From contig NZ_CP097289.1 in the NCBI RefSeq assembly GCF_023498005.1, positions 4,464,001 through 4,528,000 of the forward strand: a DNA stretch of 64,000 nucleotides. The letters run 5' to 3'. The notes beneath the pieces were generated by a model that saw nothing but the letters and a program-made list of their open reading frames with translations, was not told the origin of the DNA and made no database searches. The translations under genes and the position numbers were made by a program. Below are positions 1 to 64,000 of this stretch, piece by piece (position 1 is the stretch's first letter; the number at the start of each line of letters is the position of its first letter). The DNA is from Streptomyces durmitorensis (lineage in GTDB: Bacteria; Actinomycetota; Actinomycetes; Streptomycetales; Streptomycetaceae).

Positions 1-284
1 CACACGCGGTCGAGGAAGCCTTCCACCGCGTGCGGGACGAGCGCTGGGCCGCCCGCACGATCGACGTCGACATCGTGGCGTACGCGGACGTCGTCTCGGA
101 CGACCCGGTCCTCACGCTCCCCCACCCGCGCGCGCACGAACGTGCCTTCGTCCTGGCCCCCTGGCACGACGTGGAGCCCGAGGCGCAGCTGGCGGGACGC
201 GGCCCGGTCGCCGAGCTGCTCTCCCAGGTCACCCGCGAGGGCGTCACGCCCCGTGTCGACCTGGAACTCCGCCTGCCCGAGTAA
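1..284 (+). CDS. folK: 2-amino-4-hydroxy-6-hydroxymethyldihydropteridine diphosphokinase, C-terminal part
   Basis: This is the 3' end of folK; the gene enters from outside the window, and the frame is open from base 3 to the TAA at 282-284. FolK transfers pyrophosphate from ATP to 6-hydroxymethyl-dihydropterin in cytoplasmic folate synthesis. The visible part carries the family signature RTIDVDIVAY followed by LPHPRAHERAFVLAPW, which contribute metal and pterin binding in HPPK. A GTG at 30 is internal, since coding sense continues upstream of it. A DUF3180 gene follows 82 bp downstream on the same strand, and folE converges from the other side. Confidence 0.93.
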   Translation, partial: HAVEEAFHRVRDERWAARTIDVDIVAYADVVSDDPVLTLPHPRAHERAFVLAPWHDVEPEAQLAGRGPVAELLSQVTREGVTPRVDLELRLPE

Positions 285-366
285 TCGTTAGGGTCTATCG
301 GACCCGCACGACACCGAGAAGCGGATCCGTACGACGATGAAGCGATGAAGCGATGAAGGGTCATCC

Positions 367-858
367 GTGAAGCAGCTGCGCATCAGGACACTCGCCGGCC
401 TCTTCGTGGTGGCCGGGGTGCTGTCCTGGGCGGGCGCCCGCCTGTGGGACTCCGTCGGCACACTGCCGCGGGTCCCGCTGGCCGCGCCCATCGTGCTCGC
501 GGTGATCGCCGCGGTGCTGCTTGCCACGGCGCTCTCGCTCCGCTCCCGGCTGCGCGCCCAGCGCGAGCGCCGCCCCGGGGCGAAGGGCGTCGAGCCGATG
601 ATGGCCGCACGCGCGGTCGTCTTCGGCCAGGCGAGCGCCCTGGTCGCCGCCCTCGTCGCCGGAATGTACGGCGGCACGGGCGCCTTCCTCCTGGAGTACC
701 TGGACGTCCCGTCCCGCCGGGACCAGGCGATCTACGCCGGTCTCTCCCTCGTGGCAGGCATCGCGGTGATAGCGGCCGCCTTCTTCCTGGAGCGGGTCTG
801 CAAGCTCCCGGAGGACGAGGACGACCAGCACGGCGGTACGGCGGCCCCGGCCGCGTAG
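367..858 (+). CDS. DUF3180 family membrane protein
   Basis: A 163-residue integral membrane protein of unknown function, of the actinobacterial DUF3180 family that usually follows folK. Four hydrophobic segments are visible: about residues 8-25, 38-58, 86-104 and 124-142. A charged cytoplasmic stretch around residue 65 contains RSRLRAQRERR. The GTG start at 367 lies 82 bp after folK, so the two are probably cotranscribed. No catalytic motif is visible, and the link to folate synthesis is positional only. Confidence 0.85.
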   Translation: MKQLRIRTLAGLFVVAGVLSWAGARLWDSVGTLPRVPLAAPIVLAVIAAVLLATALSLRSRLRAQRERRPGAKGVEPMMAARAVVFGQASALVAALVAGMYGGTGAFLLEYLDVPSRRDQAIYAGLSLVAGIAVIAAAFFLERVCKLPEDEDDQHGGTAAPAA

Positions 859-905
859 CGCCTGCTGTGCCGGCACCTGGGAGCCGGCAGCCTGCCACAG
901 CGCCG

Positions 906-1511
906 CTAGCGCGCCATGATCAGGCTCATCGCCTCGTTGCGCGTCGCGGGGTCCCGCAGCTGCCCGCGCACCGCCGACGTGATCGTCTTGGCGCCCGGCT
1001 TGCGCACCCCGCGCATGGTCATGCACATGTGCTCGCACTCGACGACCACGATGACGCCGCGCGGCTCAAGGATCTCCATCAGGGAGTCCGCGACCTGCGT
1101 GGTCAGCCGCTCCTGGACCTGCGGACGGCGCGCGTAGACGTCCACGAGGCGAGCGAGCTTGGACAGGCCGGTGATCTTGCCGTCGGACGACGGGATGTAG
1201 CCGACGTGCGCGACACCGTGGAAGGGCACCAGGTGGTGCTCGCAGGAGCTCTGCACCTCGATGTCCTTCACCAGGACCATCTCGTCGTGGCCGAGATCGA
1301 ACGTCGTCGTCAGGACGTCCTCCGCCTTCAGCCACAGTCCGCCGAATATCTCCTTGTACGCGCGCGCCACGCGTCCAGGAGTCTCCCGCAGGCCCTCGCG
1401 GTCCGGGTCCTCGCCGACCGCGATCAGCAGCTCGCGCACGGCGTTCTCGGCTCGCTTCTCGTCGAACTCGCCGATCGTGCCCTCGCCGTCCAGCGTCACG
1501 GGGTCGGTCAT
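906..1511 (-). CDS. folE: GTP cyclohydrolase I
   Basis: FolE converts GTP to 7,8-dihydroneopterin triphosphate, the first step of tetrahydrofolate synthesis. The 201-residue protein has the usual length from the ATG at 1511; a longer open frame upstream of it crosses a terminator and is not coding. Zinc and active-site segments are present: [11 protein letters not shown] (Cys and His ligands) and [10 protein letters not shown] (second ligand Cys), with [11 protein letters not shown] before them. It lies downstream of ftsH on the same strand but behind a strong terminator, so it probably has its own promoter around 1512-1560. Confidence 0.96.
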
Positions 1512-1559
1512 GTGTGCCTCGTTCCTAGCGTTCCACGCATCAGTGCGACTGTGCGTACG

Positions 1560-1599
1560 AAAAAACTGCGCCCCCCAGGCTAGAACCAGGGGGGCGCAG
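1560..1599 (-). terminator. Rho-independent terminator after ftsH
   Basis: An 11-bp perfect inverted repeat (CTGCGCCCCCC at 1566-1576, GGGGGGCGCAG at 1589-1599) is followed on the minus strand by a run of six T. This is an intrinsic terminator for transcription leaving ftsH towards folE. Confidence 0.85.
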
Positions 1600-1636
1600 C
1601 TTCCATTCCGGGCCTGTTGAGGCTGCCGGGGACGGG

Positions 1637-3661
1637 TCAGCTCTCGGGGCGATCCTTCTTGGTCACCTCGACGGGCGTGTCCGTCGGACCGGCGGTCACC
1701 GCGGGCGTCGTGCCGTTCGCACCGTTCGTCAGTGACAGCTCCCGGGGGGAGAGCACCGGCGGGCGGGTCGAGGGCGTGCGCCGCGAGGAACCGGTCCACG
1801 CCGGGCGGGCCGGGCGCTTCACGATGCCTGCGAAGACCTCGGCGATCTGCTCCTTGTTCAGGGTCTCCTTCTCAAGGAGCTGGAGGACCAGGTTGTCGAG
1901 AACGTCGCGGTTCTCGACGAGGATCTCCCAGGCCTCGTTGTGCGCGGTCTCGATGAGCTTCTTGACCTCTTCGTCGACCAGCGCCGCGACCTCTTCCGAG
2001 TAGTCGCGCGGGTGACCCATCTCGCGGCCGAGGAACGGCTCGGTGTTGTCGCCACCGAACTTGATCGCGCCGAGCCGCTCGGTCATGCCGTACTGCGTGA
2101 CCATCGCACGTGCGGTCGCGGTGGCCTTCTCGATGTCGTTCGCCGCGCCCGTCGTCGGGTCGTGGAAGACGAGCTCCTCGGCCGCGCGCCCGCCCAGCAT
2201 GTACGCGAGCTGGTCGAGCATTTCGTTGCGCGTGGTCGAGTACTTGTCCTCTTCGGGCAGGACCATGGTGTAACCCAGGGCCCGGCCGCGCGACAGGATC
2301 GTGATCTTGTGGACCGGGTCCGAGTTCGGAGACGCCGCCGCGACCAGGGCGTGTCCGCCCTCGTGGTACGCGGTGATCTTCTTCTCCTTGTCGGACATGA
2401 TCCGCGTCCGCTTCTGCGGACCCGCCACGACGCGGTCGATCGCCTCGTCCAGTGCGTGGTTGTCGATCAGCTTCTTGTCGCCGCGCGCCGTGAGGAGCGC
2501 CGCTTCGTTCAGCACGTTCGACAGGTCGGCACCGGTGAAGCCCGGCGTACGCCGGGAGACCGCGCCCAGGTCGACGTCCGGGGCGACCGGCTTGCCCTTC
2601 TGGTGAACCTTGAGGATCTCCAGACGGCCCTGCATGTCCGGGCGGTCGACCGCGATCTGACGGTCGAAACGGCCGGGGCGCAGGAGCGCCGGGTCGAGGA
2701 TGTCGGGGCGGTTCGTGGCGGCGATCAGGATGACGCCGCCCTTCACGTCGAAGCCGTCCATCTCGACGAGCAGCTGGTTCAGCGTCTGCTCGCGCTCGTC
2801 GTGACCGCCGCCCATACCGGCACCGCGGTGCCGGCCGACGGCGTCGATCTCGTCGACGAAGACGATCGCCGGGGCGTTCGCCTTGGCCTGCTCGAAGAGG
2901 TCACGCACTCGCGAGGCACCGACACCGACGAACATCTCGACGAAGTCGGAACCGGAGATCGAGTAGAAGGGAACGCCGGCCTCACCCGCGACAGCGCGCG
3001 CGAGGAGCGTCTTGCCCGTACCGGGCGGCCCGTACAGGAGCACGCCCTTGGGGATCTTGGCCCCGACGGCCTGGAACTTCGCCGGCTCCTGGAGGAACTC
3101 CTTGATCTCGTGGAGTTCCTCGACGGCCTCGTCCGAACCGGCCACATCGGAGAACGTCGTCTTCGGGGTGTCCTTGGTGATCAGCTTGGCCTTGGACTTC
3201 CCGAACTGCATGACCCGGGAGCCGCCGCCCTGCATCTGATTCATCAGGAACAGGAAGACAACGACGATGAGTACGAAGGGGAGCAGGGAGAGCAGGATGC
3301 CGACGAACGGGTTCTGCTTCGACTCCGAGACGGTGTAACCGTCCGGGATCTTCTTGTCCTCGAACTTCTCCTGCAAGGTGTTGGCGATGGCGACGCCCTG
3401 GTCGCCGATGTAGCTCGCCTGGATCTTGCTGCTGTCCTTGACCTTCTGGCCGTCCTTGAGCTCGACCTTGATGGTCCGCTCGTCACCGGTGGTGAGCTTG
3501 GCAGATTCGACCTTGTCGTCGTTGATCGCCTGCACTACCTGGCCGGTGTCCACCGTCTTGTAGCCGCCGGACGAACCGACGACCTGCATCAACACGACCA
3601 CGGCAAGGACGGCCAGCACGATCCACATGACTGGCCCACGGAAGTATCGCTTCACGTCCAT
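1637..3661 (-). CDS. ftsH: ATP-dependent zinc metalloprotease FtsH
   Basis: A membrane-anchored AAA+ protease for quality control of membrane and some cytoplasmic proteins. Numbered from the ATG at 3661, there is a TM segment at about 11-28, an extracytoplasmic domain, a second TM at about 119-140, Walker A GPPGTGKT (211-218), Walker B IVFVDEID (266-273), the second region of homology, and the zinc motif HEGGH (433-437). Length (674 aa) fits Streptomyces FtsH. An ATG at 3697 would add 12 residues; the later start, [10 protein letters not shown], matches the family as I remember it. Neither has a strong ribosome site. The C-terminal tail is Pro/Thr-rich and probably disordered. Confidence 0.96.
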
Positions 3662-3865
3662 CCATACGGAGCGATGACGCCCCGTCCCTCCTGCCATAGT
3701 GAGTTTGATAAAGACTGTTCTTCGGACGGTACCCCAGCATTGTCACCCGAAGCCGCACGGGACGGCTGACAAACCCGTCTTCGCATGCTTCAACGCGGGG
3801 AAACGGGTGAGGGTTCCCGGCCGCCTCCGAGGAGTTGGCCGGGAGAGGGCCGGGAGGCCCAGTGA

Positions 3866-4426
3866 TCAGCCGCCGTAGACGTGCGGAGCGAGCGTGCCGA
3901 CGAACGGCAGGTTGCGGTACTTCTCCGCGTAGTCCAGGCCGTACCCGATGACGAACTCGTTCGGGATGTCGAAGCCGACCCACTCCACGTCGATCGCGAC
4001 CTTGGCCGCCTCGGGCTTGCGAAGCAGCGTGCACACCTTCAGCGACGCGGGCTCGCGCGAGCCGAGGTTGGAGAGCAGCCAGGACAGCGTCAGACCGGAG
4101 TCGATGATGTCCTCGACGATCAGGACGTGCTTGCCCTTGATGTCGGTGTCCAGGTCCTTGAGGATCCGCACGACACCGGAGGACTGGGTGCCCGCGCCGT
4201 ACGACGACACGGCCATCCAGTCCATGGTGAGCGGGGTGGACAGCGCACGCGCCAGGTCCGCCATGACCATCACTGCGCCCTTGAGCACTCCGACGATCAG
4301 CAGGTCCTTGCCCGCGTACTCCGCGTCGATCTTCGCGGCCAGCTCAGCCAGCTTGGCGTCGATCTCTTCCTTGGTGATGAGCACCGACTGAAGGTCGGTG
4401 CTCATGTCTTTCGCGTCCACCCGCAT
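3866..4426 (-). CDS. hpt: Hypoxanthine phosphoribosyltransferase
   Basis: This purine salvage enzyme makes IMP or GMP from hypoxanthine or guanine and PRPP. The 186-residue protein contains the PRPP-binding signature [11 protein letters not shown] and the flexible-loop region [10 protein letters not shown]. The start is set at ATG 4426 (MRVDAKDM); a GTG just before it and an ATG at 4405 are alternatives. tilS lies 51 bp upstream on the same strand, the usual tilS-hpt-ftsH arrangement. The short gap to ftsH holds a weak hairpin (arms 3815-3822 and 3837-3844). Confidence 0.95.
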
Positions 4427-4477
4427 CACTTTCGGTCGTCCGTCCCACCGGCTGCGCGGGGACCAGGGGCCCCTCGG

Positions 4478-5587
4478 TCAACAGCCTTGCCGGATCACCA
4501 GTCTGCCACCCTGGCGCTGAGCGACGACTTTGCCCGGGAGATTGATGGCTCCCTGGCCGCGCCATCCCGTGATCAGCCGGTCCACCTCTTCGAGGTGCCG
4601 GGCGAACAGCGCACCGGCCGGGGCGCCCGCCTCGATGGCCGCGCGGCGCACGATGCGGCGGCGTACGGCGGGCGGCAGGGCGTAGAGCTTGGCGCACTCC
4701 AGGAGCCCGGCGGCGTCGCGCACGGAAGCTTCCGCCTGTGCGGCCCAGTGGTCCAAGGCGTCGGCGTCATCCCGGGACAACTGGGCCGTACGGGCGAGTG
4801 CTTCCACGACGCCCTTGCCGAGCGCCTTCTCCAGGGCTGGCAGACCTTCGTGCCGCAGCCGCGAGCGGGTGTAGGCGGGGTCGGTGTTGTGCGGGTCGTC
4901 CCAGACGGGCAGCGACTGGACCATGCAGGCCTTGCGGGCGGTCTGCCGGTCGATGTGCAGGAAGGGGCGGCGGTAGCGGCGGTCGGCCCCCGGGCCGCCG
5001 GACACGGCCGCCATCCCGGACAGGGAACGGATGCCGGAGCCGCGGGCGAGCCCGAGCAGGACGGTCTCCGCCTGGTCGTCGCGGGTGTGGCCGAGCAGGA
5101 TCGCGGCGGCGCCGTGGCGGTCGGCCACCGCGTCGAGCGCGCCGTACCTCGCGTCGCGGGCCGCGGCCTCGGGGCCGCCGTCCCGGCCCACGTCGACGGC
5201 GACGGACTCGATGGGGTCGAGGCCGAGGGCGGTGAGCCGCGCGACGACCTCGGCGGCGCGCAGATCGGACCCGTCCTGCAGTCCGTGGTCGACGGTGACG
5301 CCGCCGGCGCGGATGCCGAGCTTGGGCGCCTCGAAGGCGAGGGCGGAGGCGAGGGCCATGGAGTCGGCGCCGCCTGAGCACGCGACAAGGACGAGTGGCG
5401 TCGTGGCCTGCTCGCGTGGAGGGTGGGGGTGAGCGGGGCGCGGGGGGACGTGCTCGGGGGTGCGCTGTGCTTCGGGGCGCCGTAGGTCGGCGCGCTGGGC
5501 GTCGGTGCGCTGTACGTCGGTCAGTACGTCGTGGAGTACGCGGCGGACCGCCAGGCGTATCGCCGCGACCGCAGGATGGGGACCCAT
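4478..5587 (-). CDS. tilS: tRNA(Ile)-lysidine synthetase
   Basis: TilS ligates lysine to C34 of the CAU-anticodon tRNA-Ile so that it reads AUA. The PP-loop motif SGGADS is present, here preceded by an unusually long N-terminal stretch: about 55 residues with repeated QR/AQR and proline-rich sequence before the conserved core [13 protein letters not shown]. The N-type ATPase core is followed by the small TilS domain ending at residue 369. The ATG at 5587 is the first in-frame start. It forms a minus-strand cluster with hpt and ftsH. Confidence 0.93.
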
Positions 5588-5830
5588 GTCCGGTTCCCTT
5601 CATGAAGTTCGGGGGTGAGCCTCGGACCTGTCACTGTCACTCAGGACCACCACTCGGGAGATCGGGCCTCAGTCAGACCTCACGAGGTTAGTCACTCAGA
5701 GTGTGTCGATGGTGACAGAGCCGAGCCGTTCCCCGAGCATTGCACGCCTACCCATGGCTCACGGTCCCTCGGACGGGTGATTGCGGGGGCGTTCGCCTGC
5801 CATCGGCCGCAACTCGCTCCCCTACTGCCC

Positions 5831-6949
5831 TCACTCTCCCTTACGGTGCACCCGCGCGACCCAGTCCGCCGGTTTGGCGATCTCCGACTTGGTGGGCAGC
5901 GTGTTCGGCGAAGTCCAGACCCGGTTGAAGCCGTCCATACCGACCTCGCCGACGACCGCGCGCACGAAACGCTCGCCGTCGCGGTATTGGCGCAATTTCG
6001 CGTCGAGGCCGAGCAGCTTGCGCAGGGCCTGGTCAAGGCGGCTCGCCCCGCGCGCCCTGCGCTGCTGGAACTTCTCCCGGATCTCGTTGACGGAGGGCAC
6101 CACGTCCGGCCCGACTCCGTCCATCACGAAGTCCGCATGGCCTTCGAGGAGCGACATGACGGCTGTCAGCCGGCCGAGGATCTCGCGCTGGGCGGGGGTC
6201 TGCACCAGCTCCACGATGGAGCGGCCCCCGTCGTCCTCCTCGCCCTCGGGGCGGCCGCCTGCGAGGGACTGGGCGGCTTCCCTGATGCGCTCGAGGACCG
6301 TCATGGGGTCGACCTCGGTCTCGGAGAGGAATGACTGGATCTCCCCCTCCAAGTGGTCCCGCAGCCAGGGCACGGCGGAGAACTGCGTGCGGTGCGTCTC
6401 CTCGTGCAGGCAGACCCAGAGCCTGAAGTCATGGGGGTCCACGTCGAGTTCGCGCTCGACGTGCACGATGTTCGGCGCCACGAGCAGGAGCCTGCCGCCG
6501 CCGTGCTCGCCCGCCGGGAGGTCGCGGGTGGCCGGGGCGAAGGTCTCGTACTGCCCGAGGACGCGGGAGGCGAGGAAGGAGAGCAGCATCCCGAGCTCGA
6601 CGCCCGTGACCTTGCCGCCGACCGCGCCGAGCACGGCGCCGCCTGGGCCGCTGCGCCGGTCCTGCATCTTGTCCAGGAGGGGCTTGAGGATCTCCCGGAA
6701 CCCGGCGACGTTGGCCCGGATCCACCCGGCCCGGTCGACCACGAGCACCGGGGTGTCGTGGATGTCCTCCGTGCCCATCCGGGTGAAGGAACGGACATGT
6801 TCCTCCGAGGACTTCGCATGCTTCCGGAGCTCGGCGACGATGGCCCGCGCCTCGTCCCGGCTCACTTCTGGACCCGGCCGGACGAGCCGGGTCGCGGTCG
6901 CCACCGCGAGATTCCAGTCGACCATCTCCGCACCACCGATGCTCGTCAT
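5831..6949 (-). CDS. Zinc-dependent metalloprotease, DUF2342 family
   Basis: A 372-residue protein of the actinobacterial family annotated as zinc-dependent metalloprotease or F420-biosynthesis-associated (TIGR03624/DUF2342). The candidate zinc motif is HEETH, about residue 182, in the segment CLHEETHRTQF. Substrate and cellular role are unknown; no signal peptide is visible, so it is probably cytoplasmic. The start is ATG 6949 (MTSIGGAEMVDW). ATG 6925 (MVDW) has slightly better ribosome-site spacing and is an alternative. The first 12 codons and the DNA upstream are duplicated 259 bp away. It is probably transcribed with dacB from upstream. Confidence 0.88.
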   Translation of the reverse strand: MTSIGGAEMVDWNLAVATATRLVRPGPEVSRDEARAIVAELRKHAKSSEEHVRSFTRMGTEDIHDTPVLVVDRAGWIRANVAGFREILKPLLDKMQDRRSGPGGAVLGAVGGKVTGVELGMLLSFLASRVLGQYETFAPATRDLPAGEHGGGRLLLVAPNIVHVERELDVDPHDFRLWVCLHEETHRTQFSAVPWLRDHLEGEIQSFLSETEVDPMTVLERIREAAQSLAGGRPEGEEDDGGRSIVELVQTPAQREILGRLTAVMSLLEGHADFVMDGVGPDVVPSVNEIREKFQQRRARGASRLDQALRKLLGLDAKLRQYRDGERFVRAVVGEVGMDGFNRVWTSPNTLPTKSEIAKPADWVARVHRKGE

Positions 6950-7276
6950 GCGTCAACGGTACGTGGTCGACTCCGCCTGCGGAGGGGGTTGAGCCCCGAG
7001 ATTGCCCCACTCCGGGCCCCTAGGGGCCAACGGGAAGGAATTGCTCCCCCCGAAACCACCGAAACCACCGCGACTGCCACTACCGCCGCTACCGCCGGTC
7101 CGGCGACGCGACGACGGACGAGACACCACCCCACCGGCCGGGGGTCCGGGGGTTGCCCCCGGGAAAACACAGCCAGTCGACCATCTCCGCACCACCGATG
7201 CTCCCCATGCACCACCAGCACCTGACCGACCCCACCCCCAGAAGGCGCCGAGCCCCGCGACTGCCCCACTCCGGGC
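6914..7276. repeat. Diverged direct duplication of the metalloprotease start region
   Basis: Two copies of a unit of about 104 bp lie at 6914-7017 and 7173-7276, at a constant offset of 259 bp. The first 30 bp are identical, the middle 47 bp have diverged without indels, and the last part is again nearly identical. The upstream copy retains the codons for GSIGGAEMVDW after an ATG on the minus strand. Between the copies is the hairpin-forming string CCGGGGGTTGCCCCCGGG near 7148-7163. No gene occupies 6950-7305. Confidence 0.85.
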
Positions 7277-7305
7277 TCGTAAGGGTCACACCACCCAGCC
7301 CGTCA

Positions 7306-8901
7306 TCACCGGCACCCACACGTCGCCACCGCCGAAGCCATCCGGTCGAGTGCCCCCTGTGCCGCCTTGGGGCCCGTCGTGCCTGTTGTCATGAAGGCGA
7401 AGACCAGGAGGCGGCCGTCCGTGTCCACGACCGTGCCCGCCAGGGTGTTCACGCCCGTCAGGGTGCCGGTCTTGGCGCGTACTACGCCCGTGCCCGGGGA
7501 GTCCTTGGGGTAGCGGTCGACCAGTGTGCCCGTGAAGCCGGCCACCGGCAGGCCCGTCACGACCGAGCGCAGTTCGGGGTGGGCCGGGTCGGCGGCGCGG
7601 GCCAGGAGTGCGGAGAGCAGTTCGGCCGAGCTGCGGTCGGCCCGGTCCAGGCCGCTGCCGTCCGCGAACTTCGTTCCCTTGAGGGGGAGTTGGGACTTCT
7701 TCAGTTGGGCGTTGATCGCTCTGTCCGCGCCGTCGAAGCTGGCCGGCTCCTTCGAGGCGAGCGCCGTCTGCCGGGCGAGCGCCTCCGCGATGTCGTTGTC
7801 GCTGTGCGTCAGCATCCGCTCGACCAGCGCGGACAGCGGCGCCGACTCGACCTTGGCGAGGGACTCGGCCCGGTCGCTCGCCTTGGACGGGCCGGGGTCT
7901 CTCTCGTCCTTCTTGCCCTTGGCACCCGCGTCCGCGCCCGTCTCAATGCCCTGTTCCTCCAGGAGCTCCGCGAACTTCTTCGCCGCGTCGCCCGCCGGAT
8001 CCCCCGAGCGCGGGGCCGGCCCGCTGGAGGAGTCGTCGAGGCGGCCCTCGTCGGCCATCAGGGCGCTGACCAGCGTGAGGTTCTCGTTCGGGCCGATGGG
8101 GTGCTGCTCCTCCCCCGTGTAGAGGGAGGTGTCGTACGACAGGTTCACCTTGTCCGTGCCGCGGTCCTTCAGGGCGCGCGCGGTGTCCTGAGCCAGTTCG
8201 CGCAGGCTCGCGGCGCTGTCCGAGTACGGGCCGTCCTTGCGAGCCGTGAGCGTGGGGTCGCCGCCTCCCACCAGGACGACGTCCTTGGAGTCCGGCTCGA
8301 TGACCGTCTTCGTGGTGATGCGGTGGTCGGCCCCCGCCGAGGTCAGCGCCGCCACCGCGGTGGCGATCTTGGTGGTGGACGCGGGCGTCAGGGCGTCCCC
8401 GCCACCCTTGCCGTAGACCCGCCGCCCGGTGCCCGCGTCGATGACGACCGCCGAGCGCTCGGGACCGAGCGCCTTGTCCTTCAGAAGCGGGTCGAGGACG
8501 CCCGCGAGCGCCTTGCCGTCCGGAGCCGGCGCGGAGCCGCCGTGCGCGGACCCCACGGGTGCGCCGAGCCCTCTGAGCACGGAAGGTGCGCTCGGGGCGG
8601 CCGCCGGCGCCCGTCCGGACGTACGACCTCCGTGATCTGTGCCACCCCCGGCCTCCTGAGAGGCCGCCCAGTCCCGCTCGGCCGTACGCTGACCGGAGGA
8701 GTCCCAGGGGCCGGCCGCGGCCACCGCACCGGCCGCGACAGCGAGTCCTACGGTGGCGGCACCCGCCGTGAGCTGCCAGGTCTTGAGCTTCGCAGGAGCT
8801 CTGAGAGCGGCAGGGATCTTGGGAGCCGGAGGCTTGGGGAGCTGCCCCGCCAGCCTCCGAACCTGCTGCCAGGTCTTCTGCCAAGGCTTGAGCTCGGGCA
8901 C
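7306..8901 (-). CDS. dacB: D-alanyl-D-alanine carboxypeptidase/endopeptidase (PBP4, peptidase S13)
   Basis: This penicillin-binding protein trims or cleaves peptidoglycan peptide cross-links outside the membrane. The three active-site boxes are present in order: SxxK as STTK (about residue 178), SDN (about 365, in HSDNDIAEAL) and KTG (about 477, in RAKTGTLTG). An N-terminal membrane segment at about 45-66 is followed by an Ala/Pro-rich stalk, so it is anchored or secreted. Length is 531 aa. It is divergent from ppa and upstream of the metalloprotease gene on the same strand. Confidence 0.93.
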   Translation of the reverse strand: MPELKPWQKTWQQVRRLAGQLPKPPAPKIPAALRAPAKLKTWQLTAGAATVGLAVAAGAVAAAGPWDSSGQRTAERDWAASQEAGGGTDHGGRTSGRAPAAAPSAPSVLRGLGAPVGSAHGGSAPAPDGKALAGVLDPLLKDKALGPERSAVVIDAGTGRRVYGKGGGDALTPASTTKIATAVAALTSAGADHRITTKTVIEPDSKDVVLVGGGDPTLTARKDGPYSDSAASLRELAQDTARALKDRGTDKVNLSYDTSLYTGEEQHPIGPNENLTLVSALMADEGRLDDSSSGPAPRSGDPAGDAAKKFAELLEEQGIETGADAGAKGKKDERDPGPSKASDRAESLAKVESAPLSALVERMLTHSDNDIAEALARQTALASKEPASFDGADRAINAQLKKSQLPLKGTKFADGSGLDRADRSSAELLSALLARAADPAHPELRSVVTGLPVAGFTGTLVDRYPKDSPGTGVVRAKTGTLTGVNTLAGTVVDTDGRLLVFAFMTTGTTGPKAAQGALDRMASAVATCGCR

Positions 8902-8986
8902 GACGACCAGCCCCTTTCGCGATCACACATCTGCGTGAGGGACACTTAACCACCCGAAGTATGTGCTGATCATGGAGGAGCCACCC

Positions 8987-9475
8987 GTGGAGTTCGACGT
9001 CACCATCGAGATTCCGAAGGGTTCGCGGAACAAGTACGAGGTGGACCACGAGACCGGCCGGATCCGCTTGGACCGTCGCCTCTTCACGTCGACCAGCTAC
9101 CCCGCGGACTACGGCTTCGTCGAGAACACCCTCGGCGAGGACGGTGACCCGCTGGACGCCCTCGTCATCCTGGACGAGCCGACCTTCCCGGGCTGCCTCA
9201 TCAAGTGCCGCGCGATCGGCATGTTCCGGATGACCGACGAGGCGGGCGGCGACGACAAGCTGCTCTGCGTCCCGGCGTCGGACCCCCGCGTGGAGCACCT
9301 GCGCGACATCCACCACGTCTCCGAGTTCGACCGCCTGGAGATCCAGCACTTCTTCGAGGTCTACAAGGACCTGGAGCCCGGCAAGTCCGTCGAGGGCGCC
9401 GACTGGGTCGGCCGCGCGGACGCCGAGGCCGAGATCGAGAAGTCGTACAAGCGCGCGGAGGCGCAGGGTCACTGA
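8987..9475 (+). CDS. ppa: Inorganic pyrophosphatase
   Basis: A family I soluble pyrophosphatase that hydrolyses the PPi released in biosynthesis. The GTG at 8987 is preferred to an upstream ATG at 8963. It has the ribosome site GGAGGAG at 8974-8980, six bases away, and gives the standard 162-residue protein beginning [13 protein letters not shown]. Metal-binding acidic residues occur in the motif [10 protein letters not shown]. The gene is divergent from dacB and is followed by a strong hairpin. Confidence 0.97.
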
Positions 9476-9495
9476 GTGCCCCTCCCCCGACGCTG

Positions 9496-9533
9496 ACGGG
9501 CCGCGCGATCTTCACGAAGACCGCGCGGCCCGT
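9496..9533 (+). terminator. Terminator after ppa
   Basis: A near-perfect 38-bp palindrome follows the ppa stop by 20 bp. The outer arms are ACGGGCCGCGCG and CGCGCGGCCCGT, with complementary TCTTC/GAAGA inside and a 2-base loop. It is consistent with a U-less Streptomyces terminator. Confidence 0.8.
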
Positions 9534-9604
9534 TCGCGTATCTGTGCGCATACTGTTCGTACTGGAGGTGCGCAGGGTTCGTATGTGGGAGCGAGGCAGT
9601 AGAA

Positions 9605-11284
9605 GTGGCTGACCAGGAGGCCGAAGACCGAAAGCCACAGTCGGATGAGGCTCGGAGTGCGTTCACTCAGCCCACCGGCGTGATGCCGCAGCCACCGGCA
9701 CCCGAGGACGAGTCGCAGACGACCTCGGAGTTCGCGATCCCGACGGGTCTGCCGAACCTCGCGTCGGCGTCGACGACGCAGGAGACCGAGAAGTCGGCGT
9801 TCACCACGCCGCACACCTACAGCTCGCGCACCGCGCCTCCCGCCTTCACGCCCCCGCACGGCATACCCCTGGTGAAGCTCACCAAGGAGACGCCCTGGCA
9901 GGACCAGATGCGCACGATGCTGCGCATGCCGGTCGCCGAGCGGCCCACTCCGGAGGCCTCGCAGAAGCACGAGGACGAGGCAGGGCCCGCCGTGCCGCGC
10001 GTGCTCGACCTGACGCTGCGTATCGGCGAGCTGCTGCTCGCCGGCGGCGAGGGCGCCGAGGACGTGGAGGCGGCGATGTTCGCCGTCTGCCGCAGCTACG
10101 GCCTCGACCGCTGCGAGCCGACCGTGACGTTCACGCTGCTCTCGATCTCGCACCAGCCGTCCCTGGTGGACGACCCGGTCACGGCATCGAGGACCGTGCG
10201 CCGCCGTGGCACCGACTACACCCGTCTCGCGGCCGTCTTCCATCTGGTGGACGACATCAGCGACACGGACATCGACGTCTCTCTGGAGGAGGCCTACCGC
10301 CGCCTCGCGGGGATCCGCCGTAACCGCCACCCCTACCCCGGCTGGGCACTCACCGCGGCCAGCGGGCTGCTCGCGGGCTCGGCCTCCGTGCTCGTCGGCG
10401 GTGGCGCCCTGGTCTTCCTGGTCGCCGCCTTCGGCGCGATGCTCGGCGACCGTCTCGCCTGGCTGTGCGCGGGCCGCGGGCTTCCGGAGTTCTACCAGTT
10501 CGTGGGGGCCGCGATGCCGCCCGCCGCGATGGGCGTCACGCTGAGCGTCCTGCACTCCCAGGAGGTCAACGCGTCCGCGGTGATCACGGGTGGTCTCTTC
10601 GCGCTGATCCCGGGAAGAGCCCTGGTGGCGGGCGTTCAGGACGGCCTGACCGGCTACTACATCACCGCGGCCGCCCGCCTCCTGGAGGTCTGCTATCTCG
10701 TCGTGGGCATCGTCGTCGGCGTCCTGCTCGTGCTGTCGCTCGGCGTGATGCTGGACGCGACGAGCCTGAAGGCGGAGACGGCGTTCGTGGCGGTCGACTC
10801 GCGCCCGGTGATCCAGATCCTGGCGTCGATGGCGCTGAGTCTCGCCTTCGCGATACTGCTCCAGCAGGAACGTCACACCGTGCTGATCGTGACCCTCAAC
10901 GGCGGTATCGCCTGGGTCATGTTCGGGGCCCTCGCCCAGACGTCGATCGATCTCTCGCCGGTGGCGGCGACGGCCATCGCGGCCGGGCTCGTGGGCCTGT
11001 TCGGGCAGCTCTTCTCGCGCTACCGCTTCGCCTCTTCGCTGCCGTACGTCACCGCGGCCATCGGCCCGCTGCTGCCCGGCAGCGCGACGTACTTCGGTCT
11101 GCTGGCCCTCGCCCAGAACGACATGAACACGGGCATCAACTCGCTCACCAAGGCGGCGGCGACGGCCCTGGCCATCGCGATCGGCGTGAACCTGGGCAGC
11201 GAGGTCTCCCGCATGATCCTCAAGATCCCGGGCGCGACCACGGCGGCCAACCGCCGCGCGGCCAAGCGGACGCGCGGCTTCTGA
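9605..11284 (+). CDS. Threonine/serine exporter family protein (ThrE-like)
   Basis: A 559-residue membrane protein with the ThrE architecture. A soluble N-terminal ThrE domain (DUF1212, about residues 130-380) leads into a first block of membrane helices, and a ThrE_2/DUF3815 block follows (about 390-535). The first 125 residues are hydrophilic and rich in Pro, Thr and Glu. The family exports threonine and serine; the substrate here is inferred only. The GTG at 9605 is taken as start, with a weak purine-rich ribosome site. It stands alone, convergent with the DedA gene. Confidence 0.85.
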   Translation: MADQEAEDRKPQSDEARSAFTQPTGVMPQPPAPEDESQTTSEFAIPTGLPNLASASTTQETEKSAFTTPHTYSSRTAPPAFTPPHGIPLVKLTKETPWQDQMRTMLRMPVAERPTPEASQKHEDEAGPAVPRVLDLTLRIGELLLAGGEGAEDVEAAMFAVCRSYGLDRCEPTVTFTLLSISHQPSLVDDPVTASRTVRRRGTDYTRLAAVFHLVDDISDTDIDVSLEEAYRRLAGIRRNRHPYPGWALTAASGLLAGSASVLVGGGALVFLVAAFGAMLGDRLAWLCAGRGLPEFYQFVGAAMPPAAMGVTLSVLHSQEVNASAVITGGLFALIPGRALVAGVQDGLTGYYITAAARLLEVCYLVVGIVVGVLLVLSLGVMLDATSLKAETAFVAVDSRPVIQILASMALSLAFAILLQQERHTVLIVTLNGGIAWVMFGALAQTSIDLSPVAATAIAAGLVGLFGQLFSRYRFASSLPYVTAAIGPLLPGSATYFGLLALAQNDMNTGINSLTKAAATALAIAIGVNLGSEVSRMILKIPGATTAANRRAAKRTRGF

Positions 11285-11339
11285 CGCCGTACAGGATCGT
11301 TCGGCGCCTTACAGATTCGTTCGGCGCCGTACGGGCTCG

Positions 11340-12032
11340 CTACCGCTTGGCGTGCCGGCCGCGCGGTGCCGGGGCCGGCCCGGGGGCGTCGCCCTCGGCC
11401 GCGGCCGTCTTCTTGGACTTGCTGCGCGCCCGCAGGAACTCGATGACGATCGGCACCACCGAGATCAGGACGATCAGGATGAGGATCGCCTCGATGTTCT
11501 TGTGCACGAAGTCGATGTTGCCCAGCCATGCGCCGAGCAGCGTCACGCCCGCACCCCACAGGATGCCGCCGATGATGTTGAACGTGATGAACGAGCGGTA
11601 CCGCATGCCGCTGACGCCCGCGATGATCGGCGTGAACGTGCGCACGATGGGCACGAAGCGGGCCAGGACCAGGGACTTCGGGCCGTACTTCTCGAAGAAG
11701 TCGTGCGCCTTGACCACGTTCTCCTGCTTGAACAGCTTGGAGTCCGGGCGGTTGAAGAGCGAGGGGCCGACCTTCTTGCCGAAGAGATAGCCCGCCTGGT
11801 CGCCGAGGATCGCGGCGATGCAGATGAGGACGACACAGAGCCAGAGCGGGAAGTCCAGCTGCTTCGTCGTGATCAGCAGACCCGTCGTGAACAGCAGCGA
11901 GTCACCCGGCAGGAAGAAGCCGATGAGCAGGCCGGACTCGGCGAAGACGATCGCGAGCAGACCCCAGACCCCGAACGTGTTCAGGAGGTAATCCGGGTCC
12001 AGCCAGCTTGGTCCGAGCGCAAGCGTCGTCAC
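11340..12032 (-). CDS. DedA family membrane protein
   Basis: A 230-residue DedA/VTT-domain protein of the flippase-like family linked to membrane homeostasis. It shows the typical GLLIGFFLPGDSLLF motif near the N-terminus, the RFVPIVRTFTPIIAG segment, and four to five hydrophobic stretches. It ends in a basic tail (residues about 200-230). The GTG start at 12032 is preceded by AGGAG about nine bases upstream. It is convergent with the ThrE-like gene, separated by 55 bp. Confidence 0.9.
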   Translation of the reverse strand: MTTLALGPSWLDPDYLLNTFGVWGLLAIVFAESGLLIGFFLPGDSLLFTTGLLITTKQLDFPLWLCVVLICIAAILGDQAGYLFGKKVGPSLFNRPDSKLFKQENVVKAHDFFEKYGPKSLVLARFVPIVRTFTPIIAGVSGMRYRSFITFNIIGGILWGAGVTLLGAWLGNIDFVHKNIEAILILIVLISVVPIVIEFLRARSKSKKTAAAEGDAPGPAPAPRGRHAKR

Positions 12033-12168
12033 GGTTCCGGGCTCCTGAGGGTGAGAGGGCGATGCGGCGGGGACGGCCGCCCAAAGCTATCAACGCGAGG
12101 TGACGTGCCCAGGTTCCACTGCCCTTCCCAGGGTGCACTGTGCGTGATCTGAGACAAAGCTGTGTGCC

Positions 12169-12575
12169 ATGGGTATCGAAGATTTCGGCGGTGGCACCGA
12201 CCCGCACTCCGACGTACTGGTCGTGACGACGAACGACGTACCGGGGTACCGCGTACAACAGGTTATCGGTGAGGTCTTCGGCCTCACCGTGCTTCCCCAA
12301 GCTCTCGGCTGCGCTCGAGCAGGGGAGGCCCCAATCGCCACCTGGGCAGCCAGATCGGCGCGGGCCTCAAGTCCATGATCGGCGGCGAGCTGAAGGGCCT
12401 CACGAAGACGCTGGTGGAAACCCGGAACCAGGCCATGGAGCGCCTCATCGAGCAGGCTCGCGCGCGGGGCGCCAACGCGGTCCTGATGATGCGCTTCGAC
12501 GTCACCGAGGCCGCGGACGTGGGCACGGAGGTGTGCGCGTACGGGACAGCGGTGGTGATCGTCCAGGAGAGCTGA
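12169..12575 (+). pseudogene. UPF0145/YbjQ family gene interrupted by a short repeat
   Basis: The first 41 codons (12169-12291) encode the start of a YbjQ/UPF0145 protein, with VLVVTTNDVPGYRVQQVIGE and FGLTV. The rest of the family sequence (RHLGSQIGAGLKS, then MIGGELKG onward to VQES) resumes in another frame from 12336. About 41 bp of extra sequence sits between them and shifts the frame, so the upstream frame ends at a TGA at 12376-12378. The intact family protein is about 105-110 aa and of unknown function. The downstream half could still be translated from the ATG at 12375 (66 aa). Confidence 0.85.
12292..12332. repeat. Short palindromic repeat inserted in the UPF0145 gene
   Basis: A 41-base segment starting CTTCCCCAAGCTCTCGG and ending GGGGAGGCCCC forms an imperfect hairpin (TTCCCC/GGGGAG ends, GCTC/GAGC inside). 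It exactly separates two otherwise continuous parts of a conserved coding sequence. I recall similar sequences scattered in other Streptomyces genomes, but could not check this. Confidence 0.7.
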
Positions 12576-12576
12576 C

Positions 12577-12610
12577 GTAAGGGGCTTCCGCCACGGCGGA
12601 AGCCCCTTAC
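12577..12610. terminator. Bidirectional terminator between UPF0145 and tipA
   Basis: A perfect 16-bp inverted repeat (12577-12592 and 12595-12610) with a 2-base loop lies between two convergent genes. It can serve both strands. Confidence 0.85.
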
Positions 12611-12614
12611 GCGG

Positions 12615-13373
12615 TCACTGCTGCCGTGCGGCGTTGGCCCGGATCGCGTCCCTCAGGTGCTCGGCGAGACCCGGCCGCATGGAGTCGTAGAACTCCTTGA
12701 ACCGCTCGTCGGACACGTACATCTCGGCGAGGCCCTGGTGGATCTCGAAGGTGCACTCGTAGAACCACTTGGTGATGTGCTGCCGGTGTTCCTCGGCCAT
12801 GGCCACGGCCCGCTCGCCCGTCGCCGCCTCGCCGGCCGCCATGAGGGCGTCGTAGCGCTCTCCCCAGTCGGCGACCTCGGCCTGCATGCGTTTCCAGTCG
12901 TCCTTGGTGTAGCGGGCGGCCCGCCGCTGCGACTCGGCATAGGCGTCCGTGCCGCCCCAGCGCTCCTGCGCCTCCTGCGCGTGCTCCTCGGGATCCTTGT
13001 CCCCGAAGACCTCGAACTTCTCCTCGGGTGTGAGGTTGATGCCCATCTTCCGTGCCTCCATCGCGGTCTCGACGGCGGCGGCCATCTCCTGGAGCCTGGT
13101 GATCCGGGCGGTCAGCAGCTCGTGCTGGCGGCGCAGGTGCGCGCGCGGGTCCGTGTCCGGGTCGTCCAGGAGTGCCGCCACCTGGTCGAGGGGGAAGCCG
13201 AGCTCCCGGTAGAACAGGACCTGCTGCAGCCGGTCCAGGTCGGCGTCGCCGTAGCGCCGGTGGCCCGCGTGGCTGCGCTCGCTGGGCACGAGCAGGCCGA
13301 TCTCGTCGTAGTGGTGCAGCGTGCGCACCGTCACTCCGGCGAAACCGGCGACCTGTCCCACGGAGTAGCTCAT
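12615..13373 (-). CDS. tipA: TipA-type MerR regulator with thiopeptide-binding domain
   Basis: Residues 1-75 are a MerR winged helix (VTVRTLHHYDEIGLL), followed by a coiled coil. Residues 110-252 are the TipAS drug-binding domain. Length (252 aa) and sequence closely resemble S. lividans TipAL as I remember it. Met110 starts MGINLTPEEKFEVFG, and its codon (13044-13046) has an internal ribosome site GGAGG eight bases upstream, so a separate TipAS-like product is likely. Cys207 is kept (FYEC), but the position aligned with Cys214 of TipA is Gly. TipA senses thiopeptides and activates its own promoter. The main start is ATG 13373 with GGGAG upstream. Confidence 0.93.
   Translation of the reverse strand: MSYSVGQVAGFAGVTVRTLHHYDEIGLLVPSERSHAGHRRYGDADLDRLQQVLFYRELGFPLDQVAALLDDPDTDPRAHLRRQHELLTARITRLQEMAAAVETAMEARKMGINLTPEEKFEVFGDKDPEEHAQEAQERWGGTDAYAESQRRAARYTKDDWKRMQAEVADWGERYDALMAAGEAATGERAVAMAEEHRQHITKWFYECTFEIHQGLAEMYVSDERFKEFYDSMRPGLAEHLRDAIRANAARQQ
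13044..13060 (-). promoter_or_regulatory. Internal ribosome site and start for TipAS
   Basis: On the minus strand GGAGG lies eight bases before the in-frame ATG at 13044-13046 inside tipA. This is the arrangement that yields the abundant short TipAS protein in S. lividans. Translation from here would give 143 residues containing only the ligand-binding domain. Confidence 0.65.
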
Positions 13374-13407
13374 GGCTGGCTCCCGCCTCTCTCTCGGTAC
13401 GCGTTTC

Positions 13408-13438
13408 AGCCTGAATCCTCACGCCACGTGAGGTGCAA
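13408..13438 (-). promoter_or_regulatory. tipA promoter and TipA operator
   Basis: The minus strand reads a -35 TTGCAC (13433-13438), a 19-bp spacer and a -10-like CAGGCT (13408-13413). The inverted repeat CCTCACG-N3-CGTGAGG (13417-13433) lies mostly in the spacer and overlaps the -35. A 19-bp spacer with a dyad is the hallmark of MerR-activated promoters. The sequence matches the S. lividans tipA promoter as I recall it. Confidence 0.85.
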
Positions 13439-13530
13439 GTGCAGAGCCCGGCCGCCGCCCATATCCTCGCCAGCAGGGACATGAAAGCCCCGTACGGGGA
13501 CAGAGAACCTCAGCCCCGAGGAGACCGCTC

Positions 13531-14952
13531 ATGCCGCTCCATCACAGCGAGGACCCGAAGGGCGACCCCAAGAAGCGCGCCCTCTCGGTGAACCCCTTCT
13601 ACGGAGAGGCCAACCCGGTCAGCGGCATGACCGAGGCACCGCCCAAGCACCGCCTCCCCGACGGGCCGCTGCCGCCCACGACGGCGTACCAATTGGTGCA
13701 CGACGAGCTGATGCTGGACGGCAACTCACGCCTCAACCTCGCCACCTTCGTCACGACGTGGATGGAGCCGCAGGCCGGCGTCCTCATGGCCGAGTGCACG
13801 GACAAGAACATGATCGACAAGGACGAGTACCCGCACACCGCCGAGCTGGAGCGGCGCTGCGTGGCCATGCTCGCCGACCTGTGGCGGGCGCCGGATCCCT
13901 CGGGCGCCGTCGGCTGCTCGACGACCGGGTCCAGCGAGGCGTGCATGCTCGCCGGGATGGCGCTCAAGCGCCGCTGGGCCAAGAAGAACAGCGACCGCTA
14001 CCCCTCCCCCACCGCACGCCCCAACCTCGTCATGGGCGTCAACGTCCAGGTCTGCTGGGACAAGTTCTGCAACTTCTGGGAGGTCGAGGCGCGCCAGGTC
14101 CCCATGGAGGGCGACCGGTACCACCTCGACCCGGTGGCCGCCGCCGAGCTCTGCGACGAGAACACGATCGGCGTCGTGGCGGTGCTCGGCTCCACCTTCG
14201 ACGGGTCGTACGAGCCGGTGGCCGAGCTCTGCGCGGCCCTCGACGACCTCCAGGAGCGCACCGGGCTCGACATCCCCGTGCACGTCGACGGCGCGTCCGG
14301 CGCGATGGTGGCGCCCTTCATCGACGAGGACCTGGAGTGGGACTTCCGCCTCCCGAGGGTGGCGTCGATCAACACGTCGGGCCACAAGTACGGCCTGGTC
14401 TATCCGGGCGTCGGCTGGGCGCTGTGGCGGGACGCGGACTCGCTGCCGGAGGAGCTGGTGTTCCGGGTGAACTACCTCGGCGGTGACATGCCGACCTTCG
14501 CGCTGAACTTCTCCCGGCCGGGTGCGCAGGTCGTCGCGCAGTACTACACGTTCCTGCGCCTGGGCCGCGAGGGCTACCGCGCCGTCCAGCAGGCCGCCAG
14601 GGACGTCGCCCGCGGCCTCGCGGACCGCGTCGAGGCGCTCGGCGACTTCCGGCTGATCACCCGCGGCGACCAGCTGCCGGTGTTCGCCTTCACGACGCGG
14701 GACGACGTGAAGGCGTACGACGTCTTCGACGTGTCCCGGCGGCTTCGCGAGCGCGGCTGGCTGGTCCCCGCGTACACCTTCCCGGCCCACCGCGAGGATC
14801 TGGCGGTGCTCCGCGTGGTCTGCCGCAACGGCTTCACGGCCGACCTCGCGGAGCTCTTCCTGGCCGATCTGAGCAGCCTGGTGCCCGAACTGCGGGAGCA
14901 GCCACACCCCTTCACGCGGGACAGGGACGCGGCCACCGGGTTCCACCACTAG
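13531..14952 (+). CDS. gad: Glutamate decarboxylase
   Basis: A PLP-dependent enzyme converting glutamate to GABA, consuming a proton. The PLP lysine lies in TSGHKYGLVYPG (about residue 285), with PLP-phosphate contacts CSTTGSSEA and the substrate-pocket start FYGEANPVSGM. At 473 aa it is full length for the GadB type. The ATG at 13531 follows GAGGAG at 13517-13522. It is divergent from tipA with about 90 bp between the tipA operator and this start. No antiporter gene is adjacent, so an acid-resistance role is not supported locally. Confidence 0.94.
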   Translation: MPLHHSEDPKGDPKKRALSVNPFYGEANPVSGMTEAPPKHRLPDGPLPPTTAYQLVHDELMLDGNSRLNLATFVTTWMEPQAGVLMAECTDKNMIDKDEYPHTAELERRCVAMLADLWRAPDPSGAVGCSTTGSSEACMLAGMALKRRWAKKNSDRYPSPTARPNLVMGVNVQVCWDKFCNFWEVEARQVPMEGDRYHLDPVAAAELCDENTIGVVAVLGSTFDGSYEPVAELCAALDDLQERTGLDIPVHVDGASGAMVAPFIDEDLEWDFRLPRVASINTSGHKYGLVYPGVGWALWRDADSLPEELVFRVNYLGGDMPTFALNFSRPGAQVVAQYYTFLRLGREGYRAVQQAARDVARGLADRVEALGDFRLITRGDQLPVFAFTTRDDVKAYDVFDVSRRLRERGWLVPAYTFPAHREDLAVLRVVCRNGFTADLAELFLADLSSLVPELREQPHPFTRDRDAATGFHH

Positions 14953-14967
14953 GCCCGCACGGCGTCA

Positions 14968-15795
14968 TTACTTACTGAGCGCCCCGAACCTGCGCACCGC
15001 GAGCGGCATGAACACCCCCACGAGCACCAGGGGCCACACCACGGCCATCAGCCCCGCGTGCTCGGCGGCCCACGAAGTGCCCACCACCCCGGGGTCGTTG
15101 CCGAACAGGTCGCGCACCGCCGTGGCCGTCGCCGACATCGGGTTCCACTCCACGGTCGCGCCGAGCCAGCCGGGCATGTTCTGCGGGACCGTGAAGGCGT
15201 TGGAGAGGAAGCCGACCGGCCAGACCAGGATCTGCACAGCCATGACCAGCTCCGGCCTGCCCGCGACCATCGCCAGGTGGATGCCGATCCACAGCATCGC
15301 GAACCGCAGCAGGAGCAACAGCCCGACGGCCCCGAGCACCGCGCCGAACGAGCCGTGCCACCGCCAGCCGATCACGAGGCCGACGCCGATCATGACGATC
15401 AGCGAGACGAGCGACTGCAGCATGTCCGCGACCGAACGCCCCACCAGGACCGCCCCGTTGGTCATCGGCATGGCACGGAAACGGTCGATCACCCCCTTGT
15501 TCAGGTCCTGCGTGACGGCGACCATCGTCGCGTCCAGGCCGAAGGTCATGGTGAGCGCGAACATGCCGGGCACGAGGAACTCGGCGTAGGTGCCCGCGAT
15601 GCCCTTCCCGCCGCCGATCAGGAAGTTGAACATCAGCAGGAACATCACCGGGAAGACCAGGCCGACGAGCACCTGCACCGGCTGCCTTGCCCAGTGGGCG
15701 AGTTCGCGCCGCGTCATGGTCCAGGAGTCGATCGCCGCCCACCTGACGGGCGCGCCGCTCGCCGCCGGAGTGCGGCTGATCGTCGTCGTGCTCAC
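14968..15795 (-). CDS. ABC transporter permease (DrrB-like, ABC-2 type)
   Basis: A 275-residue membrane subunit with six predicted helices, of the ABC2/daunorubicin-resistance permease type. The segment [23 protein letters not shown] is the conserved cytoplasmic loop of this family. The GTG start overlaps the stop of the ATPase gene by four bases, so they are translationally coupled. Together they form an exporter of unknown substrate. The PadR gene upstream, with matching palindromes, indicates the likely control. Confidence 0.92.
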
Positions 15796-16766
15796 ACGGC
15801 CTCCTTCGTACGTTCCTGGTGATCGGCACGGCCTGTCCGGTCCTCCGCGGGGCCCGTCAGGCGCAGGAAGACCTCGTCGAGCGTCGGCCTGCGCACCGCG
15901 ATGTCCTCCGCCTCGACCCCGGCCTCCCGCAGGGCCTGCACGACCCCGGTGAGCGCCGCCATCCGGTCCACCACCGGCGCGCTGGCAAGGCGCCGGTCCG
16001 CGTCAAGGGTGGCGTCGCCGGGCAGCAGCCGTGCGGCGAGCTCCAGTTGGGCCGCGTCCCGCACCACCACGTCGATCCGGTCGCCGCCCGTCCTGGTCTT
16101 CAGCTCGTCCGCCGTGCCGTCCGCGATGACCCGGCCCCGGTCGATCACCGAGATGCGGTGGGCGAGCTGGTCCGCCTCTTCGAGGTACTGCGTGGTCAGC
16201 AGCACCGTCGTACCGCCGTCGACCAGCGAGCGCACCGCGTCCCAGACCTCCGTGCGGCCCCGCGGGTCCAGGCCCGTGGTCGGCTCGTCCAGGAACAACA
16301 CCTCGGGCTCCGTGATGAGCGAGGCCGCGAGGTCCAGGCGGCGCCGCATGCCGCCGCTGTACTGCTTGACCGCCTTGCGGCCCGTGTCCCCGAGCCCGAA
16401 GCGCTCCAGGAGCTCGTCGGCCCGCACGCCCGCGCGCCGGGCGCCCAGGTGGTAGAGCCGCCCGAACATGTCCAGGTTCTGCCGGCCGCTCAACTCCTCG
16501 TCCAGGGCCGCGTGCTGGCCGAGCAGGCCGATGCGCCTGCGCACCTCGTCCGGCTGCCTGCGCACGTCGTACCCGGCGACCTCCACCCGGCCCTCGTCCG
16601 CCCGCAGCAGCGTGGCGAGCACCCGCACCGCCGTGGTCTTGCCCGCGCCGTTCGGGCCGAGCACGCCGTGCACCGTGCCGCGCCCGACCGCCAGGTCCAG
16701 GCCGTCAAGGGCCCGCTTCTCCCCGTACCGCTTCCGTGCGCCCTCGACGACGATCGCGTCCGTCAT
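15792..16766 (-). CDS. ABC transporter ATP-binding protein (DrrA-like)
   Basis: The 324-residue ATPase partner of the DrrB-like permease. Walker A GPNGAGKT (from about residue 38), signature YSGGMRRR, Walker [13 protein letters not shown] and the DrrA-type C-terminal extension ([10 protein letters not shown] onward) are visible. ATG 16766 is chosen because GGAGGGA lies seven bases upstream; an earlier in-frame start at 16802 runs through an operator. Substrate unknown: the DrrA name reflects family likeness only and does not imply anthracycline resistance. Confidence 0.94.
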
Positions 16767-16792
16767 CCGTCTCCCTCCGAGTCCGCGCCACC

Positions 16793-16814
16793 CCGTAGTC
16801 AAACTTGACTACGG
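16793..16814. promoter_or_regulatory. Palindromic operator upstream of the DrrAB-like operon
   Basis: A perfect dyad with 10-bp arms, CCGTAGTCAA-AC-TTGACTACGG, lies 27 bp upstream of the ATPase start. It shares the core TCAA-N2-TTGA with two other sites flanking the PadR gene. Confidence 0.75.
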
Positions 16815-16850
16815 ACTCAACGCGAAGGAAGGTATCCCCGAATCTGCAAT

Positions 16851-16866
16851 TAGTCAAACTTGATCA
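16851..16866. promoter_or_regulatory. Second, weaker copy of the PadR-type operator
   Basis: TAGTCAAACTTGATCA keeps the TCAA-AC-TTGA core of the stronger site at 16793-16814, which starts 58 bp away. It lies between the PadR stop and the ATPase promoter. Confidence 0.55.
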
Positions 16867-16886
16867 GCGGCCACCCCCGGCACCGC

Positions 16887-17528
16887 TCAGCGATCGTCCT
16901 CCGCGTGCGTCTCCCCGGACGCGAACGGGTTCTCCTCGCCCTCACCGAGGATGCCCACGAACGGCTCACCCTCCCCCGCGAACGTGTACGCACCGCCCTC
17001 GATCCGCTTGATCAGGCCGCGCGTCCACTCCACGCCGCCGTCGGCCGTGTGGACCCAGAGGTTCATGATCTCGCCGATGTGCCCGAGCTGCTCCGGGCCG
17101 TCCTCGGGGGTGTAGTACTCCGTGACGGATCTGCGCCAGTCCTCGATGCCCCGCACCCGCTGCCTGAGCAGATCGACCGCCTCGTCGCGGGGCAGGTCGA
17201 CGATGAAGCCGAGGGCCGCCGAGAGCATGTCGGGGCGCTGGTCGTACGAGACGAGGTTGGACCGGAGCAGGTTCAGGAACTCCTCGGTGCCCGCCTCCGT
17301 GATCTCGTACTCCGTGCGGGGCGGGCCGCCCGCCGTCGACGGGGCGATCTCGTGCGCGAGCAGCAGGCCCTGCTTGGCCATCTGCTTCAGGGCGTGGTAG
17401 ATCGAGCCGGGCTTGGCGTTGGACCACTCATGGGCGCCCCAGTACTCCAGGTCGTTGCGCACCTGATAGCCGTGGGCCCGCCCGTGCTGACGGACGGCGC
17501 CGAGGACCAGCAGTCGGATCGCCGACAT
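16887..17528 (-). CDS. PadR family transcriptional regulator
   Basis: A 213-residue PadR regulator. The winged helix spans about residues 1-90, with LGAVRQHGRAHGYQVRNDLEY, GSIYHALKQMAKQGLL and TEYEITEAG; a C-terminal dimerisation domain follows. A strong ribosome site (GGAGG) lies eight bases before the ATG at 17528. PadR proteins usually repress adjacent exporter genes until a toxic ligand binds, and this gene sits upstream of a DrrAB-like exporter on the same strand. Matching palindromes in front of both genes suggest it represses itself and the transporter. Confidence 0.92.
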   Translation of the reverse strand: MSAIRLLVLGAVRQHGRAHGYQVRNDLEYWGAHEWSNAKPGSIYHALKQMAKQGLLLAHEIAPSTAGGPPRTEYEITEAGTEEFLNLLRSNLVSYDQRPDMLSAALGFIVDLPRDEAVDLLRQRVRGIEDWRRSVTEYYTPEDGPEQLGHIGEIMNLWVHTADGGVEWTRGLIKRIEGGAYTFAGEGEPFVGILGEGEENPFASGETHAEDDR

Positions 17529-17549
17529 CGGGCCACCTCCTTCTCGCTT

Positions 17550-17567
17550 CTAATCAACTTTGATTAG
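17550..17567. promoter_or_regulatory. Palindromic operator upstream of padR
   Basis: A perfect 8-bp dyad CTAATCAA-CT-TTGATTAG starts 22 bp upstream of the PadR start codon and shares the TCAA-N2-TTGA core with the sites at 16793-16814 and 16851-16866. It is probably the autoregulatory operator. Confidence 0.75.
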
Positions 17568-17576
17568 AGTAGCGGC

Positions 17577-17689
17577 ATGGCCGAGACAATGATCCCCTTG
17601 TTCCCCTGCCGCGAGCTCGGCGAGTCCAAGGAGGACCACGCGGCCGCCGCCGGGCGGAGATGGCCGCGCACCTCACCGAGGAGCCTTAG
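17577..17689 (+). pseudogene. Remnant of a glyoxalase/VOC-type gene
   Basis: An ATG at 17577 opens MAETMIPLFPCREL, which resembles the N-terminus of Streptomyces VOC/glyoxalase proteins (MAETTIPLLPCR...). Similarity then stops. In another frame the segment ends RAEMAAHLTEEP with a TAG at 17687-17689. This looks like a gene reduced to both ends by internal deletion. It lies divergent from padR next to its operator. Recognition of the family is from memory and rests on 14 residues. Confidence 0.4.
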
Positions 17690-18231
17690 CCCCAGCTCTC
17701 GCCGCGCTCCTGGGCCACCAGCTCGAAGGCCGTCCTGCCGTCGAGCGTCTCGCGGATGATGTCGGCGTGGCCCGAGTGCCGGGACATCTCGGTGATCAGG
17801 CGGAGCAGCACCCACCGCATCGACACGTCCTCCTTCGGGAACCACGGCTCGTCGGGGAGCGCGAAGGTCGCGTCGAGCGTGGGCAGGGAGCGGATGAACT
17901 CCTCGGTGCGCTCGGCGACTTGACCCCAGTACGCGAGCACCGACTCGACCGTCTCGCCCTCGATCAGGCAAAAGCACTCGTCCCAGTTCGCCTCGGTGCG
18001 CTCGATCGCGGGGGCGACGCCCTTCGCCCGCGAGATCCAGCCCTCCTCGACCTCCGCGACATGCTTGAGCAGCCCGGAGAGCGAGAGCTCGCTGGCGCTC
18101 GGCCTGGTGGCCGCCTGCTCGTCGGTCAGGCCGAGCAGGGCCCGCCGGATGCCGCCGCGCTCGGCGTCGAGGAAGGCGAGCAGCGCGCCGCGCTCGTCAC
18201 CGGGGGCCTCTGCGTTGACGTGGGTGACCAT
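17686..18231 (-). CDS. DinB family protein (DUF664)
   Basis: A 181-residue DinB/DUF664 four-helix protein. It shows the typical EERGGIRRALLGLTDEQAA-like opening, HVAEVEEGW (metal-ligand His), and a late RHSGHADIIRE with the other conserved His residues. Members include mycothiol-dependent metal enzymes; the reaction here is unknown. The ATG at 18231 is used (GTG-free start, MVTHVNAEAP). A long palindrome lies 58 bp upstream. Confidence 0.85.
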   Translation of the reverse strand: MVTHVNAEAPGDERGALLAFLDAERGGIRRALLGLTDEQAATRPSASELSLSGLLKHVAEVEEGWISRAKGVAPAIERTEANWDECFCLIEGETVESVLAYWGQVAERTEEFIRSLPTLDATFALPDEPWFPKEDVSMRWVLLRLITEMSRHSGHADIIRETLDGRTAFELVAQERGESWG

Positions 18232-18288
18232 GGGGTCCGCCTCTCCGAGCCTGTGGAGCCTGCCGGGCTTTCCGACACCACTGACGTT

Positions 18289-18327
18289 ACGGACCCTTGC
18301 GGTCAGGTTCTGTCCGCAAGGGTCCGT
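18289..18327. promoter_or_regulatory. 39-bp near-perfect palindrome upstream of the DinB gene
   Basis: Arms 18289-18306 (ACGGACCCTTGCGGTCAG) and 18310-18327 pair at 17 of 18 positions around a 3-bp centre. It lies between the DinB start (18231) and the end of the aldehyde dehydrogenase gene. It may be an operator for a regulator not encoded here, or the dehydrogenase terminator. Confidence 0.6.
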
Positions 18328-18360
18328 GAGTTCATGACGTACGGGATGGAGCCTCAGAAG

Positions 18361-18410
18361 GGCTCAGAGGGGCCCAGAGGGGTCCAGAGGGGTCCAGGAG
18401 GGCTCAGAAC
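18361..18410. repeat. Five 10-bp tandem repeats at the end of the aldehyde dehydrogenase gene
   Basis: Units of the form GGYYCAGAGG repeat at exactly 10-bp spacing, and the stop codon of the dehydrogenase lies in the fifth unit. Spacing equals one helical turn. Confidence 0.7.
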
Positions 18411-19864
18411 GGGAAGCGGGAGCGTCCGTGCTGCACCGAGATCCACTGCTGCGTGGTGAACGCGTCCACCGTCGACTCGCCGTTGAGGCGCCCAACGCCC
18501 GAGTGCTTCTCGCCGCCGAAGGGCACGATCGGCTCGTCGTGCACGGTGCCGTCGTTCACGTGGAACATGCCGCTGTTGATCCGCTGCGCGAACCGCACGC
18601 CGCGCTCGACGTCGGCCGTGTGGACGGCGCCGCTGAGCCCGTAGGGGGTGTCGTTGGCGATCCGTACGGCCTCTTCCTCGCCGTCGAAGGGCACGAGGAG
18701 CGCCACCGGGCCGAAGACCTCCTGCCGCAGGACCGGGGCGTCGGCCGCCAGGTCCGTGAGGACGGTGGGCGCCACCAGGTTGCCGTCCGTGCTGCCGTGC
18801 AGGAGCGCCTTGGCGCCCGCCGCCACCGCCTGGTCGACGGTCTTCGTCACCGCGTCCGCCTGCGAGGAGTTGATCAGCGGGCCGATGTGGGTCGACGGGT
18901 CCGCCGGGTCGCCGACCTTCAGGGACGCGACCTTGGCGACGAACCTCTCGGTGAACTCCGCCTCCAGGGAGCGGTCCACGAGGATGCGGTTGGCGGCCAT
19001 GCAGACCTGCCCCTGGTGCACGAAGCGGCTGAAGACCGCCGCGTCCACGGCGTAGTCGATGTCCGCGTCGTCCAGGACGACCAGGGCGCTGTTGCCGCCG
19101 AGCTCCAGGATCGAGCGCTTGAAGTTCGCGGCGCAGACCGTGCCGACGTGGCGGCCCACGCGGTCCGAGCCGGTGAAGGAGATGACGCTCGGGACCGGGT
19201 GCTCGATGAACGCGTCACCGATCTCGGCGATGTCGGTGATCACCACGTTCAGGACGCCGGCCGGAAGACCCGCCTCCTCGAAGAGCTTCGCGAGGAAGCT
19301 GCCGCCCATCACGGGCGTGTTCTGGTGCGGCTTGAGCACCACCGCGTTGCCCAGGGCGAGCGCCGGGGCGACCGTCTTGAGGGAGAGCAGGAGCGGGAAG
19401 TTGAAGGGGCTGATGACACCGACCACGCCGACCGGGACGCGGTAGAGGCGGTTCTCCTTGGTGTCGTCCGGCGACGGCAGGATGCGGCCCTCGGGCTGCA
19501 GCGCGACGTGGACGGCCTCGCGCAGGAACTCCTTGGTGAGGTGGATCTCGAAGGCGGCCTTGAGCCGGGTGCCGCCCAGTTCGGCCACGATCGCGTCGGA
19601 TATCTCTTCCTCACGGTCCTCGACGATGCGCAGGGCACGCTCGAAGACGGCACGCCGGGCATAGGGGTTGGTCGCCCCCCACGCCTTCTGGGCGCGCTCG
19701 GCCGCTCGGTAGGCCTGGTCCACCTCGTCGGCCGTCGCCACGGTGATCGACGCGAGCTTCTCCCCGTTGTACGGATTGAAGTCGATGATGTCCCAGGAGC
19801 CGGAACCGGCCTTCCACTCACCGTCTATGTACTGGTGAGCCAGGTCAGTGAAGAAGGACGACAT
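18404..19864 (-). CDS. Aldehyde dehydrogenase (NAD(P)+)
   Basis: A 486-residue ALDH-superfamily enzyme oxidising an aldehyde to the acid. The catalytic Glu is in LELGGNSALV (about residue 253) and the catalytic Cys in GQVCMAAN (about 286). The Rossmann segments ISPFNFPLLL and FTGSDRVGRHVG are present. The family likeness is to benzaldehyde/vanillin-type dehydrogenases, so an aromatic substrate is possible but unproven. ATG 19864 (MSSFFTDLAHQYIDG) is preferred over an upstream TTG. It is not in an obvious operon. Confidence 0.92.
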   Translation of the reverse strand: MSSFFTDLAHQYIDGEWKAGSGSWDIIDFNPYNGEKLASITVATADEVDQAYRAAERAQKAWGATNPYARRAVFERALRIVEDREEEISDAIVAELGGTRLKAAFEIHLTKEFLREAVHVALQPEGRILPSPDDTKENRLYRVPVGVVGVISPFNFPLLLSLKTVAPALALGNAVVLKPHQNTPVMGGSFLAKLFEEAGLPAGVLNVVITDIAEIGDAFIEHPVPSVISFTGSDRVGRHVGTVCAANFKRSILELGGNSALVVLDDADIDYAVDAAVFSRFVHQGQVCMAANRILVDRSLEAEFTERFVAKVASLKVGDPADPSTHIGPLINSSQADAVTKTVDQAVAAGAKALLHGSTDGNLVAPTVLTDLAADAPVLRQEVFGPVALLVPFDGEEEAVRIANDTPYGLSGAVHTADVERGVRFAQRINSGMFHVNDGTVHDEPIVPFGGEKHSGVGRLNGESTVDAFTTQQWISVQHGRSRFPF

Positions 19865-19921
19865 GAGACCCCTAGACGCAGACTGTGCAGTCAACTGATT
19901 TCACGTCATCCTACTGATGGG

Positions 19922-20794
19922 TCACGTGAGTTGGAGCAGACCACGGAGAAGGTCGCGACTATCGGCCGGATTGGGGCTGTCGCTCTGCAGCTCGCCGACC
20001 ACCCGCTCGTACTGGCCGACTTCCTCCGGCTTGTCGAGGTACAGGGCTCCCGTCAGCTGCTCCACGTACACGACGTCCGAGAGGTCCGACTCCGGGAAGC
20101 GCAGCATGGTGAACGCTCCGCTCTCGCCCGAGTGCCCACCGAAACTGAACGGCATGACCTGAAGGGTGACATTCGGCCGTTCGGAAATGTCGATCAGGTG
20201 CTGGATCTGACCACGCATCACTTCCCGGTCTCCGTACGGGCGTCGGAGCGCGGCCTCGTCGAGCACGCAGTGGAAGCGGGGAGCGCGCTCGGAGATGAGC
20301 AGCTTCTGGCGTTCGAGGCGCAGGGCGACGCGGCGCTCGATGTCCGCCTTGCTCGCGCCCTTCATGCCGCGCGCGACGACCGCGTGGGCGTACGCCTCGG
20401 TCTGCAACAGGCCGTTGACGAACTGGACTTCGTACACGCGGATGAGCGATGCGGCGCCTTCGAGCCCCACGTACGTCTGGAACCAGCCCGGCAGGACATC
20501 CGAGTAACTGTGCCACCAGCCCGCGAGGTTGGCCTCTTTGGCGAGTGAGAGCAGTGCGACACGCTCGACCTCGTCGGTGACGCCGTACAGCGTCAACAGG
20601 TCCTCGACGTCCCTGGACTTGAAGCTCACCCGTCCCAACTCCATGCGGCTGATCTTCGATTCGGAGGCTCGGATCGAGTAGCCGGCCGCTTCACGGGTGA
20701 TGCCGCGCGATTCCCTCAGGCGCCTCAGTTGCGAGCCAAGGAGCATGCGCCGTACGACCGAGCCGCTCGACTCCCCTGCGGTCACTTCGCTCAA
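19922..20794 (-). CDS. XRE family regulator with DUF5753 domain
   Basis: A 290-residue regulator of the Streptomyces WhiJ/BldB-associated class. The helix-turn-helix spans about 15-75 (LGSQLRRLRESRGITREAAG, then SESKISRMELGR) and the DUF5753 domain about 100-285 (PGWFQTYVGLE, LLQTEAYA, TLQVMPF). Such regulators are typically paired with a small DUF397 protein and an anti-sigma-like ATPase, both encoded just downstream on the chromosome. It is divergent from the ATP-binding gene, sharing a 321-bp intergenic region that contains a conserved element. Confidence 0.93.
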   Translation of the reverse strand: MSEVTAGESSGSVVRRMLLGSQLRRLRESRGITREAAGYSIRASESKISRMELGRVSFKSRDVEDLLTLYGVTDEVERVALLSLAKEANLAGWWHSYSDVLPGWFQTYVGLEGAASLIRVYEVQFVNGLLQTEAYAHAVVARGMKGASKADIERRVALRLERQKLLISERAPRFHCVLDEAALRRPYGDREVMRGQIQHLIDISERPNVTLQVMPFSFGGHSGESGAFTMLRFPESDLSDVVYVEQLTGALYLDKPEEVGQYERVVGELQSDSPNPADSRDLLRGLLQLT

Positions 20795-20944
20795 TCCTCC
20801 CCATCACTTGGAAGCCAGCAGTCTGCCATTAAACGCTTCAGGCCGTACTCGTTCGGTTACAGAAACGGAAAGCCTTCGGAAGTCCTCCACAAGAAGTCGT
20901 AGGAAGAAATGGGCAAGAAGTGGCACGGGAACGAGCAAGTCCGG

Positions 20945-20972
20945 CGCGTGCACGTGCATCTGCCCTTGCATC
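20945..20972 (+). promoter_or_regulatory. 28-bp element upstream of the ATP-binding gene (copy 1)
   Basis: A 28-bp element, beginning CGCGTGCACGTGCATCTGCC, recurs in inverted orientation at 21975-22002 with 27 of 28 matches. It contains the palindrome TGCACGTGCA. Each copy reads in the same sense as the gene it precedes. The rest of 20795-21115 holds another dyad (GCATCGG 21019-21025, CCGATGC 21037-21043) and no convincing gene. Confidence 0.75.
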
Positions 20973-21115
20973 TGCTGTACGCATTCGGAACCATGGTCCG
21001 CGCGCCACCGCTGTATATGCATCGGGCCGAGCTGTACCGATGCGTTCGCAGCGTCGTTGTACCGACCGCACCACCGCTCCATCGCTATGTACCGCGAAAC
21101 CGGGGAGTGCCTCGC

Positions 21116-21601
21116 ATGGGGACGAATGGATCGACCATGCTCGAGCCGTTACGGCAGGGGCTTCCCCCACTCGACCCCTCAGCGGTCTCGAGCGCTGCGT
21201 CCTGCTCCCTGCCCGCCCGCTACGAAGCGGTGGGCAGCGCGCGGCAGTTCACCCGCAAGACGCTGTGTCAGTGGGAACTGGAAGAGCGCTTCGACGACAC
21301 CGCCCTGGTCGTGTCCGAGTTGGTCACCAACGCCCTGAGACACGCGCTGCCGTCCGACACCCCGCGCGACCACGGGCCGCCCGTGCGGCTGCACTTGATG
21401 CGCTGGACCTCGCGCCTGGTGTGCGCGGTGCGCGACCCCAGTGACGACAGTCCGGTCGCGCGCGAGACCGACGACGACTTCTCGGCCGAGTCGGGCCGCG
21501 GCCTGTTCCTGGTGGACTCGTTCAGCGACAGCTGGGGCTGGCACCCGCTCGCGGGCGCGCTGCGCGGCAAGGTCGTGTGGGCGCTGTTCCAGCTGGCGTA
21601 G
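21116..21601 (+). CDS. ATP-binding protein, RsbW-like histidine-kinase-fold
   Basis: A 161-residue HATPase_c protein of the anti-sigma-factor-like type. The N-box region LVVSELVTNALRHA, VRDPSDD, and the G box SGRGLFLVDSFSDSWGW are present. In Streptomyces such proteins accompany XRE-DUF5753/DUF397 pairs; their partner is usually unknown. The start at ATG 21116 (MGTNGSTML) follows GGGGAG. The open frame extends upstream to 20909, but that part has no family likeness and contains the regulatory element. Confidence 0.85.
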   Translation: MGTNGSTMLEPLRQGLPPLDPSAVSSAASCSLPARYEAVGSARQFTRKTLCQWELEERFDDTALVVSELVTNALRHALPSDTPRDHGPPVRLHLMRWTSRLVCAVRDPSDDSPVARETDDDFSAESGRGLFLVDSFSDSWGWHPLAGALRGKVVWALFQLA

Positions 21602-21657
21602 GGCTCAAGCAACCCAGTGGCGGGCCGACCGCCCGTCCCAGTAGCGGGGCCGACCAC

Positions 21658-21891
21658 CTATATGAGGTGGTCGAAGTCCCCGTCCTTCATCCCGAGCAGC
21701 ATCGCCTCGATCTCGGCGCGCGTGTAGACGAGCGCCGGGCCGTCGGGGAACCGCGAGTTGCGTACGGCGACGTCGCCGCCCGGCAGTTTCGCGAACTCCA
21801 CGCACGCGCCCTGCGAGTTGCTGTGCCTGCTCTTCTGCCAGACCACCCCGTGAAGCTCCGTGGCAGCCATGCCGTTAAACACGTGGTGCAC
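21658..21891 (-). CDS. DUF397 domain protein
   Basis: A 77-residue DUF397 protein with the family hallmarks WQKSRHSNSQGACVEFA, VAVRNSRFPDGPAL and a short C-terminal helix. DUF397 proteins act with XRE-DUF5753 regulators in development and antibiotic control, probably as antagonists or cofactors. The GTG start at 21891 follows GGGGAG; ATG 21870 is an alternative giving 70 aa. It converges on the ATP-binding gene. The shared 28-bp element starts 84 bp upstream. Confidence 0.9.
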   Translation of the reverse strand: MHHVFNGMAATELHGVVWQKSRHSNSQGACVEFAKLPGGDVAVRNSRFPDGPALVYTRAEIEAMLLGMKDGDFDHLI

Positions 21892-21974
21892 AGTCGCTCC
21901 CCGGTGGTGCAGTGCCTGATGTGGCTCTAGATGCAGTGGTCAACTGTCCCGGATCATAGCTGTGTTCACATGCC

Positions 21975-22002
21975 GATGCATGGGCAGATGCACGTGCACG
22001 CG
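21975..22002 (-). promoter_or_regulatory. 28-bp element upstream of the DUF397 gene (copy 2)
   Basis: The reverse complement of 20945-20972 with a single mismatch, placed upstream of the DUF397 gene in the same sense relative to transcription as copy 1 is to the ATP-binding gene. A shared regulator-binding site is likely. Confidence 0.75.
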
Positions 22003-22050
22003 GGGTGTTCCCTTGGTTACAGCTCTGTCAGCACCTTCCCAAGACCCCGC

Positions 22051-22100
22051 ACGGCATGCGAATGCCGTGTACTAGACGGCCTGCGAACGCCGTGTACTAG
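22051..22100. repeat. Tandem 25-bp repeat with internal dyads
   Basis: Two adjacent 25-bp copies (22051-22075 and 22076-22100) differ at two positions. Each contains an ACGGC...GCCGT dyad and ends in GTGTACTAG. They lie in the gap 21892-22277, which otherwise contains only the 28-bp element and the rpsR terminator. Confidence 0.75.
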
Positions 22101-22176
22101 GAACAGACGCGCGCCGCGCCCCAGGTGTTCCACGTTCCGTGTAATGGTCCGGCCCACGCCCGCACGACGAGAAACA

Positions 22177-22211
22177 GGACGTGCCCCGCGAGGTGATCGC
22201 GGGGCACGTCC
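22177..22211 (-). terminator. Terminator after the zinc-free ribosomal protein operon
   Basis: A perfect inverted repeat with 15-bp arms (22177-22191, 22197-22211; GGACGTGCCCCGCGA and its complement) and a 5-base loop lies 66 bp beyond the rpsR stop. Confidence 0.85.
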
Positions 22212-22277
22212 TGCGGGCTTGCTGCGGGGTGCTCGGGTGGGTCGCGGCAAGGATCCGCCGCGCGGCGTCGGCCCAGC

Positions 22278-22517
22278 TCAGCGCGGGGATCCGTACGGCA
22301 GCAACGCCATCTCGCGGGCGTTCTTGATCGCGCGGGCCAGCAGCCGCTGCTGCTGTGCGGAGACCCGGGTGACCCGCCGGGAGCGGATCTTTCCCCGGTC
22401 CGAGATGAACTTGCGGAGCAGATCCGTGTCCTTGTAGTCGATGTACGTGATCTTCGCCTGGTCCAGGGGGTTGGGGCGGGGCTTCTGGACGTGGGCGGAC
22501 GGCTTGCGGGGGGACAT
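22278..22517 (-). CDS. rpsR: 30S ribosomal protein S18, zinc-independent paralogue
   Basis: A 79-residue S18 with the core [22 protein letters not shown] and [25 protein letters not shown]. There is no cysteine, so this is the zinc-free form. It starts immediately after the stop of the CobW-like gene, with GGAGG inside that gene as ribosome site. It is the last gene of the minus-strand operon rpmG-rpmE-cobW-rpsR. Such paralogues replace zinc-containing versions when zinc is scarce. Confidence 0.95.
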
Positions 22518-23727
22518 TCAGACCTCCAGGAGGGTGTCGAAGGCGGGTGGCAGGTGTTTCCAGGCGTCGCGCCCCGCGGCGTACTCCTCGTCGGTCAACA
22601 GGCAGGACTCCAGGACCTCTTCGAGACCCTCGCGGTCCAGGCCCGGCGACGTGAACACCAGGTGCTGGCAGCAGTCGCCGTGCTCCGGATGCCAGTCGAG
22701 AGCGGCCGCGGCACGACGCACCGGCGGCACCATCTCCCACGCGGCGTCCGGCAGCGAGGCCAGCCAGGGCCCCGCGCTCTCCACGCACAGCGCACCGCCC
22801 GCCGCGTCCCAGCCGAGCAGCGTGTCCGGGTGGTCGGCCAGCCAGAACCTGCCGCGGCTGCGGGCCGCCGCGCAGGTCAGGTCCTCCAGTGCCTGGTAGA
22901 GCCGCTCCGGGTGGAAGGGCCTGTCCCGGTGCCATACGAGGGTGGCGACCCCCCCCCTCGTCGGCGTCGGTCGGCAGCAGCGCGCAGGAGGGGTGCTGGG
23001 CCGCGGCCGCGGCCTCGACGTCGAATCCGGCGAGCGCGGCACCCGCCAGGTCCCCATGACCGCTGATCGGGACCTGGCGGGCGGTCGGGTGGAGCTGGGC
23101 GAGCAGCGCGCGGTCCTCGTCGTCGGCGTCGGCGGACTCCGCGACGGCGAGCACGGGGGCGTACTCGAGCTGGCGGGCCCAGGTGTCGGCGACCGTGCGC
23201 TGATCCGTGGCGGCCGCGGCGAGCCCGGCCTCCATGAGGTCGTCGCCGTTGCCGAGGTAGGGCAGGAGCAGGGCCGGGTCGACGGCCGTGATCACGCCGC
23301 TCAGCCGCAGCCCCTCGTGCGCGTGCGCCGTGATCACCTCGGCCATCGCCTTGGGCTCGACGGAGTCCCACAGCTCGACGACCGCGAGCCGTGTGAGGCC
23401 GGAGTCCGCGAGCCGTTCGAGCTCGGGCACCAGATCCTCGCGCAGGGCGCAGCACGCACAGTCGTTGACCAGCGACGCCTCACCGGTGGAGAGCACTCCG
23501 GTGGCGTCGCGCACCGTACGTACGACCGTGCCGTGCACGGCCGTCGCCAGGTCGTGGTGGAGCGCCACGCTCCCCGGGACAGCGGTGAGGAGCCGCTCGA
23601 CGGCCTGCTTGCGGGCGTCGGAGTGCAGTCCGCCGACGATGGTGACGTCCATGGGCAGGGGGCGGGGGTGAGGGCGGGGGTCGGGGTCGGGGCCCGGGCC
23701 GGAACCCGGGCCGGGGTCGCGGTTCAT
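22518..23727 (-). pseudogene. CobW-like GTPase/zinc chaperone gene with a frameshift
   Basis: The ATG at 23727 overlaps the L31 stop (ATGA). The protein begins with a proline-rich stretch, then MDVTIVGGLHSDAR, the CACC zinc motif and VVELWDSVEPKAMAEVI, typical of CobW/COG0523 proteins of Zur regulons. The frame is lost at a run of nine C (22949-22957; G on the coding strand). One base fewer restores the continuation VATLVWHRDRPFHPERL to the stop at 22518. The usual Walker A Gly-Lys-Ser/Thr is absent (GGLHSDARKQ), so GTP binding is doubtful even in the intact form. The shift may be real or a homopolymer sequencing error. Confidence 0.85.
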
Positions 23728-23978
23728 CGCGCTCGTCGCGCGCTGTAGCGGCGCTCGAAGCGCTCGACGCGGCCCGCGGTGTCCAGGACCTTGGCCGTCC
23801 CCGTGTAGAAGGGGTGGCTCGCGGAGGAGACCTCGACGTCGATGACGGGATAGGTGCGCCCGTCCTCCCACTCGACCGTCTTCTCGCTGGTCGCGGTGGA
23901 GCCGGTGAGGAAGGCGAAGCCGGCGGACTTGTCGCGGAAGACGACGGGGCCGTACGGCGGGTGGATGTCCTTGCGCAT
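23724..23978 (-). CDS. rpmE2: 50S ribosomal protein L31 type B (zinc-free)
   Basis: An 84-residue type B L31 with the signature [32 protein letters not shown] and RVERFERRY. The cysteines of the zinc-binding form are missing. It lies five bases after rpmG and overlaps the CobW-like start by four bases, so the genes are cotranscribed and coupled. Predicted to be derepressed by loss of Zur-zinc. Confidence 0.96.
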
Positions 23979-23983
23979 GGCGG

Positions 23984-24148
23984 TCAGCGCTCCTCTCGGA
24001 AATCGACGTGACGCCCGACGACCGGGTCGTACTTGCGCAGCGTCATGCGGTCGGGGTCGTTACGGCGGTTCTTGCGGGTCACGTACGTGTAGCCGGTGCC
24101 GGCCGTGGACCGGAGCTTGATGATCGGGCGGAGTTCGTTGCGGGCCAT
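23984..24148 (-). CDS. rpmG: 50S ribosomal protein L33 (zinc-free)
   Basis: A 54-residue protein starting [20 protein letters not shown], followed by [15 protein letters not shown] and [16 protein letters not shown]. This is L33 without the CxxC pairs of the zinc form. The ATG at 24148 is 13 bp from the Zur box, so this is the first gene of the leftward zinc-starvation operon. Confidence 0.94.
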
Positions 24149-24160
24149 GGCGCTAGTGTA

Positions 24161-24181
24161 TGAAAATGAATCCCGTTTTCA
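24161..24181. promoter_or_regulatory. Zur box in the divergent rpmG/rpmB promoter
   Basis: A 21-bp dyad with arms TGAAAATG and CGTTTTCA fits the actinobacterial Zur consensus TGAAAAnnnnnnnnnTTTTCA. It sits centrally between two operons of zinc-free ribosomal proteins, where zinc-loaded Zur would repress both. Confidence 0.85.
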
Positions 24182-24230
24182 AAACGGTTCCGCAGGGGTT
24201 CTCTTCCCCATGACCGAGAGGTGCGTCACC

Positions 24231-24467
24231 TTGTCCGCCCACTGCCAGCTGACCGGCGCCACGCCGGGCTTCGGCAACCAGATCTCCCACTCCCACCGGC
24301 GCACGTCACGCCGGTTCGACATCAACGTCCAGCGCAAGCGCTACTGGCTGCCGAGCGAGGGCCGCTACGTACGGCTGCGGCTCAGCGCCAAGGGCATCAA
24401 GACCGTCGACGCCATCGGCATCGAGGCCGCCGTCGCCAGGATCCGTGCACGTGGGGTGAGGGTCTGA
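24231..24467 (+). CDS. rpmB: 50S ribosomal protein L28 (zinc-free)
   Basis: A 78-residue L28 ([37 protein letters not shown]). Only one cysteine remains, so zinc cannot be bound in the usual way. TTG 24231 gives the family-standard start and has GAGAGG nine bases upstream. ATG 24210 in frame would add seven residues. The gene starts 50 bp from the Zur box and overlaps rpsN by one base. Confidence 0.93.
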
Positions 24468-24772
24468 TGGCCAAGAAGAGCAAGATCGCGAAGAACGAGA
24501 AGCGGCGCGAGATCGTCGCGCGGTACGCCGTGCGGCGGGCCGAGCTGAAGGAGATCGTCCGCCGCCCCGGCACGGGTGACGCCGAACGGCGCGCCGCCCA
24601 GGAGGAGTTGGCGCGACAGCCGCGGGACGCGAGCGCGACGCGCGTACGCAACCGGGACAGCGTCGACGGCCGTCCGCGCGGTTACGTGGGGAAGTTCGGC
24701 CTCTCCAGGGTGAAACTGCGTGACCAAGCGCACGCCGGATTCCTGCCCGGGGTGCGCAAGTCGTCCTGGTAG
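24467..24772 (+). CDS. rpsN: 30S ribosomal protein S14, long zinc-free form
   Basis: A 101-residue S14 of the long class ([48 protein letters not shown]), without the CxxC pairs of the short zinc form. The ATG shares a base with the rpmB stop (TGATG), giving coupled translation. It ends the rightward zinc-starvation operon. Confidence 0.96.
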
Positions 24773-24858
24773 CTTGGCGCGCGATTCACCGAGGTGATCG
24801 ACTCACTGAGGTGACGCGGCTCACTGACCTGATTTGACCGTCATGTAGGGGGACTTCA

Positions 24859-25362
24859 GTGCGGATGCACGTCCGGAACGTACGTATCGGTGCCGCGGCG
24901 GCGGGTCTTGTCGCCGCCCTTGTCCTGACCGGTTGCAGCAGTGACGGCGGCGACGGTGAGGACACGGGCAAGGACAAGGACAAGGGATCGAGCGCGGGCT
25001 CGGACTCCGGCTCGGCGGGTTCCTCCGGCGGGTCCGATGCGCCGGACGAGGGCGGCGAGGACGGCAGCTCCGAGGGCAGCTGGGTCGCCACCGCCGACGG
25101 GAATCCGCTCGCGCTGGTCATCGCCGGGAAGCAGGCCACGCTGCTCGGTGAGAACGTCCTGTGCAGTGGGACCGCCGCCGGCGACGCGATCAAGCTCAAG
25201 TGCGCCAAGGGCGACTCGGCCCGGACCGAGGGCACGGTCGAGTCGGTCAACGGCACGTCGATGACGGTCTCTTGGCAGGGCGCGGGGCAGGACCAGTTCA
25301 CGAGGACCAAGGGCGGGAAGCTGCCCGAGGGCCTGCCTACGGCGGGGATTCCTCAGTCCTGA
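24859..25362 (+). CDS. Secreted lipoprotein of unknown function
   Basis: A 167-residue lipoprotein. Its signal peptide ends in the lipobox LTGC (Cys about residue 26), followed by a long Gly/Ser/Asp/Lys linker to about 70. A small domain (SWVATADGNPLALVIAGKQATL ... LPEGLPTAG) with two cysteines comes last. The GTG at 24859 follows AGGGGGA; ATG 24865 is an alternative. Its 3' end overlaps the convergent FUSC gene by 10 bp. Confidence 0.82.
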   Translation: MRMHVRNVRIGAAAAGLVAALVLTGCSSDGGDGEDTGKDKDKGSSAGSDSGSAGSSGGSDAPDEGGEDGSSEGSWVATADGNPLALVIAGKQATLLGENVLCSGTAAGDAIKLKCAKGDSARTEGTVESVNGTSMTVSWQGAGQDQFTRTKGGKLPEGLPTAGIPQS

Positions 25363-27653
25363 GTCTCTGATCTGATCGGCGGCTGGCGGGCCGTGGGACC
25401 TTGTTCGGGGTTCTGCGGCCCGCTGTCTTTCTGGTCTTGCTGGTCTTTTTGGCCTTTTTGGCCTTGCTGGTCTTTTTGGTCTTCCTGGTCTGTTTGTGTG
25501 GCTGTTTCTGTGCCGTCCACCAGCATGGGCGGCGGCGCCGTGTCCAGGGCGTCCGACAGTTCCTCGAGGGTCGCGAGGAGGAGGCTCGCTCCTCTGCGTA
25601 CGACCCGGTCGGGTACTCCCTCGCCGTCCCACTCGTCGAGGGCCTTGCGCACGGCCTCCCACTTCGGGACGCGGCGTTCGCGTACGGCCTTCGCGCCTGC
25701 CTCGGTCGACTTGCGCAGGGCCTGGGCGAGGCGGTCGGCCGCGGGGACGGGGGTCGCGTCGCGGTCCGGGAGGTGGGCCTCCATCAGCATCGCCACGCGG
25801 CCGAGTTGGGCGAGGGTCTCCTCGGCGTCGGCTGCCGCGGCGCGGGAGAGGCCGCGGTGGCGCACCGGTTCGTTCTTGGCACGGGCCGCGGCTTCCTGCC
25901 AGGCGATGCGGGCGTCGCGAGCGGCGAGGAGCGCCTCGCGGACGTCCGGGCAGTTGCTGCCCGTGGGGTCGGCGTAGCGGCTGACGACGGCTGCGGCGTA
26001 GCGGCCGTCCGCGGTCAGCCAGTCGGCGAGGCGGTTGCGCAGGCGCGGGGTCTCCCAGGCCGGATACACGGCGTACGCGATCATCGCGAGGACACCGCCG
26101 AGGAGCGTGAGGACGACGCGTTCCGGCACCGTCTGCGTCCACTGCTCGCCGCCCATGCCGAGCAGGAACACGACGTACGAGGCGACGCAGGCCTGGGCGG
26201 CGACCTGGCCCGTGCGCATGAGCAGATACATCATTCCGGCGCTGAGTACGGCGAGTGCCGCGGAGAGCTCGGTGTCGGGGTGCGCCAGTTGCACCAGGCC
26301 CGTGGCCAGGGCGACGCCGACGAGGGTGCCGCCGAAGCGGGCCACCGCGCGGGAGTAGGTCTGCGAGAAGTCCGGGCGCATCACCATCACGGAGGCCATG
26401 GGGGCCCAGTAGCCGTGTCCGAGGGGGAGCCAGGTGCCCAGGAGGTAGCCGGCGGCGGCCACCGCGGTGACGCGGATCGCGTGGCGGGTGATCGGGGATT
26501 CGTGGCGGCGGCGGAGTTCGGTCCTTATGGCGCGCAGGGCTGCGGGGAGCAGGGCGGGGAAGGTGGGGCGTAGGAGGGGGGTGGGCGTTGGGGGTGGGCT
26601 GGGCGTTGGGGTTGAGGTTGGGGATCCGTCGGGGGCGGGGGTGGGGGTGGGTGGGGGTGCCTTGTCCGGGGGTCTGCCTGCTGTTTCGACCACGTCGCGG
26701 AGCAGGGCCGCCAGGCGCTTCGCCGCTCTTTGGGCCGGGCCCGTGAGGATGGCTCCGGTGTCCGGGGTCCGGAGAGTGGCCACGGCCGCGGGCGGGATCT
26801 TGACCGGCTCGCCCTGGCGGATCGCCCTGGCCGCCGCGTCCAGGATGGCGCCCGCAGCGGCCAGGATCTCGCGTACGCGGTCGCGTTCGGGGCCCTCTTC
26901 GGGGACGCCGACCGCCGGGTCGGCCAGGGATGCGAGTACCGGGCGGATGCGTTCCGCGAGGCCGCGGGCGCCGTGGAGTTCGGCGGGGCGGGTGCGGGCC
27001 TGGCGCGGGGTGACGGTCGCCGCGTCGCGGGCCGCCATCAGGGGTTCGGGGTCGAAGTCGGCATGGGGGTCGTGGCGGAGGCGGCGGGCGTAGTCGGCCT
27101 CGGCCGCCAGGGCGTCGGCGAGGGCGTCTCGGTGGGCGCCCCATCTGCGTACGGGGAACAGGACGACGAGCGCGGCCTGGACCGCGCCGCCCACCACCAT
27201 CATCGCGGCGTGGCCGGCCGCGGCGGCGAGGGAGCCGGGGAGGGTGACCGTGACCAGCATGATCGCGACGTTGGAGGAGGCGATGATGCCGATGGTCGGG
27301 CCCGCGGCCCAGCTCAGGCCCGAGAGGAAGGTCCAGAGGGAGAGGAGGGCGAGGAAGAGGAGGGTGTGGGAGCCGGTGAGGTAGCCGAGGAAGGTGGAGA
27401 TGGCGAGGCTCGTGCCGGAGGCCAGGGCCAGTTCCGGGCGGGGGCGCCAGCTGCGCTGGAAGGTGGCGATGGCTGCCTGGAAGGCACCGAAGGCGGAGCT
27501 TGCGGCTACGGCTGGGCCGAAGAGGGTGAGGCTGACGCCGATGATGATCGCTAGGCCGGCGGCGCCACGGAGGGCGATGAGGGGTTCGAGGCGCTTCCGC
27601 TCGACGGTCAACCCCGAGCGGGTGGTCTCCTTCAGCGCCCGAAGCCAGGTCAC
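25353..27653 (-). CDS. FUSC family membrane protein (putative aromatic acid/toxin exporter)
   Basis: A 766-residue FUSC/YccS-like protein. The first membrane block (about 20-170) is followed by a soluble segment, a Pro/Thr-rich linker (about 330-365), and a second membrane block (about 390-520) containing GYLLGTWLPLGHGYWAPMA. The soluble C-terminal part ends in a Gln/Asp/Lys-rich repetitive tail (QKDQQ-like repeats at about 25420-25500). Related proteins export aromatic acids; the substrate here is unknown. The start is GTG 27653. Orthologue length varies mainly in the linker and tail. Confidence 0.87.
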   Translation of the reverse strand: MTWLRALKETTRSGLTVERKRLEPLIALRGAAGLAIIIGVSLTLFGPAVAASSAFGAFQAAIATFQRSWRPRPELALASGTSLAISTFLGYLTGSHTLLFLALLSLWTFLSGLSWAAGPTIGIIASSNVAIMLVTVTLPGSLAAAAGHAAMMVVGGAVQAALVVLFPVRRWGAHRDALADALAAEADYARRLRHDPHADFDPEPLMAARDAATVTPRQARTRPAELHGARGLAERIRPVLASLADPAVGVPEEGPERDRVREILAAAGAILDAAARAIRQGEPVKIPPAAVATLRTPDTGAILTGPAQRAAKRLAALLRDVVETAGRPPDKAPPPTPTPAPDGSPTSTPTPSPPPTPTPLLRPTFPALLPAALRAIRTELRRRHESPITRHAIRVTAVAAAGYLLGTWLPLGHGYWAPMASVMVMRPDFSQTYSRAVARFGGTLVGVALATGLVQLAHPDTELSAALAVLSAGMMYLLMRTGQVAAQACVASYVVFLLGMGGEQWTQTVPERVVLTLLGGVLAMIAYAVYPAWETPRLRNRLADWLTADGRYAAAVVSRYADPTGSNCPDVREALLAARDARIAWQEAAARAKNEPVRHRGLSRAAAADAEETLAQLGRVAMLMEAHLPDRDATPVPAADRLAQALRKSTEAGAKAVRERRVPKWEAVRKALDEWDGEGVPDRVVRRGASLLLATLEELSDALDTAPPPMLVDGTETATQTDQEDQKDQQGQKGQKDQQDQKDSGPQNPEQGPTARQPPIRSETQD

Positions 27654-27716
27654 TCTGTGATGATACGGGGCATATCGGTCTTGTCTGTCCGTGGCGAGGG
27701 TGCCGTTTGCGGGGCG

Positions 27717-27788
27717 GGGTCGCCGGTGGGGGCGGGGCGGGGTCGCCGGTGGGGACGGGGCGGGGTCGCCGGTGGGGACGGGGCCGCG
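27717..27788. repeat. Three 23-bp GC-rich tandem repeats
   Basis: CGCCGGTGGGG recurs at 27721, 27744 and 27767 with an exact 23-bp period, leading directly into the 92-bp inverted-repeat element. A single copy precedes the same element at about 32379. Confidence 0.75.
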
Positions 27789-27879
27789 CCGGTATGTCCG
27801 TACTCGCTATCGTCCGGTGACCGAGTTGCTGCTCCGGCGAGGGAGTCCGGCGAACCGTGCTCCGTGCGGACATACCGGC
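27788..27879 (+). repeat. 92-bp terminal-inverted-repeat element, copy A
   Basis: Bounded by perfect 13-bp terminal inverted repeats GCCGGTATGTCCG and CGGACATACCGGC. It contains the conserved inner strings CTCGCTATCGTCCGGTG and GAACCGTGCTCCG, with a variable centre. It is one of five copies of identical length in this window. Conserved flanks extend about 12 bp left and 28 bp right. Confidence 0.88.
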
Positions 27880-27911
27880 ACGTCCCCTCAGGAGCGCTGC
27901 CGTCTGCGAGC

Positions 27912-28118
27912 AATCGTTCGCGCAGGGGCGGATGCGGGGCAATCGGGCGGGTGGGCGGGAAAGGCTCGTTCGTCCAGGGGTGGATGCGGGGTGCCGGGCG
28001 GGCGGGTGGGAGAGGCTCGTTCGGCCAGGGACGGATCCGGAGTGCCGGGCGGGTGGGTGGGAGAGGCTCGTTCGGCCAGGGGCGGATCCGGGGTGAACGA
28101 GTGGGCAGGGGGCGGCGC
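27912..28118. repeat. 51-bp tandem repeat array 1
   Basis: CGTTCG followed by a CAGGGGCGGAT-like string recurs at 27915, 27967, 28018 and 28069 (period 51-52). The unit contains GGCGGGTGGGTGGGAGAGGCTCG. With the 23-bp repeats and copy A, it fills the 480-bp gap between the FUSC and DUF2786 genes; no gene is supported there. Confidence 0.8.
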
Positions 28119-28133
28119 CGCCCACCCTGCCGC

Positions 28134-29336
28134 CTAGGGGAGACGACGCCGGCCGGGGGCCACCTGCGCCTCGTCCGCCGCCGCCGTCCCATGGGCCCAG
28201 CCTTCGAGATCCGTCGCGCCCCGCACCCGGGTGGTGGTGGTCTCCGGAAACATCCGCCCGGTGTGGGACGTGACGGCCACGTCCCGCGCGGCCAGGACGG
28301 GCAGCAGCTCCCCCGCGTCCGGCGACTCCACGGTGACGTCCTGCGCCGCCGCGGCGAGGCGCGCGCCCAGGCGGTTCGCGTAGGCCAGCAGGAACGCCTG
28401 ACGGAACGTCTTCGTACGCTTCCGGCCGCCCGCCCGCTGCCCCGCCTCCGCCTTCGTCATCGCCGCCGTCCCCTGCACGAGGAGGGACGTGTGGAGGAGT
28501 TCGACCACTTCCAGGTCGGGTTCGAAGCCGACGACGGTCGAGAATCCGTACGCCTCGTTCCACACCGCGCGGCAGCGGTTCGCGGTGGCCACCGCGTCCA
28601 GGAGGATCGCCTTCGCCGTCTCGTACGGGGCATCCACGCCGATACGGCAGGCGCCGGGAGTGTCCTTGGCGTGGGTGCGGGACGCGAGCAGGGCCTCGTC
28701 GATGGTGTGCCTGGCCATCAGCTCCTGCGCCTTGGCGGTGAGCGCCTCCGCCTCCTCGGGGAATCCGGTCGCCTCGGCCTTGGCCAGGAGGGCGCGGATG
28801 CGGGTGAGGATGCGGGGCTCTTCGTGGCCGGGAGGCAGGGGCGCGTGGAGCGGGGTTCCGGGGGCGGGGCCCACCGGCTCGATCGCGGGGAGGCGCAGGA
28901 GGAGGCGGTAGAGGGCGAGGGTGGTGGTGGCCTGGGAGAAGCGGTCGGATCTGGGGCTGTCGTGAGGGGCGAGCTCGGCCAGCTGCGCCTGCCAGCGGGG
29001 CGGGAGTGTGTCGCCGTACCGCCTGGTCTCCGTGGTGATCAGCTCGGCGGCCAGCTGCGTCTGGTGGGTACGGTCGGTGCCGTGGGCGGTGTCGTCCTGG
29101 GCGCGGGCGACCATGCGCAGGACGTCCGCCGGCTGCCAGCCCCGCTCCCATGCGCGGCGCACCAGCTCCTCGCCCCTGCACCACAGTTCCGCGTCGGCCT
29201 CGGGGGCGGCCGCCAGGAGGGAGGCGCCGGTGTCGAGGCCCTCGACGCCGTCCGCGTACAGCGCTGCCGCGAACGCCTTGTCGATCGCCTCGGTGGCCTC
29301 GGTGGCCTCGGTGGCCTCGGTGGCCTGATCATCCAT
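28134..29336 (-). CDS. DUF2786 domain protein
   Basis: A 400-residue cytoplasmic protein. The DUF2786 segment is at about 175-215 (ILTRIRALLAKAEATGFPEE, then EALTAKAQELMARHTI). A long C-terminal region contains a conserved-looking CRAVWNEAYGFSTVVGFE. Function is unknown. The N-terminus carries TEATEATEATEA, encoded by 9-bp repeats at about 29287-29327. ATG 29336 is the only sensible start. It stands apart from its neighbours. Confidence 0.85.
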   Translation of the reverse strand: MDDQATEATEATEATEAIDKAFAAALYADGVEGLDTGASLLAAAPEADAELWCRGEELVRRAWERGWQPADVLRMVARAQDDTAHGTDRTHQTQLAAELITTETRRYGDTLPPRWQAQLAELAPHDSPRSDRFSQATTTLALYRLLLRLPAIEPVGPAPGTPLHAPLPPGHEEPRILTRIRALLAKAEATGFPEEAEALTAKAQELMARHTIDEALLASRTHAKDTPGACRIGVDAPYETAKAILLDAVATANRCRAVWNEAYGFSTVVGFEPDLEVVELLHTSLLVQGTAAMTKAEAGQRAGGRKRTKTFRQAFLLAYANRLGARLAAAAQDVTVESPDAGELLPVLAARDVAVTSHTGRMFPETTTTRVRGATDLEGWAHGTAAADEAQVAPGRRRLP

Positions 29337-29419
29337 GCGTCAAGGGTATGGCTGGCCATACCCCCAGGACGCCCCCCAGTGGTCGTGCCCGGCGGGGCCG
29401 TGGGCGGTTGGGTTGAGGC

Positions 29420-30193
29420 ATGACCTCAACTGCCGTACGGCTCACCGCCGTCCGCCGCCTCTACCGCGATGTGACCGCCCTCGACGGCGTCGACCTCGCG
29501 ATACGCGCAGGGACCTTCACCGCGATCATGGGCCCTTCCGGCTCCGGCAAGTCGACGCTGCTGCAGTGCGCGGCCGGGCTCGACCGGCCGACGTCCGGGA
29601 CGGTGGAGGTGGGCGGCACGGAGCTGACGGGGCTGAGCGAGCGCCGGCTGACCCTGCTGCGCAGGGATCGCATCGGCTTCGTCTTCCAGTCCTTCAACCT
29701 CCTTCCGTCACTGACCGCGGCCCAGAACGTCGCCCTCCCACTGCGGCTCGCGGGGCGCAGGCCCTCGCGTACGGAGGTGGCGGACGCGCTGGCCCGGGTG
29801 GGCCTCGGTGACCGTGCCCGGCATCGGCCCGGGGAGCTGTCGGGTGGTCAGCAGCAGCGGGTCGCGCTGGCGCGTGCGCTCGTCACGCGGCCTGCCGTGC
29901 TGTTCGGCGACGAGCCGACCGGCGCGCTCGACACGACGACAAGTCGTGAAGTGCTGCTGCTGTTGCGGGAGTTGGTCGACGGGGAAGGGCAGACCACCGT
30001 GATGGTCACGCATGACCCCGTGGCGGCGGCGTACGCGGACCGGGTGGTGTTCCTGGTGGACGGGCGGGTGGCCGATGAGGTGCTTGCGCCGGATGCGGGG
30101 GAGGTGGCTCGGCGGATGGCGGGGCTTGAGGTGGGGGGCGGTCGCGAGGCGGGCGGCTTTGGGGCGGGTTGCGGAGAGGTTGTTGCCCGATGA
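29420..30193 (+). CDS. ABC transporter ATP-binding protein (MacB/LolD type)
   Basis: A 257-residue ATPase with Walker A GPSGSGKST (about 39-47), signature LSGGQQQR, Walker B VLFGDEPTGALD and the H-loop MVTHD, typical of type VII (MacB/LolD/FtsE-like) transporters. The stop overlaps the FtsX-type permease start (ATGA at 30190-30193), so the pair forms one exporter or mechanotransmission complex. Confidence 0.93.
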   Translation: MTSTAVRLTAVRRLYRDVTALDGVDLAIRAGTFTAIMGPSGSGKSTLLQCAAGLDRPTSGTVEVGGTELTGLSERRLTLLRRDRIGFVFQSFNLLPSLTAAQNVALPLRLAGRRPSRTEVADALARVGLGDRARHRPGELSGGQQQRVALARALVTRPAVLFGDEPTGALDTTTSREVLLLLRELVDGEGQTTVMVTHDPVAAAYADRVVFLVDGRVADEVLAPDAGEVARRMAGLEVGGGREAGGFGAGCGEVVAR

Positions 30194-32358
30194 TTCTTCT
30201 CGCTTCCCTTCGTACGCGCTGGGCCGGACTGCTCGGCGCCTTCGTCGCCGTCGCGCTCGGCGTGGCGCTCACTGCCGCGATGGGGCTGGGGCTCGCCTCG
30301 ACGTTCAGTGCGCCGGAGCGGGAGCCCGTGCGGTTCGCCGGGTCTCCCGTGGTCGTTATGGGGCAGAACACCCTGACTGTCCCGGTGAAGCGGGGGCCGG
30401 ACGTCGAGTTCGTGTCGAAGCCGCTCGCTCATCCACACCCTGTGGATATCGAACTTCTGCGCGAGCTTCGACGCCTCGGGCCGGTCCAGCTGGATGGGGT
30501 GGCCGCATGGGACGCGGTGGGTGTGGATGCTCCTGTCGAGGAGGTGCGGGAGGCCGTCGAGGCCAGCGGCACTCGGGCTCGCGTCCTGACCGGGGGTGAC
30601 CGGCGGCTCGCCGATCCGGAGCCGGGGCGGGATGCGGAGGCGCTGGTGGCGGTGAACTCCTTCTTGGGAACGGCGGGCGGGGTGTCAGCCTTTGTCTCGG
30701 TTTTCGTCACGGCGTCCACCTTCGCCTTTGTCGTGGCGCTGCGGCGGCGGGAGTTCGGGCTGCTGCGGATGGCCGGAGCGACACCGGGGCAGGTGCGCAG
30801 GCTGCTGCTCGCCGAGGCGCTCGCGGTGGGGGTCGTGGCCTCCGGTGTGGGCTGCGTGCTGGGGGCGTGGGGCGCGCCGGTGCTTGCCGAGGCCTTGGTG
30901 GACGCGGGGATCGCTCCGGAGTGGTTCGGGATCGGCGGGGCGGTCTGGCCGTACCATCTCGCCTTCTGGGTCGGGGTTTCGGTGGCCTTCGCCGGGGCGT
31001 GGATCGCCTCGCGGCGGGCGGGGCGCGTGGGTCCCGTCGAGGCGCTGCGGGACGCGTCCGTCGACACCGGGGTCATGCCGTGGAGTCGGCGGATCGTGGG
31101 GGGCGCGCTGCTGGTGGCGGGGGTGGGGATGCTGGCCTTGACCCTGTGGACCGACCCGTCGGCGCTGATGAAGCGGAAGACGTACACGACCCAGCCGATG
31201 ATCCTGATCACCGCACTCGCCGCGCTCACTCCCCTTCTCGTACGTCCCGTCCTGCGCGCCGTCCGCCTGCCCGGCGCGGTCGGGCTCCTGGTCCGCGAGA
31301 ACTCAGCCGCGTCCGTGCGGCGCACGGCGGCCGTCGCGGCGCCGGTCCTGGTGACGGTGGCCCTCGCGGGCTCGCTGTTCGGCTCGGCTCAGACGGCGGG
31401 AGGGGCGAGGGCAGAGGAGGCGAGGGAGCGGACGAGGGCCGAACTGGTGGTGACGGGGGACGACTTGAGGCCACTGGGAGCGGGGAAGGTGGACGGGGTG
31501 AAGGTGGCTGCGTCGTCGGCCACCACGGCCGTGTACGTACGGGAGGAAGGTACGGCGCTGATCCGCTCGGAGGCGCGGGCCCTGAAGGATCCGGCGGCGT
31601 TCGCCGCGGTGTCGCGGCTGCCGGTGGTGGCGGGGGACGTACGCGATCTCGACGACCGGTCGATCGTCGTGAACGAGGAGTGGGAGCGGCGGCGGGTGGG
31701 TGAGCGGGTCGATGTCTGGCTCGGGGACGGCAGGCCTGCGCGGCTGCGGATCGTCGCGGTGCTCGCGCGGGGGACCGGGGACGGCGGGGCGTACGTCACG
31801 TCGGCCAATGCGGGGGCGGGGGCGGGGGCGCGGATCGACCGTATTGACGTGGGGCTGCGGGCCGGGGCGGACCGGGACGAGGTGGCGGCGGCGCTGCGGG
31901 GCTGGGGCGAGGGTGAGGGTGAGGGTGGGGCCGAGCTTCGGGTGCGGTCGGCGGAGGAATGGCTGGCGGACACGCACCCGGCGACGAAGCCGCAGACGCG
32001 GCTGGGGCTGTTGGTGCTGCTGGGTATCGCTCTGGTCTACACGGTCATCTCACTGGCGGGAACGCTGTTGATGGCGACGTCGGTACGGGGTCCTGAGCTG
32101 CGGTCGCTGCGGATGGCCGGGGCGACGTGGGGGCAGGTGCGGTGGGTGATCGCCGGGGAGTCGCTGCTTGCGGTGGCGGTGGGCGCGGCACTGGGCCTGG
32201 CGGTCACGCTGCTCAACCTGGGCGCACTGAGCGCGGGCCTCGCGCAGCTGTCGGCGCCGGCGGGGGTGGTGGTGCCCTGGGGGGTGGTGGGGGTGGCTGC
32301 GGGGGTGTGTGCGGTGGTTGGTGCGGGGGTGGGGGTGCTGGGGGTGCGGAGGCGCTGA
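30190..32358 (+). CDS. FtsX-like ABC permease
   Basis: A 722-residue permease with two FtsX blocks. A helix near the N-terminus is followed by a short extracellular segment and three helices (about 165-290); further helices lie near 310-350 and 400-420. An extracellular domain (about 430-600) leads to the last three helices (about 620-720). The repeated RMAGATxGQVR before each block is characteristic. Substrate unknown. ATG 30190 is coupled to the ATPase gene. No sensor kinase is adjacent, unlike bacitracin-type modules. Confidence 0.9.
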   Translation: MILLASLRTRWAGLLGAFVAVALGVALTAAMGLGLASTFSAPEREPVRFAGSPVVVMGQNTLTVPVKRGPDVEFVSKPLAHPHPVDIELLRELRRLGPVQLDGVAAWDAVGVDAPVEEVREAVEASGTRARVLTGGDRRLADPEPGRDAEALVAVNSFLGTAGGVSAFVSVFVTASTFAFVVALRRREFGLLRMAGATPGQVRRLLLAEALAVGVVASGVGCVLGAWGAPVLAEALVDAGIAPEWFGIGGAVWPYHLAFWVGVSVAFAGAWIASRRAGRVGPVEALRDASVDTGVMPWSRRIVGGALLVAGVGMLALTLWTDPSALMKRKTYTTQPMILITALAALTPLLVRPVLRAVRLPGAVGLLVRENSAASVRRTAAVAAPVLVTVALAGSLFGSAQTAGGARAEEARERTRAELVVTGDDLRPLGAGKVDGVKVAASSATTAVYVREEGTALIRSEARALKDPAAFAAVSRLPVVAGDVRDLDDRSIVVNEEWERRRVGERVDVWLGDGRPARLRIVAVLARGTGDGGAYVTSANAGAGAGARIDRIDVGLRAGADRDEVAAALRGWGEGEGEGGAELRVRSAEEWLADTHPATKPQTRLGLLVLLGIALVYTVISLAGTLLMATSVRGPELRSLRMAGATWGQVRWVIAGESLLAVAVGAALGLAVTLLNLGALSAGLAQLSAPAGVVVPWGVVGVAAGVCAVVGAGVGVLGVRRR

Positions 32359-32393
32359 GCGCCGGGGTCCGCCGGTGGGGTGGGCGGGGCCGC

Positions 32394-32485
32394 GCCGGTA
32401 TGTCCGTCCTCGCTATCGTCCGGTGCCCGCGGGGCTGCTTCGCCGCCGGAACGCCGCGAACCGTGCTCCGGGCGGACATACCGCC
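32394..32485 (+). repeat. 92-bp terminal-inverted-repeat element, copy B1
   Basis: The same structure as copy A, with one mismatch in the right terminal repeat (CGGACATACCGCC). It is the first of three copies in tandem at a 167-bp period. Confidence 0.88.
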
Positions 32486-32560
32486 ACGTCCCCTCACGAG
32501 CACTGCCGACTGCAGGTGCATCCGTGCTGCGGCGCCACTTGGCCTTGGGGGCGGGGCCGC

Positions 32561-32652
32561 GCCGGTATGTCCGTCCTCGCTATCGTCCGGTGACCGCGGA
32601 GCTGCTTCGCCGCCGGAACGCCGCGAACCGTGCTCCGGGCGGACATACCGCC
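32561..32652 (+). repeat. 92-bp terminal-inverted-repeat element, copy B2
   Basis: Starts exactly 167 bp after B1 and is nearly identical to it, including the right-end mismatch. The 75-bp spacer is duplicated too. Confidence 0.88.
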
Positions 32653-32727
32653 ACGTCCCCTCACGAGCACTGCCGACTGCAGGTGCATCCGTGCTGCGGC
32701 GCCACTTGGCCTTGGGGGCGGGGCCGC

Positions 32728-32819
32728 GCCGGTATGTCCGTCCTCGCTATCGTCCGGTGCCCGCGGGGCTGCTTCGCCGCCGGAGCGCCGCGAACCGTGC
32801 TCCGGGCAGACATACCGGC
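32728..32819 (+). repeat. 92-bp terminal-inverted-repeat element, copy B3
   Basis: Starts 167 bp after B2. Its right end carries the canonical ACCGGC, and it has one internal change (CAGACATACC). The sequence then passes into a 51-bp array. Confidence 0.88.
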
Positions 32820-32850
32820 ACGTCCCCTCACGAGCGCTCCCGACTGCCGG

Positions 32851-32980
32851 GTAACGGGCGGGTGGGTGGGAAAGCCTGTTCGGCATGGGGCGGATGCGGG
32901 GTGAACGGGCGGGTGGGTGGGAGAGGCCTGTTCGGCCAGGGGCGGATGCGGAGTGCCGGGCGGGTGGACCGGGAGGTCCT
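32851..32980. repeat. 51-bp tandem repeat array 2
   Basis: About 2.5 units of the family seen at 27912-28118, with TGTTCGG at 32878 and 32929 (period 51). It directly follows copy B3, as array 1 follows copy A. Confidence 0.78.
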
Positions 32981-33032
32981 TGCGGGGCCGCCCAGCGGGG
33001 GTGAGGGCAAGGACCGTCCAGCGAGCCGCAGG

Positions 33033-33872
33033 CTAACTGTCGCCGCCCTCGTCGATGAGGCGCCGTACCTCCCGGTCCACAAGCCCGAGCCGCGCCTCCG
33101 CGACAAGAGGAACCGCACGCCGATGCCGGCGGGCCTCATGGACGTCGATGTCGATCGTCACCAGGCCCGGCTCCCACTTCGGCGCCTGCGCCACCACCGT
33201 CCCCCGCGGGTCCACCACCCGCGAACCGCCCCAGAACGAAGCCCCGTTCTCGTTCCCGACCCGGTTCACGAAGACCACCCAGCACTGGAGCATGCGGGCC
33301 GTGTAGGACAGCAGCGTGTCCCAGTACAGGCCCGTGTCCATCGCCTCGGGATCCAGGCTCGCCGCGCTGTTCGTGGGAATGACGATGACCTCGGCACCGT
33401 CCTGCACCGCCAGCCACGGCAGCACCGGCTGCCACGCGTCATTGCAGATGAGGGTCGCCGCGCGCCCGTGCCCGCCCGGCAGGTCGTACGCACGCAGGTG
33501 CTGGCCGGGGCTGACGTGCTTGCGCTCCTCCCAGGCCAGGTAGTTGGGGAGGTACAACTTCCGGTGGCCATGGAGGAGTTGGCCACTCGCGTAGTACGCG
33601 GACGTGTTGTACGCGCGCAGACTCGTGTGTTCGTGCAGACCGACGATCACGTCGGGGCCGAACGTGGAGAGCTCCAGGAGGCGGGTGTCCATCGCGTCCA
33701 GCGACGTGTCCCGCTTCAGGCCGCCCAGGTGGTACCCGTGCAGACTCAGCTCGGGGAAGACGACGAGGTCGGCACCCTGCGCCGCCGCCTGGCCGATCTG
33801 GTCCCTGGCCTCCGCGAGGTTCTCGTCCACCTCGCCGAGGACACAGTCGGTCTGCGCAAGGGCCACTCTCAT
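33033..33872 (-). CDS. Carbon-nitrogen hydrolase (nitrilase/amidase superfamily)
   Basis: A 279-residue hydrolase with the catalytic triad of the superfamily: Glu in VVFPELSLHGY, Lys in HRKLYLPNY and Cys in LICNDAW. It probably hydrolyses an amide or carbamoyl substrate in the cytoplasm; the substrate is unknown. ATG 33872 (MRVALAQTD) is the family start. An open frame running on to 34049 crosses repeat sequence and is not coding. Confidence 0.92.
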   Translation of the reverse strand: MRVALAQTDCVLGEVDENLAEARDQIGQAAAQGADLVVFPELSLHGYHLGGLKRDTSLDAMDTRLLELSTFGPDVIVGLHEHTSLRAYNTSAYYASGQLLHGHRKLYLPNYLAWEERKHVSPGQHLRAYDLPGGHGRAATLICNDAWQPVLPWLAVQDGAEVIVIPTNSAASLDPEAMDTGLYWDTLLSYTARMLQCWVVFVNRVGNENGASFWGGSRVVDPRGTVVAQAPKWEPGLVTIDIDVHEARRHRRAVPLVAEARLGLVDREVRRLIDEGGDS

Positions 33873-33934
33873 GCCCCGAGCCTCGCAGCGCCGGAGACCC
33901 CTCGCATGTCGGGGACACCCGGAAGATGAACCGA

Positions 33935-34016
33935 CGGGGCAATCGGGCGGGAGATCTCGTTCGGCAAGGAAGGGCGCCGCGGGGTGAACGGGCGAGTGAG
34001 CGGGAAAGGCCCCCTC
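33935..34016. repeat. Degenerate copy of the 51-bp repeat family (array 3)
   Basis: CTCGTTCGGCAAGGAAGGGCG followed by GGGGTGAACGGGCGAGTGAGCGGGAAAGG and a second TCGGCGCAGG (period about 54) match arrays 1 and 2. It lies between the divergent hydrolase and polymerase genes; no 92-bp element accompanies it. Confidence 0.65.
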
Positions 34017-34118
34017 GGCGCAGGCGAAGCCCCCGGATGCCCCGCCCACCCCAGGGCACCCCCAGCCCCCGCAAAGCCCTCCGCAGGATTGTCAGTGCCT
34101 GGTGACAGACTCGGCCGC

Positions 34119-35834
34119 ATGACCGCAAGGTGGGCCCTCGCCGCCACCGAGGCCGGAGGCGCCACCCTCGCCCCCCTCGGGGAAGACGGCCTGCCCGCAG
34201 GCCCCACCCTGCACGAGCCGGACCTCGCCGGAGCCGTGCGCGACCGGCCCGACGTGAGCCGCTGGGTCTGGCGCTCCACCGCCGAGATCTATCCCGCCCT
34301 GTTCACCGCCGGCGTCCGCGTGGAGCGGTGCTATGACATCGAGGACGCCGAGCTCCTCCTCCTCGGTCACGAGGGCCGCCTCGGCGAGCCCCGCTCGGCC
34401 GCCGCCGCCTGGGCCCGGCTGCACAACGCCCCGGTGCCGGCCGACCCTCCCCCCAGAGCGGCAGCCCCCGGCGCCCAGGACTCCCTCTTCGAGCCCTCCC
34501 CCGTCACCTCCCTCCCCTTCGACGCCCTCCTGGAGGTGTATGCCGCGCAGCAGCGAAGACACGAGGCCGCCGAGCACCCCGGCAGGATGCGGCTGCTCAC
34601 GGCGGCCGAGTCGGCCGGGATGCTGGTGGCCGCCGAGATGAACGTGTCGGGCCTGCCCTGGCGCGCCGACGTCCACCACACCCTGCTCACCGAGCTCCTC
34701 GGCGAGCGGTATGCGGGCGGCGGCAGGAACGCGGGAGCAGCCGAGCCCCGCCGCCTCGCCGAGCTCGCCGACGAGATCTCCGCCGCCTTCGGCCGCCGCG
34801 TCCGCCCCGACCTGCCGAACGACGTGATCAAGGCCTTCGCGCAGGCCGGCATCAGGGTCAAGTCCACCCGGCGCTGGGAGCTGGAGGAGATCGACCACCC
34901 GGCGGTGCGCCCCCTCGTCGAGTACAAGAAGCTGTACCGGATCTGGACGGCGCACGGCTGGAGCTGGCTCCAGGACTGGGTGCGCGACGGCCGCTTCCGC
35001 GCCGAGTACACGCCGGGCGGCACCGTCAGCGGACGCTGGACGACGAACGGCGGTGGCGCGCTGCAGATCCCCAAGATCATCCGGCGTGCGGTCGTCGCCG
35101 ACCCCGGCTGGCGGCTCGTCGTCGCCGACGCCGATCAGATGGAGCCGCGGGTCCTCGCCGCGATCTCCCGCGACCGGGGCCTCATGGAGGTGGCCGGGAG
35201 CCACGAGGACCTCTACACACGCCTCTCGGACCGCGCGTTCTCCGGCGACCGCGACCACGCCAAGATCGCACTGCTCGGCGCCGTGTACGGGCAGACGTCG
35301 GGCGACGGCCTGAAGAACCTGGCGGCACTGCGCCGCAGATTCCCCGCCGCCGTCGCGTACGTCGACGACGCCGCGAAGGCGGGCGAGGAGGGCCGCCTCG
35401 TACGGACCTGGCTGGGTCGGACGAGCCCGCCGGCGGCCGGCGCGGACGACTTCGACGAGGCGGGCATCCCGCAGGAAGACCCTGCCGAACTGCCCTCCCA
35501 GGACGGCGAGTTCACTCCTGGGTATGCCTCGTCCAACACCCGCGCCCGCGGCCGCTTCACCCGCAACTTCGTCGTCCAGGGCAGCGCGGCCGACTGGGCC
35601 CTGCTGATGCTGGCCGCACTGCGTCAGTCCATCGCCGCGGCCGGTCTCCGCGCCGAGCTGGTCTTCTTCCAGCACGACGAGGTCATCGTGCACTGCCCGC
35701 AGGAGGAGGCCGAGACGGTCACGGCGGCGATCCGCGCGGCCGGCGACCTGGCGGGGCGCATCGCGTTCGGCGAGACGCCGGTGCGCTTCCCGTTCTCCGT
35801 GGCCGTGGTGGAGTGTTACGCGGACGCGAAGTAG
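34119..35834 (+). CDS. PolA-like DNA polymerase with degenerate 3'-5' exonuclease domain
   Basis: A 571-residue family A polymerase without a 5' nuclease domain. Polymerase motif A (DADQMEPRVLAAISRD), motif B (KIALLGAVYGQTSGDG) and motif C (FFQHDEVIVHC) are intact. The N-terminal 160 residues resemble a reduced exonuclease domain. Streptomyces carry this as a second PolA-like enzyme beside polA; its repair role is inferred. ATG 34119 is chosen because the upstream frame enters repeat DNA. It is divergent from the carbon-nitrogen hydrolase gene. Confidence 0.9.
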   Translation: MTARWALAATEAGGATLAPLGEDGLPAGPTLHEPDLAGAVRDRPDVSRWVWRSTAEIYPALFTAGVRVERCYDIEDAELLLLGHEGRLGEPRSAAAAWARLHNAPVPADPPPRAAAPGAQDSLFEPSPVTSLPFDALLEVYAAQQRRHEAAEHPGRMRLLTAAESAGMLVAAEMNVSGLPWRADVHHTLLTELLGERYAGGGRNAGAAEPRRLAELADEISAAFGRRVRPDLPNDVIKAFAQAGIRVKSTRRWELEEIDHPAVRPLVEYKKLYRIWTAHGWSWLQDWVRDGRFRAEYTPGGTVSGRWTTNGGGALQIPKIIRRAVVADPGWRLVVADADQMEPRVLAAISRDRGLMEVAGSHEDLYTRLSDRAFSGDRDHAKIALLGAVYGQTSGDGLKNLAALRRRFPAAVAYVDDAAKAGEEGRLVRTWLGRTSPPAAGADDFDEAGIPQEDPAELPSQDGEFTPGYASSNTRARGRFTRNFVVQGSAADWALLMLAALRQSIAAAGLRAELVFFQHDEVIVHCPQEEAETVTAAIRAAGDLAGRIAFGETPVRFPFSVAVVECYADAK

Positions 35835-35855
35835 CCCTGGTCCAGGACAGAGGGC

Positions 35856-38800
35856 TCAGCCCGCCCGCGCACCCGCCAGCAAGTCCTTCAGCTCGCCGAC
35901 GACCTCGCTGCTGTCCGTGCCGTCGAGCGCCTCGAGCGCCGCCCTCCACTGCGCGTACGCCTCTTCGGCCCGCCCCTCCGCGTACAGCAGGAGTCCGCTC
36001 TGGTGCCGGGCCAGGCCCGCCATGTGGGCGTCGGCCCGCTGCTCCGCACGTTCCAGGAGATCGGCGCACTCGCGCGCCGCGTCCTGTGGCCGGGACACCT
36101 CGCGCAGCGCGCGGACCATGCCGAGGCGCACCTTGGACTCGTTGTGCCAGTCCTCGGCCTCGCCGTGGATGCGCAGGCTCTCCTCGAAGTGCGTGAGCGC
36201 CATGTCCGGTTGGCCGAGGAGGAGGTAGGCGCGGCCGATGTCGCAGTGCGCTTCCTGGCGGAGGCCGGCGTGCGCGAGGGCCTCGCCGATGGCCAGGCTC
36301 CGCTCGTGGTGGTCGATCGCGGTGCGCGCGTCGGTGTGCTCGTAGATGTTGCCGAGGTGGCTGAGGGCGAAGGCCTCGCTCAACGGATCGTCCAGGGCTT
36401 TGGCCAGCTCCAGGCCCTGCCGCAGCGCCTCGGCCGACTCCTCGTAGCGGCCGAGCGCTTCGAGGAGCAGGCTGCGGTTGAGGACGGCGCGGTGCACGAA
36501 CGACACCCAGTCCAGCTCACGCCACAGGACCAGCGCCTCGTCGATCAGGGCGAGCGCCGCGCCGCTGCGCCCCGACACGTAGTTGAGGCCCGCGAGGTCG
36601 GTGAGGGCCTGCGCCTCGCCCGCGATGTCGCTCCACCGACGGGCCGCGGTCACCGCGAGGCGGTTCAGGAGGTCCGCCTCGCCGAGCCTGCCGCGGCGCT
36701 TGAGATACGAGAAGAAGCAGCGGACCAGCACGGGCAGCAGGACCGATTCGCGGCCGTGGCGGTCGGCGAGGGCGATGACGTTGGCGAGTTCCGTGTCGCC
36801 CCAGGCGAAGGCGTCATCGGTGGACATCGGCGGCACGGCGGGGACCGGGGAGCCGTCGGCGGTGTGCCGGGGCGGCAGCCGCTCGTCGACTCCCCGCAGC
36901 CGCTCGTCGACCCCCCGCAGTCGCTCGTCGACTCCCCGCAGCCGGTCGTCGCGGTCCAGGCCCTCCGGCATGATCGCCATCACGGTCTGCCGCGCCGACT
37001 CCGCGTACCACTGGAGCGCCGATTCCACGACGTCCGCCGCCCCCGTGCCGTCCTGGTGGGCCGCCTCCCTCGCGAAGTCGCGTACGAGATCGTGCGGGGC
37101 ATAGCGGCCGTAGGCCGTCTCTTCGAGGAGCGCGACGTCGACGAGCCGGTCGAGCGCGGCCCCCGCGCGCCACTCCTCCACGCCCAACAGCCGGGCGACG
37201 AGCGGGACTCCGTACGCCGGGAGATCCAGCGCCCCGATCACGGCGAGGGCGGCGGCCGCGTCCCGGTCGGACTCGCGCTCCGACATGCGCAGCGCGTCCA
37301 GGGCCACGGCGAGCGAGCGCCGCACGCTCAAGTCGTCGTGCTCCAGGTGATGCAGCCGCCCGCCGCTGACGGTGAGGAGTTCGGCGAGGGCGTCCGGGGT
37401 GAGCGCGCGGCGGGCGGCGAGGCGGGCCGCGATGATGCGCAGGGCCAGCGGGAGGCGGCCCGCGAGTTCGACCAGGGGGTGCCCGGCGTCGAGCCCCGCC
37501 CGCCCGGAGACGGCGCGCAGCAGGGCGATGCTGTCCCCCGCGGAGAGCGGCTCCAGCGGGAATCGTCCCGCGCCGTCGAGCGCGGTGAGCGGAGAACGGC
37601 TGGTGACGATGGTCGCGCAGCCGGAGCCCGCGGGCAGCAGCGGCCGCACCTGCGCGGCGGTCGCCGCGTCGTCCAGGACCAGCAGGGTGCGGGTGGGCGC
37701 GAGCAGCGAGCGGAGCAACGCGGCTGCGGCGTCCGGGTGTTCGGGGCTGTGGTTCGACTCGACCCCGAGGTCCCGGAGCAGGGCGGCGAGGGCCTGGTCG
37801 GGCGTGAGGGGCGTCATGCCCGGGGTGGCCCCGCGCAGATTGACGTAGAGCTGCCCGTCGGGGAAGTGCTCGCGCAGCCGGTGGGCCACGTGCAGGGCGA
37901 GCGCGCTCTTCCCCACGCCCGCCATGCCGGACAGAACGGCGACGGGAGGCGCGGAACCGGGCGCCCGGCCGAGCGCGTCACTGCTGCCGCCCTGCCCCGT
38001 GAGGAGCGGCGCCAGGGAGCGCACCACTTCTTCGCGGCCCGTGAAGTGGGGTGGGGATGGGGGGAGTTGAGCGGGTCGGGTGGATGCGGACGCGGGGACG
38101 GAGGCGGGGGCGGGGACGGAGGCGGAGGCGGAGGCGGGGACGGAGGCGGAGGCGGAGGCGGAGGCGGAGGCGGGGACGGAGGCGGAGGCGGGGACGGGGA
38201 CGGAGGCGGAGGCGGAGGCGGAGGCGGGGACGGAGGCGGAGGCGGAGGCAGGGGCGGGGGTTGGTACGGGTGCGGGTGCGTGGGCTGGTGCGGGAGCCGG
38301 TGCAGGGACGACGGCCGCGTCGGGGCCCGGCGCGGGGAGCGCTTCGGACTCCGGACCGACGGGGACTCCGGATCCCGGACCGACGGAGACACCGGATCCC
38401 GAACCGACGGGAACGCCGGATCCCGAGCCGACGGAGACACCGGATCCCGGACCGACGGGCGGTTGGGCCGGACCTCCGACCTCGGACCCCGAACCGACAG
38501 ACAGTCCGGCCGAACCCCCAACCTCGGACCCCGAACCGACAGACAGTCCGGCCGAACCCCCAACCTCGGACCCCGAACCGACAGACAGTCCGGCCGAACC
38601 CCCAACCTCGGACCCCGAACCGACAGACAGTCCGGCCGAACCCCCAACCTCGGACCCCGAACCGACAGACAGTCCGGCCGAACCCCCAACCTCGGACCCC
38701 GAACCGACAGACAGTCGGGCCGAACCCCCGACCTCGGACCCCGGGCCGGCGGTTACTTCGAGTTCCGGAGCAGGCCGCCCCGCCCCAGCGGCCCCGCCAA

Positions 38801-39752
38801 GCCCGGCCCCGGACACCACGCCACGCCCAGCCCCAGCGGCCCCGCCGAGCCCAGCCCCGGACGCCACACCACGCCCGCCCCCAGAACCCACACCAAGCCC
38901 CGCCCCGGACACCACGCCACGCCCAGCCCCGGAACCCACACCAAGCCCAACCCCAACGACCCCACCAAGCCCCACCGAAGCCGCCCCCGCAGGCTCCTGC
39001 AGCACCTCCCGATGCGCCTCCCGCACCGAGGCGCCCGGTTCCACGCCCAGTTCGTCCACCAGCCTGCGCCGCAGCTCGCGGTGGACGGCGAGTGCCTCCG
39101 CCTGGCGGCCCGTGCGGTGCAGCACCAGCATCAGCTGCCGGTGGAAGGTCTCCCGCAAGGGGTACTCGGCGACCAGTTCCGCCAGCTCCGGCACGAGCCC
39201 TCCGCCACCGGCACCGGCACCGGTGGCCAACTCCGCGTCGTAGCGCAGTTCGAGGGCGAGGAGCCGCGCCTCCTCAAGGCGCGGTACGAGCGCGTGGCCC
39301 GCCGCATCCGCGGGCAGCCCGCCCAGCGGTGCGCCGCGCCACAGGGAGAGCGCGCCGGACGCGGCGTCCGCGCAGCCGTCCCAGTCACGTTGCGCGTGCG
39401 CGGCACGGGCCTGCGCGACCAACTGCTCGAAGACCCGCACGTCCAGCTCACCGTCGGCCACCCGCAGCCGGTACCCCGGAGGCACCGCCCGCAGCCGTTC
39501 CGGATCGTCGAGGAGACGGCGCAGCCGCGTCACGTGGTTCTGCAGCGAGGCGTGCGCGGACGCGGGCGGCGCGCCGCCCCACAGTGCGTCCTTGAGGGCG
39601 TCGACGGATACCACCCGGCCCGGTTCGAGCAGCAGCGCGGCCAGCAGGGCCCGGCCCTTGGCGCTCTGCACGGGCTGGGGCTCGCCGTCGGCGTCGTACA
39701 CGGCAGGCGCGCCCAGGAGTCCGAATCGCAACCCGTCGCACCGCACGTCCAC
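35856..39752 (-). CDS. AfsR/SARP family regulator with very long repetitive linker
   Basis: About 1298 residues. Order of domains: OmpR-type winged helix (1-95), bacterial transcriptional activation domain (96-245), low-complexity linker (about 254-559), NB-ARC with P-loop GMAGVGKS (about 612), and a TPR region (about 970-1290). SARPs activate secondary-metabolism or morphological genes and bind direct repeats. GTG 39752 is preferred over the open frame to 39818, because GGGAGA lies just upstream and a palindrome lies beyond. The linker holds a 42-bp minisatellite and Ala/Ser hexamer repeats. RLRGVDE repeats occur near 36890-36960. No biosynthetic cluster is adjacent. Confidence 0.9.
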   Translation of the reverse strand: MDVRCDGLRFGLLGAPAVYDADGEPQPVQSAKGRALLAALLLEPGRVVSVDALKDALWGGAPPASAHASLQNHVTRLRRLLDDPERLRAVPPGYRLRVADGELDVRVFEQLVAQARAAHAQRDWDGCADAASGALSLWRGAPLGGLPADAAGHALVPRLEEARLLALELRYDAELATGAGAGGGGLVPELAELVAEYPLRETFHRQLMLVLHRTGRQAEALAVHRELRRRLVDELGVEPGASVREAHREVLQEPAGAASVGLGGVVGVGLGVGSGAGRGVVSGAGLGVGSGGGRGVASGAGLGGAAGAGRGVVSGAGLGGAAGAGRPAPELEVTAGPGSEVGGSARLSVGSGSEVGGSAGLSVGSGSEVGGSAGLSVGSGSEVGGSAGLSVGSGSEVGGSAGLSVGSGSEVGGSAGLSVGSGSEVGGPAQPPVGPGSGVSVGSGSGVPVGSGSGVSVGPGSGVPVGPESEALPAPGPDAAVVPAPAPAPAHAPAPVPTPAPASASASVPASASASASVPVPASASVPASASASASASVPASASASVPAPASVPASASTRPAQLPPSPPHFTGREEVVRSLAPLLTGQGGSSDALGRAPGSAPPVAVLSGMAGVGKSALALHVAHRLREHFPDGQLYVNLRGATPGMTPLTPDQALAALLRDLGVESNHSPEHPDAAAALLRSLLAPTRTLLVLDDAATAAQVRPLLPAGSGCATIVTSRSPLTALDGAGRFPLEPLSAGDSIALLRAVSGRAGLDAGHPLVELAGRLPLALRIIAARLAARRALTPDALAELLTVSGGRLHHLEHDDLSVRRSLAVALDALRMSERESDRDAAAALAVIGALDLPAYGVPLVARLLGVEEWRAGAALDRLVDVALLEETAYGRYAPHDLVRDFAREAAHQDGTGAADVVESALQWYAESARQTVMAIMPEGLDRDDRLRGVDERLRGVDERLRGVDERLPPRHTADGSPVPAVPPMSTDDAFAWGDTELANVIALADRHGRESVLLPVLVRCFFSYLKRRGRLGEADLLNRLAVTAARRWSDIAGEAQALTDLAGLNYVSGRSGAALALIDEALVLWRELDWVSFVHRAVLNRSLLLEALGRYEESAEALRQGLELAKALDDPLSEAFALSHLGNIYEHTDARTAIDHHERSLAIGEALAHAGLRQEAHCDIGRAYLLLGQPDMALTHFEESLRIHGEAEDWHNESKVRLGMVRALREVSRPQDAARECADLLERAEQRADAHMAGLARHQSGLLLYAEGRAEEAYAQWRAALEALDGTDSSEVVGELKDLLAGARAG
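38085..38260. repeat. GAGGCG/GGGACG hexamer repeats in the SARP linker
   Basis: Near-perfect 6-bp repeats encode alternating Ala-Ser with interspersed Val-Pro on the minus strand. Reading frame is preserved throughout. Confidence 0.85.
38491..38742. repeat. 42-bp minisatellite, six units, in the SARP linker
   Basis: GAACCGACAG recurs at 38491, 38533, 38575, 38617, 38659 and 38701, an exact 42-bp period. Each unit encodes the 14-residue GSGSEVGGSAGLSV on the minus strand. Units are almost identical, implying recent expansion or gene conversion. Confidence 0.92.
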
Positions 39753-39759
39753 GCCATCT

Positions 39760-39800
39760 CCCGCCAACCGTTGGCCACATGTTAGCGATCGGTTGGCGGG
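39760..39800. promoter_or_regulatory. Inverted repeat upstream of the SARP gene
   Basis: Perfect 11-bp arms CCCGCCAACCG (39760-39770) and CGGTTGGCGGG (39790-39800) begin 8 bp upstream of the GTG start. The left arm covers the ribosome site, so it could be an operator or an mRNA hairpin that occludes translation. Confidence 0.6.
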
Positions 39801-39910
39801 CCCTGATGGAATCAACACATCGGGCCCGGCCCCGCCGGTACTCGCGCCAAGCGCGTAACTCGGGGGAGTGTCACCGTTGTGGCCGGGCCCGCTCAGTTTC
39901 TGCGATGCAC

Positions 39911-39943
39911 CCTCAACTTCCTTACGGGGTGGAGAAGTTGAGG
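39911..39943. terminator. Hairpin between the sensor kinase and SARP genes
   Basis: Arms CCTCAACTTC and GAAGTTGAGG, extended by GCAC/GTGC with a bulge. It lies downstream of the kinase gene and is probably its terminator. The rest of 39801-40159 contains an imperfect tandem pair (TCACCGTATCCACGCG/TCACCGTACCCACGCG, 39976-40012) and no gene. Confidence 0.6.
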
Positions 39944-40159
39944 TGCTCGCGGAATCGAAGCAGCCGCGCGGGAGTCACCGTATCCACGCGAGCGTCACCG
40001 TACCCACGCGGCGAGCACCTGCCCGCGGACCCCGGCCACACGCACCGGCCTCCGGATTCCAGCACCAGGTGCTCACCGATCTCCCACCATTCGCTCACGC
40101 GGATGAGGCCCGCCATGACGCCCCGCGGTGGTATCCCCGGGTAACACCCGCGGCGCCCC

Positions 40160-42232
40160 TCATCCCGAAGGCAGCCGCACCGTGAACACCGCCCCCTCCC
40201 CCGGCGTGCTCCGCGCCGTCACCGTCCCGTCGTGCCCCTCCACCAGCTGGCGGACGATCGCGAGGCCGAGCCCGCTGCCGCCGGTCGCCCGCGTACGTGA
40301 CTTGTCCGCGCGCCAGAAGCGGTCGAAGACGTGCGGCAGGTCATCGGGATCGATGCCGGTACCGGTGTCGGCGACCTCCACCACCACCGCGTCGAGCGTG
40401 GCCCGGCAGCTGATCGTGACGCTGCCGCCCTCCGGGGTGTGCCGGACCGCGTTGGAGACCAGGTTGCCGATCGCCTGCCGGAGCCGGAGCGGGTCGGCCG
40501 TGAAACAGGGGTCGCCGAGCGTCGTCGCGCTCAGCCGTACGCCCGCCGCCTCGGCCCCGGCCTGGTGCGCCGCCGCGACCTGGTCCACGACGTCGGACGC
40601 GTGCACGGGCTCGCGGTGCAGCCGGAGCGTACCGGCGTCGGCGGCGGCGAGATCCTGCAGGTCATTGACGATGTGCTGGAGGAGCAGGGCCTCTTCGAGG
40701 AGCGAGGTGACGAGCTCGGGATCGGTGGCGACCACGCCGTCCTCGGCCGCCTCCAGCCAGCCACGGATGTTCGAGAGCGGCGTACGCAGCTCGTGCGCGA
40801 CGTCGCTCACCATGGCCTGGCGCTGGTCCTCAAGGGCCTTGCGGTGGGCGGCCATGTCGTTGAAGGCGTCGGCGAGCTGGCGGATCTCGCCCGCCGATCC
40901 CGCCGAGCGCGCCGTGACGGGTTCCGCGGCCTCGCCCGTCTTCATCCGCTGGGTCGCGGCGGTCAGCGCCCGCAGCGGGCGGGTCAGCCGGGTCGCGGCG
41001 AAGGCGGTCACGGCGACCGTCACCGCGAGGATGCCCGCCGAGAGGCCCGCGAGCCGGGTGGTGTTGGCCCCCGAGAGGCTGAACCGCGAGCTCTCGACCG
41101 CGCGGGCCACCGCGGTGCGCGAACCGTCGGAGCTGGTGACGAAGAGGAGCGCGGGCTCGGAGACGTACAGCCCGAGCTGCTCGCGCCGGGCGCTGCCCAC
41201 ACAGGCGGCGGTCTTGGTGTCGTACTCGTTGCCGACACGGCTGACACCGCCCGTCGGTTCAGGGACGTACGACGATGCCGAAGGGGTGCTCGTGGGCGTG
41301 CCCGGCTCCTTGGTCGGAACACTCGGCTCCGGTCCGACCCGGCCGCCGCCCGGCTCCGGTCCGACCCGGCCGCCGCCCGGCTCCACGGGCCTGTCCGTCG
41401 CCGTCTCCGCGTCCGTGGGGATGTAGCGCCCGGAATCACGGTCGAACACGCCCAGCGACTGCCACCACGTCAGATCGAGCCCGACCTTGACGGGCGGGGC
41501 GTCCCCGCGGCGCAGGCACGCGTTGGTGAGCTCGTTGAGCCGGTCGAGCGCCTTGCTCTCCGTACGGGTGGGCATGTCGAGCCGGTAGTCATGGCAGCTG
41601 GAGTCGAGGAGCTGGGACGGATCGTTGGGCGCCTCGACGCGCGGACGCCCGCTGGGCCCTTGGACGACCCGGGCGGAGACCCCGAGGTCCTGCATGCAGC
41701 CCACGATGCTCCCGGCCACCTTCCCCAGCTCTTTCCGCTCCGTCCCCGGCAGCCGGAAGGGCCCGACCGCACGCGGATCGATGCGGTCCTGGCCCCCGGC
41801 CTCCGCGTCCGCGCTCCCCGCACCGGCGGTCAACGCCCCGTCGACGGCCAGCGGATCGACGACGGCCGAGGCCTTGGACGGCAGCTCGTCACCGGAAGAC
41901 CCCTTGCCGCCCTTGCCTCCCTTACCCCGCGAGTCGGCGATGACGACACGGTCCTGCGTGGTCAGGGTGATGCGCCGCCCGGTCTGCCGGGCCAGCTCCC
42001 GCACGGTCTTCTCGGCGCCCTGCCACCCGGGCGCACCGGCCGCGAGGCCGAGCAGTTCGTCGTAGACACGGGCGTCGTCGGCGAGCACCTGCCCCTGTTC
42101 CTGCCGGATCGCGCCGGACGTGGTCTGCGCGGCCAGCCAGGCGGTGGCGGCGATCGAGACCACGGAGACGAGCACGGAGACGGCCAGCAGCCGGGGCAGC
42201 AGGCTCTTGCGGAACGGTATGTCACGCGCCAT
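40160..42232 (-). CDS. Sensor histidine kinase
   Basis: A 690-residue membrane kinase. TM1 is at about 12-32, a large extracellular sensor region of about 350 residues follows, then TM2 (about 390-412), HAMP, HisKA with phospho-acceptor His in VAHELRTPLSNIRG (about 479), and HATPase_c (GLGLAIVRQLVEGHDG). The sensor domain carries a 9-residue repeat GGGRVGPEP encoded by a 27-bp tandem duplication (41324-41377) and a Pro/Thr/Ser stretch. It overlaps the response regulator gene by 11 bp. Confidence 0.93.
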   Translation of the reverse strand: MARDIPFRKSLLPRLLAVSVLVSVVSIAATAWLAAQTTSGAIRQEQGQVLADDARVYDELLGLAAGAPGWQGAEKTVRELARQTGRRITLTTQDRVVIADSRGKGGKGGKGSSGDELPSKASAVVDPLAVDGALTAGAGSADAEAGGQDRIDPRAVGPFRLPGTERKELGKVAGSIVGCMQDLGVSARVVQGPSGRPRVEAPNDPSQLLDSSCHDYRLDMPTRTESKALDRLNELTNACLRRGDAPPVKVGLDLTWWQSLGVFDRDSGRYIPTDAETATDRPVEPGGGRVGPEPGGGRVGPEPSVPTKEPGTPTSTPSASSYVPEPTGGVSRVGNEYDTKTAACVGSARREQLGLYVSEPALLFVTSSDGSRTAVARAVESSRFSLSGANTTRLAGLSAGILAVTVAVTAFAATRLTRPLRALTAATQRMKTGEAAEPVTARSAGSAGEIRQLADAFNDMAAHRKALEDQRQAMVSDVAHELRTPLSNIRGWLEAAEDGVVATDPELVTSLLEEALLLQHIVNDLQDLAAADAGTLRLHREPVHASDVVDQVAAAHQAGAEAAGVRLSATTLGDPCFTADPLRLRQAIGNLVSNAVRHTPEGGSVTISCRATLDAVVVEVADTGTGIDPDDLPHVFDRFWRADKSRTRATGGSGLGLAIVRQLVEGHDGTVTARSTPGEGAVFTVRLPSG

Positions 42233-43004
42233 GGCGCGCCGCCCCGACGGCCGCGCCCGTGAGCTTGTACCCGACGCCGAAGACGGTCACGAGATGCCGG
42301 GGCCTGCGCGGATCGACCTCGATCTTCTTGCGCAGATTCAGGATGTGTACGTCGACGGTGCGCACGGATATGTACCCGGACGACCCGTGGATACGATCGA
42401 GCAGCTGGGGCCGTGTGAACACCCGCTCCGGCTCCGCGGCCAGCGCGGCGAGCAGCTCGAACTCCCCCGGCGTGCACTCGACGAGCCGCCCGTCGACGGT
42501 CACCTCATGCCGTACGGGATCGACGGAGAGCCCGCCGACCCGCAGCACACGCGGCACGGCTTCGGCGCCCTCGACGACCGGATGGTGCGTGCCCTGGGAG
42601 CGCCGGAGCAGCGTACGGACTCGGGCCATCAGCTCGCGCGGGCTGTACGGCTTGGTCAGATAGTCGTCGGCCCCGAGATCGAGGCCGAGCAGCAGATCGT
42701 CCTCGGTCGTGCGGGCGGTCAGCATCAGAATCGGAATCCCGACGACGGATCCGCTCGCGCTCCCGCCCCCGTTCCCGCTCCCTCCCCCGTTCCCGCCCCG
42801 CAGGACGCGCGTGACACCGAGCCCGTCGACCCGCGGCATCATCACGTCGAGCACGAGCAGGTCCGGCGGCCTGCGCCGCACCTCGTCGATCGCGGCGCGC
42901 CCGTCGTGGACGACGGCGACCGTGTGGCCCTCGCGCTCCAGATAGCGGCGGACCAGCTCGGCCTGTTTCTCGTCATCCTCCGCGACCAGGACAAAAGCGC
43001 ACAT
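42222..43004 (-). CDS. OmpR-family response regulator with a Gly/Ser insertion in the receiver
   Basis: A 260-residue regulator. The receiver (about 1-140) has acidic pocket AEDD, phospho-Asp in LLVLDVMMPRVDG, Thr in ILMLTAR and Lys in YLTKPY. The winged helix (about 160-250) is intact (YISVRTVDVHILNLRKKI). About 18 Gly/Ser/Asn residues (around GGNGGGSGNGGGSASGS) are inserted between VTRVLR and IPILML, where the receiver normally has a short loop. The start is ATG 43004 (MCAFVLVAEDD); ATG 43016 and an alternative start at 43037 also lie in frame. It is first in the operon, before the kinase. Confidence 0.93.
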   Translation of the reverse strand: MCAFVLVAEDDEKQAELVRRYLEREGHTVAVVHDGRAAIDEVRRRPPDLLVLDVMMPRVDGLGVTRVLRGGNGGGSGNGGGSASGSVVGIPILMLTARTTEDDLLLGLDLGADDYLTKPYSPRELMARVRTLLRRSQGTHHPVVEGAEAVPRVLRVGGLSVDPVRHEVTVDGRLVECTPGEFELLAALAAEPERVFTRPQLLDRIHGSSGYISVRTVDVHILNLRKKIEVDPRRPRHLVTVFGVGYKLTGAAVGAARHGA

Positions 43005-43103
43005 GGTCTGGAGCATAAGCGGGGCGGGCCGGGCCAAACGGAATCCGGACAGCGGCCTGACAGGATCCTCATAACTCCTCGGCCCGCCCCCGAGGACGCC
43101 GCC

Positions 43104-43502
43104 CTACCCCTCGTGAGGCACGACCACGACCTGGAAGTCGTCCTCATAGACGATCCGCCCGGGATCCGATGACCGCACCACCCGGCACTCGATGCCGTGG
43201 GCGTCAAGAATCTCCAGATAGCCGGGTACGCGCTCGATGAGATGGGTGGCGGTGACCTTGAACCAGGCCACGGCGCAGGGCGTGACGTCCTGGTCGTAGA
43301 CGGTGGGGTCGACCTTCGACGGGATCGGATACGCGGCGTCGTACCAGTCGTTGTTGGCCCGCCGGAACCGCTCCTGCTCCGGCGTCAACTTCCCTTCCCT
43401 GGCAAGCCCGTTGACGAGGACGAAGACCCCTGGGAAGTGCCCTCGCGGATGGCGCACGGGCGACTCGTAACGAACGTAAGAGGCATCACTGGCATCACTC
43501 AT
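43104..43502 (-). CDS. Conserved hypothetical protein
   Basis: A 132-residue soluble protein, MSDASDASYVRYESPVRHPRG onward, with VFVLVNGLAREGKLTPEQERFRR and FKVTATHLIERVPGYLEIL. I do not recognise a named domain. The ATG at 43502 is favoured over an in-frame upstream codon at 43547. Composition and codon use are those of a normal coding gene. It lies upstream of the response regulator on the same strand, 100 bp away. Confidence 0.72.
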   Translation of the reverse strand: MSDASDASYVRYESPVRHPRGHFPGVFVLVNGLAREGKLTPEQERFRRANNDWYDAAYPIPSKVDPTVYDQDVTPCAVAWFKVTATHLIERVPGYLEILDAHGIECRVVRSSDPGRIVYEDDFQVVVVPHEG

Positions 43503-43602
43503 CGCGGCATCCTCGCACCGACCGCCCGGAGCAACGACGTATCCCAATCACTGGATCGCGGCCCCCACACACCCGCAGTCGGTAGCGCTCGCGAGGGGAC
43601 GT

Positions 43603-43694
43603 GCCGGTATGTCCGCCCGGAGCACGGTTCGCGGCACTCCCTCGCCGAAGAAGCCGCACGGCCACCGGACGATAGCGAGGACGGACATACCGGC
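43603..43694 (-). repeat. 92-bp terminal-inverted-repeat element, copy C
   Basis: An inverted copy with perfect 13-bp terminal repeats and the same conserved inner strings on the minus strand. It lies between two divergent genes. Conserved flanks (GAGGGGAC on one side, GCGGCCCCGCCC on the other) match the other copies. Confidence 0.88.
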
Positions 43695-43800
43695 GCGGCC
43701 CCGCCCACAAGACGGACCAGCACCGCACGCAGCACCAGACGCACACCCATACGGCGCCCTCACCTCGCGCCCACTCCCCACCACCCCGAAGGTGGTCCGC

Positions 43801-44289
43801 ATGAACCGCACCCGCACCCACGCCCGCACCCGCGCCACCCGCCTGGCCACAGCCGCAGCCACCACCGCCCTCCTGGCCCTCAGCACCACCGCCTGCTCCG
43901 AAAGCGACGTGGACAAGGCAAAGGACAGGGCCGCCTCCGCGACAGCAAAGGCGGGCGAAGCCGTCTCGTCCGCCACGGAAGCCGCCGCCTCCAAGATGGC
44001 CGAGGTGAAGGACGGCGTGGACGCGAAGACCGACGTGAAGGTGGACGGCCCGACCAAGTCCGAGGACAACCGGACGGCGGCCAAGATCACGGCCACCAAC
44101 AGCACGGACAAGAAGGCGGACTACACCGTCTCCGTCAACTTCCGCGACAGCGACGGCAACCTCCTGGACACGGCCGTCCTCAACATCAGCGACGTGGACC
44201 CGGCCAAGTCGAAGTCCGGCACGGCCCGCAGCAACCGATCCCTGTCCGGCACCCCGAAGGCAGAAATCGGCAAGGCACTACGCCACTGA
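43801..44289 (+). CDS. Small secreted lipoprotein
   Basis: A 162-residue protein. Its Arg-rich signal peptide ends at the likely lipobox STTAC (Cys about residue 32), followed by a helical Ala/Lys/Asp region (KAKDRAASATAKAGEAVSSA). A beta-rich domain (TAAKITATNSTDKKADYTVSVNFRD...) resembles FxLYD-type folds. Function is unknown. ATG 43801 follows AAGGTGG. It converges with the TetR gene. Confidence 0.82.
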   Translation: MNRTRTHARTRATRLATAAATTALLALSTTACSESDVDKAKDRAASATAKAGEAVSSATEAAASKMAEVKDGVDAKTDVKVDGPTKSEDNRTAAKITATNSTDKKADYTVSVNFRDSDGNLLDTAVLNISDVDPAKSKSGTARSNRSLSGTPKAEIGKALRH

Positions 44290-44290
44290 C

Positions 44291-44884
44291 TCAAGGAACG
44301 AGCGAACGCCAAATCCGCTCCGGCAGAACCCGCGCGGCCTGATCCAGATCGACATCGTCGAAACCGGCGAGCCAGCGCCGCGCGGTCGCGACGACGGGCC
44401 CCAGGACCAGCCCCTCGATCAACGGCATCGGCAGCGGAGCGACCTCACCCGAATCCACGTGCCGCTGCATCCAGTCGGTCATCGGGGACAGCCTGGCCTC
44501 CTGCGCGTCACGGAGCTGCCTGGCCTGAGCCATCCCGAGCCGGTCGGCGTACGAGGAGTGCAGGAGCCGCGCGCCGTCCGGATTCTCCTTGATGAACTTC
44601 AGGTAGGCCCGGACAAGGGAGCGGATACCGGTCCGTGCAGTACGGGACCGCTCCACGGACGCGGCCATCTCGGCGAGGAGCCGGCCGAGCCAGCGCAGCA
44701 GCAGAGCGTTCATGAGGCCGTCGACGCTGCCGAAGTGGTGGTAGAGACTCCCGAGGCTGACACCGCTGGTCTTGGTGAGCGCGCCGACGGTGACGCCCTG
44801 CTCTCCGGACTCGGCGTAGACCTGGAGCGCGGCATCCAGGAGTCGGTCGGCGGTCTCTTCACCGCGTTGCTGCTTGGGGCTCAT
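44291..44884 (-). CDS. TetR family transcriptional regulator
   Basis: A 197-residue TetR regulator with the helix-turn-helix VTVGALTKTSGVSLGSLYHHFGS (about 30-52) and a ligand-binding C-terminal domain. ATG 44884 follows GGTGG; a GTG at 44905 would add seven residues. A TTCTAGA-based dyad starts 27 bp upstream, and a related site occurs at 45637-45655. It may thus control itself, the divergent LppU-like gene and possibly the downstream RHH-DUF4097-ABC operon. Confidence 0.9.
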   Translation of the reverse strand: MSPKQQRGEETADRLLDAALQVYAESGEQGVTVGALTKTSGVSLGSLYHHFGSVDGLMNALLLRWLGRLLAEMAASVERSRTARTGIRSLVRAYLKFIKENPDGARLLHSSYADRLGMAQARQLRDAQEARLSPMTDWMQRHVDSGEVAPLPMPLIEGLVLGPVVATARRWLAGFDDVDLDQAARVLPERIWRSLVP

Positions 44885-44910
44885 GGTGCCACCAGCGTAG
44901 AGCACACCAC

Positions 44911-44931
44911 TTCTAGAGCGCTTTTCTAGAA
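44911..44931. promoter_or_regulatory. TetR operator candidate 1
   Basis: Two TTCTAGA boxes six bases apart (TTCTAGA-GCGCTT-TTCTAGA) make a dyad between the TetR gene and the divergent LppU-like gene. Confidence 0.7.
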
Positions 44932-44972
44932 AAACACTCCACCCAAACGGCCCGCTGAATCATACTGACCCG

Positions 44973-45569
44973 GTGTCTGAACCCATATCGCCGACGCCGC
45001 GCCCTGGCCCTTCACGCGGCTCCACACCCGGCTCACCACCCGGCTCACCACCCGGCTCCACCGCCCGCGGCTGCCTGGCGGCACTAGGCGCCGTCGGCGC
45101 CGTACTGGTCGTCATCCTGCTCCTGAACCAGGGGGGCGACGACAGCGACAGCGCCTCTCCGAGCTCCTCGACGAGCCCCTCGACGAGCTCCTCGACGAGC
45201 CAGGGATCGTACGACCCGTCCACCAGCACCCCGTACCCGAGCGACCCCTACACGGACGCCCCGTCCACGGACTCCGTGACCACCCCCACCAGCGAGGCCC
45301 CCACTCCCTTCCGGTCGGGCACCTGCCTCAACGGAACGCTGCCGGACTCCACGACCGCGCAGGAGGTCGACGACGTGGAAGAGGTGTCCTGCTCGGCGTC
45401 CGACGCCCATTACGAGGTGATCCAGACGATCCCGATGACGTCGGAGATGAGCCGCTGCGACGACAACCCCAGGACGCAGTACGCCTTCTCGTACCGCTAC
45501 ACCCTCAACGGCTCGACCATCAACGAGTACGTCTACTGCCTGGTCGGCCTCGGCTCGTACGCGCGCTGA
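44973..45569 (+). CDS. Membrane-anchored secreted protein, LppU/SCO3897-like
   Basis: A 198-residue protein. A Pro/Gly/Ser-rich cytoplasmic start is followed by one TM segment (about 35-52), a Ser/Thr linker, and a C-terminal domain with four cysteines (TCLNGTLPD, VSCSASDAHYEV, SRCDDNPRTQYAF, YVYCLVG). This resembles the LppU domain found in Streptomyces membrane proteins. Function is unknown. The GTG at 44973 is the start. It is divergent from the TetR gene and shares its operator region. Confidence 0.75.
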   Translation: MSEPISPTPRPGPSRGSTPGSPPGSPPGSTARGCLAALGAVGAVLVVILLLNQGGDDSDSASPSSSTSPSTSSSTSQGSYDPSTSTPYPSDPYTDAPSTDSVTTPTSEAPTPFRSGTCLNGTLPDSTTAQEVDDVEEVSCSASDAHYEVIQTIPMTSEMSRCDDNPRTQYAFSYRYTLNGSTINEYVYCLVGLGSYAR

Positions 45570-45636
45570 AGGCGCACGCCGCTACGGACGCGAGCCCGGG
45601 AACGACCACGCCGCACCGAACCACAGCAGTACATCT

Positions 45637-45655
45637 TTCTAGAACGATCTTCTAA
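45637..45655. promoter_or_regulatory. TetR operator candidate 2
   Basis: TTCTAGA-ACGATC-TTCTAA repeats the box spacing of the site at 44911-44931. It lies about 300 bp upstream of the RHH regulator gene. Confidence 0.5.
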
Positions 45656-45692
45656 TCGGGGACGCCCTGAGGTCCACACTGAACCCCGTGGC

Positions 45693-45944
45693 GTGGTGTC
45701 ACGAGCCGAGGACAGCCCTCCCCTCGTGACACCACACGACGCCACGTGACGCCACCCAGCCCCACCTGGTGCCACCTGGCGCCATCTGGCACCACCCCCC
45801 GCACCAAGAGACGCGCAAACACGCACGGCACCACGCCACCTCAGACCAACTTCCTCACGTTTCCGCAGGTCAGAGCAGTCAACCCCAAGCCGGACCCTCA
45901 GAGTGCACCATTCAGGCTTGCGGATGGCACCACGCTGGTGCCAT
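45693..45944. promoter_or_regulatory. Multi-site operator region upstream of the RHH gene
   Basis: This region contains repeated 8-bp boxes of the type TGGYRYCA and their complements. A 13-bp inverted repeat (45693-45705, 45723-45735) comes first. Three boxes follow at exact 10-bp steps (45767, 45777, 45787). Then a 9-bp dyad ATGGCACCA-CGC-TGGTGCCAT (45924-45944) sits 9 bp before the start codon. Helical phasing suggests cooperative binding by a ribbon-helix-helix protein. No gene is seen in 45570-45953. Confidence 0.65.
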
Positions 45945-45953
45945 GATGGCGTC

Positions 45954-46487
45954 ATGGACCTCACGCCGTATGTCGACAACCTCCGCCGCGAACTCGCGGT
46001 GGCCGCCGAAGCCGGCGGCGATGACGCCCGGGAGCTGGCCGAGCGACTGACCGCCCCGCTGGAGTCGGCGACGCGTCTGACCATGCTCAACGTTCTCTCC
46101 GCCGCGATGGACGAGATCACCCGCGAGCTCGCCCCCGGCTCGGTCGACGTACGGCTGCGTGGCCTCGACCCCGACTTCGTAGTGGTGCTGCCGCAGCACG
46201 AGGACCACACCGAACCGCTCGACGCACCGGCACAGGCGCAAGCTGCCCCCGCGCCCGGACCGGCCCCGGCCGACGCCGACGAGGGCGGCACCGCCCGCGT
46301 CAACCTGCGCCTGCCGGCCCACCTCAAGGCCCGCGCCGAGGAGGCCGCGAACCGCGAGGGCCTGTCGGTCAACGCGTGGCTGATCCGTGCGGTGTCGGCC
46401 GCGGTCGACACACGCGGCGCCACCACCCCCCGCTCCCCCGCGAAGGCCAGGGCCATCGGCCAGAGCTTCACGGGCTGGGTGAGCTGA
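45954..46487 (+). CDS. Ribbon-helix-helix (HicB/Arc-like) regulator
   Basis: A 177-residue protein. An N-terminal helical domain (MDLTPYVDNLRRELAVAAEA...) of the kind found in Streptomyces HicB-type antitoxin-like proteins is followed by a Pro/Ala linker. A ribbon-helix-helix follows at about 118-158 (ARVNLRLPAHLKARAEEAAN, then REGLSVNAWLIRAV). No HicA toxin gene is adjacent. The DUF4097 and ABC genes follow on the same strand, so it probably regulates this operon and itself through the upstream boxes. Confidence 0.83.
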   Translation: MDLTPYVDNLRRELAVAAEAGGDDARELAERLTAPLESATRLTMLNVLSAAMDEITRELAPGSVDVRLRGLDPDFVVVLPQHEDHTEPLDAPAQAQAAPAPGPAPADADEGGTARVNLRLPAHLKARAEEAANREGLSVNAWLIRAVSAAVDTRGATTPRSPAKARAIGQSFTGWVS

Positions 46488-46642
46488 CCAACCCCTAGTA
46501 CCGGCCCCTGATACCAGCCCCCCCGGAACGGCGCGACCGCACCAACGCCCCAACGCCCCGAACCCAACGCCCCAAACGCCCCGCCTCACACACCGCGGGG
46601 ACGCCACGAACACTCAAGAGGACCCAAGAGGACGGGACAGCC

Positions 46643-47488
46643 ATGCCTTCTTTCGACACTCCCCAGCCGATCTCGGTCAACGCCCAGGTGGACGCGGGGT
46701 CCATCCAGTTCGCGGCGATCGACCGCGCCGACACCGTCGTGGACGTGGCCCCCCGAGACCCGAAGAAGCGCCAGGACGTGCGGGCCGCCGAGCAGACCGA
46801 GGTCACCTATTCGGGCGGCAAGCTGCACATCAAGACGCCCAAGCAGCGCTACCTCGTCGGCCCCACCGGCACCGTCGACGTCACGGTCGAACTGCCGGCG
46901 GACTCGAGCGTCGAACTGGTCGGCGCCTGGACCCAGGTGCTCGGCGAGGGCCGGCTCGGCGAGGTCCGCGTGAAGACCTCGTCCGGTGACGTCCGTCTCG
47001 ACACGACCGGCCCGCTGAACCTGACCGCCTCCCACGGCTCGATCACCGTCGACCGGGTCGAGGGCCCCGCCGACATCAGCACCAGCTCCGGCAGCCTGCG
47101 CGTCGGCACCGTCGACGGTGTCGCCGTCCTGAAGAACTCCCACGGCTCCACGAACGTCGGCACCGCTTCCGGCGACCTGCAGGTGAGCGGCGCGAACGGC
47201 GACATCAGCATCGAGCGCGCCGAGGGCTCGGTCGCCGCCACCACCGCGCACGGCACCCTGCGGGTGGCCGAAGTGGCCCGCGGGACGGTCCAGTTGGAGA
47301 CCAGCTACGGCGCCATCGACATCGGCATCCGTGAGGGCACCGCCGCCTGGCTCGACGTCAGCTCCGGCCGCGGGCAGGTGCGCAACACGCTCACCGCGTC
47401 CGAGACCCCGGAGAAGACCGGGGACACCGTCGAGGTCCGCGCCCGGACCCGCTGGGGCAACATCGACATCCGCCGCGCCCGCGCCTGA
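46643..47488 (+). CDS. DUF4097 beta-repeat protein
   Basis: A 281-residue protein of the DUF4097 (adhesin-like beta-strand repeat) family. Successive short strands of the pattern VKTSSGDVRLDTTG, LTASHGSITVDRV and ISTSSGSLRVGTV make a right-handed beta helix. No signal peptide or TM segment is visible, so it is probably cytoplasmic or peripheral. It lies 155 bp after the RHH gene and 157 bp before the ABC ATPase, as often seen in Streptomyces. Role unknown. Confidence 0.87.
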   Translation: MPSFDTPQPISVNAQVDAGSIQFAAIDRADTVVDVAPRDPKKRQDVRAAEQTEVTYSGGKLHIKTPKQRYLVGPTGTVDVTVELPADSSVELVGAWTQVLGEGRLGEVRVKTSSGDVRLDTTGPLNLTASHGSITVDRVEGPADISTSSGSLRVGTVDGVAVLKNSHGSTNVGTASGDLQVSGANGDISIERAEGSVAATTAHGTLRVAEVARGTVQLETSYGAIDIGIREGTAAWLDVSSGRGQVRNTLTASETPEKTGDTVEVRARTRWGNIDIRRARA

Positions 47489-47645
47489 GCAACAACAGCT
47501 GACTCCGCGCACGCCCCCCACCCGCGCCCCGGGCACCCCGGGCATGCGCACTCCGGGCACCCGCACCCGCACCCGCACCCCAGTAACTCCGTCAACTAAC
47601 TCCGCCAACTCCGTTCCGGCCTTCGACCACGATCGGGAGTACCCC

Positions 47646-48647
47646 ATGCCTTCATCTGTCATGCCCACATCCAGGAACGGCAACGACCAGGAGCCGCTCT
47701 CCGCCGTCTCCGCCGTCGCCCTGCGCAAGTCCTACGGCGACAAGACCGTCCTCGACGGCATCGACCTGCGCATCCCGTCCGGCTCCGTCTTCGCCCTGCT
47801 CGGCCCGAACGGCGCCGGCAAGACCACCGCCGTGAAGATCCTCTCCACCCTCATCAGGGCAGACGGCGGCCAGGCGCAGGTGGCGGGCCACGACGTCGCC
47901 ACCTCCCCGGACGGCGTCCGCGCCGCGATCGGCGTCACCGGCCAGTTCTCCGCGGTCGACGGCCTGATCACCGGCGAGGAGAACATGCTCCTCATGGCCG
48001 ACCTGCACCACCTCCCCAAGCAGGAAGGGCGGCGGGTGGCAGCCGAGTTGCTCGAACGCTTCGATCTCACCGAGGCCGCCAGGAAGCCCGCCTCCACCTA
48101 CTCCGGCGGCATGAAGCGCCGCCTGGACATCGCCATGACGCTGGTCGGCAACCCGCGCATCATCTTCCTCGACGAGCCGACCACCGGCCTGGACCCGCGC
48201 TCCCGCCACAACATGTGGGGCATCATCCGCGAACTCGTGGCCGACGGCGTCACGGTCTTCCTCACCACCCAGTACCTCGAAGAAGCCGACGAACTCGCCG
48301 ACCGCATCGCGGTCCTGAACGACGGCAAGATCGCGGCCGAAGGCACCGCGGAGGAACTGAAGCGAATGATCCCCGGCGGACACATCAGGCTCCGCTTCAC
48401 CGACCCGGCCGCGTACCAGTCAGCCGCATCGGCCCTGCGCGAGGTCACCAGGGACGACGAGGCCCTGTCCCTGCAGATCCCCAGCGACGGCACCCAGCGC
48501 GAGCTGCGCTCGATCCTCGACTGGCTGGACTCGGCCGACATCGAGGCGGACGAACTGACCGTGCACACCCCCGACCTCGACGACGTCTTCTTCGCCCTCA
48601 CCGGCGGCACCGACGCCCCCAACAAGACCAAGGAGAACGTCCGATGA
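47646..48647 (+). CDS. ABC transporter ATP-binding protein (DrrA-like)
   Basis: A 333-residue ATPase with Walker A GPNGAGKT, signature YSGGMKRR, Walker [13 protein letters not shown] and the DrrA-type C-terminal domain. ATG 47646 follows GGGAG. The open frame extends to 47331, but the upstream part overlaps the DUF4097 gene. The stop overlaps the permease start. The substrate is unknown. Confidence 0.93.
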   Translation: MPSSVMPTSRNGNDQEPLSAVSAVALRKSYGDKTVLDGIDLRIPSGSVFALLGPNGAGKTTAVKILSTLIRADGGQAQVAGHDVATSPDGVRAAIGVTGQFSAVDGLITGEENMLLMADLHHLPKQEGRRVAAELLERFDLTEAARKPASTYSGGMKRRLDIAMTLVGNPRIIFLDEPTTGLDPRSRHNMWGIIRELVADGVTVFLTTQYLEEADELADRIAVLNDGKIAAEGTAEELKRMIPGGHIRLRFTDPAAYQSAASALREVTRDDEALSLQIPSDGTQRELRSILDWLDSADIEADELTVHTPDLDDVFFALTGGTDAPNKTKENVR

Positions 48648-49438
48648 GCTCCCTCTCCCTCGCCGTACGCGACTCGTCCACGATGCTGCGCCGCAACCTC
48701 CTGCACGCGAAGCGCTACCCATCCATGACGCTCCAGTTGCTGCTCACACCGATCATGCTGCTGCTGCTCTTCGTCTACCTCTTCGGAGACGTGATGAGCG
48801 CGGGCATCGGCGGCGGCGGTGGGGCGGACCGGTCCGAGTACATCGCCTACATCGTCCCGGGCATCCTGCTGATGACGATCGGCGGCACCACGGTCGGCAC
48901 CGCGGTGTCCGTCTCCACCGACATGTCCGAGGGCATCATCGCCCGCTTCCGCACCATGGCCATCCACCGCGGCTCGGTGATCATCGGACACGTCATCGGC
49001 AGCGTGATCCAGTCGGTCATGAGCGTGGTCCTCGTGGGCGCGGTCGGCGTGGCCATCGGCTTCCGCTCCACCGACGCCACGGTCCTGGAATGGCTGGCGG
49101 CGTTCGGATTCCTCGCGCTCTTCGCGATGGCGCTCACCTGGGTCGCGGTCGGCATGGGTCTGGTCAGCCCGAACGCCGAGGCGGCCAGCAACAACGCGAT
49201 GCCGCTGATCCTGCTGCCGCTCTTCTCCAGCGCCTTCGTCCCGGTCGACGCCATGCCGGGCTGGTTCCAACCGATCGCCGAGTACCAGCCCTTCACCCCG
49301 GCCATCGAAACCCTGCGAGGCCTCCTCCTGGGCACCGAGATCGGCAACAACGGCTGGCTCACACTCGCTTGGTCCGTGGCACTCTCGGCCCTCGGCTACT
49401 ACTGGTCAAAGGCAGTCTTCAACCGCGACCCGAAGTAA
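48644..49438 (+). CDS. ABC transporter permease (DrrB-like, ABC-2 type)
   Basis: A 264-residue, six-helix permease. The family loop TAVSVSTDMSEGIIARFRTMAI and the conserved FSSAFVPVDAMPGWFQPIAEYQPFTP before the last helix are present. ATG 48644 overlaps the ATPase stop (ATGA). The gene ends 14 bp before the left direct repeat of the integrated element, so it is the last chromosomal gene on that side. Confidence 0.93.
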   Translation: MSSLSLAVRDSSTMLRRNLLHAKRYPSMTLQLLLTPIMLLLLFVYLFGDVMSAGIGGGGGADRSEYIAYIVPGILLMTIGGTTVGTAVSVSTDMSEGIIARFRTMAIHRGSVIIGHVIGSVIQSVMSVVLVGAVGVAIGFRSTDATVLEWLAAFGFLALFAMALTWVAVGMGLVSPNAEAASNNAMPLILLPLFSSAFVPVDAMPGWFQPIAEYQPFTPAIETLRGLLLGTEIGNNGWLTLAWSVALSALGYYWSKAVFNRDPK

Positions 49439-49452
49439 CCAACCCACCCACC

Positions 49453-49544
49453 AAAAGCAAAAGCCCCAGGTCACGGCGAGTGAGTCCTGGGGCTTCAGCA
49501 GAGCCGCCTTCGGGATTCGAACCCGAGACCTACGCATTACGAGT
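49453..49544. repeat. attL: left direct repeat with truncated tRNA-Thr
   Basis: Contains the 3' half of tRNA-Thr (49502-49544, minus strand) and the tRNA terminator hairpin (AAGCCCCAGG/CCTGGGGCTT). Identity with attR ends inside the anticodon loop, just after GAGT at 49544, the usual crossover region for tyrosine integrases. Confidence 0.88.
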
Positions 49545-49580
49545 TGTCGGACCTTGGTCCGAGTGAGTCCATGGCCCTCC

Positions 49581-49619
49581 GTCCGGCAGGCTTCTTGCCT
49601 GATCAGGGGCCTGCCGGAC
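49581..49619. repeat. Inverted repeat inside the left end of the element
   Basis: Perfect 11-bp arms GTCCGGCAGGC and GCCTGCCGGAC with a 17-base loop, flanked by further complementary CCATG/CATGG. It could be a terminator for the membrane protein gene or an integrase arm site. Confidence 0.55.
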
Positions 49620-49700
49620 ATGGATGAACGGCGACGGACACTTCCGGATCCGATGCCGTTTGAGACCGCGATTGAGACCAGTGCTCCCACTGGCCACGCA

Positions 49701-50306
49701 CTACCCCGGCACCTTGAAGGAAGTCAGGGCCGTGTGAGCGACAGCTACGAACGCGGATCGATTCGCAGCAACCTGGTCCCTGGCGCGCTGAACTCTCGAC
49801 CACCAGTCGTCCGCTCCTGCAAGCTCAGGCCGTGGAGACGCTTGTGGAAGCAGCGCATCGGTCAGATGCCCCAAATCTTCTCGCGCGGCACGCACGCTCA
49901 CTCGTAGGACATCCGCTCGTTGGGAAACAGCGCCAGGGCCAAGCATGAGGATCTTGCCTAGGTGGTGGTCAGTCGCACCTTCTAGCCGCTCTGCCGTGAG
50001 GTAGACCTCCACATCCACGCACTCTATGGCGCCCTCGTACAGCGAGACATCGCCGGTGGCTTCGGCTGTGCCAAGAGCGAGGTTGCATGCATCTAGGCCG
50101 TCGATGAAAGCATCGCAGGCACCCAGATAGGCCACGAAGGCTTCTTGTCGCTGCTGCAGTAGCCACTGTCTATGTGTCGCCAGACCTTGATCCTCGACCT
50201 GCTTACGCCCTGCCTTGTAGGCAAAAACACCACTAAGGAGGGCGCTCCCTCCACCCGCCACCAAGCCGATCGCTGCGGCTCCCACCGTCGCTATACCAGC
50301 GTCCAT
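49701..50306 (-). CDS. Hypothetical membrane protein of the integrated element
   Basis: A 201-residue protein with one N-terminal membrane segment (AAAIGLVAGGGSALLSGVFAY, about 9-30) followed by a helical cytoplasmic domain (RKQVEDQGLATHRQWLLQQRQEAFVAYLGACDAF...). Similar small proteins occur on Streptomyces integrative elements and phages; the function is unknown. The ATG at 50306 (MDAGIATVG) lacks a strong ribosome site. Confidence 0.7.
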   Translation of the reverse strand: MDAGIATVGAAAIGLVAGGGSALLSGVFAYKAGRKQVEDQGLATHRQWLLQQRQEAFVAYLGACDAFIDGLDACNLALGTAEATGDVSLYEGAIECVDVEVYLTAERLEGATDHHLGKILMLGPGAVSQRADVLRVSVRAAREDLGHLTDALLPQASPRPELAGADDWWSRVQRARDQVAANRSAFVAVAHTALTSFKVPG

Positions 50307-50724
50307 AGCACGATGATGTCTGGAGTCGCCCCGGCAGAGGTAGCCCGCATATTCCTTCAGGCTTGTTGTTCCTCAACTCACGTACGGGTTTCGGGGCCTG
50401 AAGTGACGCCCGAGGCATCGGCCTCTGAGCTGCGGCGGAGCCGTTGTTGTTGGCCGTTGCCGGTCGTTTCCGATTCCCCTTGGACGGCCCACAGACGGCC
50501 CGGCTCTGCCTGGGCTGCTGCGAGGTGCGCGGGCACCCAGCCCGGATTCTGCGGCCCGCAGGCGCGCACCAAGCCAACCAGACGTTTGAGCAGGCCAGTT
50601 GCAACGCCGAATTCCCCTCCGAGGCGTGGGACCTCATGCATTGCACACTCACGACGGGCAGCTGTAAAAAGCTCAGTGATATAATTCGCCGCGAAAACTG
50701 ACCAGTTGGCAACATGGAGGACCC
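50307..50724. other. Gene-poor stretch of the element
   Basis: No convincing gene. Open frames on both strands (50378-50749 minus, 50444-50701 plus) lack family likeness. A hairpin with arms GGTGCGCG (50524-50531) and CGCGCACC (50563-50570) is present. From about 50640 the sequence becomes AT-richer, and it supplies the ribosome site of the following gene. Confidence 0.5.
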
Positions 50725-51126
50725 GTGAAGCATTCAACCAAATGGACATCCGTCGGGCTAAGCGCCCTGGCCCTGACGCTGTTCGCTTCTAGCACCCAAG
50801 CGCACGCCGTTGACAAAATCTACTGGGCTAACCCGTCTGGATCCTACAGCTCACACGGCAGGGGGGCTTTCAGCACGAAGGGGGACCTCCTTAGAGCCTA
50901 TGACGACGCCAAAGACGGCGAATCCGCATGCGTGTCCATATACGGGAAAATGGTTTCATCCAACAAGTATGAATACAGGACGGTTTGCGCCGCCGGAAAG
51001 GGCAACTCCAAGGACAAGAATCTCAACTTGGTTGAGGGGACAGCGATGAAGATCCAAGGATGGATGCTCGACGAATCGTCACAGTACGACCACAACTTCG
51101 GGCCATGGGTGTCCGGAATGGCGTAA
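50725..51126 (+). CDS. Small secreted protein
   Basis: A 133-residue protein with a typical signal peptide (basic start MKHSTKW, hydrophobic core LSALALTLFA, cleavage near TQAHA). A mature domain of about 105 residues has two cysteines (SACVSIYG, YRTVCAAGKG), suggesting one disulfide. GTG 50725 has a strong ribosome site, GGAGG at 50716-50720. Base composition is clearly below the window average, consistent with transfer. I do not recognise the family. Confidence 0.72.
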   Translation: MKHSTKWTSVGLSALALTLFASSTQAHAVDKIYWANPSGSYSSHGRGAFSTKGDLLRAYDDAKDGESACVSIYGKMVSSNKYEYRTVCAAGKGNSKDKNLNLVEGTAMKIQGWMLDESSQYDHNFGPWVSGMA

Positions 51127-51357
51127 AGAGAACGGTCGGAGAGTAGGTCAAAGACCGCGCAGGCGGCACCAACGGAGACGTCGAATCTTGTGGCGACCTG
51201 AGCGAAGGCGTCATACGTGCCCAGGGACACCGGAGCAACGAGCTCGCATTGGTGTGGTGGGAGCTCACAATGTCGGTCACCCTCACGGATGACTGAAGAG
51301 CATCATGACGCAATCCGCCGGCGCATGTGGCAGGCCAAGTACGGCAGGTTATAGAAG
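51127..51357. other. Fragmentary sequence, possible transposase remnant
   Basis: On the minus strand about 51134-51230 encodes GTYDAFAQVATRFDVSVGAA, which looks like a helix-turn-helix of an IS5-type transposase. It has no continuation on either side. Nothing else is supported here. Confidence 0.25.
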
Positions 51358-51423
51358 CAACGAGGCTCCTGTGCCCGTGATGTGAGGCATCGATGACACC
51401 TCAACGGCATGGGAGCCTCGCTG
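51358..51423. terminator. Long imperfect hairpin
   Basis: CGAGGCTCC (51361-51369) pairs with GGAGCCTCG (51412-51420), with further pairing inside (TGAGG/CCTCA). It follows the GntR fragment and is probably its terminator. Confidence 0.6.
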
Positions 51424-51555
51424 CTACGGCTCGGGTAGTTCAGTGACGAAAGTCCCGATGCCCGGCTGCATCTGTGCCAGCCCTGCGTTCCGGAGCTCGG
51501 TGAGGACCCGCCGGGCCGTCATCTGCGCGATACCGAACTCATCCTGGATCGCGAG
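51424..51555 (-). pseudogene. C-terminal fragment of a GntR-type winged-helix regulator
   Basis: The minus strand reads LLAIQDEFGIAQMTARRVLT, then ELRNAGLAQMQPGIGTFV and ends ELPEP at a TAG (51424-51426). This is the recognition helix and wing of a GntR-family domain. Coding sense stops at the junction with the integrase fragment, so the 5' part is lost. Many integrative elements encode such regulators. Confidence 0.6.
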
Positions 51556-52419
51556 GAGGCCAATCCCTTCACGCAGAAGGAGGCCAAGGCCTTCCTCGAA
51601 GCAGCCTCAAAGCGGCCCACCTTCATGCGTTGGATCGTGGGCGTCGGCATGGGCTTCCGGCAGGGCGAGACGCTCGGCCTGCGGTGGTCGTACGTCGACC
51701 TGGAGGCGGAGCTGTTCCACCCCAAGTGGCAGCTACAGCGCCTCACCTGGCGGCACGGATGCGACGACCCGCACGCCTGCGGAGCGCGCCTCCACCGCTT
51801 CAGGCCCTGCCCTCCGGACTGCACCCCGCACAAGGACTACAAGCGGGGGTGCCCCAAGCCGTGTGCCAAGGGGTGCACGAAGCACGCGAGCGCCTGCCCC
51901 GTGCGCAAGGAGGGTGGTCTCGTCTTCACCCGCCCCAAGACCAAGAAGAGCCAGAACGCCGTTCCGATCCCACCCGTGTTCATCCCGTTCCTGCTCGACC
52001 ACAAGGCTCAGCAGGACGAGATGCGGGCCACTGCCGGTGAGCTGTGGCAGGAGCACGACGTCGTGTTCTCACGGCCGGACGGGCGCCCACTCGACCCGCG
52101 CGCCGACTACGAGGAGTTCAAGGAGCTGCTCAGGGAAACCGGGATCGATGACCGTCGCCTGTACGACGGGAGCCGCCACACTGCCGGCACCATCCTGAAC
52201 GAGTTGGGCGTCGACATGCCCACCATCATGGAGATCCTGCGGCACACCCAGATCAGCCAGACGAGGCGCTACGTGAAGGGCAGATCGCACCTGTCGAAGG
52301 ACGCGATGCGGCGCATGGGAGAGTTCTTCGCTCCGCCCTCTGCGGGCCCCACTGAGACCAGAACTGAGACCGGCGACACTCGCGCGGCTCGTGCCCAACG
52401 CCGTCGCCGCATCCGTTAA
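51541..52419 (+). pseudogene. int: Truncated tyrosine integrase
   Basis: Integrase sequence begins near 51541 (LDREEANPFTQKEAKAFLEA) and runs to the TAA at 52417-52419, about 292 residues, so the N-terminal arm-binding domain is missing. The first catalytic Arg is in GFRQGETLGLRW; SRHTAGTIL carries the second Arg but has Tyr (LYDGSRH) where a His is usual; the nucleophile Tyr is in RRYVKG. A Cys-rich insert (CDDPHACG, CPPDCTPH, CPKPCAKGCTKH) lies in the catalytic domain. Translation could start at ATG 51625. The stop overlaps attR. Confidence 0.82.
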
Positions 52420-52509
52420 AAGCAAAAGCCCCAGGTCACGGCGAGTGAGTCCTGGGGCTTCCACAGAGCCGCCTTCGGGATTCGAACCCGAGACCTACGC
52501 ATTACGAGT
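52418..52509. repeat. attR: right direct repeat overlapping intact tRNA-Thr
   Basis: Identical to 49453-49544 at 90 of 92 positions. It begins in the integrase stop codon and ends in the anticodon loop of the tRNA. Confidence 0.88.
52426..52460 (-). terminator. tRNA-Thr terminator
   Basis: 10-bp arms AAGCCCCAGG/CCTGGGGCTT with T-rich sequence beyond on the minus strand. An identical copy lies in attL (49461-49495). Confidence 0.8.
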
Positions 52510-52540
52510 GCGTTGCTCTGGCCATCTGAGCTAAGGCGGC
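52467..52540 (-). tRNA. tRNA-Thr (anticodon CGT)
   Basis: A 74-nt cloverleaf: acceptor GCCGCCT/AGGCGGC, D arm GCTC...GAGC, anticodon stem ACGCA/TGCGT with loop CTCGTAA (anticodon CGT, reading ACG), and T arm TCGGG-TTCGAAT-CCCGA. The discriminator is T and CCA is not encoded. It serves as the integration site of the element at 49453-52509. Confidence 0.96.
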
Positions 52541-52641
52541 ACGCGTCCCGCACCTATGGTGCGATCAGCAGCGACGCCAAGTCTACACAGTTTCCGGGGG
52601 TGCTCCGCACACCCCCGGCCGACGCGGGCTTCTCGCCCGTA

Positions 52642-54192
52642 TCACCCCTGTGAGCAGCGCTTTCCGTCCTCCGGGGCCTTGCCTTCCAGCAAGTACTCGT
52701 TGATCGCCGAGTCCACGCACTTACTGCCGCGCCCGTACGCCGTGTGCCCGTCCCCCTCGTACGTGAGCAGCTTGCCCGAGGAGAGCTGGTCGGCCAGGGA
52801 CTCGGCCCAGCGGTAGGGGGTCGCCGGGTCGCGGGTCGTGCCGACCACGACGATCGGGGCCGCGCCCTCCGCCTCGATGCGGTGCGGCTCCCCCGTCGCC
52901 TTCACCGGCCAGTACGCGCAGTTCAGCGAGGCCCAGGCCAGGCCCTTGCCGAAGACCGGGGAGGCCTCCTCGAAGTCCGGGAGCGACTTCTTCACGTCGT
53001 CCGCCGTGTCGAAGGCGGGGGGAAGGTCCAGGCAGTTCACCGCGGCGTTGGCGAACATGAGGTTCGCGTACGTTCCGTCGCTGTCGCGCTCGTAGTAGCT
53101 GTCCGAGAGGGCGAGGAGGCCCGCGCCGTCCTTCTCCTTGATCGCGGCGGCCAGTGCCGTGCGCAGCTGGGGCCAGGCGGCCTCGTCGTACATCGCGGCG
53201 ATCACGCCCGTCGTGGCGAGTGCCTCGCCCAGCTTGCGGCCGTCGGAGTCGCCGGTGGGGATCGGCGTGCGGTCCAGGTCGTCGAAGAGTGAGGTGAGGC
53301 GCTTGCCCGCGTCCTCCTCGCTCTTCGTTCCGAGGGGGCAGTCCGACTGCCCCACGCAGTCCTTGGCGAACGACTGGAACGCCGTCTCGAAGCCCGCCGT
53401 CTGGTCCCGGTTCATGCGGCGGGCCGGCAGCGAGGGGTCCATCGCTCCGTCCAGGACGAGGCGCCCGACGCGGTCGGGGTAGAGCCCGGCGTACGTCGCC
53501 CCCAGGAACGTGCCGTACGAAGCGCCCACGTAACTCAGCTTCTCGTCGCCGAGCGCCGCGCGCAGGATGTCCATGTCGCGGGCCGCCTCGACCGTGGAGA
53601 CATGCGGAAGCACCTCACCGGAGTGCTTCTCGCAGCCCGCCGCGAACTTCTTGAAGGAGTCCGACAGTTCGGCGGTCTCGCGCTGGTCGTCCGGTGTGAT
53701 GTCCGTCTGCGTGTACGCGTCCATCTGCTTGCCGTTGAGGCAGGTGACGGGCTCGCTGCGGGCCACGCCGCGCGGGTCGACCGCGGCCATGTCGTACTGG
53801 GCGCGGACCTCTTCGGGGTAACCGAGTGCCGCGTACGTCTGGAGGTAGCCGATCGCCGAGCCGCCGGGTCCGCCCGGGTTCACCAGGAGCGAGCCCAGGC
53901 GCTTGCCGGGGCCTGTGGCCTTCTTCCGGGAGACGGCGAGCCTGATGGCCGCGCCGTCCGGCTTCGCGTAGTCCAGCGGCGCCTTCATCGTGGAGCACTC
54001 GAAGCCGGGGACGCCGCACTCGCGCCAGTTCAGCTTCTGTCCGTAGTACGGAGACAGTCCTTCCGGAGTGGCGCGGGGCAGCGCGGCCATGGACGCGTCC
54101 GCCGTCGAGCTCCCGGCCGAGCAGCCGGAGATGAGCAGTCCGGCGGCCAAGAACACGGTCGCGGGGGTGCGGAGTCCTCTGATGCGCATCAC
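52642..54192 (-). CDS. Secreted alpha/beta hydrolase, tripeptidyl aminopeptidase type (lipoprotein)
   Basis: A 516-residue exported peptidase of the Streptomyces TAP/SlpD-SlpE type. The signal peptide ends in ISGC, a lipobox, so it is membrane-anchored. Nucleophile Ser is in GASYGT (about residue 224), Asp in TRDPATPYRWAE and His in GDGHTAYGRG; the C-terminal TAP domain is present. It removes N-terminal peptides from extracellular proteins. The start is ATG 54192 or 54189. Confidence 0.92.
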   Translation of the reverse strand: MMRIRGLRTPATVFLAAGLLISGCSAGSSTADASMAALPRATPEGLSPYYGQKLNWRECGVPGFECSTMKAPLDYAKPDGAAIRLAVSRKKATGPGKRLGSLLVNPGGPGGSAIGYLQTYAALGYPEEVRAQYDMAAVDPRGVARSEPVTCLNGKQMDAYTQTDITPDDQRETAELSDSFKKFAAGCEKHSGEVLPHVSTVEAARDMDILRAALGDEKLSYVGASYGTFLGATYAGLYPDRVGRLVLDGAMDPSLPARRMNRDQTAGFETAFQSFAKDCVGQSDCPLGTKSEEDAGKRLTSLFDDLDRTPIPTGDSDGRKLGEALATTGVIAAMYDEAAWPQLRTALAAAIKEKDGAGLLALSDSYYERDSDGTYANLMFANAAVNCLDLPPAFDTADDVKKSLPDFEEASPVFGKGLAWASLNCAYWPVKATGEPHRIEAEGAAPIVVVGTTRDPATPYRWAESLADQLSSGKLLTYEGDGHTAYGRGSKCVDSAINEYLLEGKAPEDGKRCSQG

Positions 54193-54330
54193 GCGAGCCT
54201 AACGCTATGCGTTGGCATGGTGACGCAATGTGCCCGTATGGGTGACTCCGTCAATCCTCGGGCCCCCTCGTCCGGCATTCGGCACCCGTCTGCCCCCCCT
54301 CGGCCGATCACCGCTCCCGGGCTGACCCGC

Positions 54331-55536
54331 CTAGCCCGCCCGCAGCGCCACCGCCATCGCCTCCACCGCGAGCAGCGGCGCCACGTTGCGGTCCAGTGCG
54401 GTGCGGCAGGCGCCGATCGCCTCGATGCGGCGCAGTGTGGACTCCGGCGAGGTGCCACGCGCCAGGCGCTCCAGCATGTCGAGCACCTCCGTGTTGGCCA
54501 GCGCCACGCGGGAGCCGAGCTGCAGGGTGAGCACGTCCCGATAGACGCCGGTCAGCTCGATGAGTGCGAGGTCGAGGCTGTCGCGCTGCGTACGGGTCTT
54601 GCGGCGCTTCTGCCGGTCCTCCAGCTCCTTCATGATGCCCGCAGTGCCGCGCGGCATCCGGCCGCCCTTCTCCGCGCCGAGGGCCGCCTTCAGGTCGTCG
54701 GTCTCCTTGACGTCGACCTCCTCGGCGACCTGCTTCGCGTCGTCGCCCGCCGTGTCGATCAGCTCCTGCGCGGCCTTGAGGCAGCCACCGATGTCCTCCA
54801 CGCGCAGGGGCAGCTTGAGCACGGCGGCGCGGCGCTCGCGCGCCCGCGGGTCGGTCGCGAGGCGGCGGGCGCGGCCGATGTGCCCCTGCGTGGCGCGCGC
54901 GGCGGCGGCGGCGACGTCCGGCTCGATGCCGTCACGCCGGATGAGCACGTCCGCGACGGCGTCCACCGGAGGCGTACGCAGCGTCAGATGGCGGCAGCGG
55001 GAGCGGATGGTGGGCAGCACGTCCTCCAGCGAGGGCGCGCAGAGCAGCCATACGGTGCGCGGGGCGGGCTCTTCCACGGCCTTCAGCAGGACGTTGCCCG
55101 CGCCCTCGGTGAGGCGGTCGGCGTCCTCCAGGACGATGACCTGCCAGCGGCCGCCCGCGGGCGACATCTGGGCCCGCCTGACCAGCTCACGGGTCTCCTT
55201 GACGCCGATGGACAGCAGGTCCGTACGCACCACTTCGACGTCGGCGTGCGTGCCGACCAGGCTCGTGTGGCACCCGTCGCAGAAGCCGCAGCCGGGGGCG
55301 CCGCCGAGCGCGCGGTCCGGGCTGGTGCACTGGAGCGCGGCACCGAAGGCGCGGGCGGCGGTGGACCGCCCGGAGCCGGGCGGTCCCGTGAACAGCCAGG
55401 CGTGCGTCATCTTCGACGCCTCGGGCCGCGGAGCGCCCGTGGCCACGGCGGTGACCAGCGTGTCGGCGTCCCGGGCGGCGGCACCGAGCTGCTCACTCAC
55501 CCGATCCTGGCCCACCAGGTCGTCCCATACGGTCAT
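54331..55536 (-). CDS. holB: DNA polymerase III subunit delta'
   Basis: A 401-residue clamp-loader subunit. It has P-loop GPPGSGRST (about 52), the four-Cys zinc module (CTSPDRALGGAPGCGFCDGC), VLEDADRLTEGAGNVLLKAVEEP and the arginine-finger region SRCRHL. The P-loop has GRS instead of GKS/T, as is common for delta', which does not hydrolyse ATP. It follows tmk on the same strand, the usual tmk-holB pairing. Confidence 0.94.
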   Translation of the reverse strand: MTVWDDLVGQDRVSEQLGAAARDADTLVTAVATGAPRPEASKMTHAWLFTGPPGSGRSTAARAFGAALQCTSPDRALGGAPGCGFCDGCHTSLVGTHADVEVVRTDLLSIGVKETRELVRRAQMSPAGGRWQVIVLEDADRLTEGAGNVLLKAVEEPAPRTVWLLCAPSLEDVLPTIRSRCRHLTLRTPPVDAVADVLIRRDGIEPDVAAAAARATQGHIGRARRLATDPRARERRAAVLKLPLRVEDIGGCLKAAQELIDTAGDDAKQVAEEVDVKETDDLKAALGAEKGGRMPRGTAGIMKELEDRQKRRKTRTQRDSLDLALIELTGVYRDVLTLQLGSRVALANTEVLDMLERLARGTSPESTLRRIEAIGACRTALDRNVAPLLAVEAMAVALRAG

Positions 55537-55555
55537 CGGTCACCGCCTCCGCCCT

Positions 55556-55591
55556 GCTCTTGCACTTGCTCTTGCACTTGCTCTTGCACTC
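55556..55591. repeat. Three 12-bp tandem repeats upstream of holB
   Basis: GCTCTTGCACTT is repeated three times (the last unit with one change) beginning 20 bp upstream of the holB start. It may affect promoter spacing. Confidence 0.75.
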
Positions 55592-55676
55592 GCGTCGCCG
55601 CGTCGTATCCAGTACCTCGCACGTCGCACCCCGCGCTGTCGCATTCATTGTGGAGCACGCCACTGACAACGCAGGA

Positions 55677-55702
55677 CGCCCCGCAGGATGTCCTGCGGGG
55701 CG
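55677..55702 (-). terminator. Terminator after tmk
   Basis: Perfect 12-bp arms CGCCCCGCAGGA and TCCTGCGGGGCG with a 2-base loop, 16 bp beyond the tmk stop. Confidence 0.85.
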
Positions 55703-55717
55703 CCCGTGCAGTGAGGC

Positions 55718-58700
55718 TCAGCGCCCGTTCCGGCCCCGGCCCCGGCCGCGCCCGCGGCCGCCCTCGTCTTCGTCCGGATCGCCCAGCAACTCATCGGCCA
55801 GCGAAGGCAGATCATCCAGCGGAGTCTCCTCCGCCCAGTCCGAGCGCGGCCGCTGCCGAGGAGCTCCGTGCTCGTCGACCTGGGGCAGCTCACGGGTCCG
55901 GTCGTTCCCACCCCCGCCGTCGGGTGCGGGAGCCGGACGCTCGTCGCGGAAGTACCCCGGCGGCACCTTGTCCTCCCGTACGGGAGGCAGGACCGCGGTC
56001 TCGTCGGCAGCCCCCGGCACCGGCGGCTGCGGCAGCACCTCGGTCTCCTCCGAGGCGGACGTGTCCCGTACCGACGGGAGCACCGCGGTCTCGTCGGCCG
56101 CACCCGGCGTCGGCGCACCGGGCTTCACCACGGGAGTGGGCACCGTCGTCTCGTTGTCCGGCACGGCATCCGAGGGGGACGCGGCCGGAGCCTGAGCCGG
56201 AGCCGGCTTCGGGCGGGGCGCGGAAGGTGCCGGAGCCGAAGCAGCAGCCGTCGAAGCAGCAGCCGCGGCCGCCGCCGAAGCCGCCGCCAAGCGCCGCGCC
56301 TCCTCGGCCCGCAGCAGGGCTTCCTCGGCCTTGCGCTGCTTCTCGACGCGACGCTCCTCCGCCTCGGCCCGGAGCCGCGCCTCTTCCTCCGCCTCCCGGC
56401 GGCGGCGCGCCTCCTCGGCGGCGCGCACCTTCTCCTCGGCGAGCAGGCGGGCCTGCTCCTCCTCGGCCCGGCGCTTCGCCTCCTCGGCGCGCTGCCTGGC
56501 CTCCTCGGCCTGGCGCTCGGCCTCGCGGCGCTGCGCCTCCTCCAGCTCGCGGCGCGCCCGCTCCTCCTCCTCGGCGCGGAGCTTGGCGAGCTGCTCCTGG
56601 CGCTCGCGCTCGATCCGCTCCTCCTCGGCCTTGCGCGCGGCCTCTTCCTCGGCCTTGCGGCGCGCCTCTTCCTCGGCCGCCTTGCGGGCCTCCTCCTGCG
56701 CCTTCACCTCGGCCTCGGAGAGCGGCAGCATCAGGTCGAGCCGGTGCCGGGCGACGGTCGTGACCGCCTCCGGCTCCTGGGCGGCGTCGATCACCAGATA
56801 CCGGCCCGGGTCGGCCGCGGCGAGGGTCAGGAAACCGGACCGCACGCGCGTGTGGAACTCGGCGGGCTCCGACTCAAGACGGTCGGGCGCCTCGGTGAAC
56901 CGCTCCCTGGCCGCCTCCGGAGAAACGTCGAGCAGCACCGTCAGATGCGGCACGAGCCCCGCCGTCGCCCAGCGCGAGATGCGGGCGATCTCGGTCGGGG
57001 ACAGATCGCGCCCCGCTCCCTGATACGCCACGGACGAGTCGATGTACCGGTCGGAGATGACGACCGCGCCCCGCTCAAGGGCGGGACGAACGACCGTGTC
57101 CACGTGCTCGGCACGGTCAGCGGCGTACAGAAGTGCCTCGGCGCGGTGCGACAGGCCTGCCGACGACACGTCGAGCAGGATCGACCGCAGCCGCTTGCCG
57201 ACCGGCGTGGCTCCCGGCTCGCGCGTCACGACGACCTCGTGGCCCTTGGCCCTGATCCACTCGGCGAGCGCTTCGGCCTGCGTGGACTTGCCCGCGCCGT
57301 CGCCGCCCTCCAGGGCGATGAAGAAGCCCGTGGCCGCGATCCCCTGCTCCGGGTCGTCGCCGCCGCGCAGCGCGTCCCGCAGGTCGTGCCGCAGCGGCAC
57401 TCCCTGCCGGTCGTCGATCTTGGCAAGCACCAGCGCGGCCACCGGCAGGAGCAGCGCGCCCACCAGCATCAGCGTGAAGGCGGCGCCTCCGTGGTCGAAC
57501 ACGAACTTGCCGTTGACGAAGCGGTGCGGGCCGATGGCCGCCGCGACCACGGGGGCGATGAGCGCGCCGAGCGCGACGAAGAGGCGTACGACCGCCTGGA
57601 GGTGTTCCGTCGTGCGCGCCCTGCGGTAGTCCTCGACCTCCTGGTCGAGCAGCGCGTGCCCGGTGTGCGCGGCGATGCCCGCGGCGACGCCGGTGAGCAC
57701 CAGGAGCAGCAGCACGGTCGTCAGGTCAGGCACGAGGCCCGCGGCGAGCAGCGCGACACCGGTGAGGGCGATCGCGAGCGCGAGCAGCCGGCGGCGCGGA
57801 AGCGTGGGCAGCAGGGACGGCGCGGTGCGGATGCCGACGACGGTGCCGCCGGTGAGTGCGAGGACGATCAGGCCGTACGTGACGGGCCCGCCGTCCAGGT
57901 CCTTGGCGTGCAGCACGGCGACGGCCACGGCGGCCGCGACGGCCCCGGCGATCGCGGCACAGGCGGCGACGAGCAGCGGGATCGCGCCGGTACGGCCCTT
58001 GTCGGTACCGCTGCCGGTGCGCGGCCTGCGCAGTCCTTCGAGCGGGCTACGCGCGCGTGGCGTCTGCGTGGCGGGAAGTTCGAGGAAGTAGACGATCGAC
58101 AGGGAGGCGGCGAAGAGGCCCGCGGCGACGAACGAGCCGAGCCCTGCCTGGTGCACCTCGAACCACTCGAGCCCGGTGCCGAGGAGGTTGCCGATCAGCG
58201 TGACGAAGACGAGCGTGGCGGCCGCGAGGGGCAGCGCCACGAATCCCGTACGCAGCGACAGGCGCCGCAGTGCGTCCATGTGGTCCGGCAGCGGCCGCAC
58301 GGTGGCGCCCTCCAGGGGCGGCGCGGGCAGCAGCGCGGGCGCCGCGCTCTCCCGGCAGACCGTCCAGAAGCGCTCGGCGACGCCGATCACGAAGGCGGTG
58401 ACGAGCAGCATCGCAAGGGCGTTGTCCGGGGTCCAGTCGATCCACAGCGGCGCGACGATCAGGAGTCCGACCCGCAGACCGTCCGCCACGAGCATCGTCC
58501 AGCGCCGGTCGAGCGGCCCGTCCGGTGAGGTGATCGAACTCAGCGGCCCCAGGAGCACCGCCCCGAAGAGCAGCGTCGCGAGAACGCGTGCTCCGAAGAC
58601 GGCCGTGACCGCGAACGCGACTCCTCGATAGCCGCCCCCGAACGCCCCCTCGGCAATGGCCGCTTGCAGCGCGAGCACCACAAGGACAAGGAGGGCGAGG

Positions 58701-58852
58701 GCATCGCCGACACCGCCGACGAGCTGGGCGCTCCAGAGGCGCTTCAGCTGCGGCACGCGCAGCAAGGCGCGGACAGCACGCTCTCGGGAATCTGCGACCA
58801 GGGCGTCGTCGGGGGCCGGGTTTCCGACCGTTGGCTGCTCGGCACGCGTCAT
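55718..58852 (-). CDS. tmk: Thymidylate kinase fused to an MFS-like membrane domain
   Basis: 1044 residues. About 30-490 is an MFS-like region with about 12 helices. About 505-715 is a dTMP kinase domain (Walker A GGDGAGKST, DRYIDSSVAYQG motif). About 725-865 is a long charged coiled coil (EEARRKAEEEAARKAEEERI), followed by a Pro/Ala-rich acidic tail. It phosphorylates dTMP to dTDP; the role of the membrane part is unknown. I recall the fusion being usual in Streptomyces, so it is not an assembly artefact. ATG 58852 is the start. Confidence 0.92.
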   Translation of the reverse strand: MTRAEQPTVGNPAPDDALVADSRERAVRALLRVPQLKRLWSAQLVGGVGDALALLVLVVLALQAAIAEGAFGGGYRGVAFAVTAVFGARVLATLLFGAVLLGPLSSITSPDGPLDRRWTMLVADGLRVGLLIVAPLWIDWTPDNALAMLLVTAFVIGVAERFWTVCRESAAPALLPAPPLEGATVRPLPDHMDALRRLSLRTGFVALPLAAATLVFVTLIGNLLGTGLEWFEVHQAGLGSFVAAGLFAASLSIVYFLELPATQTPRARSPLEGLRRPRTGSGTDKGRTGAIPLLVAACAAIAGAVAAAVAVAVLHAKDLDGGPVTYGLIVLALTGGTVVGIRTAPSLLPTLPRRRLLALAIALTGVALLAAGLVPDLTTVLLLLVLTGVAAGIAAHTGHALLDQEVEDYRRARTTEHLQAVVRLFVALGALIAPVVAAAIGPHRFVNGKFVFDHGGAAFTLMLVGALLLPVAALVLAKIDDRQGVPLRHDLRDALRGGDDPEQGIAATGFFIALEGGDGAGKSTQAEALAEWIRAKGHEVVVTREPGATPVGKRLRSILLDVSSAGLSHRAEALLYAADRAEHVDTVVRPALERGAVVISDRYIDSSVAYQGAGRDLSPTEIARISRWATAGLVPHLTVLLDVSPEAARERFTEAPDRLESEPAEFHTRVRSGFLTLAAADPGRYLVIDAAQEPEAVTTVARHRLDLMLPLSEAEVKAQEEARKAAEEEARRKAEEEAARKAEEERIERERQEQLAKLRAEEEERARRELEEAQRREAERQAEEARQRAEEAKRRAEEEQARLLAEEKVRAAEEARRRREAEEEARLRAEAEERRVEKQRKAEEALLRAEEARRLAAASAAAAAAASTAAASAPAPSAPRPKPAPAQAPAASPSDAVPDNETTVPTPVVKPGAPTPGAADETAVLPSVRDTSASEETEVLPQPPVPGAADETAVLPPVREDKVPPGYFRDERPAPAPDGGGGNDRTRELPQVDEHGAPRQRPRSDWAEETPLDDLPSLADELLGDPDEDEGGRGRGRGRGRNGR

Positions 58853-58881
58853 CCGTCCAGCCTATCCGCCCGGTGTGACAC

Positions 58882-58919
58882 ACCGAAGGGGCGCCCGAAC
58901 AAACGGGCGCCCCTTCGGT
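58882..58919. terminator. Strong terminator between topA and tmk
   Basis: Perfect 16-bp arms ACCGAAGGGGCGCCCG and CGGGCGCCCCTTCGGT with a 6-base loop lie downstream of topA and upstream of tmk on the same strand, so tmk needs its own promoter in a 29-bp space or within the hairpin flank. Confidence 0.85.
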
Positions 58920-58970
58920 TCACACATTCACAGCGCCGTCACCAGGTGACGTACGCGGCTGCCTACTCGG

Positions 58971-61802
58971 CTACTCGGAGTCGGACGCCTGCGCTGCCGA
59001 AGCCGCGGTCTTCTTGGCGGCCGCGGTCTTCGTAGTGGTCTTCTTCGCGGCCGTCGTCTTCTTGGCGGCCGTTTTCTTGGCAGCCGTCTTCTTGGCGGCG
59101 GTCTTCTTGGCCGGGGCCTTCTTCGCCGCCTTCTTGGCGGTCTTCTTGGCCGGGCCCTTCGCCCGCTTCTCCTCGAGCAGTTCGTAGCCACGCTCGGGGG
59201 TGATGTCCTCGACGCTGTCGGCGGCCCGCAGCGTCGCGTTCGTCTCGCCGTCCGTGACGTACGCCCCGAAGCGGCCGTCCTTGACGACGACCGGCTTTCC
59301 GCTGACCGGGTCCTCGCCGAGCTCCTTCAGCGGCGGCTTGGCGGCGGCCCGCCCGCGCTGCTTGGGCTGGGCGTAGATCGCGAGGGCCTCTTCCAGCGTG
59401 ATGTTGAAGAGCTGCTCCTCGGCCTCCAGGGAGCGCGAGTCCGTGCCCTTCTTCAGATACGGGCCGTAGCGGCCGTTCTGCGCGGTGATCTCGACACCCT
59501 CGGCGTCGGCGCCCACCACACGCGGCAGGGACATCAGCTTCAGGGCGTCCGCCAGCGTCACCGTGTCGAGTGACATCGACTTGAAGAGCGAGGCCGTCCG
59601 CGGCTTGACCGCGTTCTTGCCGGTCTTCGGAGTGCCCTCGGGGAGCACCTCGGTGACGTACGGGCCGTACCGGCCGTCCCTGGCGATGATCTCGTGACCC
59701 GACGTGGGGTCGGTGCCGAGCGCGAAGTCGCCGCTCGGCTTGGCGAGCAGCTCCTCGGCGTACTCGACGGTCAGCTCGTCCGGCGGCATGTCGTCGGGCA
59801 CGTCGGCACGCTGATGGCCCTCCGCGTCCTTCTCACCGCGCTCGATGTACGGGCCGTAGCGGCCGACCCGCAGCACGATGCCCTCGCCGACGGGGAAGGA
59901 GGAGATCTCCCGGGCGTCGATCGCGCCCAGGTCGGTCACCAGCTCCTTGAGCCCGCCGAGGTGGTCGCCGTCGCCGTTGCCCGCGCTGGACGCGGCACCC
60001 GCGTCGTCGCCCTCGCCGAAGTAGAAGCGCCTCAGCCACGGCACGGCCTGCGCCTCGCCCCGCGCGATGCGGTCGAGGTCGTCCTCCATGCGGGCGGTGA
60101 AGTCGTAGTCGACGAGCCGCCCGAAGTGCTTCTCCAGGAGGTTGACCACGGCGAAGGACAAGAAGGAGGGCACCAGTGCCGTGCCCTTCTTGAAGACGTA
60201 GCCGCGGTCGAGGATCGTGCCGATGATCGACGCGTACGTCGACGGGCGGCCGATCTCGCGCTCTTCGAGCTCCTTGACCAGCGAGGCCTCGGTGTAGCGG
60301 GCCGGCGGCTTGGTGGCGTGGCCGTCGACCGAGATCTCGTCGGCGGACAGCGCGTCGCCCTCGCTGACCTGCGGGAGCCTGCGCTCGCGGTCGTCGAGCT
60401 CGGCGTTCGGGTCGTCCGCGCCCTCGACGTACGCCTTCATGAAGCCGTGGAAGGTGATGGTCTTGCCGGACGCGTTGAACTCGGCGTCGCGGCCGTCGGC
60501 GGCGGTGCCGCCGATCTTGACCGTGACGGAGTTGCCGACCGCGTCCTTCATCTGGGAGGCGACGGTCCGCTTCCAGATCAGCTCGTAGAGCCGGAACTGG
60601 TCGCCGGTCAGGCCGGTCTCGGCGGGTGTGCGGAAACGATCACCCGAAGGACGGATCGCCTCGTGCGCCTCCTGCGCGTTCTTGACCTTCCCCGCGTACG
60701 TGCGGGGCTTGTCCGGCAGGTAGTCGCTGCCGTACAGCTGCGTGACCTGGGCGCGAGCGGCGGTGATCGCCGTGTCGGACAGCGTCGTGGAGTCCGTACG
60801 CATGTAGGTGATGAAGCCGTTCTCGTACAGCTTCTGGGCCACCTGCATCGTGGCCTTCGCGCCGAAGCCCAGCTTGCGGCTGGCCTCCTGCTGCATCGTC
60901 GTCGTACGGAACGGCGCGTACGGAGAGCGGCGGTAGGGCTTGGACTCGACGGAGCGGACCGCGAACCGGGTGTTCTCCAGGGCCGCGGCGAGCGAGCGGG
61001 CGTTCGCCTCGTCCAGGTGGAGCGTGTCGGACTTGAGCTGCCCGACGGAGCTGAAGTCGCGGCCCTGCGCGATGCGCTTGCCGTCGACCGTGGTGAGGCG
61101 CGCGACCAGCTGCGAGGGGTCGGAGGCGTCACCGGTGCGGCCGGTGCCGAAGGTGCCCGTCAGGTCCCAGTACTCGGCGGAGCGGAAGGCGATGCGCTCG
61201 CGCTCACGCTCGACGACGAGGCGGGTCGCCACGGACTGGACGCGGCCGGCCGACAGGCGCGGCATGACCTTCTTCCACAGGACCGGCGAGACCTCGTAGC
61301 CGTAGAGACGGTCGAGGATGCGGCGGGTCTCCTGGGCGTCGACCATGCGCTTGTTGAGGTCGCGGGGGCTTGCGACGGCCTCCTGGATCGCGGCCTTGGT
61401 GATCTCGTGGAACACCATGCGCTTGACCGGGACCTTGGGCTTCAGGACCTCGAGGAGGTGCCACGCGATGGCTTCGCCCTCGCGGTCCTCATCGGTGGCG
61501 AGGAAGAGTTCGTCGGAGTCCTTCAGCAGGTCTTTGAGCTTCTTGACCTGCGCCTTCTTGTCGGCGTTCACGACATAGATGGGCTCGAAGTCGTTCTCGA
61601 CGTCCACGCCGAGACGGCGCACCTCGCCGGTGTACTTGTCGGGTACCTCCGCGGCGCCGTTGGGGAGGTCGCGGATGTGCCCGACGCTCGCCTCGACTAC
61701 GTAGCCGGGGCCGAGGTAACCCTTGATCGTCTTCGCCTTGGCAGGCGACTCGACGATGACGAGTCGGCGGCCGCCCTTTGCGGTCTCGCTGGTCGGGGAC
61801 AA
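58971..61802 (-). CDS. topA: DNA topoisomerase I
   Basis: A 943-residue type IA topoisomerase relaxing negative supercoils. TOPRIM is at about 10-130 (LVIVESPAKAKTIKGYLG, DEDREGEAIAWHL), and the catalytic Tyr is in GFITYMRTDS (about residue 333). The C-terminal half carries repeated GRYGPY-type modules instead of Cys4 zinc fingers, as usual for actinobacteria. It ends in a Lys/Ala-rich tail (about 880-943, AAKKTAAKKT repeats) that helps processivity in Streptomyces TopA. ATG 61802 is taken as the start. Confidence 0.96.
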   Translation of the reverse strand: MSPTSETAKGGRRLVIVESPAKAKTIKGYLGPGYVVEASVGHIRDLPNGAAEVPDKYTGEVRRLGVDVENDFEPIYVVNADKKAQVKKLKDLLKDSDELFLATDEDREGEAIAWHLLEVLKPKVPVKRMVFHEITKAAIQEAVASPRDLNKRMVDAQETRRILDRLYGYEVSPVLWKKVMPRLSAGRVQSVATRLVVERERERIAFRSAEYWDLTGTFGTGRTGDASDPSQLVARLTTVDGKRIAQGRDFSSVGQLKSDTLHLDEANARSLAAALENTRFAVRSVESKPYRRSPYAPFRTTTMQQEASRKLGFGAKATMQVAQKLYENGFITYMRTDSTTLSDTAITAARAQVTQLYGSDYLPDKPRTYAGKVKNAQEAHEAIRPSGDRFRTPAETGLTGDQFRLYELIWKRTVASQMKDAVGNSVTVKIGGTAADGRDAEFNASGKTITFHGFMKAYVEGADDPNAELDDRERRLPQVSEGDALSADEISVDGHATKPPARYTEASLVKELEEREIGRPSTYASIIGTILDRGYVFKKGTALVPSFLSFAVVNLLEKHFGRLVDYDFTARMEDDLDRIARGEAQAVPWLRRFYFGEGDDAGAASSAGNGDGDHLGGLKELVTDLGAIDAREISSFPVGEGIVLRVGRYGPYIERGEKDAEGHQRADVPDDMPPDELTVEYAEELLAKPSGDFALGTDPTSGHEIIARDGRYGPYVTEVLPEGTPKTGKNAVKPRTASLFKSMSLDTVTLADALKLMSLPRVVGADAEGVEITAQNGRYGPYLKKGTDSRSLEAEEQLFNITLEEALAIYAQPKQRGRAAAKPPLKELGEDPVSGKPVVVKDGRFGAYVTDGETNATLRAADSVEDITPERGYELLEEKRAKGPAKKTAKKAAKKAPAKKTAAKKTAAKKTAAKKTTAAKKTTTKTAAAKKTAASAAQASDSE

Positions 61803-61831
61803 CTTCGCTCTTCTCTCCGGTCGGTGCTCGG

Positions 61832-61873
61832 TGGCCGTGCTGCGTGGCCTCGTGGCCCTGCTGCGTGGCCTCG
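61832..61873. repeat. 21-bp tandem duplication upstream of topA
   Basis: Two adjacent 21-bp copies (61832-61852, 61853-61873) differ at one base, within 75 bp of the topA start, in the supercoiling-sensitive promoter region. The rest of 61803-62098 contains GC-rich hairpins (for example around 62020-62095) and no gene. Confidence 0.75.
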
Positions 61874-62098
61874 CTCGGTGCGCTTGCGTTGCGCTGACGC
61901 TGCGGAGTGTGACGGTACATCCCGCCCCCGTGTCAAACGGGAAAAGCCCGCAACGGCCACTCGAACGGTAACCCGACTACCGCCATTCCTGCCGCCCGGA
62001 GTGGCGACCTGCCCTTTCACCACCGGCTTCACCACCGGCTCGGCACCGGCGCCGGGCCTACGGCCCGTACGCGCCCCGCGGCCACCGGCCGCCTCCCG

Positions 62099-62296
62099 TC
62101 ACAACCGAGTGAAACACCACACTCCGAGCACCAGTGCGCCCGATCCGGCGAGCGCCGCGAGTGTCGCCGATGCGACAGGGTTCACACCGTGGGCGACCGG
62201 CGAGCGGTGCGCCACGCGTGCCCCGGTCCACAGCAGCAGCCCCGCTCCGAACAGCGCGAATACCGATCCCGCGAAGATCGCTGGTCCGCTCTCCAT
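62099..62296 (-). CDS. Small membrane protein
   Basis: A 65-residue protein, MESGPAIFAGSVFALFGAGL onward, with two hydrophobic helices (about 6-25 and 42-62) separated by a short polar loop. ATG 62296 follows GGGGAGG. A longer frame to 62512 has no membrane or family features. Function unknown. Confidence 0.7.
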   Translation of the reverse strand: MESGPAIFAGSVFALFGAGLLLWTGARVAHRSPVAHGVNPVASATLAALAGSGALVLGVWCFTRL

Positions 62297-62597
62297 GGCA
62301 TTGCCTCCCCGTACTGAGTTCCCGGCTTGGGAAACTTGCACGCCCGGGAAGCCGGGGCGCGAACCCCGGGTGAACGGAGAGCGCCCGGCCGAAATCACCG
62401 ACCGGCGCCGGGTCCAACTCGACCGGATCCGGTCGCCTCGGAGCTGGTTCGCACAGTCCACCTTCTCGATGTACGTCCAGCGGTCGCCGACGCCCATCCA
62501 TCCCACCCACAACGGGGGACCGATGTCCGCGAAACGTACGAGACACGCCGTACGCGTACCGCCAACGGCCCGCCCCTCGCGGCGTCCGGTGAGCCGG

Positions 62598-64000
62598 CTA
62601 GGCGCCGACCGGCTCCAGGAAGCCCTGCTCGACGAGGAGCCGGATCTGCGCGGGCGTGCGGTCCCGCAGCAATACGGGGTCCTCCCCCACCAGTTGGGCG
62701 ATCGCGTCGAGAATCCGCCCGGCGCTCAGCGTCCCGTCGCACACACCGGCGAAGCCCGCGCCCACCGTGTCCACCTTGGTGGCCCGCCGCATCCCGCGCT
62801 GCTGACGCAGCACGACGTGCTCCGGGTCCTCGGCGCCGGGCAGCCCGACCTGCTCCTGCACGACCCCGTCCGCGAGCTTGAAGTGCCCCGCGAGCAGCGC
62901 GGCGTCGTCGTGCGCCCGCAGGAAGTCCTGCCGCGCGAAGAACTCCCGCACCGTCTCGCCCAGCGGCTGCTCGACGGGGTGCGGCCACTCCTCCACGGTC
63001 ACGGACGGCTCGGCGGAGCCCGCCCCTGCCGTGGACTTGCGCAGTGTGATCCACCCGAAGCCGACCGCGCGCGTCTTGCGGGCCTCGAACTCGTCGAGCC
63101 ACGCGTCGTACCGCGCCGCGTACTCCTCCGGATCCGTCCGGTGGTCCCCGGCGTCCCGCAGCCACAGCTCGGCGTACTGCGTGATGTCCTGCACCTCGCG
63201 CTGGACGATCCACGCGTCGCACCCGCGCGGCACCCAGGACCGGAGCCGCTCGGTCCACTCCTCACCGTCCACGTGCTGCCAGTTGGCGAGGAAGTGCGCA
63301 TACCCCCCTTCGTTCAACCGCTCCCCCGCCTGCTGAACGAGCGACCGGCACAGATCGTCCCCGCCCATCCCGCCGTCGCGGTAGGTGAGCCGCGCCCCGG
63401 GAGAAATCACGAAGGGCGGATTGGACACGATCAGGTCGTACGTCTCCTCGCCCACGGGTTCGAAGAGGGAACCCTCCCGCAGGTCCGCCTCGGGCGCCCC
63501 GGAGAGCGCGAGGGTGAGCCGCGTGATGTGCAGCGCACGGGGGTTGAGGTCGGTCGCGGTCACCCGGGTCGCGTGCTGTGCGGCGTGCAGCGCCTGGATC
63601 CCTGAGCCGGTACCGAGGTCGAGAGCGCTGGCCACGGGCGTACGCACCGTGAGCCCCGCGAGCGTCGTCGAGGCCCCGCCGACACCGAGGACGACTCCTT
63701 CGTCATGGCTGCCGATGCCGCCGGCGCCGCCGACCGCGCACCCCAGGTCCGAGACGATGAACCAGTCCTCACCGCTCGGCCCGCCGTAGGGCCGCAGGTC
63801 CACGGTCGCCTTCAGCGCGCCCTCGCCGTCCGCCGCGGAGAGCCAACCGCTCTCCAGTAGAGGGCCGACCGGAAGAACGGCCGCCACGCGCGCGTGCGGC
63901 ACGGAACGCTGCAACAGGAAGAGGCGTACGAGCGTCTCCAGCGGCCCTTCGCCGCGGGTGGCCCGCAGCGCGGGCACGGTCTCGCTGCGCGCGAGCGCCG
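62598..64000 (-). CDS. Class I SAM methyltransferase (HemK/PrmC-like), N-terminus beyond window
   Basis: At least 466 residues; the frame remains open to the window edge, so the true start lies beyond 64000. A SAM-binding motif LDLGTGSGIQAL and the N-methyltransferase motif VSNPPFVISPG place it with HemK-like enzymes. The regions before and after the catalytic core match the actinobacterial family with extra N- and C-terminal domains (DUF7059/DUF7782 type). It may modify glutamine or an RNA base; the substrate is unknown. Confidence 0.88.
   Translation of the reverse strand, partial: ALARSETVPALRATRGEGPLETLVRLFLLQRSVPHARVAAVLPVGPLLESGWLSAADGEGALKATVDLRPYGGPSGEDWFIVSDLGCAVGGAGGIGSHDEGVVLGVGGASTTLAGLTVRTPVASALDLGTGSGIQALHAAQHATRVTATDLNPRALHITRLTLALSGAPEADLREGSLFEPVGEETYDLIVSNPPFVISPGARLTYRDGGMGGDDLCRSLVQQAGERLNEGGYAHFLANWQHVDGEEWTERLRSWVPRGCDAWIVQREVQDITQYAELWLRDAGDHRTDPEEYAARYDAWLDEFEARKTRAVGFGWITLRKSTAGAGSAEPSVTVEEWPHPVEQPLGETVREFFARQDFLRAHDDAALLAGHFKLADGVVQEQVGLPGAEDPEHVVLRQQRGMRRATKVDTVGAGFAGVCDGTLSAGRILDAIAQLVGEDPVLLRDRTPAQIRLLVEQGFLEPVGA

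Follow-up and report, generated by a model that had tools for sequence, protein, structure and literature searches.

Extragenic hairpin repeats, homogeneous within genomes and located at sites common to different Streptomyces species

The window analysed here is a stretch of 64,000 nucleotides (G000:C1:4464001-4528000) on the 9.7-Mb chromosome of Streptomyces durmitorensis. It contains five copies of a short hairpin element, three of them in an array, and G-rich repeats to the right of two copies. Genes next to the element are diverse: Pfam was applied to six neighbours in the window, two of which gave no match, and others next to copies of the family were read from the sequence as what we take to be rsmA, Ku and MreB, among other names. 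A common function of the neighbours was rejected on account of this diversity. The features are listed below, with bit scores from covariance model R1.

27780..27887, plus strand: hairpin copy 1, core 27788-27879 (92 bp), 99.9 bits
27945..28074, plus strand: three G-rich repeats with a period of 51 bp (starts 27945, 27996 and 28047), right of copy 1
32386..32493, plus strand: hairpin copy 2, core 32394-32485, 89.8 bits, array unit 1
32553..32660, plus strand: hairpin copy 3, core 32561-32652, 94.3 bits, array unit 2
32720..32827, plus strand: hairpin copy 4, core 32728-32819, 91 bits, array unit 3
32856..32934, plus strand: two G-rich repeats (starts 32856 and 32907), right of copy 4
43595..43702, minus strand: hairpin copy 5, core 43603-43694, 99.6 bits

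The coordinates and strands of the five repeats are those given by the initial annotation of this DNA. R1 returned the same five copies from the window, plus one unconvincing match (E 0.29). Allowing up to two mismatches, the window holds 14 matches to GCCGGTATGTCCG, where 3.4 would be expected by chance and none of 100 shuffles reached 14. The annotated 13-bp inverted repeat is perfect in two of the five copies (27788 and 43603), but each array copy at 32.4 kb has one mismatch in the right arm. The stem also proved longer than 13 bp: in alignment A1 it pairs columns 1-24 with columns 91-117 and is interrupted by mismatches or a wobble at three places. The supposedly constant length of 92 bp holds for 54 of 64 copies in the genome, but seven measure 93 bp, one measures 91 bp and two lack the right arm. 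The conserved unit, put at about 130 bp, is larger: over the genome, conservation extends some 30 bp to the left of the 92 bp and some 41 bp to the right, which for copy 1 corresponds to about 27758-27920.

Searching the S. durmitorensis genome with a pattern from the left part of the element found 63 copies (28 on the forward and 35 on the reverse strand), and the reversed control pattern gave 0 matches in the same genome. The 42 scorable places comprise 30 single, 5 double, 5 triple and 2 quadruple occurrences, so that 12 of 42 are head-to-tail arrays. Copies 2-4 of the window form such an array with a period of 167 bp. Linkers between tandem copies measure 74-76 bp genome-wide (n=20), which together with the borders of conservation indicates that adjacent units abut. 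The unit defined by column conservation is about 165 bp and matches the tandem period; arrays thus resemble complete units placed directly end to end. An inner covarying pair is C/G in 53 of the 54 copies of 92 bp and A/T at 27788; A/T recurs in a copy from genome G550, in the MZ04 copy (L128) and in L066 of S. durmitorensis.

The element forms a stem-loop of about 107-114 nt (typically about 110), with 23-27 pairs in the stem. Its structure is constrained, as seen from the conservation of the ends and of the imperfect positions and from compensatory changes. Alignment A1 (62 elements) contains nine pairs with changes on both sides, giving 100 cells against 38.0 in shuffles and at most 25 when the partner is slid. 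The number of further pair types in A1 does not exceed that of the shuffles (13 versus 13.3). A2, built from 40 elements of a second subfamily, gives 24 cells against 5.2 in shuffles and at most 5 after sliding. These shuffles overstate significance because sequences from the same species are not independent and their both-sided changes are counted repeatedly; a number of pairs nevertheless occur as three or four pair types in the species compared. The imperfect positions include A1 column pairs 5/113 and 8/110, where most elements have a mismatch, and 22/93, where 48 of 62 carry a wobble. The proposal of selection on a folded structure is thereby borne out, with compensatory changes well above both controls in two subfamilies. 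So is the absence of a conserved open frame. A left-arm ATG opens a frame reading MSVLAI..., and coding was rejected because synonymous changes stay near chance in all six frames (54 copies) and lengths vary by single bases.

The covariation is also what a structured RNA would show, whether a dispersed small RNA or a 3'-UTR element, and subfamily II adds two plus-strand G-U pairs that hardly vary (U24-G96 in 40/40, G29-U91 in 38/40) and plus-strand folds of lower energy in 30/40 elements. However, subfamily I has no such strand preference (34/62 lower on plus), and for A1 and A2 alike the minus strand gives the lower consensus fold, so neither strand is clearly favoured by folding. Rfam found only tRNA in the window at gathering thresholds and nothing at 11 element loci with E up to 1. 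Orientation to genes, derived with a simple codon-position gene caller, is mixed as well. In S. durmitorensis the element lies along co-directional gene pairs in 12 cases and against them in 9, with 10 convergent and 6 divergent pairs; elsewhere the counts are 14, 22, 22 and 13. Element orientation therefore ignores the genes. The region around 27788, the single region scanned, holds no terminator-like site, and a 3'-UTR or terminator role was rejected on these two grounds. An RNA-level explanation is accordingly improbable. Over all loci, 3 of 115 element groups fall inside a predicted ORF and 112 lie outside.

Relatives of the element are found well beyond S. durmitorensis. A pattern scan of GTDB genomes yielded 42 stretches in eight named Streptomyces species or strains, with cores of 89-97 bp and one of 111 bp. 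Their arms vary (GCCGGTATGTCCG, GGGGGTATGTGCG, GGAGGTATGTACG and others) and mostly remain complementary, the GGGGGTATGTCCG group having a mismatch at one arm position; the frame around the arms is GGGGCCG...CGTCCCC. R1 matched in 34 of 150 Streptomyces genomes, and two further subfamilies were among the matches, with arms GGGGTGTCCGTCCTCGG...CCGCTGCGGGCGGACACCCC (subfamily II) and GGTACATCCGCCCG...GCATTCGATGTACC (subfamily III). Model R2 was built mainly from subfamily II and without any S. durmitorensis sequence. It recovered S. durmitorensis copies in 12 of 12 scored candidates and matched in 65 of 297 Streptomycetaceae genomes (52 Streptomyces, 12 of genus g11 and one of g17), so that carriers belong to 3 of 17 sampled genera. 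The copy numbers obtained for individual genomes are minimum values, because 5 candidates per genome were scored in one scan, 25 with R1 (150 genomes) and 12 with R2 (297 genomes). The element is thus neither restricted to this strain nor devoid of covariation, two parts of the outcome that the initial annotation named as refuting its reading. Plasmid or phage relatives were sought with one subfamily I and one subfamily II query; neither matched, and an origin from plasmids or phages was rejected.

Comparison of the masked flanks of 144 loci, 15 of which had no detected element and went unscored (8 from G040), revealed sites common to different species. Thirty-four pairs of elements from different genomes, drawn from 49 loci, lie at the same intergenic site, with flanks 67-96% identical between the two genomes; in 22 further locus pairs the flanks match and the rule assigns different sites. 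Not every one of these 34 pairs is independent, since the WAC 01529 element L127 pairs with two S. durmitorensis sites 6 kb apart. Some join subfamily I to subfamily II, for instance L050 with L252 of G026. The automatic rule places ten of the 42 named stretches at a site also occupied in S. durmitorensis, and reading by hand adds L128, L144 and L145. We estimate that, given some 43 places spread over several thousand intergenic gaps, far fewer than one of the 42 would be expected at a shared site by chance. Orientation is shared too: two of the 34 pairs were flagged as opposite, and reading of the strands gave the same orientation in both.

Elements at the same site are hardly more alike than random ones. 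Mean identity is 78.0% for same-site pairs, 76.6% for random cross-genome pairs and 88.2% within genomes (lower value of each pair), and 31 of the 34 same-site pairs score lower than their within-genome value. The within-genome value for S. durmitorensis is inflated, its copies having been collected with their own sequence. At a site shared by G026 and G014, for example, the flanks are 87% and the elements 77% identical, and copies within these genomes reach 96% and 93%. A signal of the locus persists in two pairs from the close relatives G44 and S. huasconensis (0.94 versus 0.84). Sequence is thus homogeneous inside each genome and different between genomes. Near-random identity at shared sites combined with about 88% within genomes is characteristic of concerted evolution at old positions, although recurrent replacement of the elements at these sites would look no different. 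The copies look as if they had been rewritten jointly inside each species.

Such sharing weighs against a MITE, that is, a short non-autonomous form of an ordinary transposon. High copy number, near-identity within a genome and the terminal inverted repeats that the family does possess are typical of MITEs, but shared sites with flanks of 67-96% identity are unlike the outcome of recent jumping. No target-site duplication was noticed by reading, where conservation extending past the inverted repeats blurs the ends and itself speaks against a MITE, and no longer relative with an internal gene was met among the copies read. This origin is very improbable.

The 27788 site was followed over the genus. 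A search of 392 genomes gave 30 loci that were read, including the window's own; for 7 of these, placement of both flanks failed. Among the 22 other loci where the two flanks were placed, the gap contains an element in G550 (L326), and the detector found one in none of the remaining loci. WAC 01529 has no element there and carries one beyond the neighbouring gene, on the other side. The nearest flanks (94% and 83%) belong to S. longisporoflavus, which lacks the hairpin and keeps one G-rich repeat, suggesting loss by deletion. Elsewhere in that species, copies are altered or absent at sites occupied in S. durmitorensis, and one R1 match was obtained among 25 scored candidates. No clean empty site was found at 27788, the single site surveyed.

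Orientation leans with the replication fork in some genomes, as suggested by a test taking the chromosome midpoint as border. Co-orientation was seen in 16/19 (G323), 16/20 (G343), 12/15 (G335), 10/13 (G292), 8/13 (G376) and 7/12 (G427) cases. Together these six complete, high-copy genomes, picked after a lean had been seen in part of their R2 rows, give 69/92 with the fork (p 1.7e-6 if sites were independent, which they are not). S. durmitorensis, whose dnaA lies at 4.825 Mb, has 28/43 with the fork (p 0.066, not significant; this list takes in 43 places compared with 42 scored for array size), and WAC 01529 leans the opposite way (3/10).

These observations also bear on a functional chromosomal site, for instance one recognised by a nucleoid, topoisomerase or segregation protein. 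Such a site would be selected at old positions, with conversion matching the copies to a co-evolving protein and no mobility involved. Sites and orientation shared between genomes, arms that change together between species, diverse neighbours and the fork lean all fit. Against it, no such protein was found, 116 of 150 and 232 of 297 genomes gave no match (carrier counts being lower bounds), the site can be lost, as 27788 was in S. longisporoflavus, and the copies spread over 1.24-8.68 Mb without evident pattern. A purely functional site of this kind seems unlikely.

Several known systems resemble the family. REP, BIME and REPIN elements are described in PMC3116915, PMC8266576, PMC8049555 and PMC6006769 as short, palindromic, high-copy intergenic repeats, and likewise form hairpins with conserved mismatches, arrays and species-specific sequences. 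Recognition of E. coli REPs needs the conserved mismatches (PMC8266576). The Streptomyces hairpins share with the REP/RAYT system the extragenic, high-copy hairpin. They differ from it in having no GTAG foot, the A1 and A2 ends being GGGGCCG and CGTCCCC, and, in S. durmitorensis and 18 of 34 carriers, no RAYT gene; their 23-27-pair stem, length of about 110 nt, sites shared across species and concerted sequence also set them apart. The Y1 transposase family PF01797 gave 0 matches in S. durmitorensis, with a model that may miss a strongly diverged RAYT. It is present in 46 of 150 Streptomyces genomes, including 16 of the 34 carriers and 30 of the 116 non-carriers (p 0.03), a difference that leaves room for some past link between the hairpins and Y1 transposases. 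The 18 carriers without it include the high-copy genomes G000, G026, G093 and G014, so a Y1 transposase is not needed to keep the family. A RAYT or IS200 partner was rejected given its absence from S. durmitorensis, despite being somewhat commoner in carriers. The end hairpins of IS200/IS605 elements are imperfect as well, and these elements act on the lagging-strand template, which would fit the fork lean (PMC6006769 for both properties). Unlike them, the hairpins stand alone, and S. durmitorensis has no TnpA.

Another similar group is the MRSC class of a 50-genome RNA survey with 250 candidates, defined in PMC11109978 as multi-copy motifs, especially those of inconsistent orientation to genes. 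The one example shown, MRSC-65-2, likewise consists of one long, covarying stem, and differs in its UYCCGG repeats and occurrence in diverse phyla (PMC11109978). Genome number 36 of that survey seems, from the motif names, to be a Streptomyces, and the hairpin family may be among the unnamed repeat candidates. No published description emerged from a search of titles and abstracts, or from a search for six element strings in the accessible papers. Palindromic short transcripts in S. coelicolor are treated in general in PMC4681348; the consulted passages of PMC1590033 have no treatment of Streptomyces, and all five mentions of the genus in PMC2864571 sit in the reference list.

The hairpin family is real, widespread and structurally constrained. 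It is best explained, with a probability of roughly 0.55, as repetitive extragenic hairpins acting at the DNA level, REP/REPIN-like and without the known REP transposase. This reading draws on the 63 copies against 0 for the reversed control, the 112 of 115 groups outside predicted genes, the covariation above controls, the recovery by R2 without the species' own sequence, the 34 same-site pairs of near-random identity, and the indifference of element orientation to genes. It is further supported by the single R1 match and altered or absent copies of S. longisporoflavus, and by the mismatch-dependent recognition of E. coli REPs (PMC8266576). Several points count against it, among them the lack of a GTAG foot, the limits of the fork lean, the overstatement by the shuffles, the somewhat higher frequency of Y1 transposase genes in carriers and the inflated within-genome identity of S. 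durmitorensis. In addition, no enzyme or binding protein was identified, and one right-arm position is off consensus in 21 of 54 copies, with a nearly fixed left arm, meaning that sequence is kept more strictly than pairing. Among the initial annotation's three options, the small RNA is unsupported and the classical MITE weak at best; a DNA-level hairpin element akin to REP/REPIN fits best, though no protein partner was found.

Under this DNA-hairpin reading, the element would fold in single strands, mainly on the lagging-strand template. A hairpin-processing enzyme, or recombination started by the hairpin, could then copy one version over others by gene conversion, arrays would arise through local duplication, and the arms would stay matched to each species' recognising protein. 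The host role may be that of a chromosomal site, or the repeats may be largely selfish. More tentatively, a hairpin-specific enzyme or binding protein other than RAYT might keep tens of dispersed Streptomycetaceae sites alike in each species through conversion at replication. Sites would then persist genus-wide while the recognition sequence and its protein change together, resembling a drive or a replication-coupled chromosome mark.

Neither recent jumping nor drift readily accounts for short dispersed repeats that undergo concerted evolution at shared sites. The RAYT transposase is the usual explanation for REP elements; a REP-like family that persists in genomes lacking one suggests a different route of maintenance. 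With S. durmitorensis, which has 63 near-identical copies, and S. longisporoflavus, which has few intact copies and altered ones at shared sites, the missing factor can be sought by directly comparing gene content. The G-rich repeats beside copies 1 and 4 belong to a second repeat family, whose direction is linked to that of the hairpins in the S. durmitorensis genome.

Beside the hairpins, the Streptomyces family of intergenic elements of about 110 bases, S. durmitorensis carries a second repeat family. These repeats are G-rich, share the core GGGYGGGTGGGYGGG and recur with a period of 51 bp; a search of the genome returned 49 matches, and the reversed control returned none. They could possibly form a G-quadruplex. 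The positions of these repeats in the window, and of the single tRNA, are as follows:

27945-28074, G-rich repeats
32856-32934, G-rich repeats
33990, G-rich repeat
52466-52540, minus strand, tRNA-Thr (CGT), the only Rfam match in the 64-kb window

The G-rich repeats are linked to the hairpins on one side only. Within 500 bp, 34 of the 63 S. durmitorensis hairpins have a G-rich repeat to their right and none has one to the left. Counted from the repeats, 26 of 34 G-rich groups in this genome lie at most 1.5 kb from a same-strand hairpin, on its right side; none is placed to the left and none on the opposite strand. In the relative WAC 01529, a similar G-rich motif was seen, by reading only, to the right of the hairpins at loci L095 and L102, on the opposite strand.

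Simple repeats, for instance (CTGT)n and GGTGCC arrays, adjoin the hairpins on the left flanks of L016 and L007, suggesting that low-complexity gaps are a frequent location of hairpins. Repeats of the GGGGCGCGGGGAAC type are common in Streptomyces genomes, and in one genome (G128) they occur nearby after the hairpins of L084, L098 and L286.

At L101, L112, L145 and L325, the hairpins of S. longisporoflavus, another relative, are shortened, degenerate, truncated or missing, while S. durmitorensis has intact hairpins at the corresponding sites.
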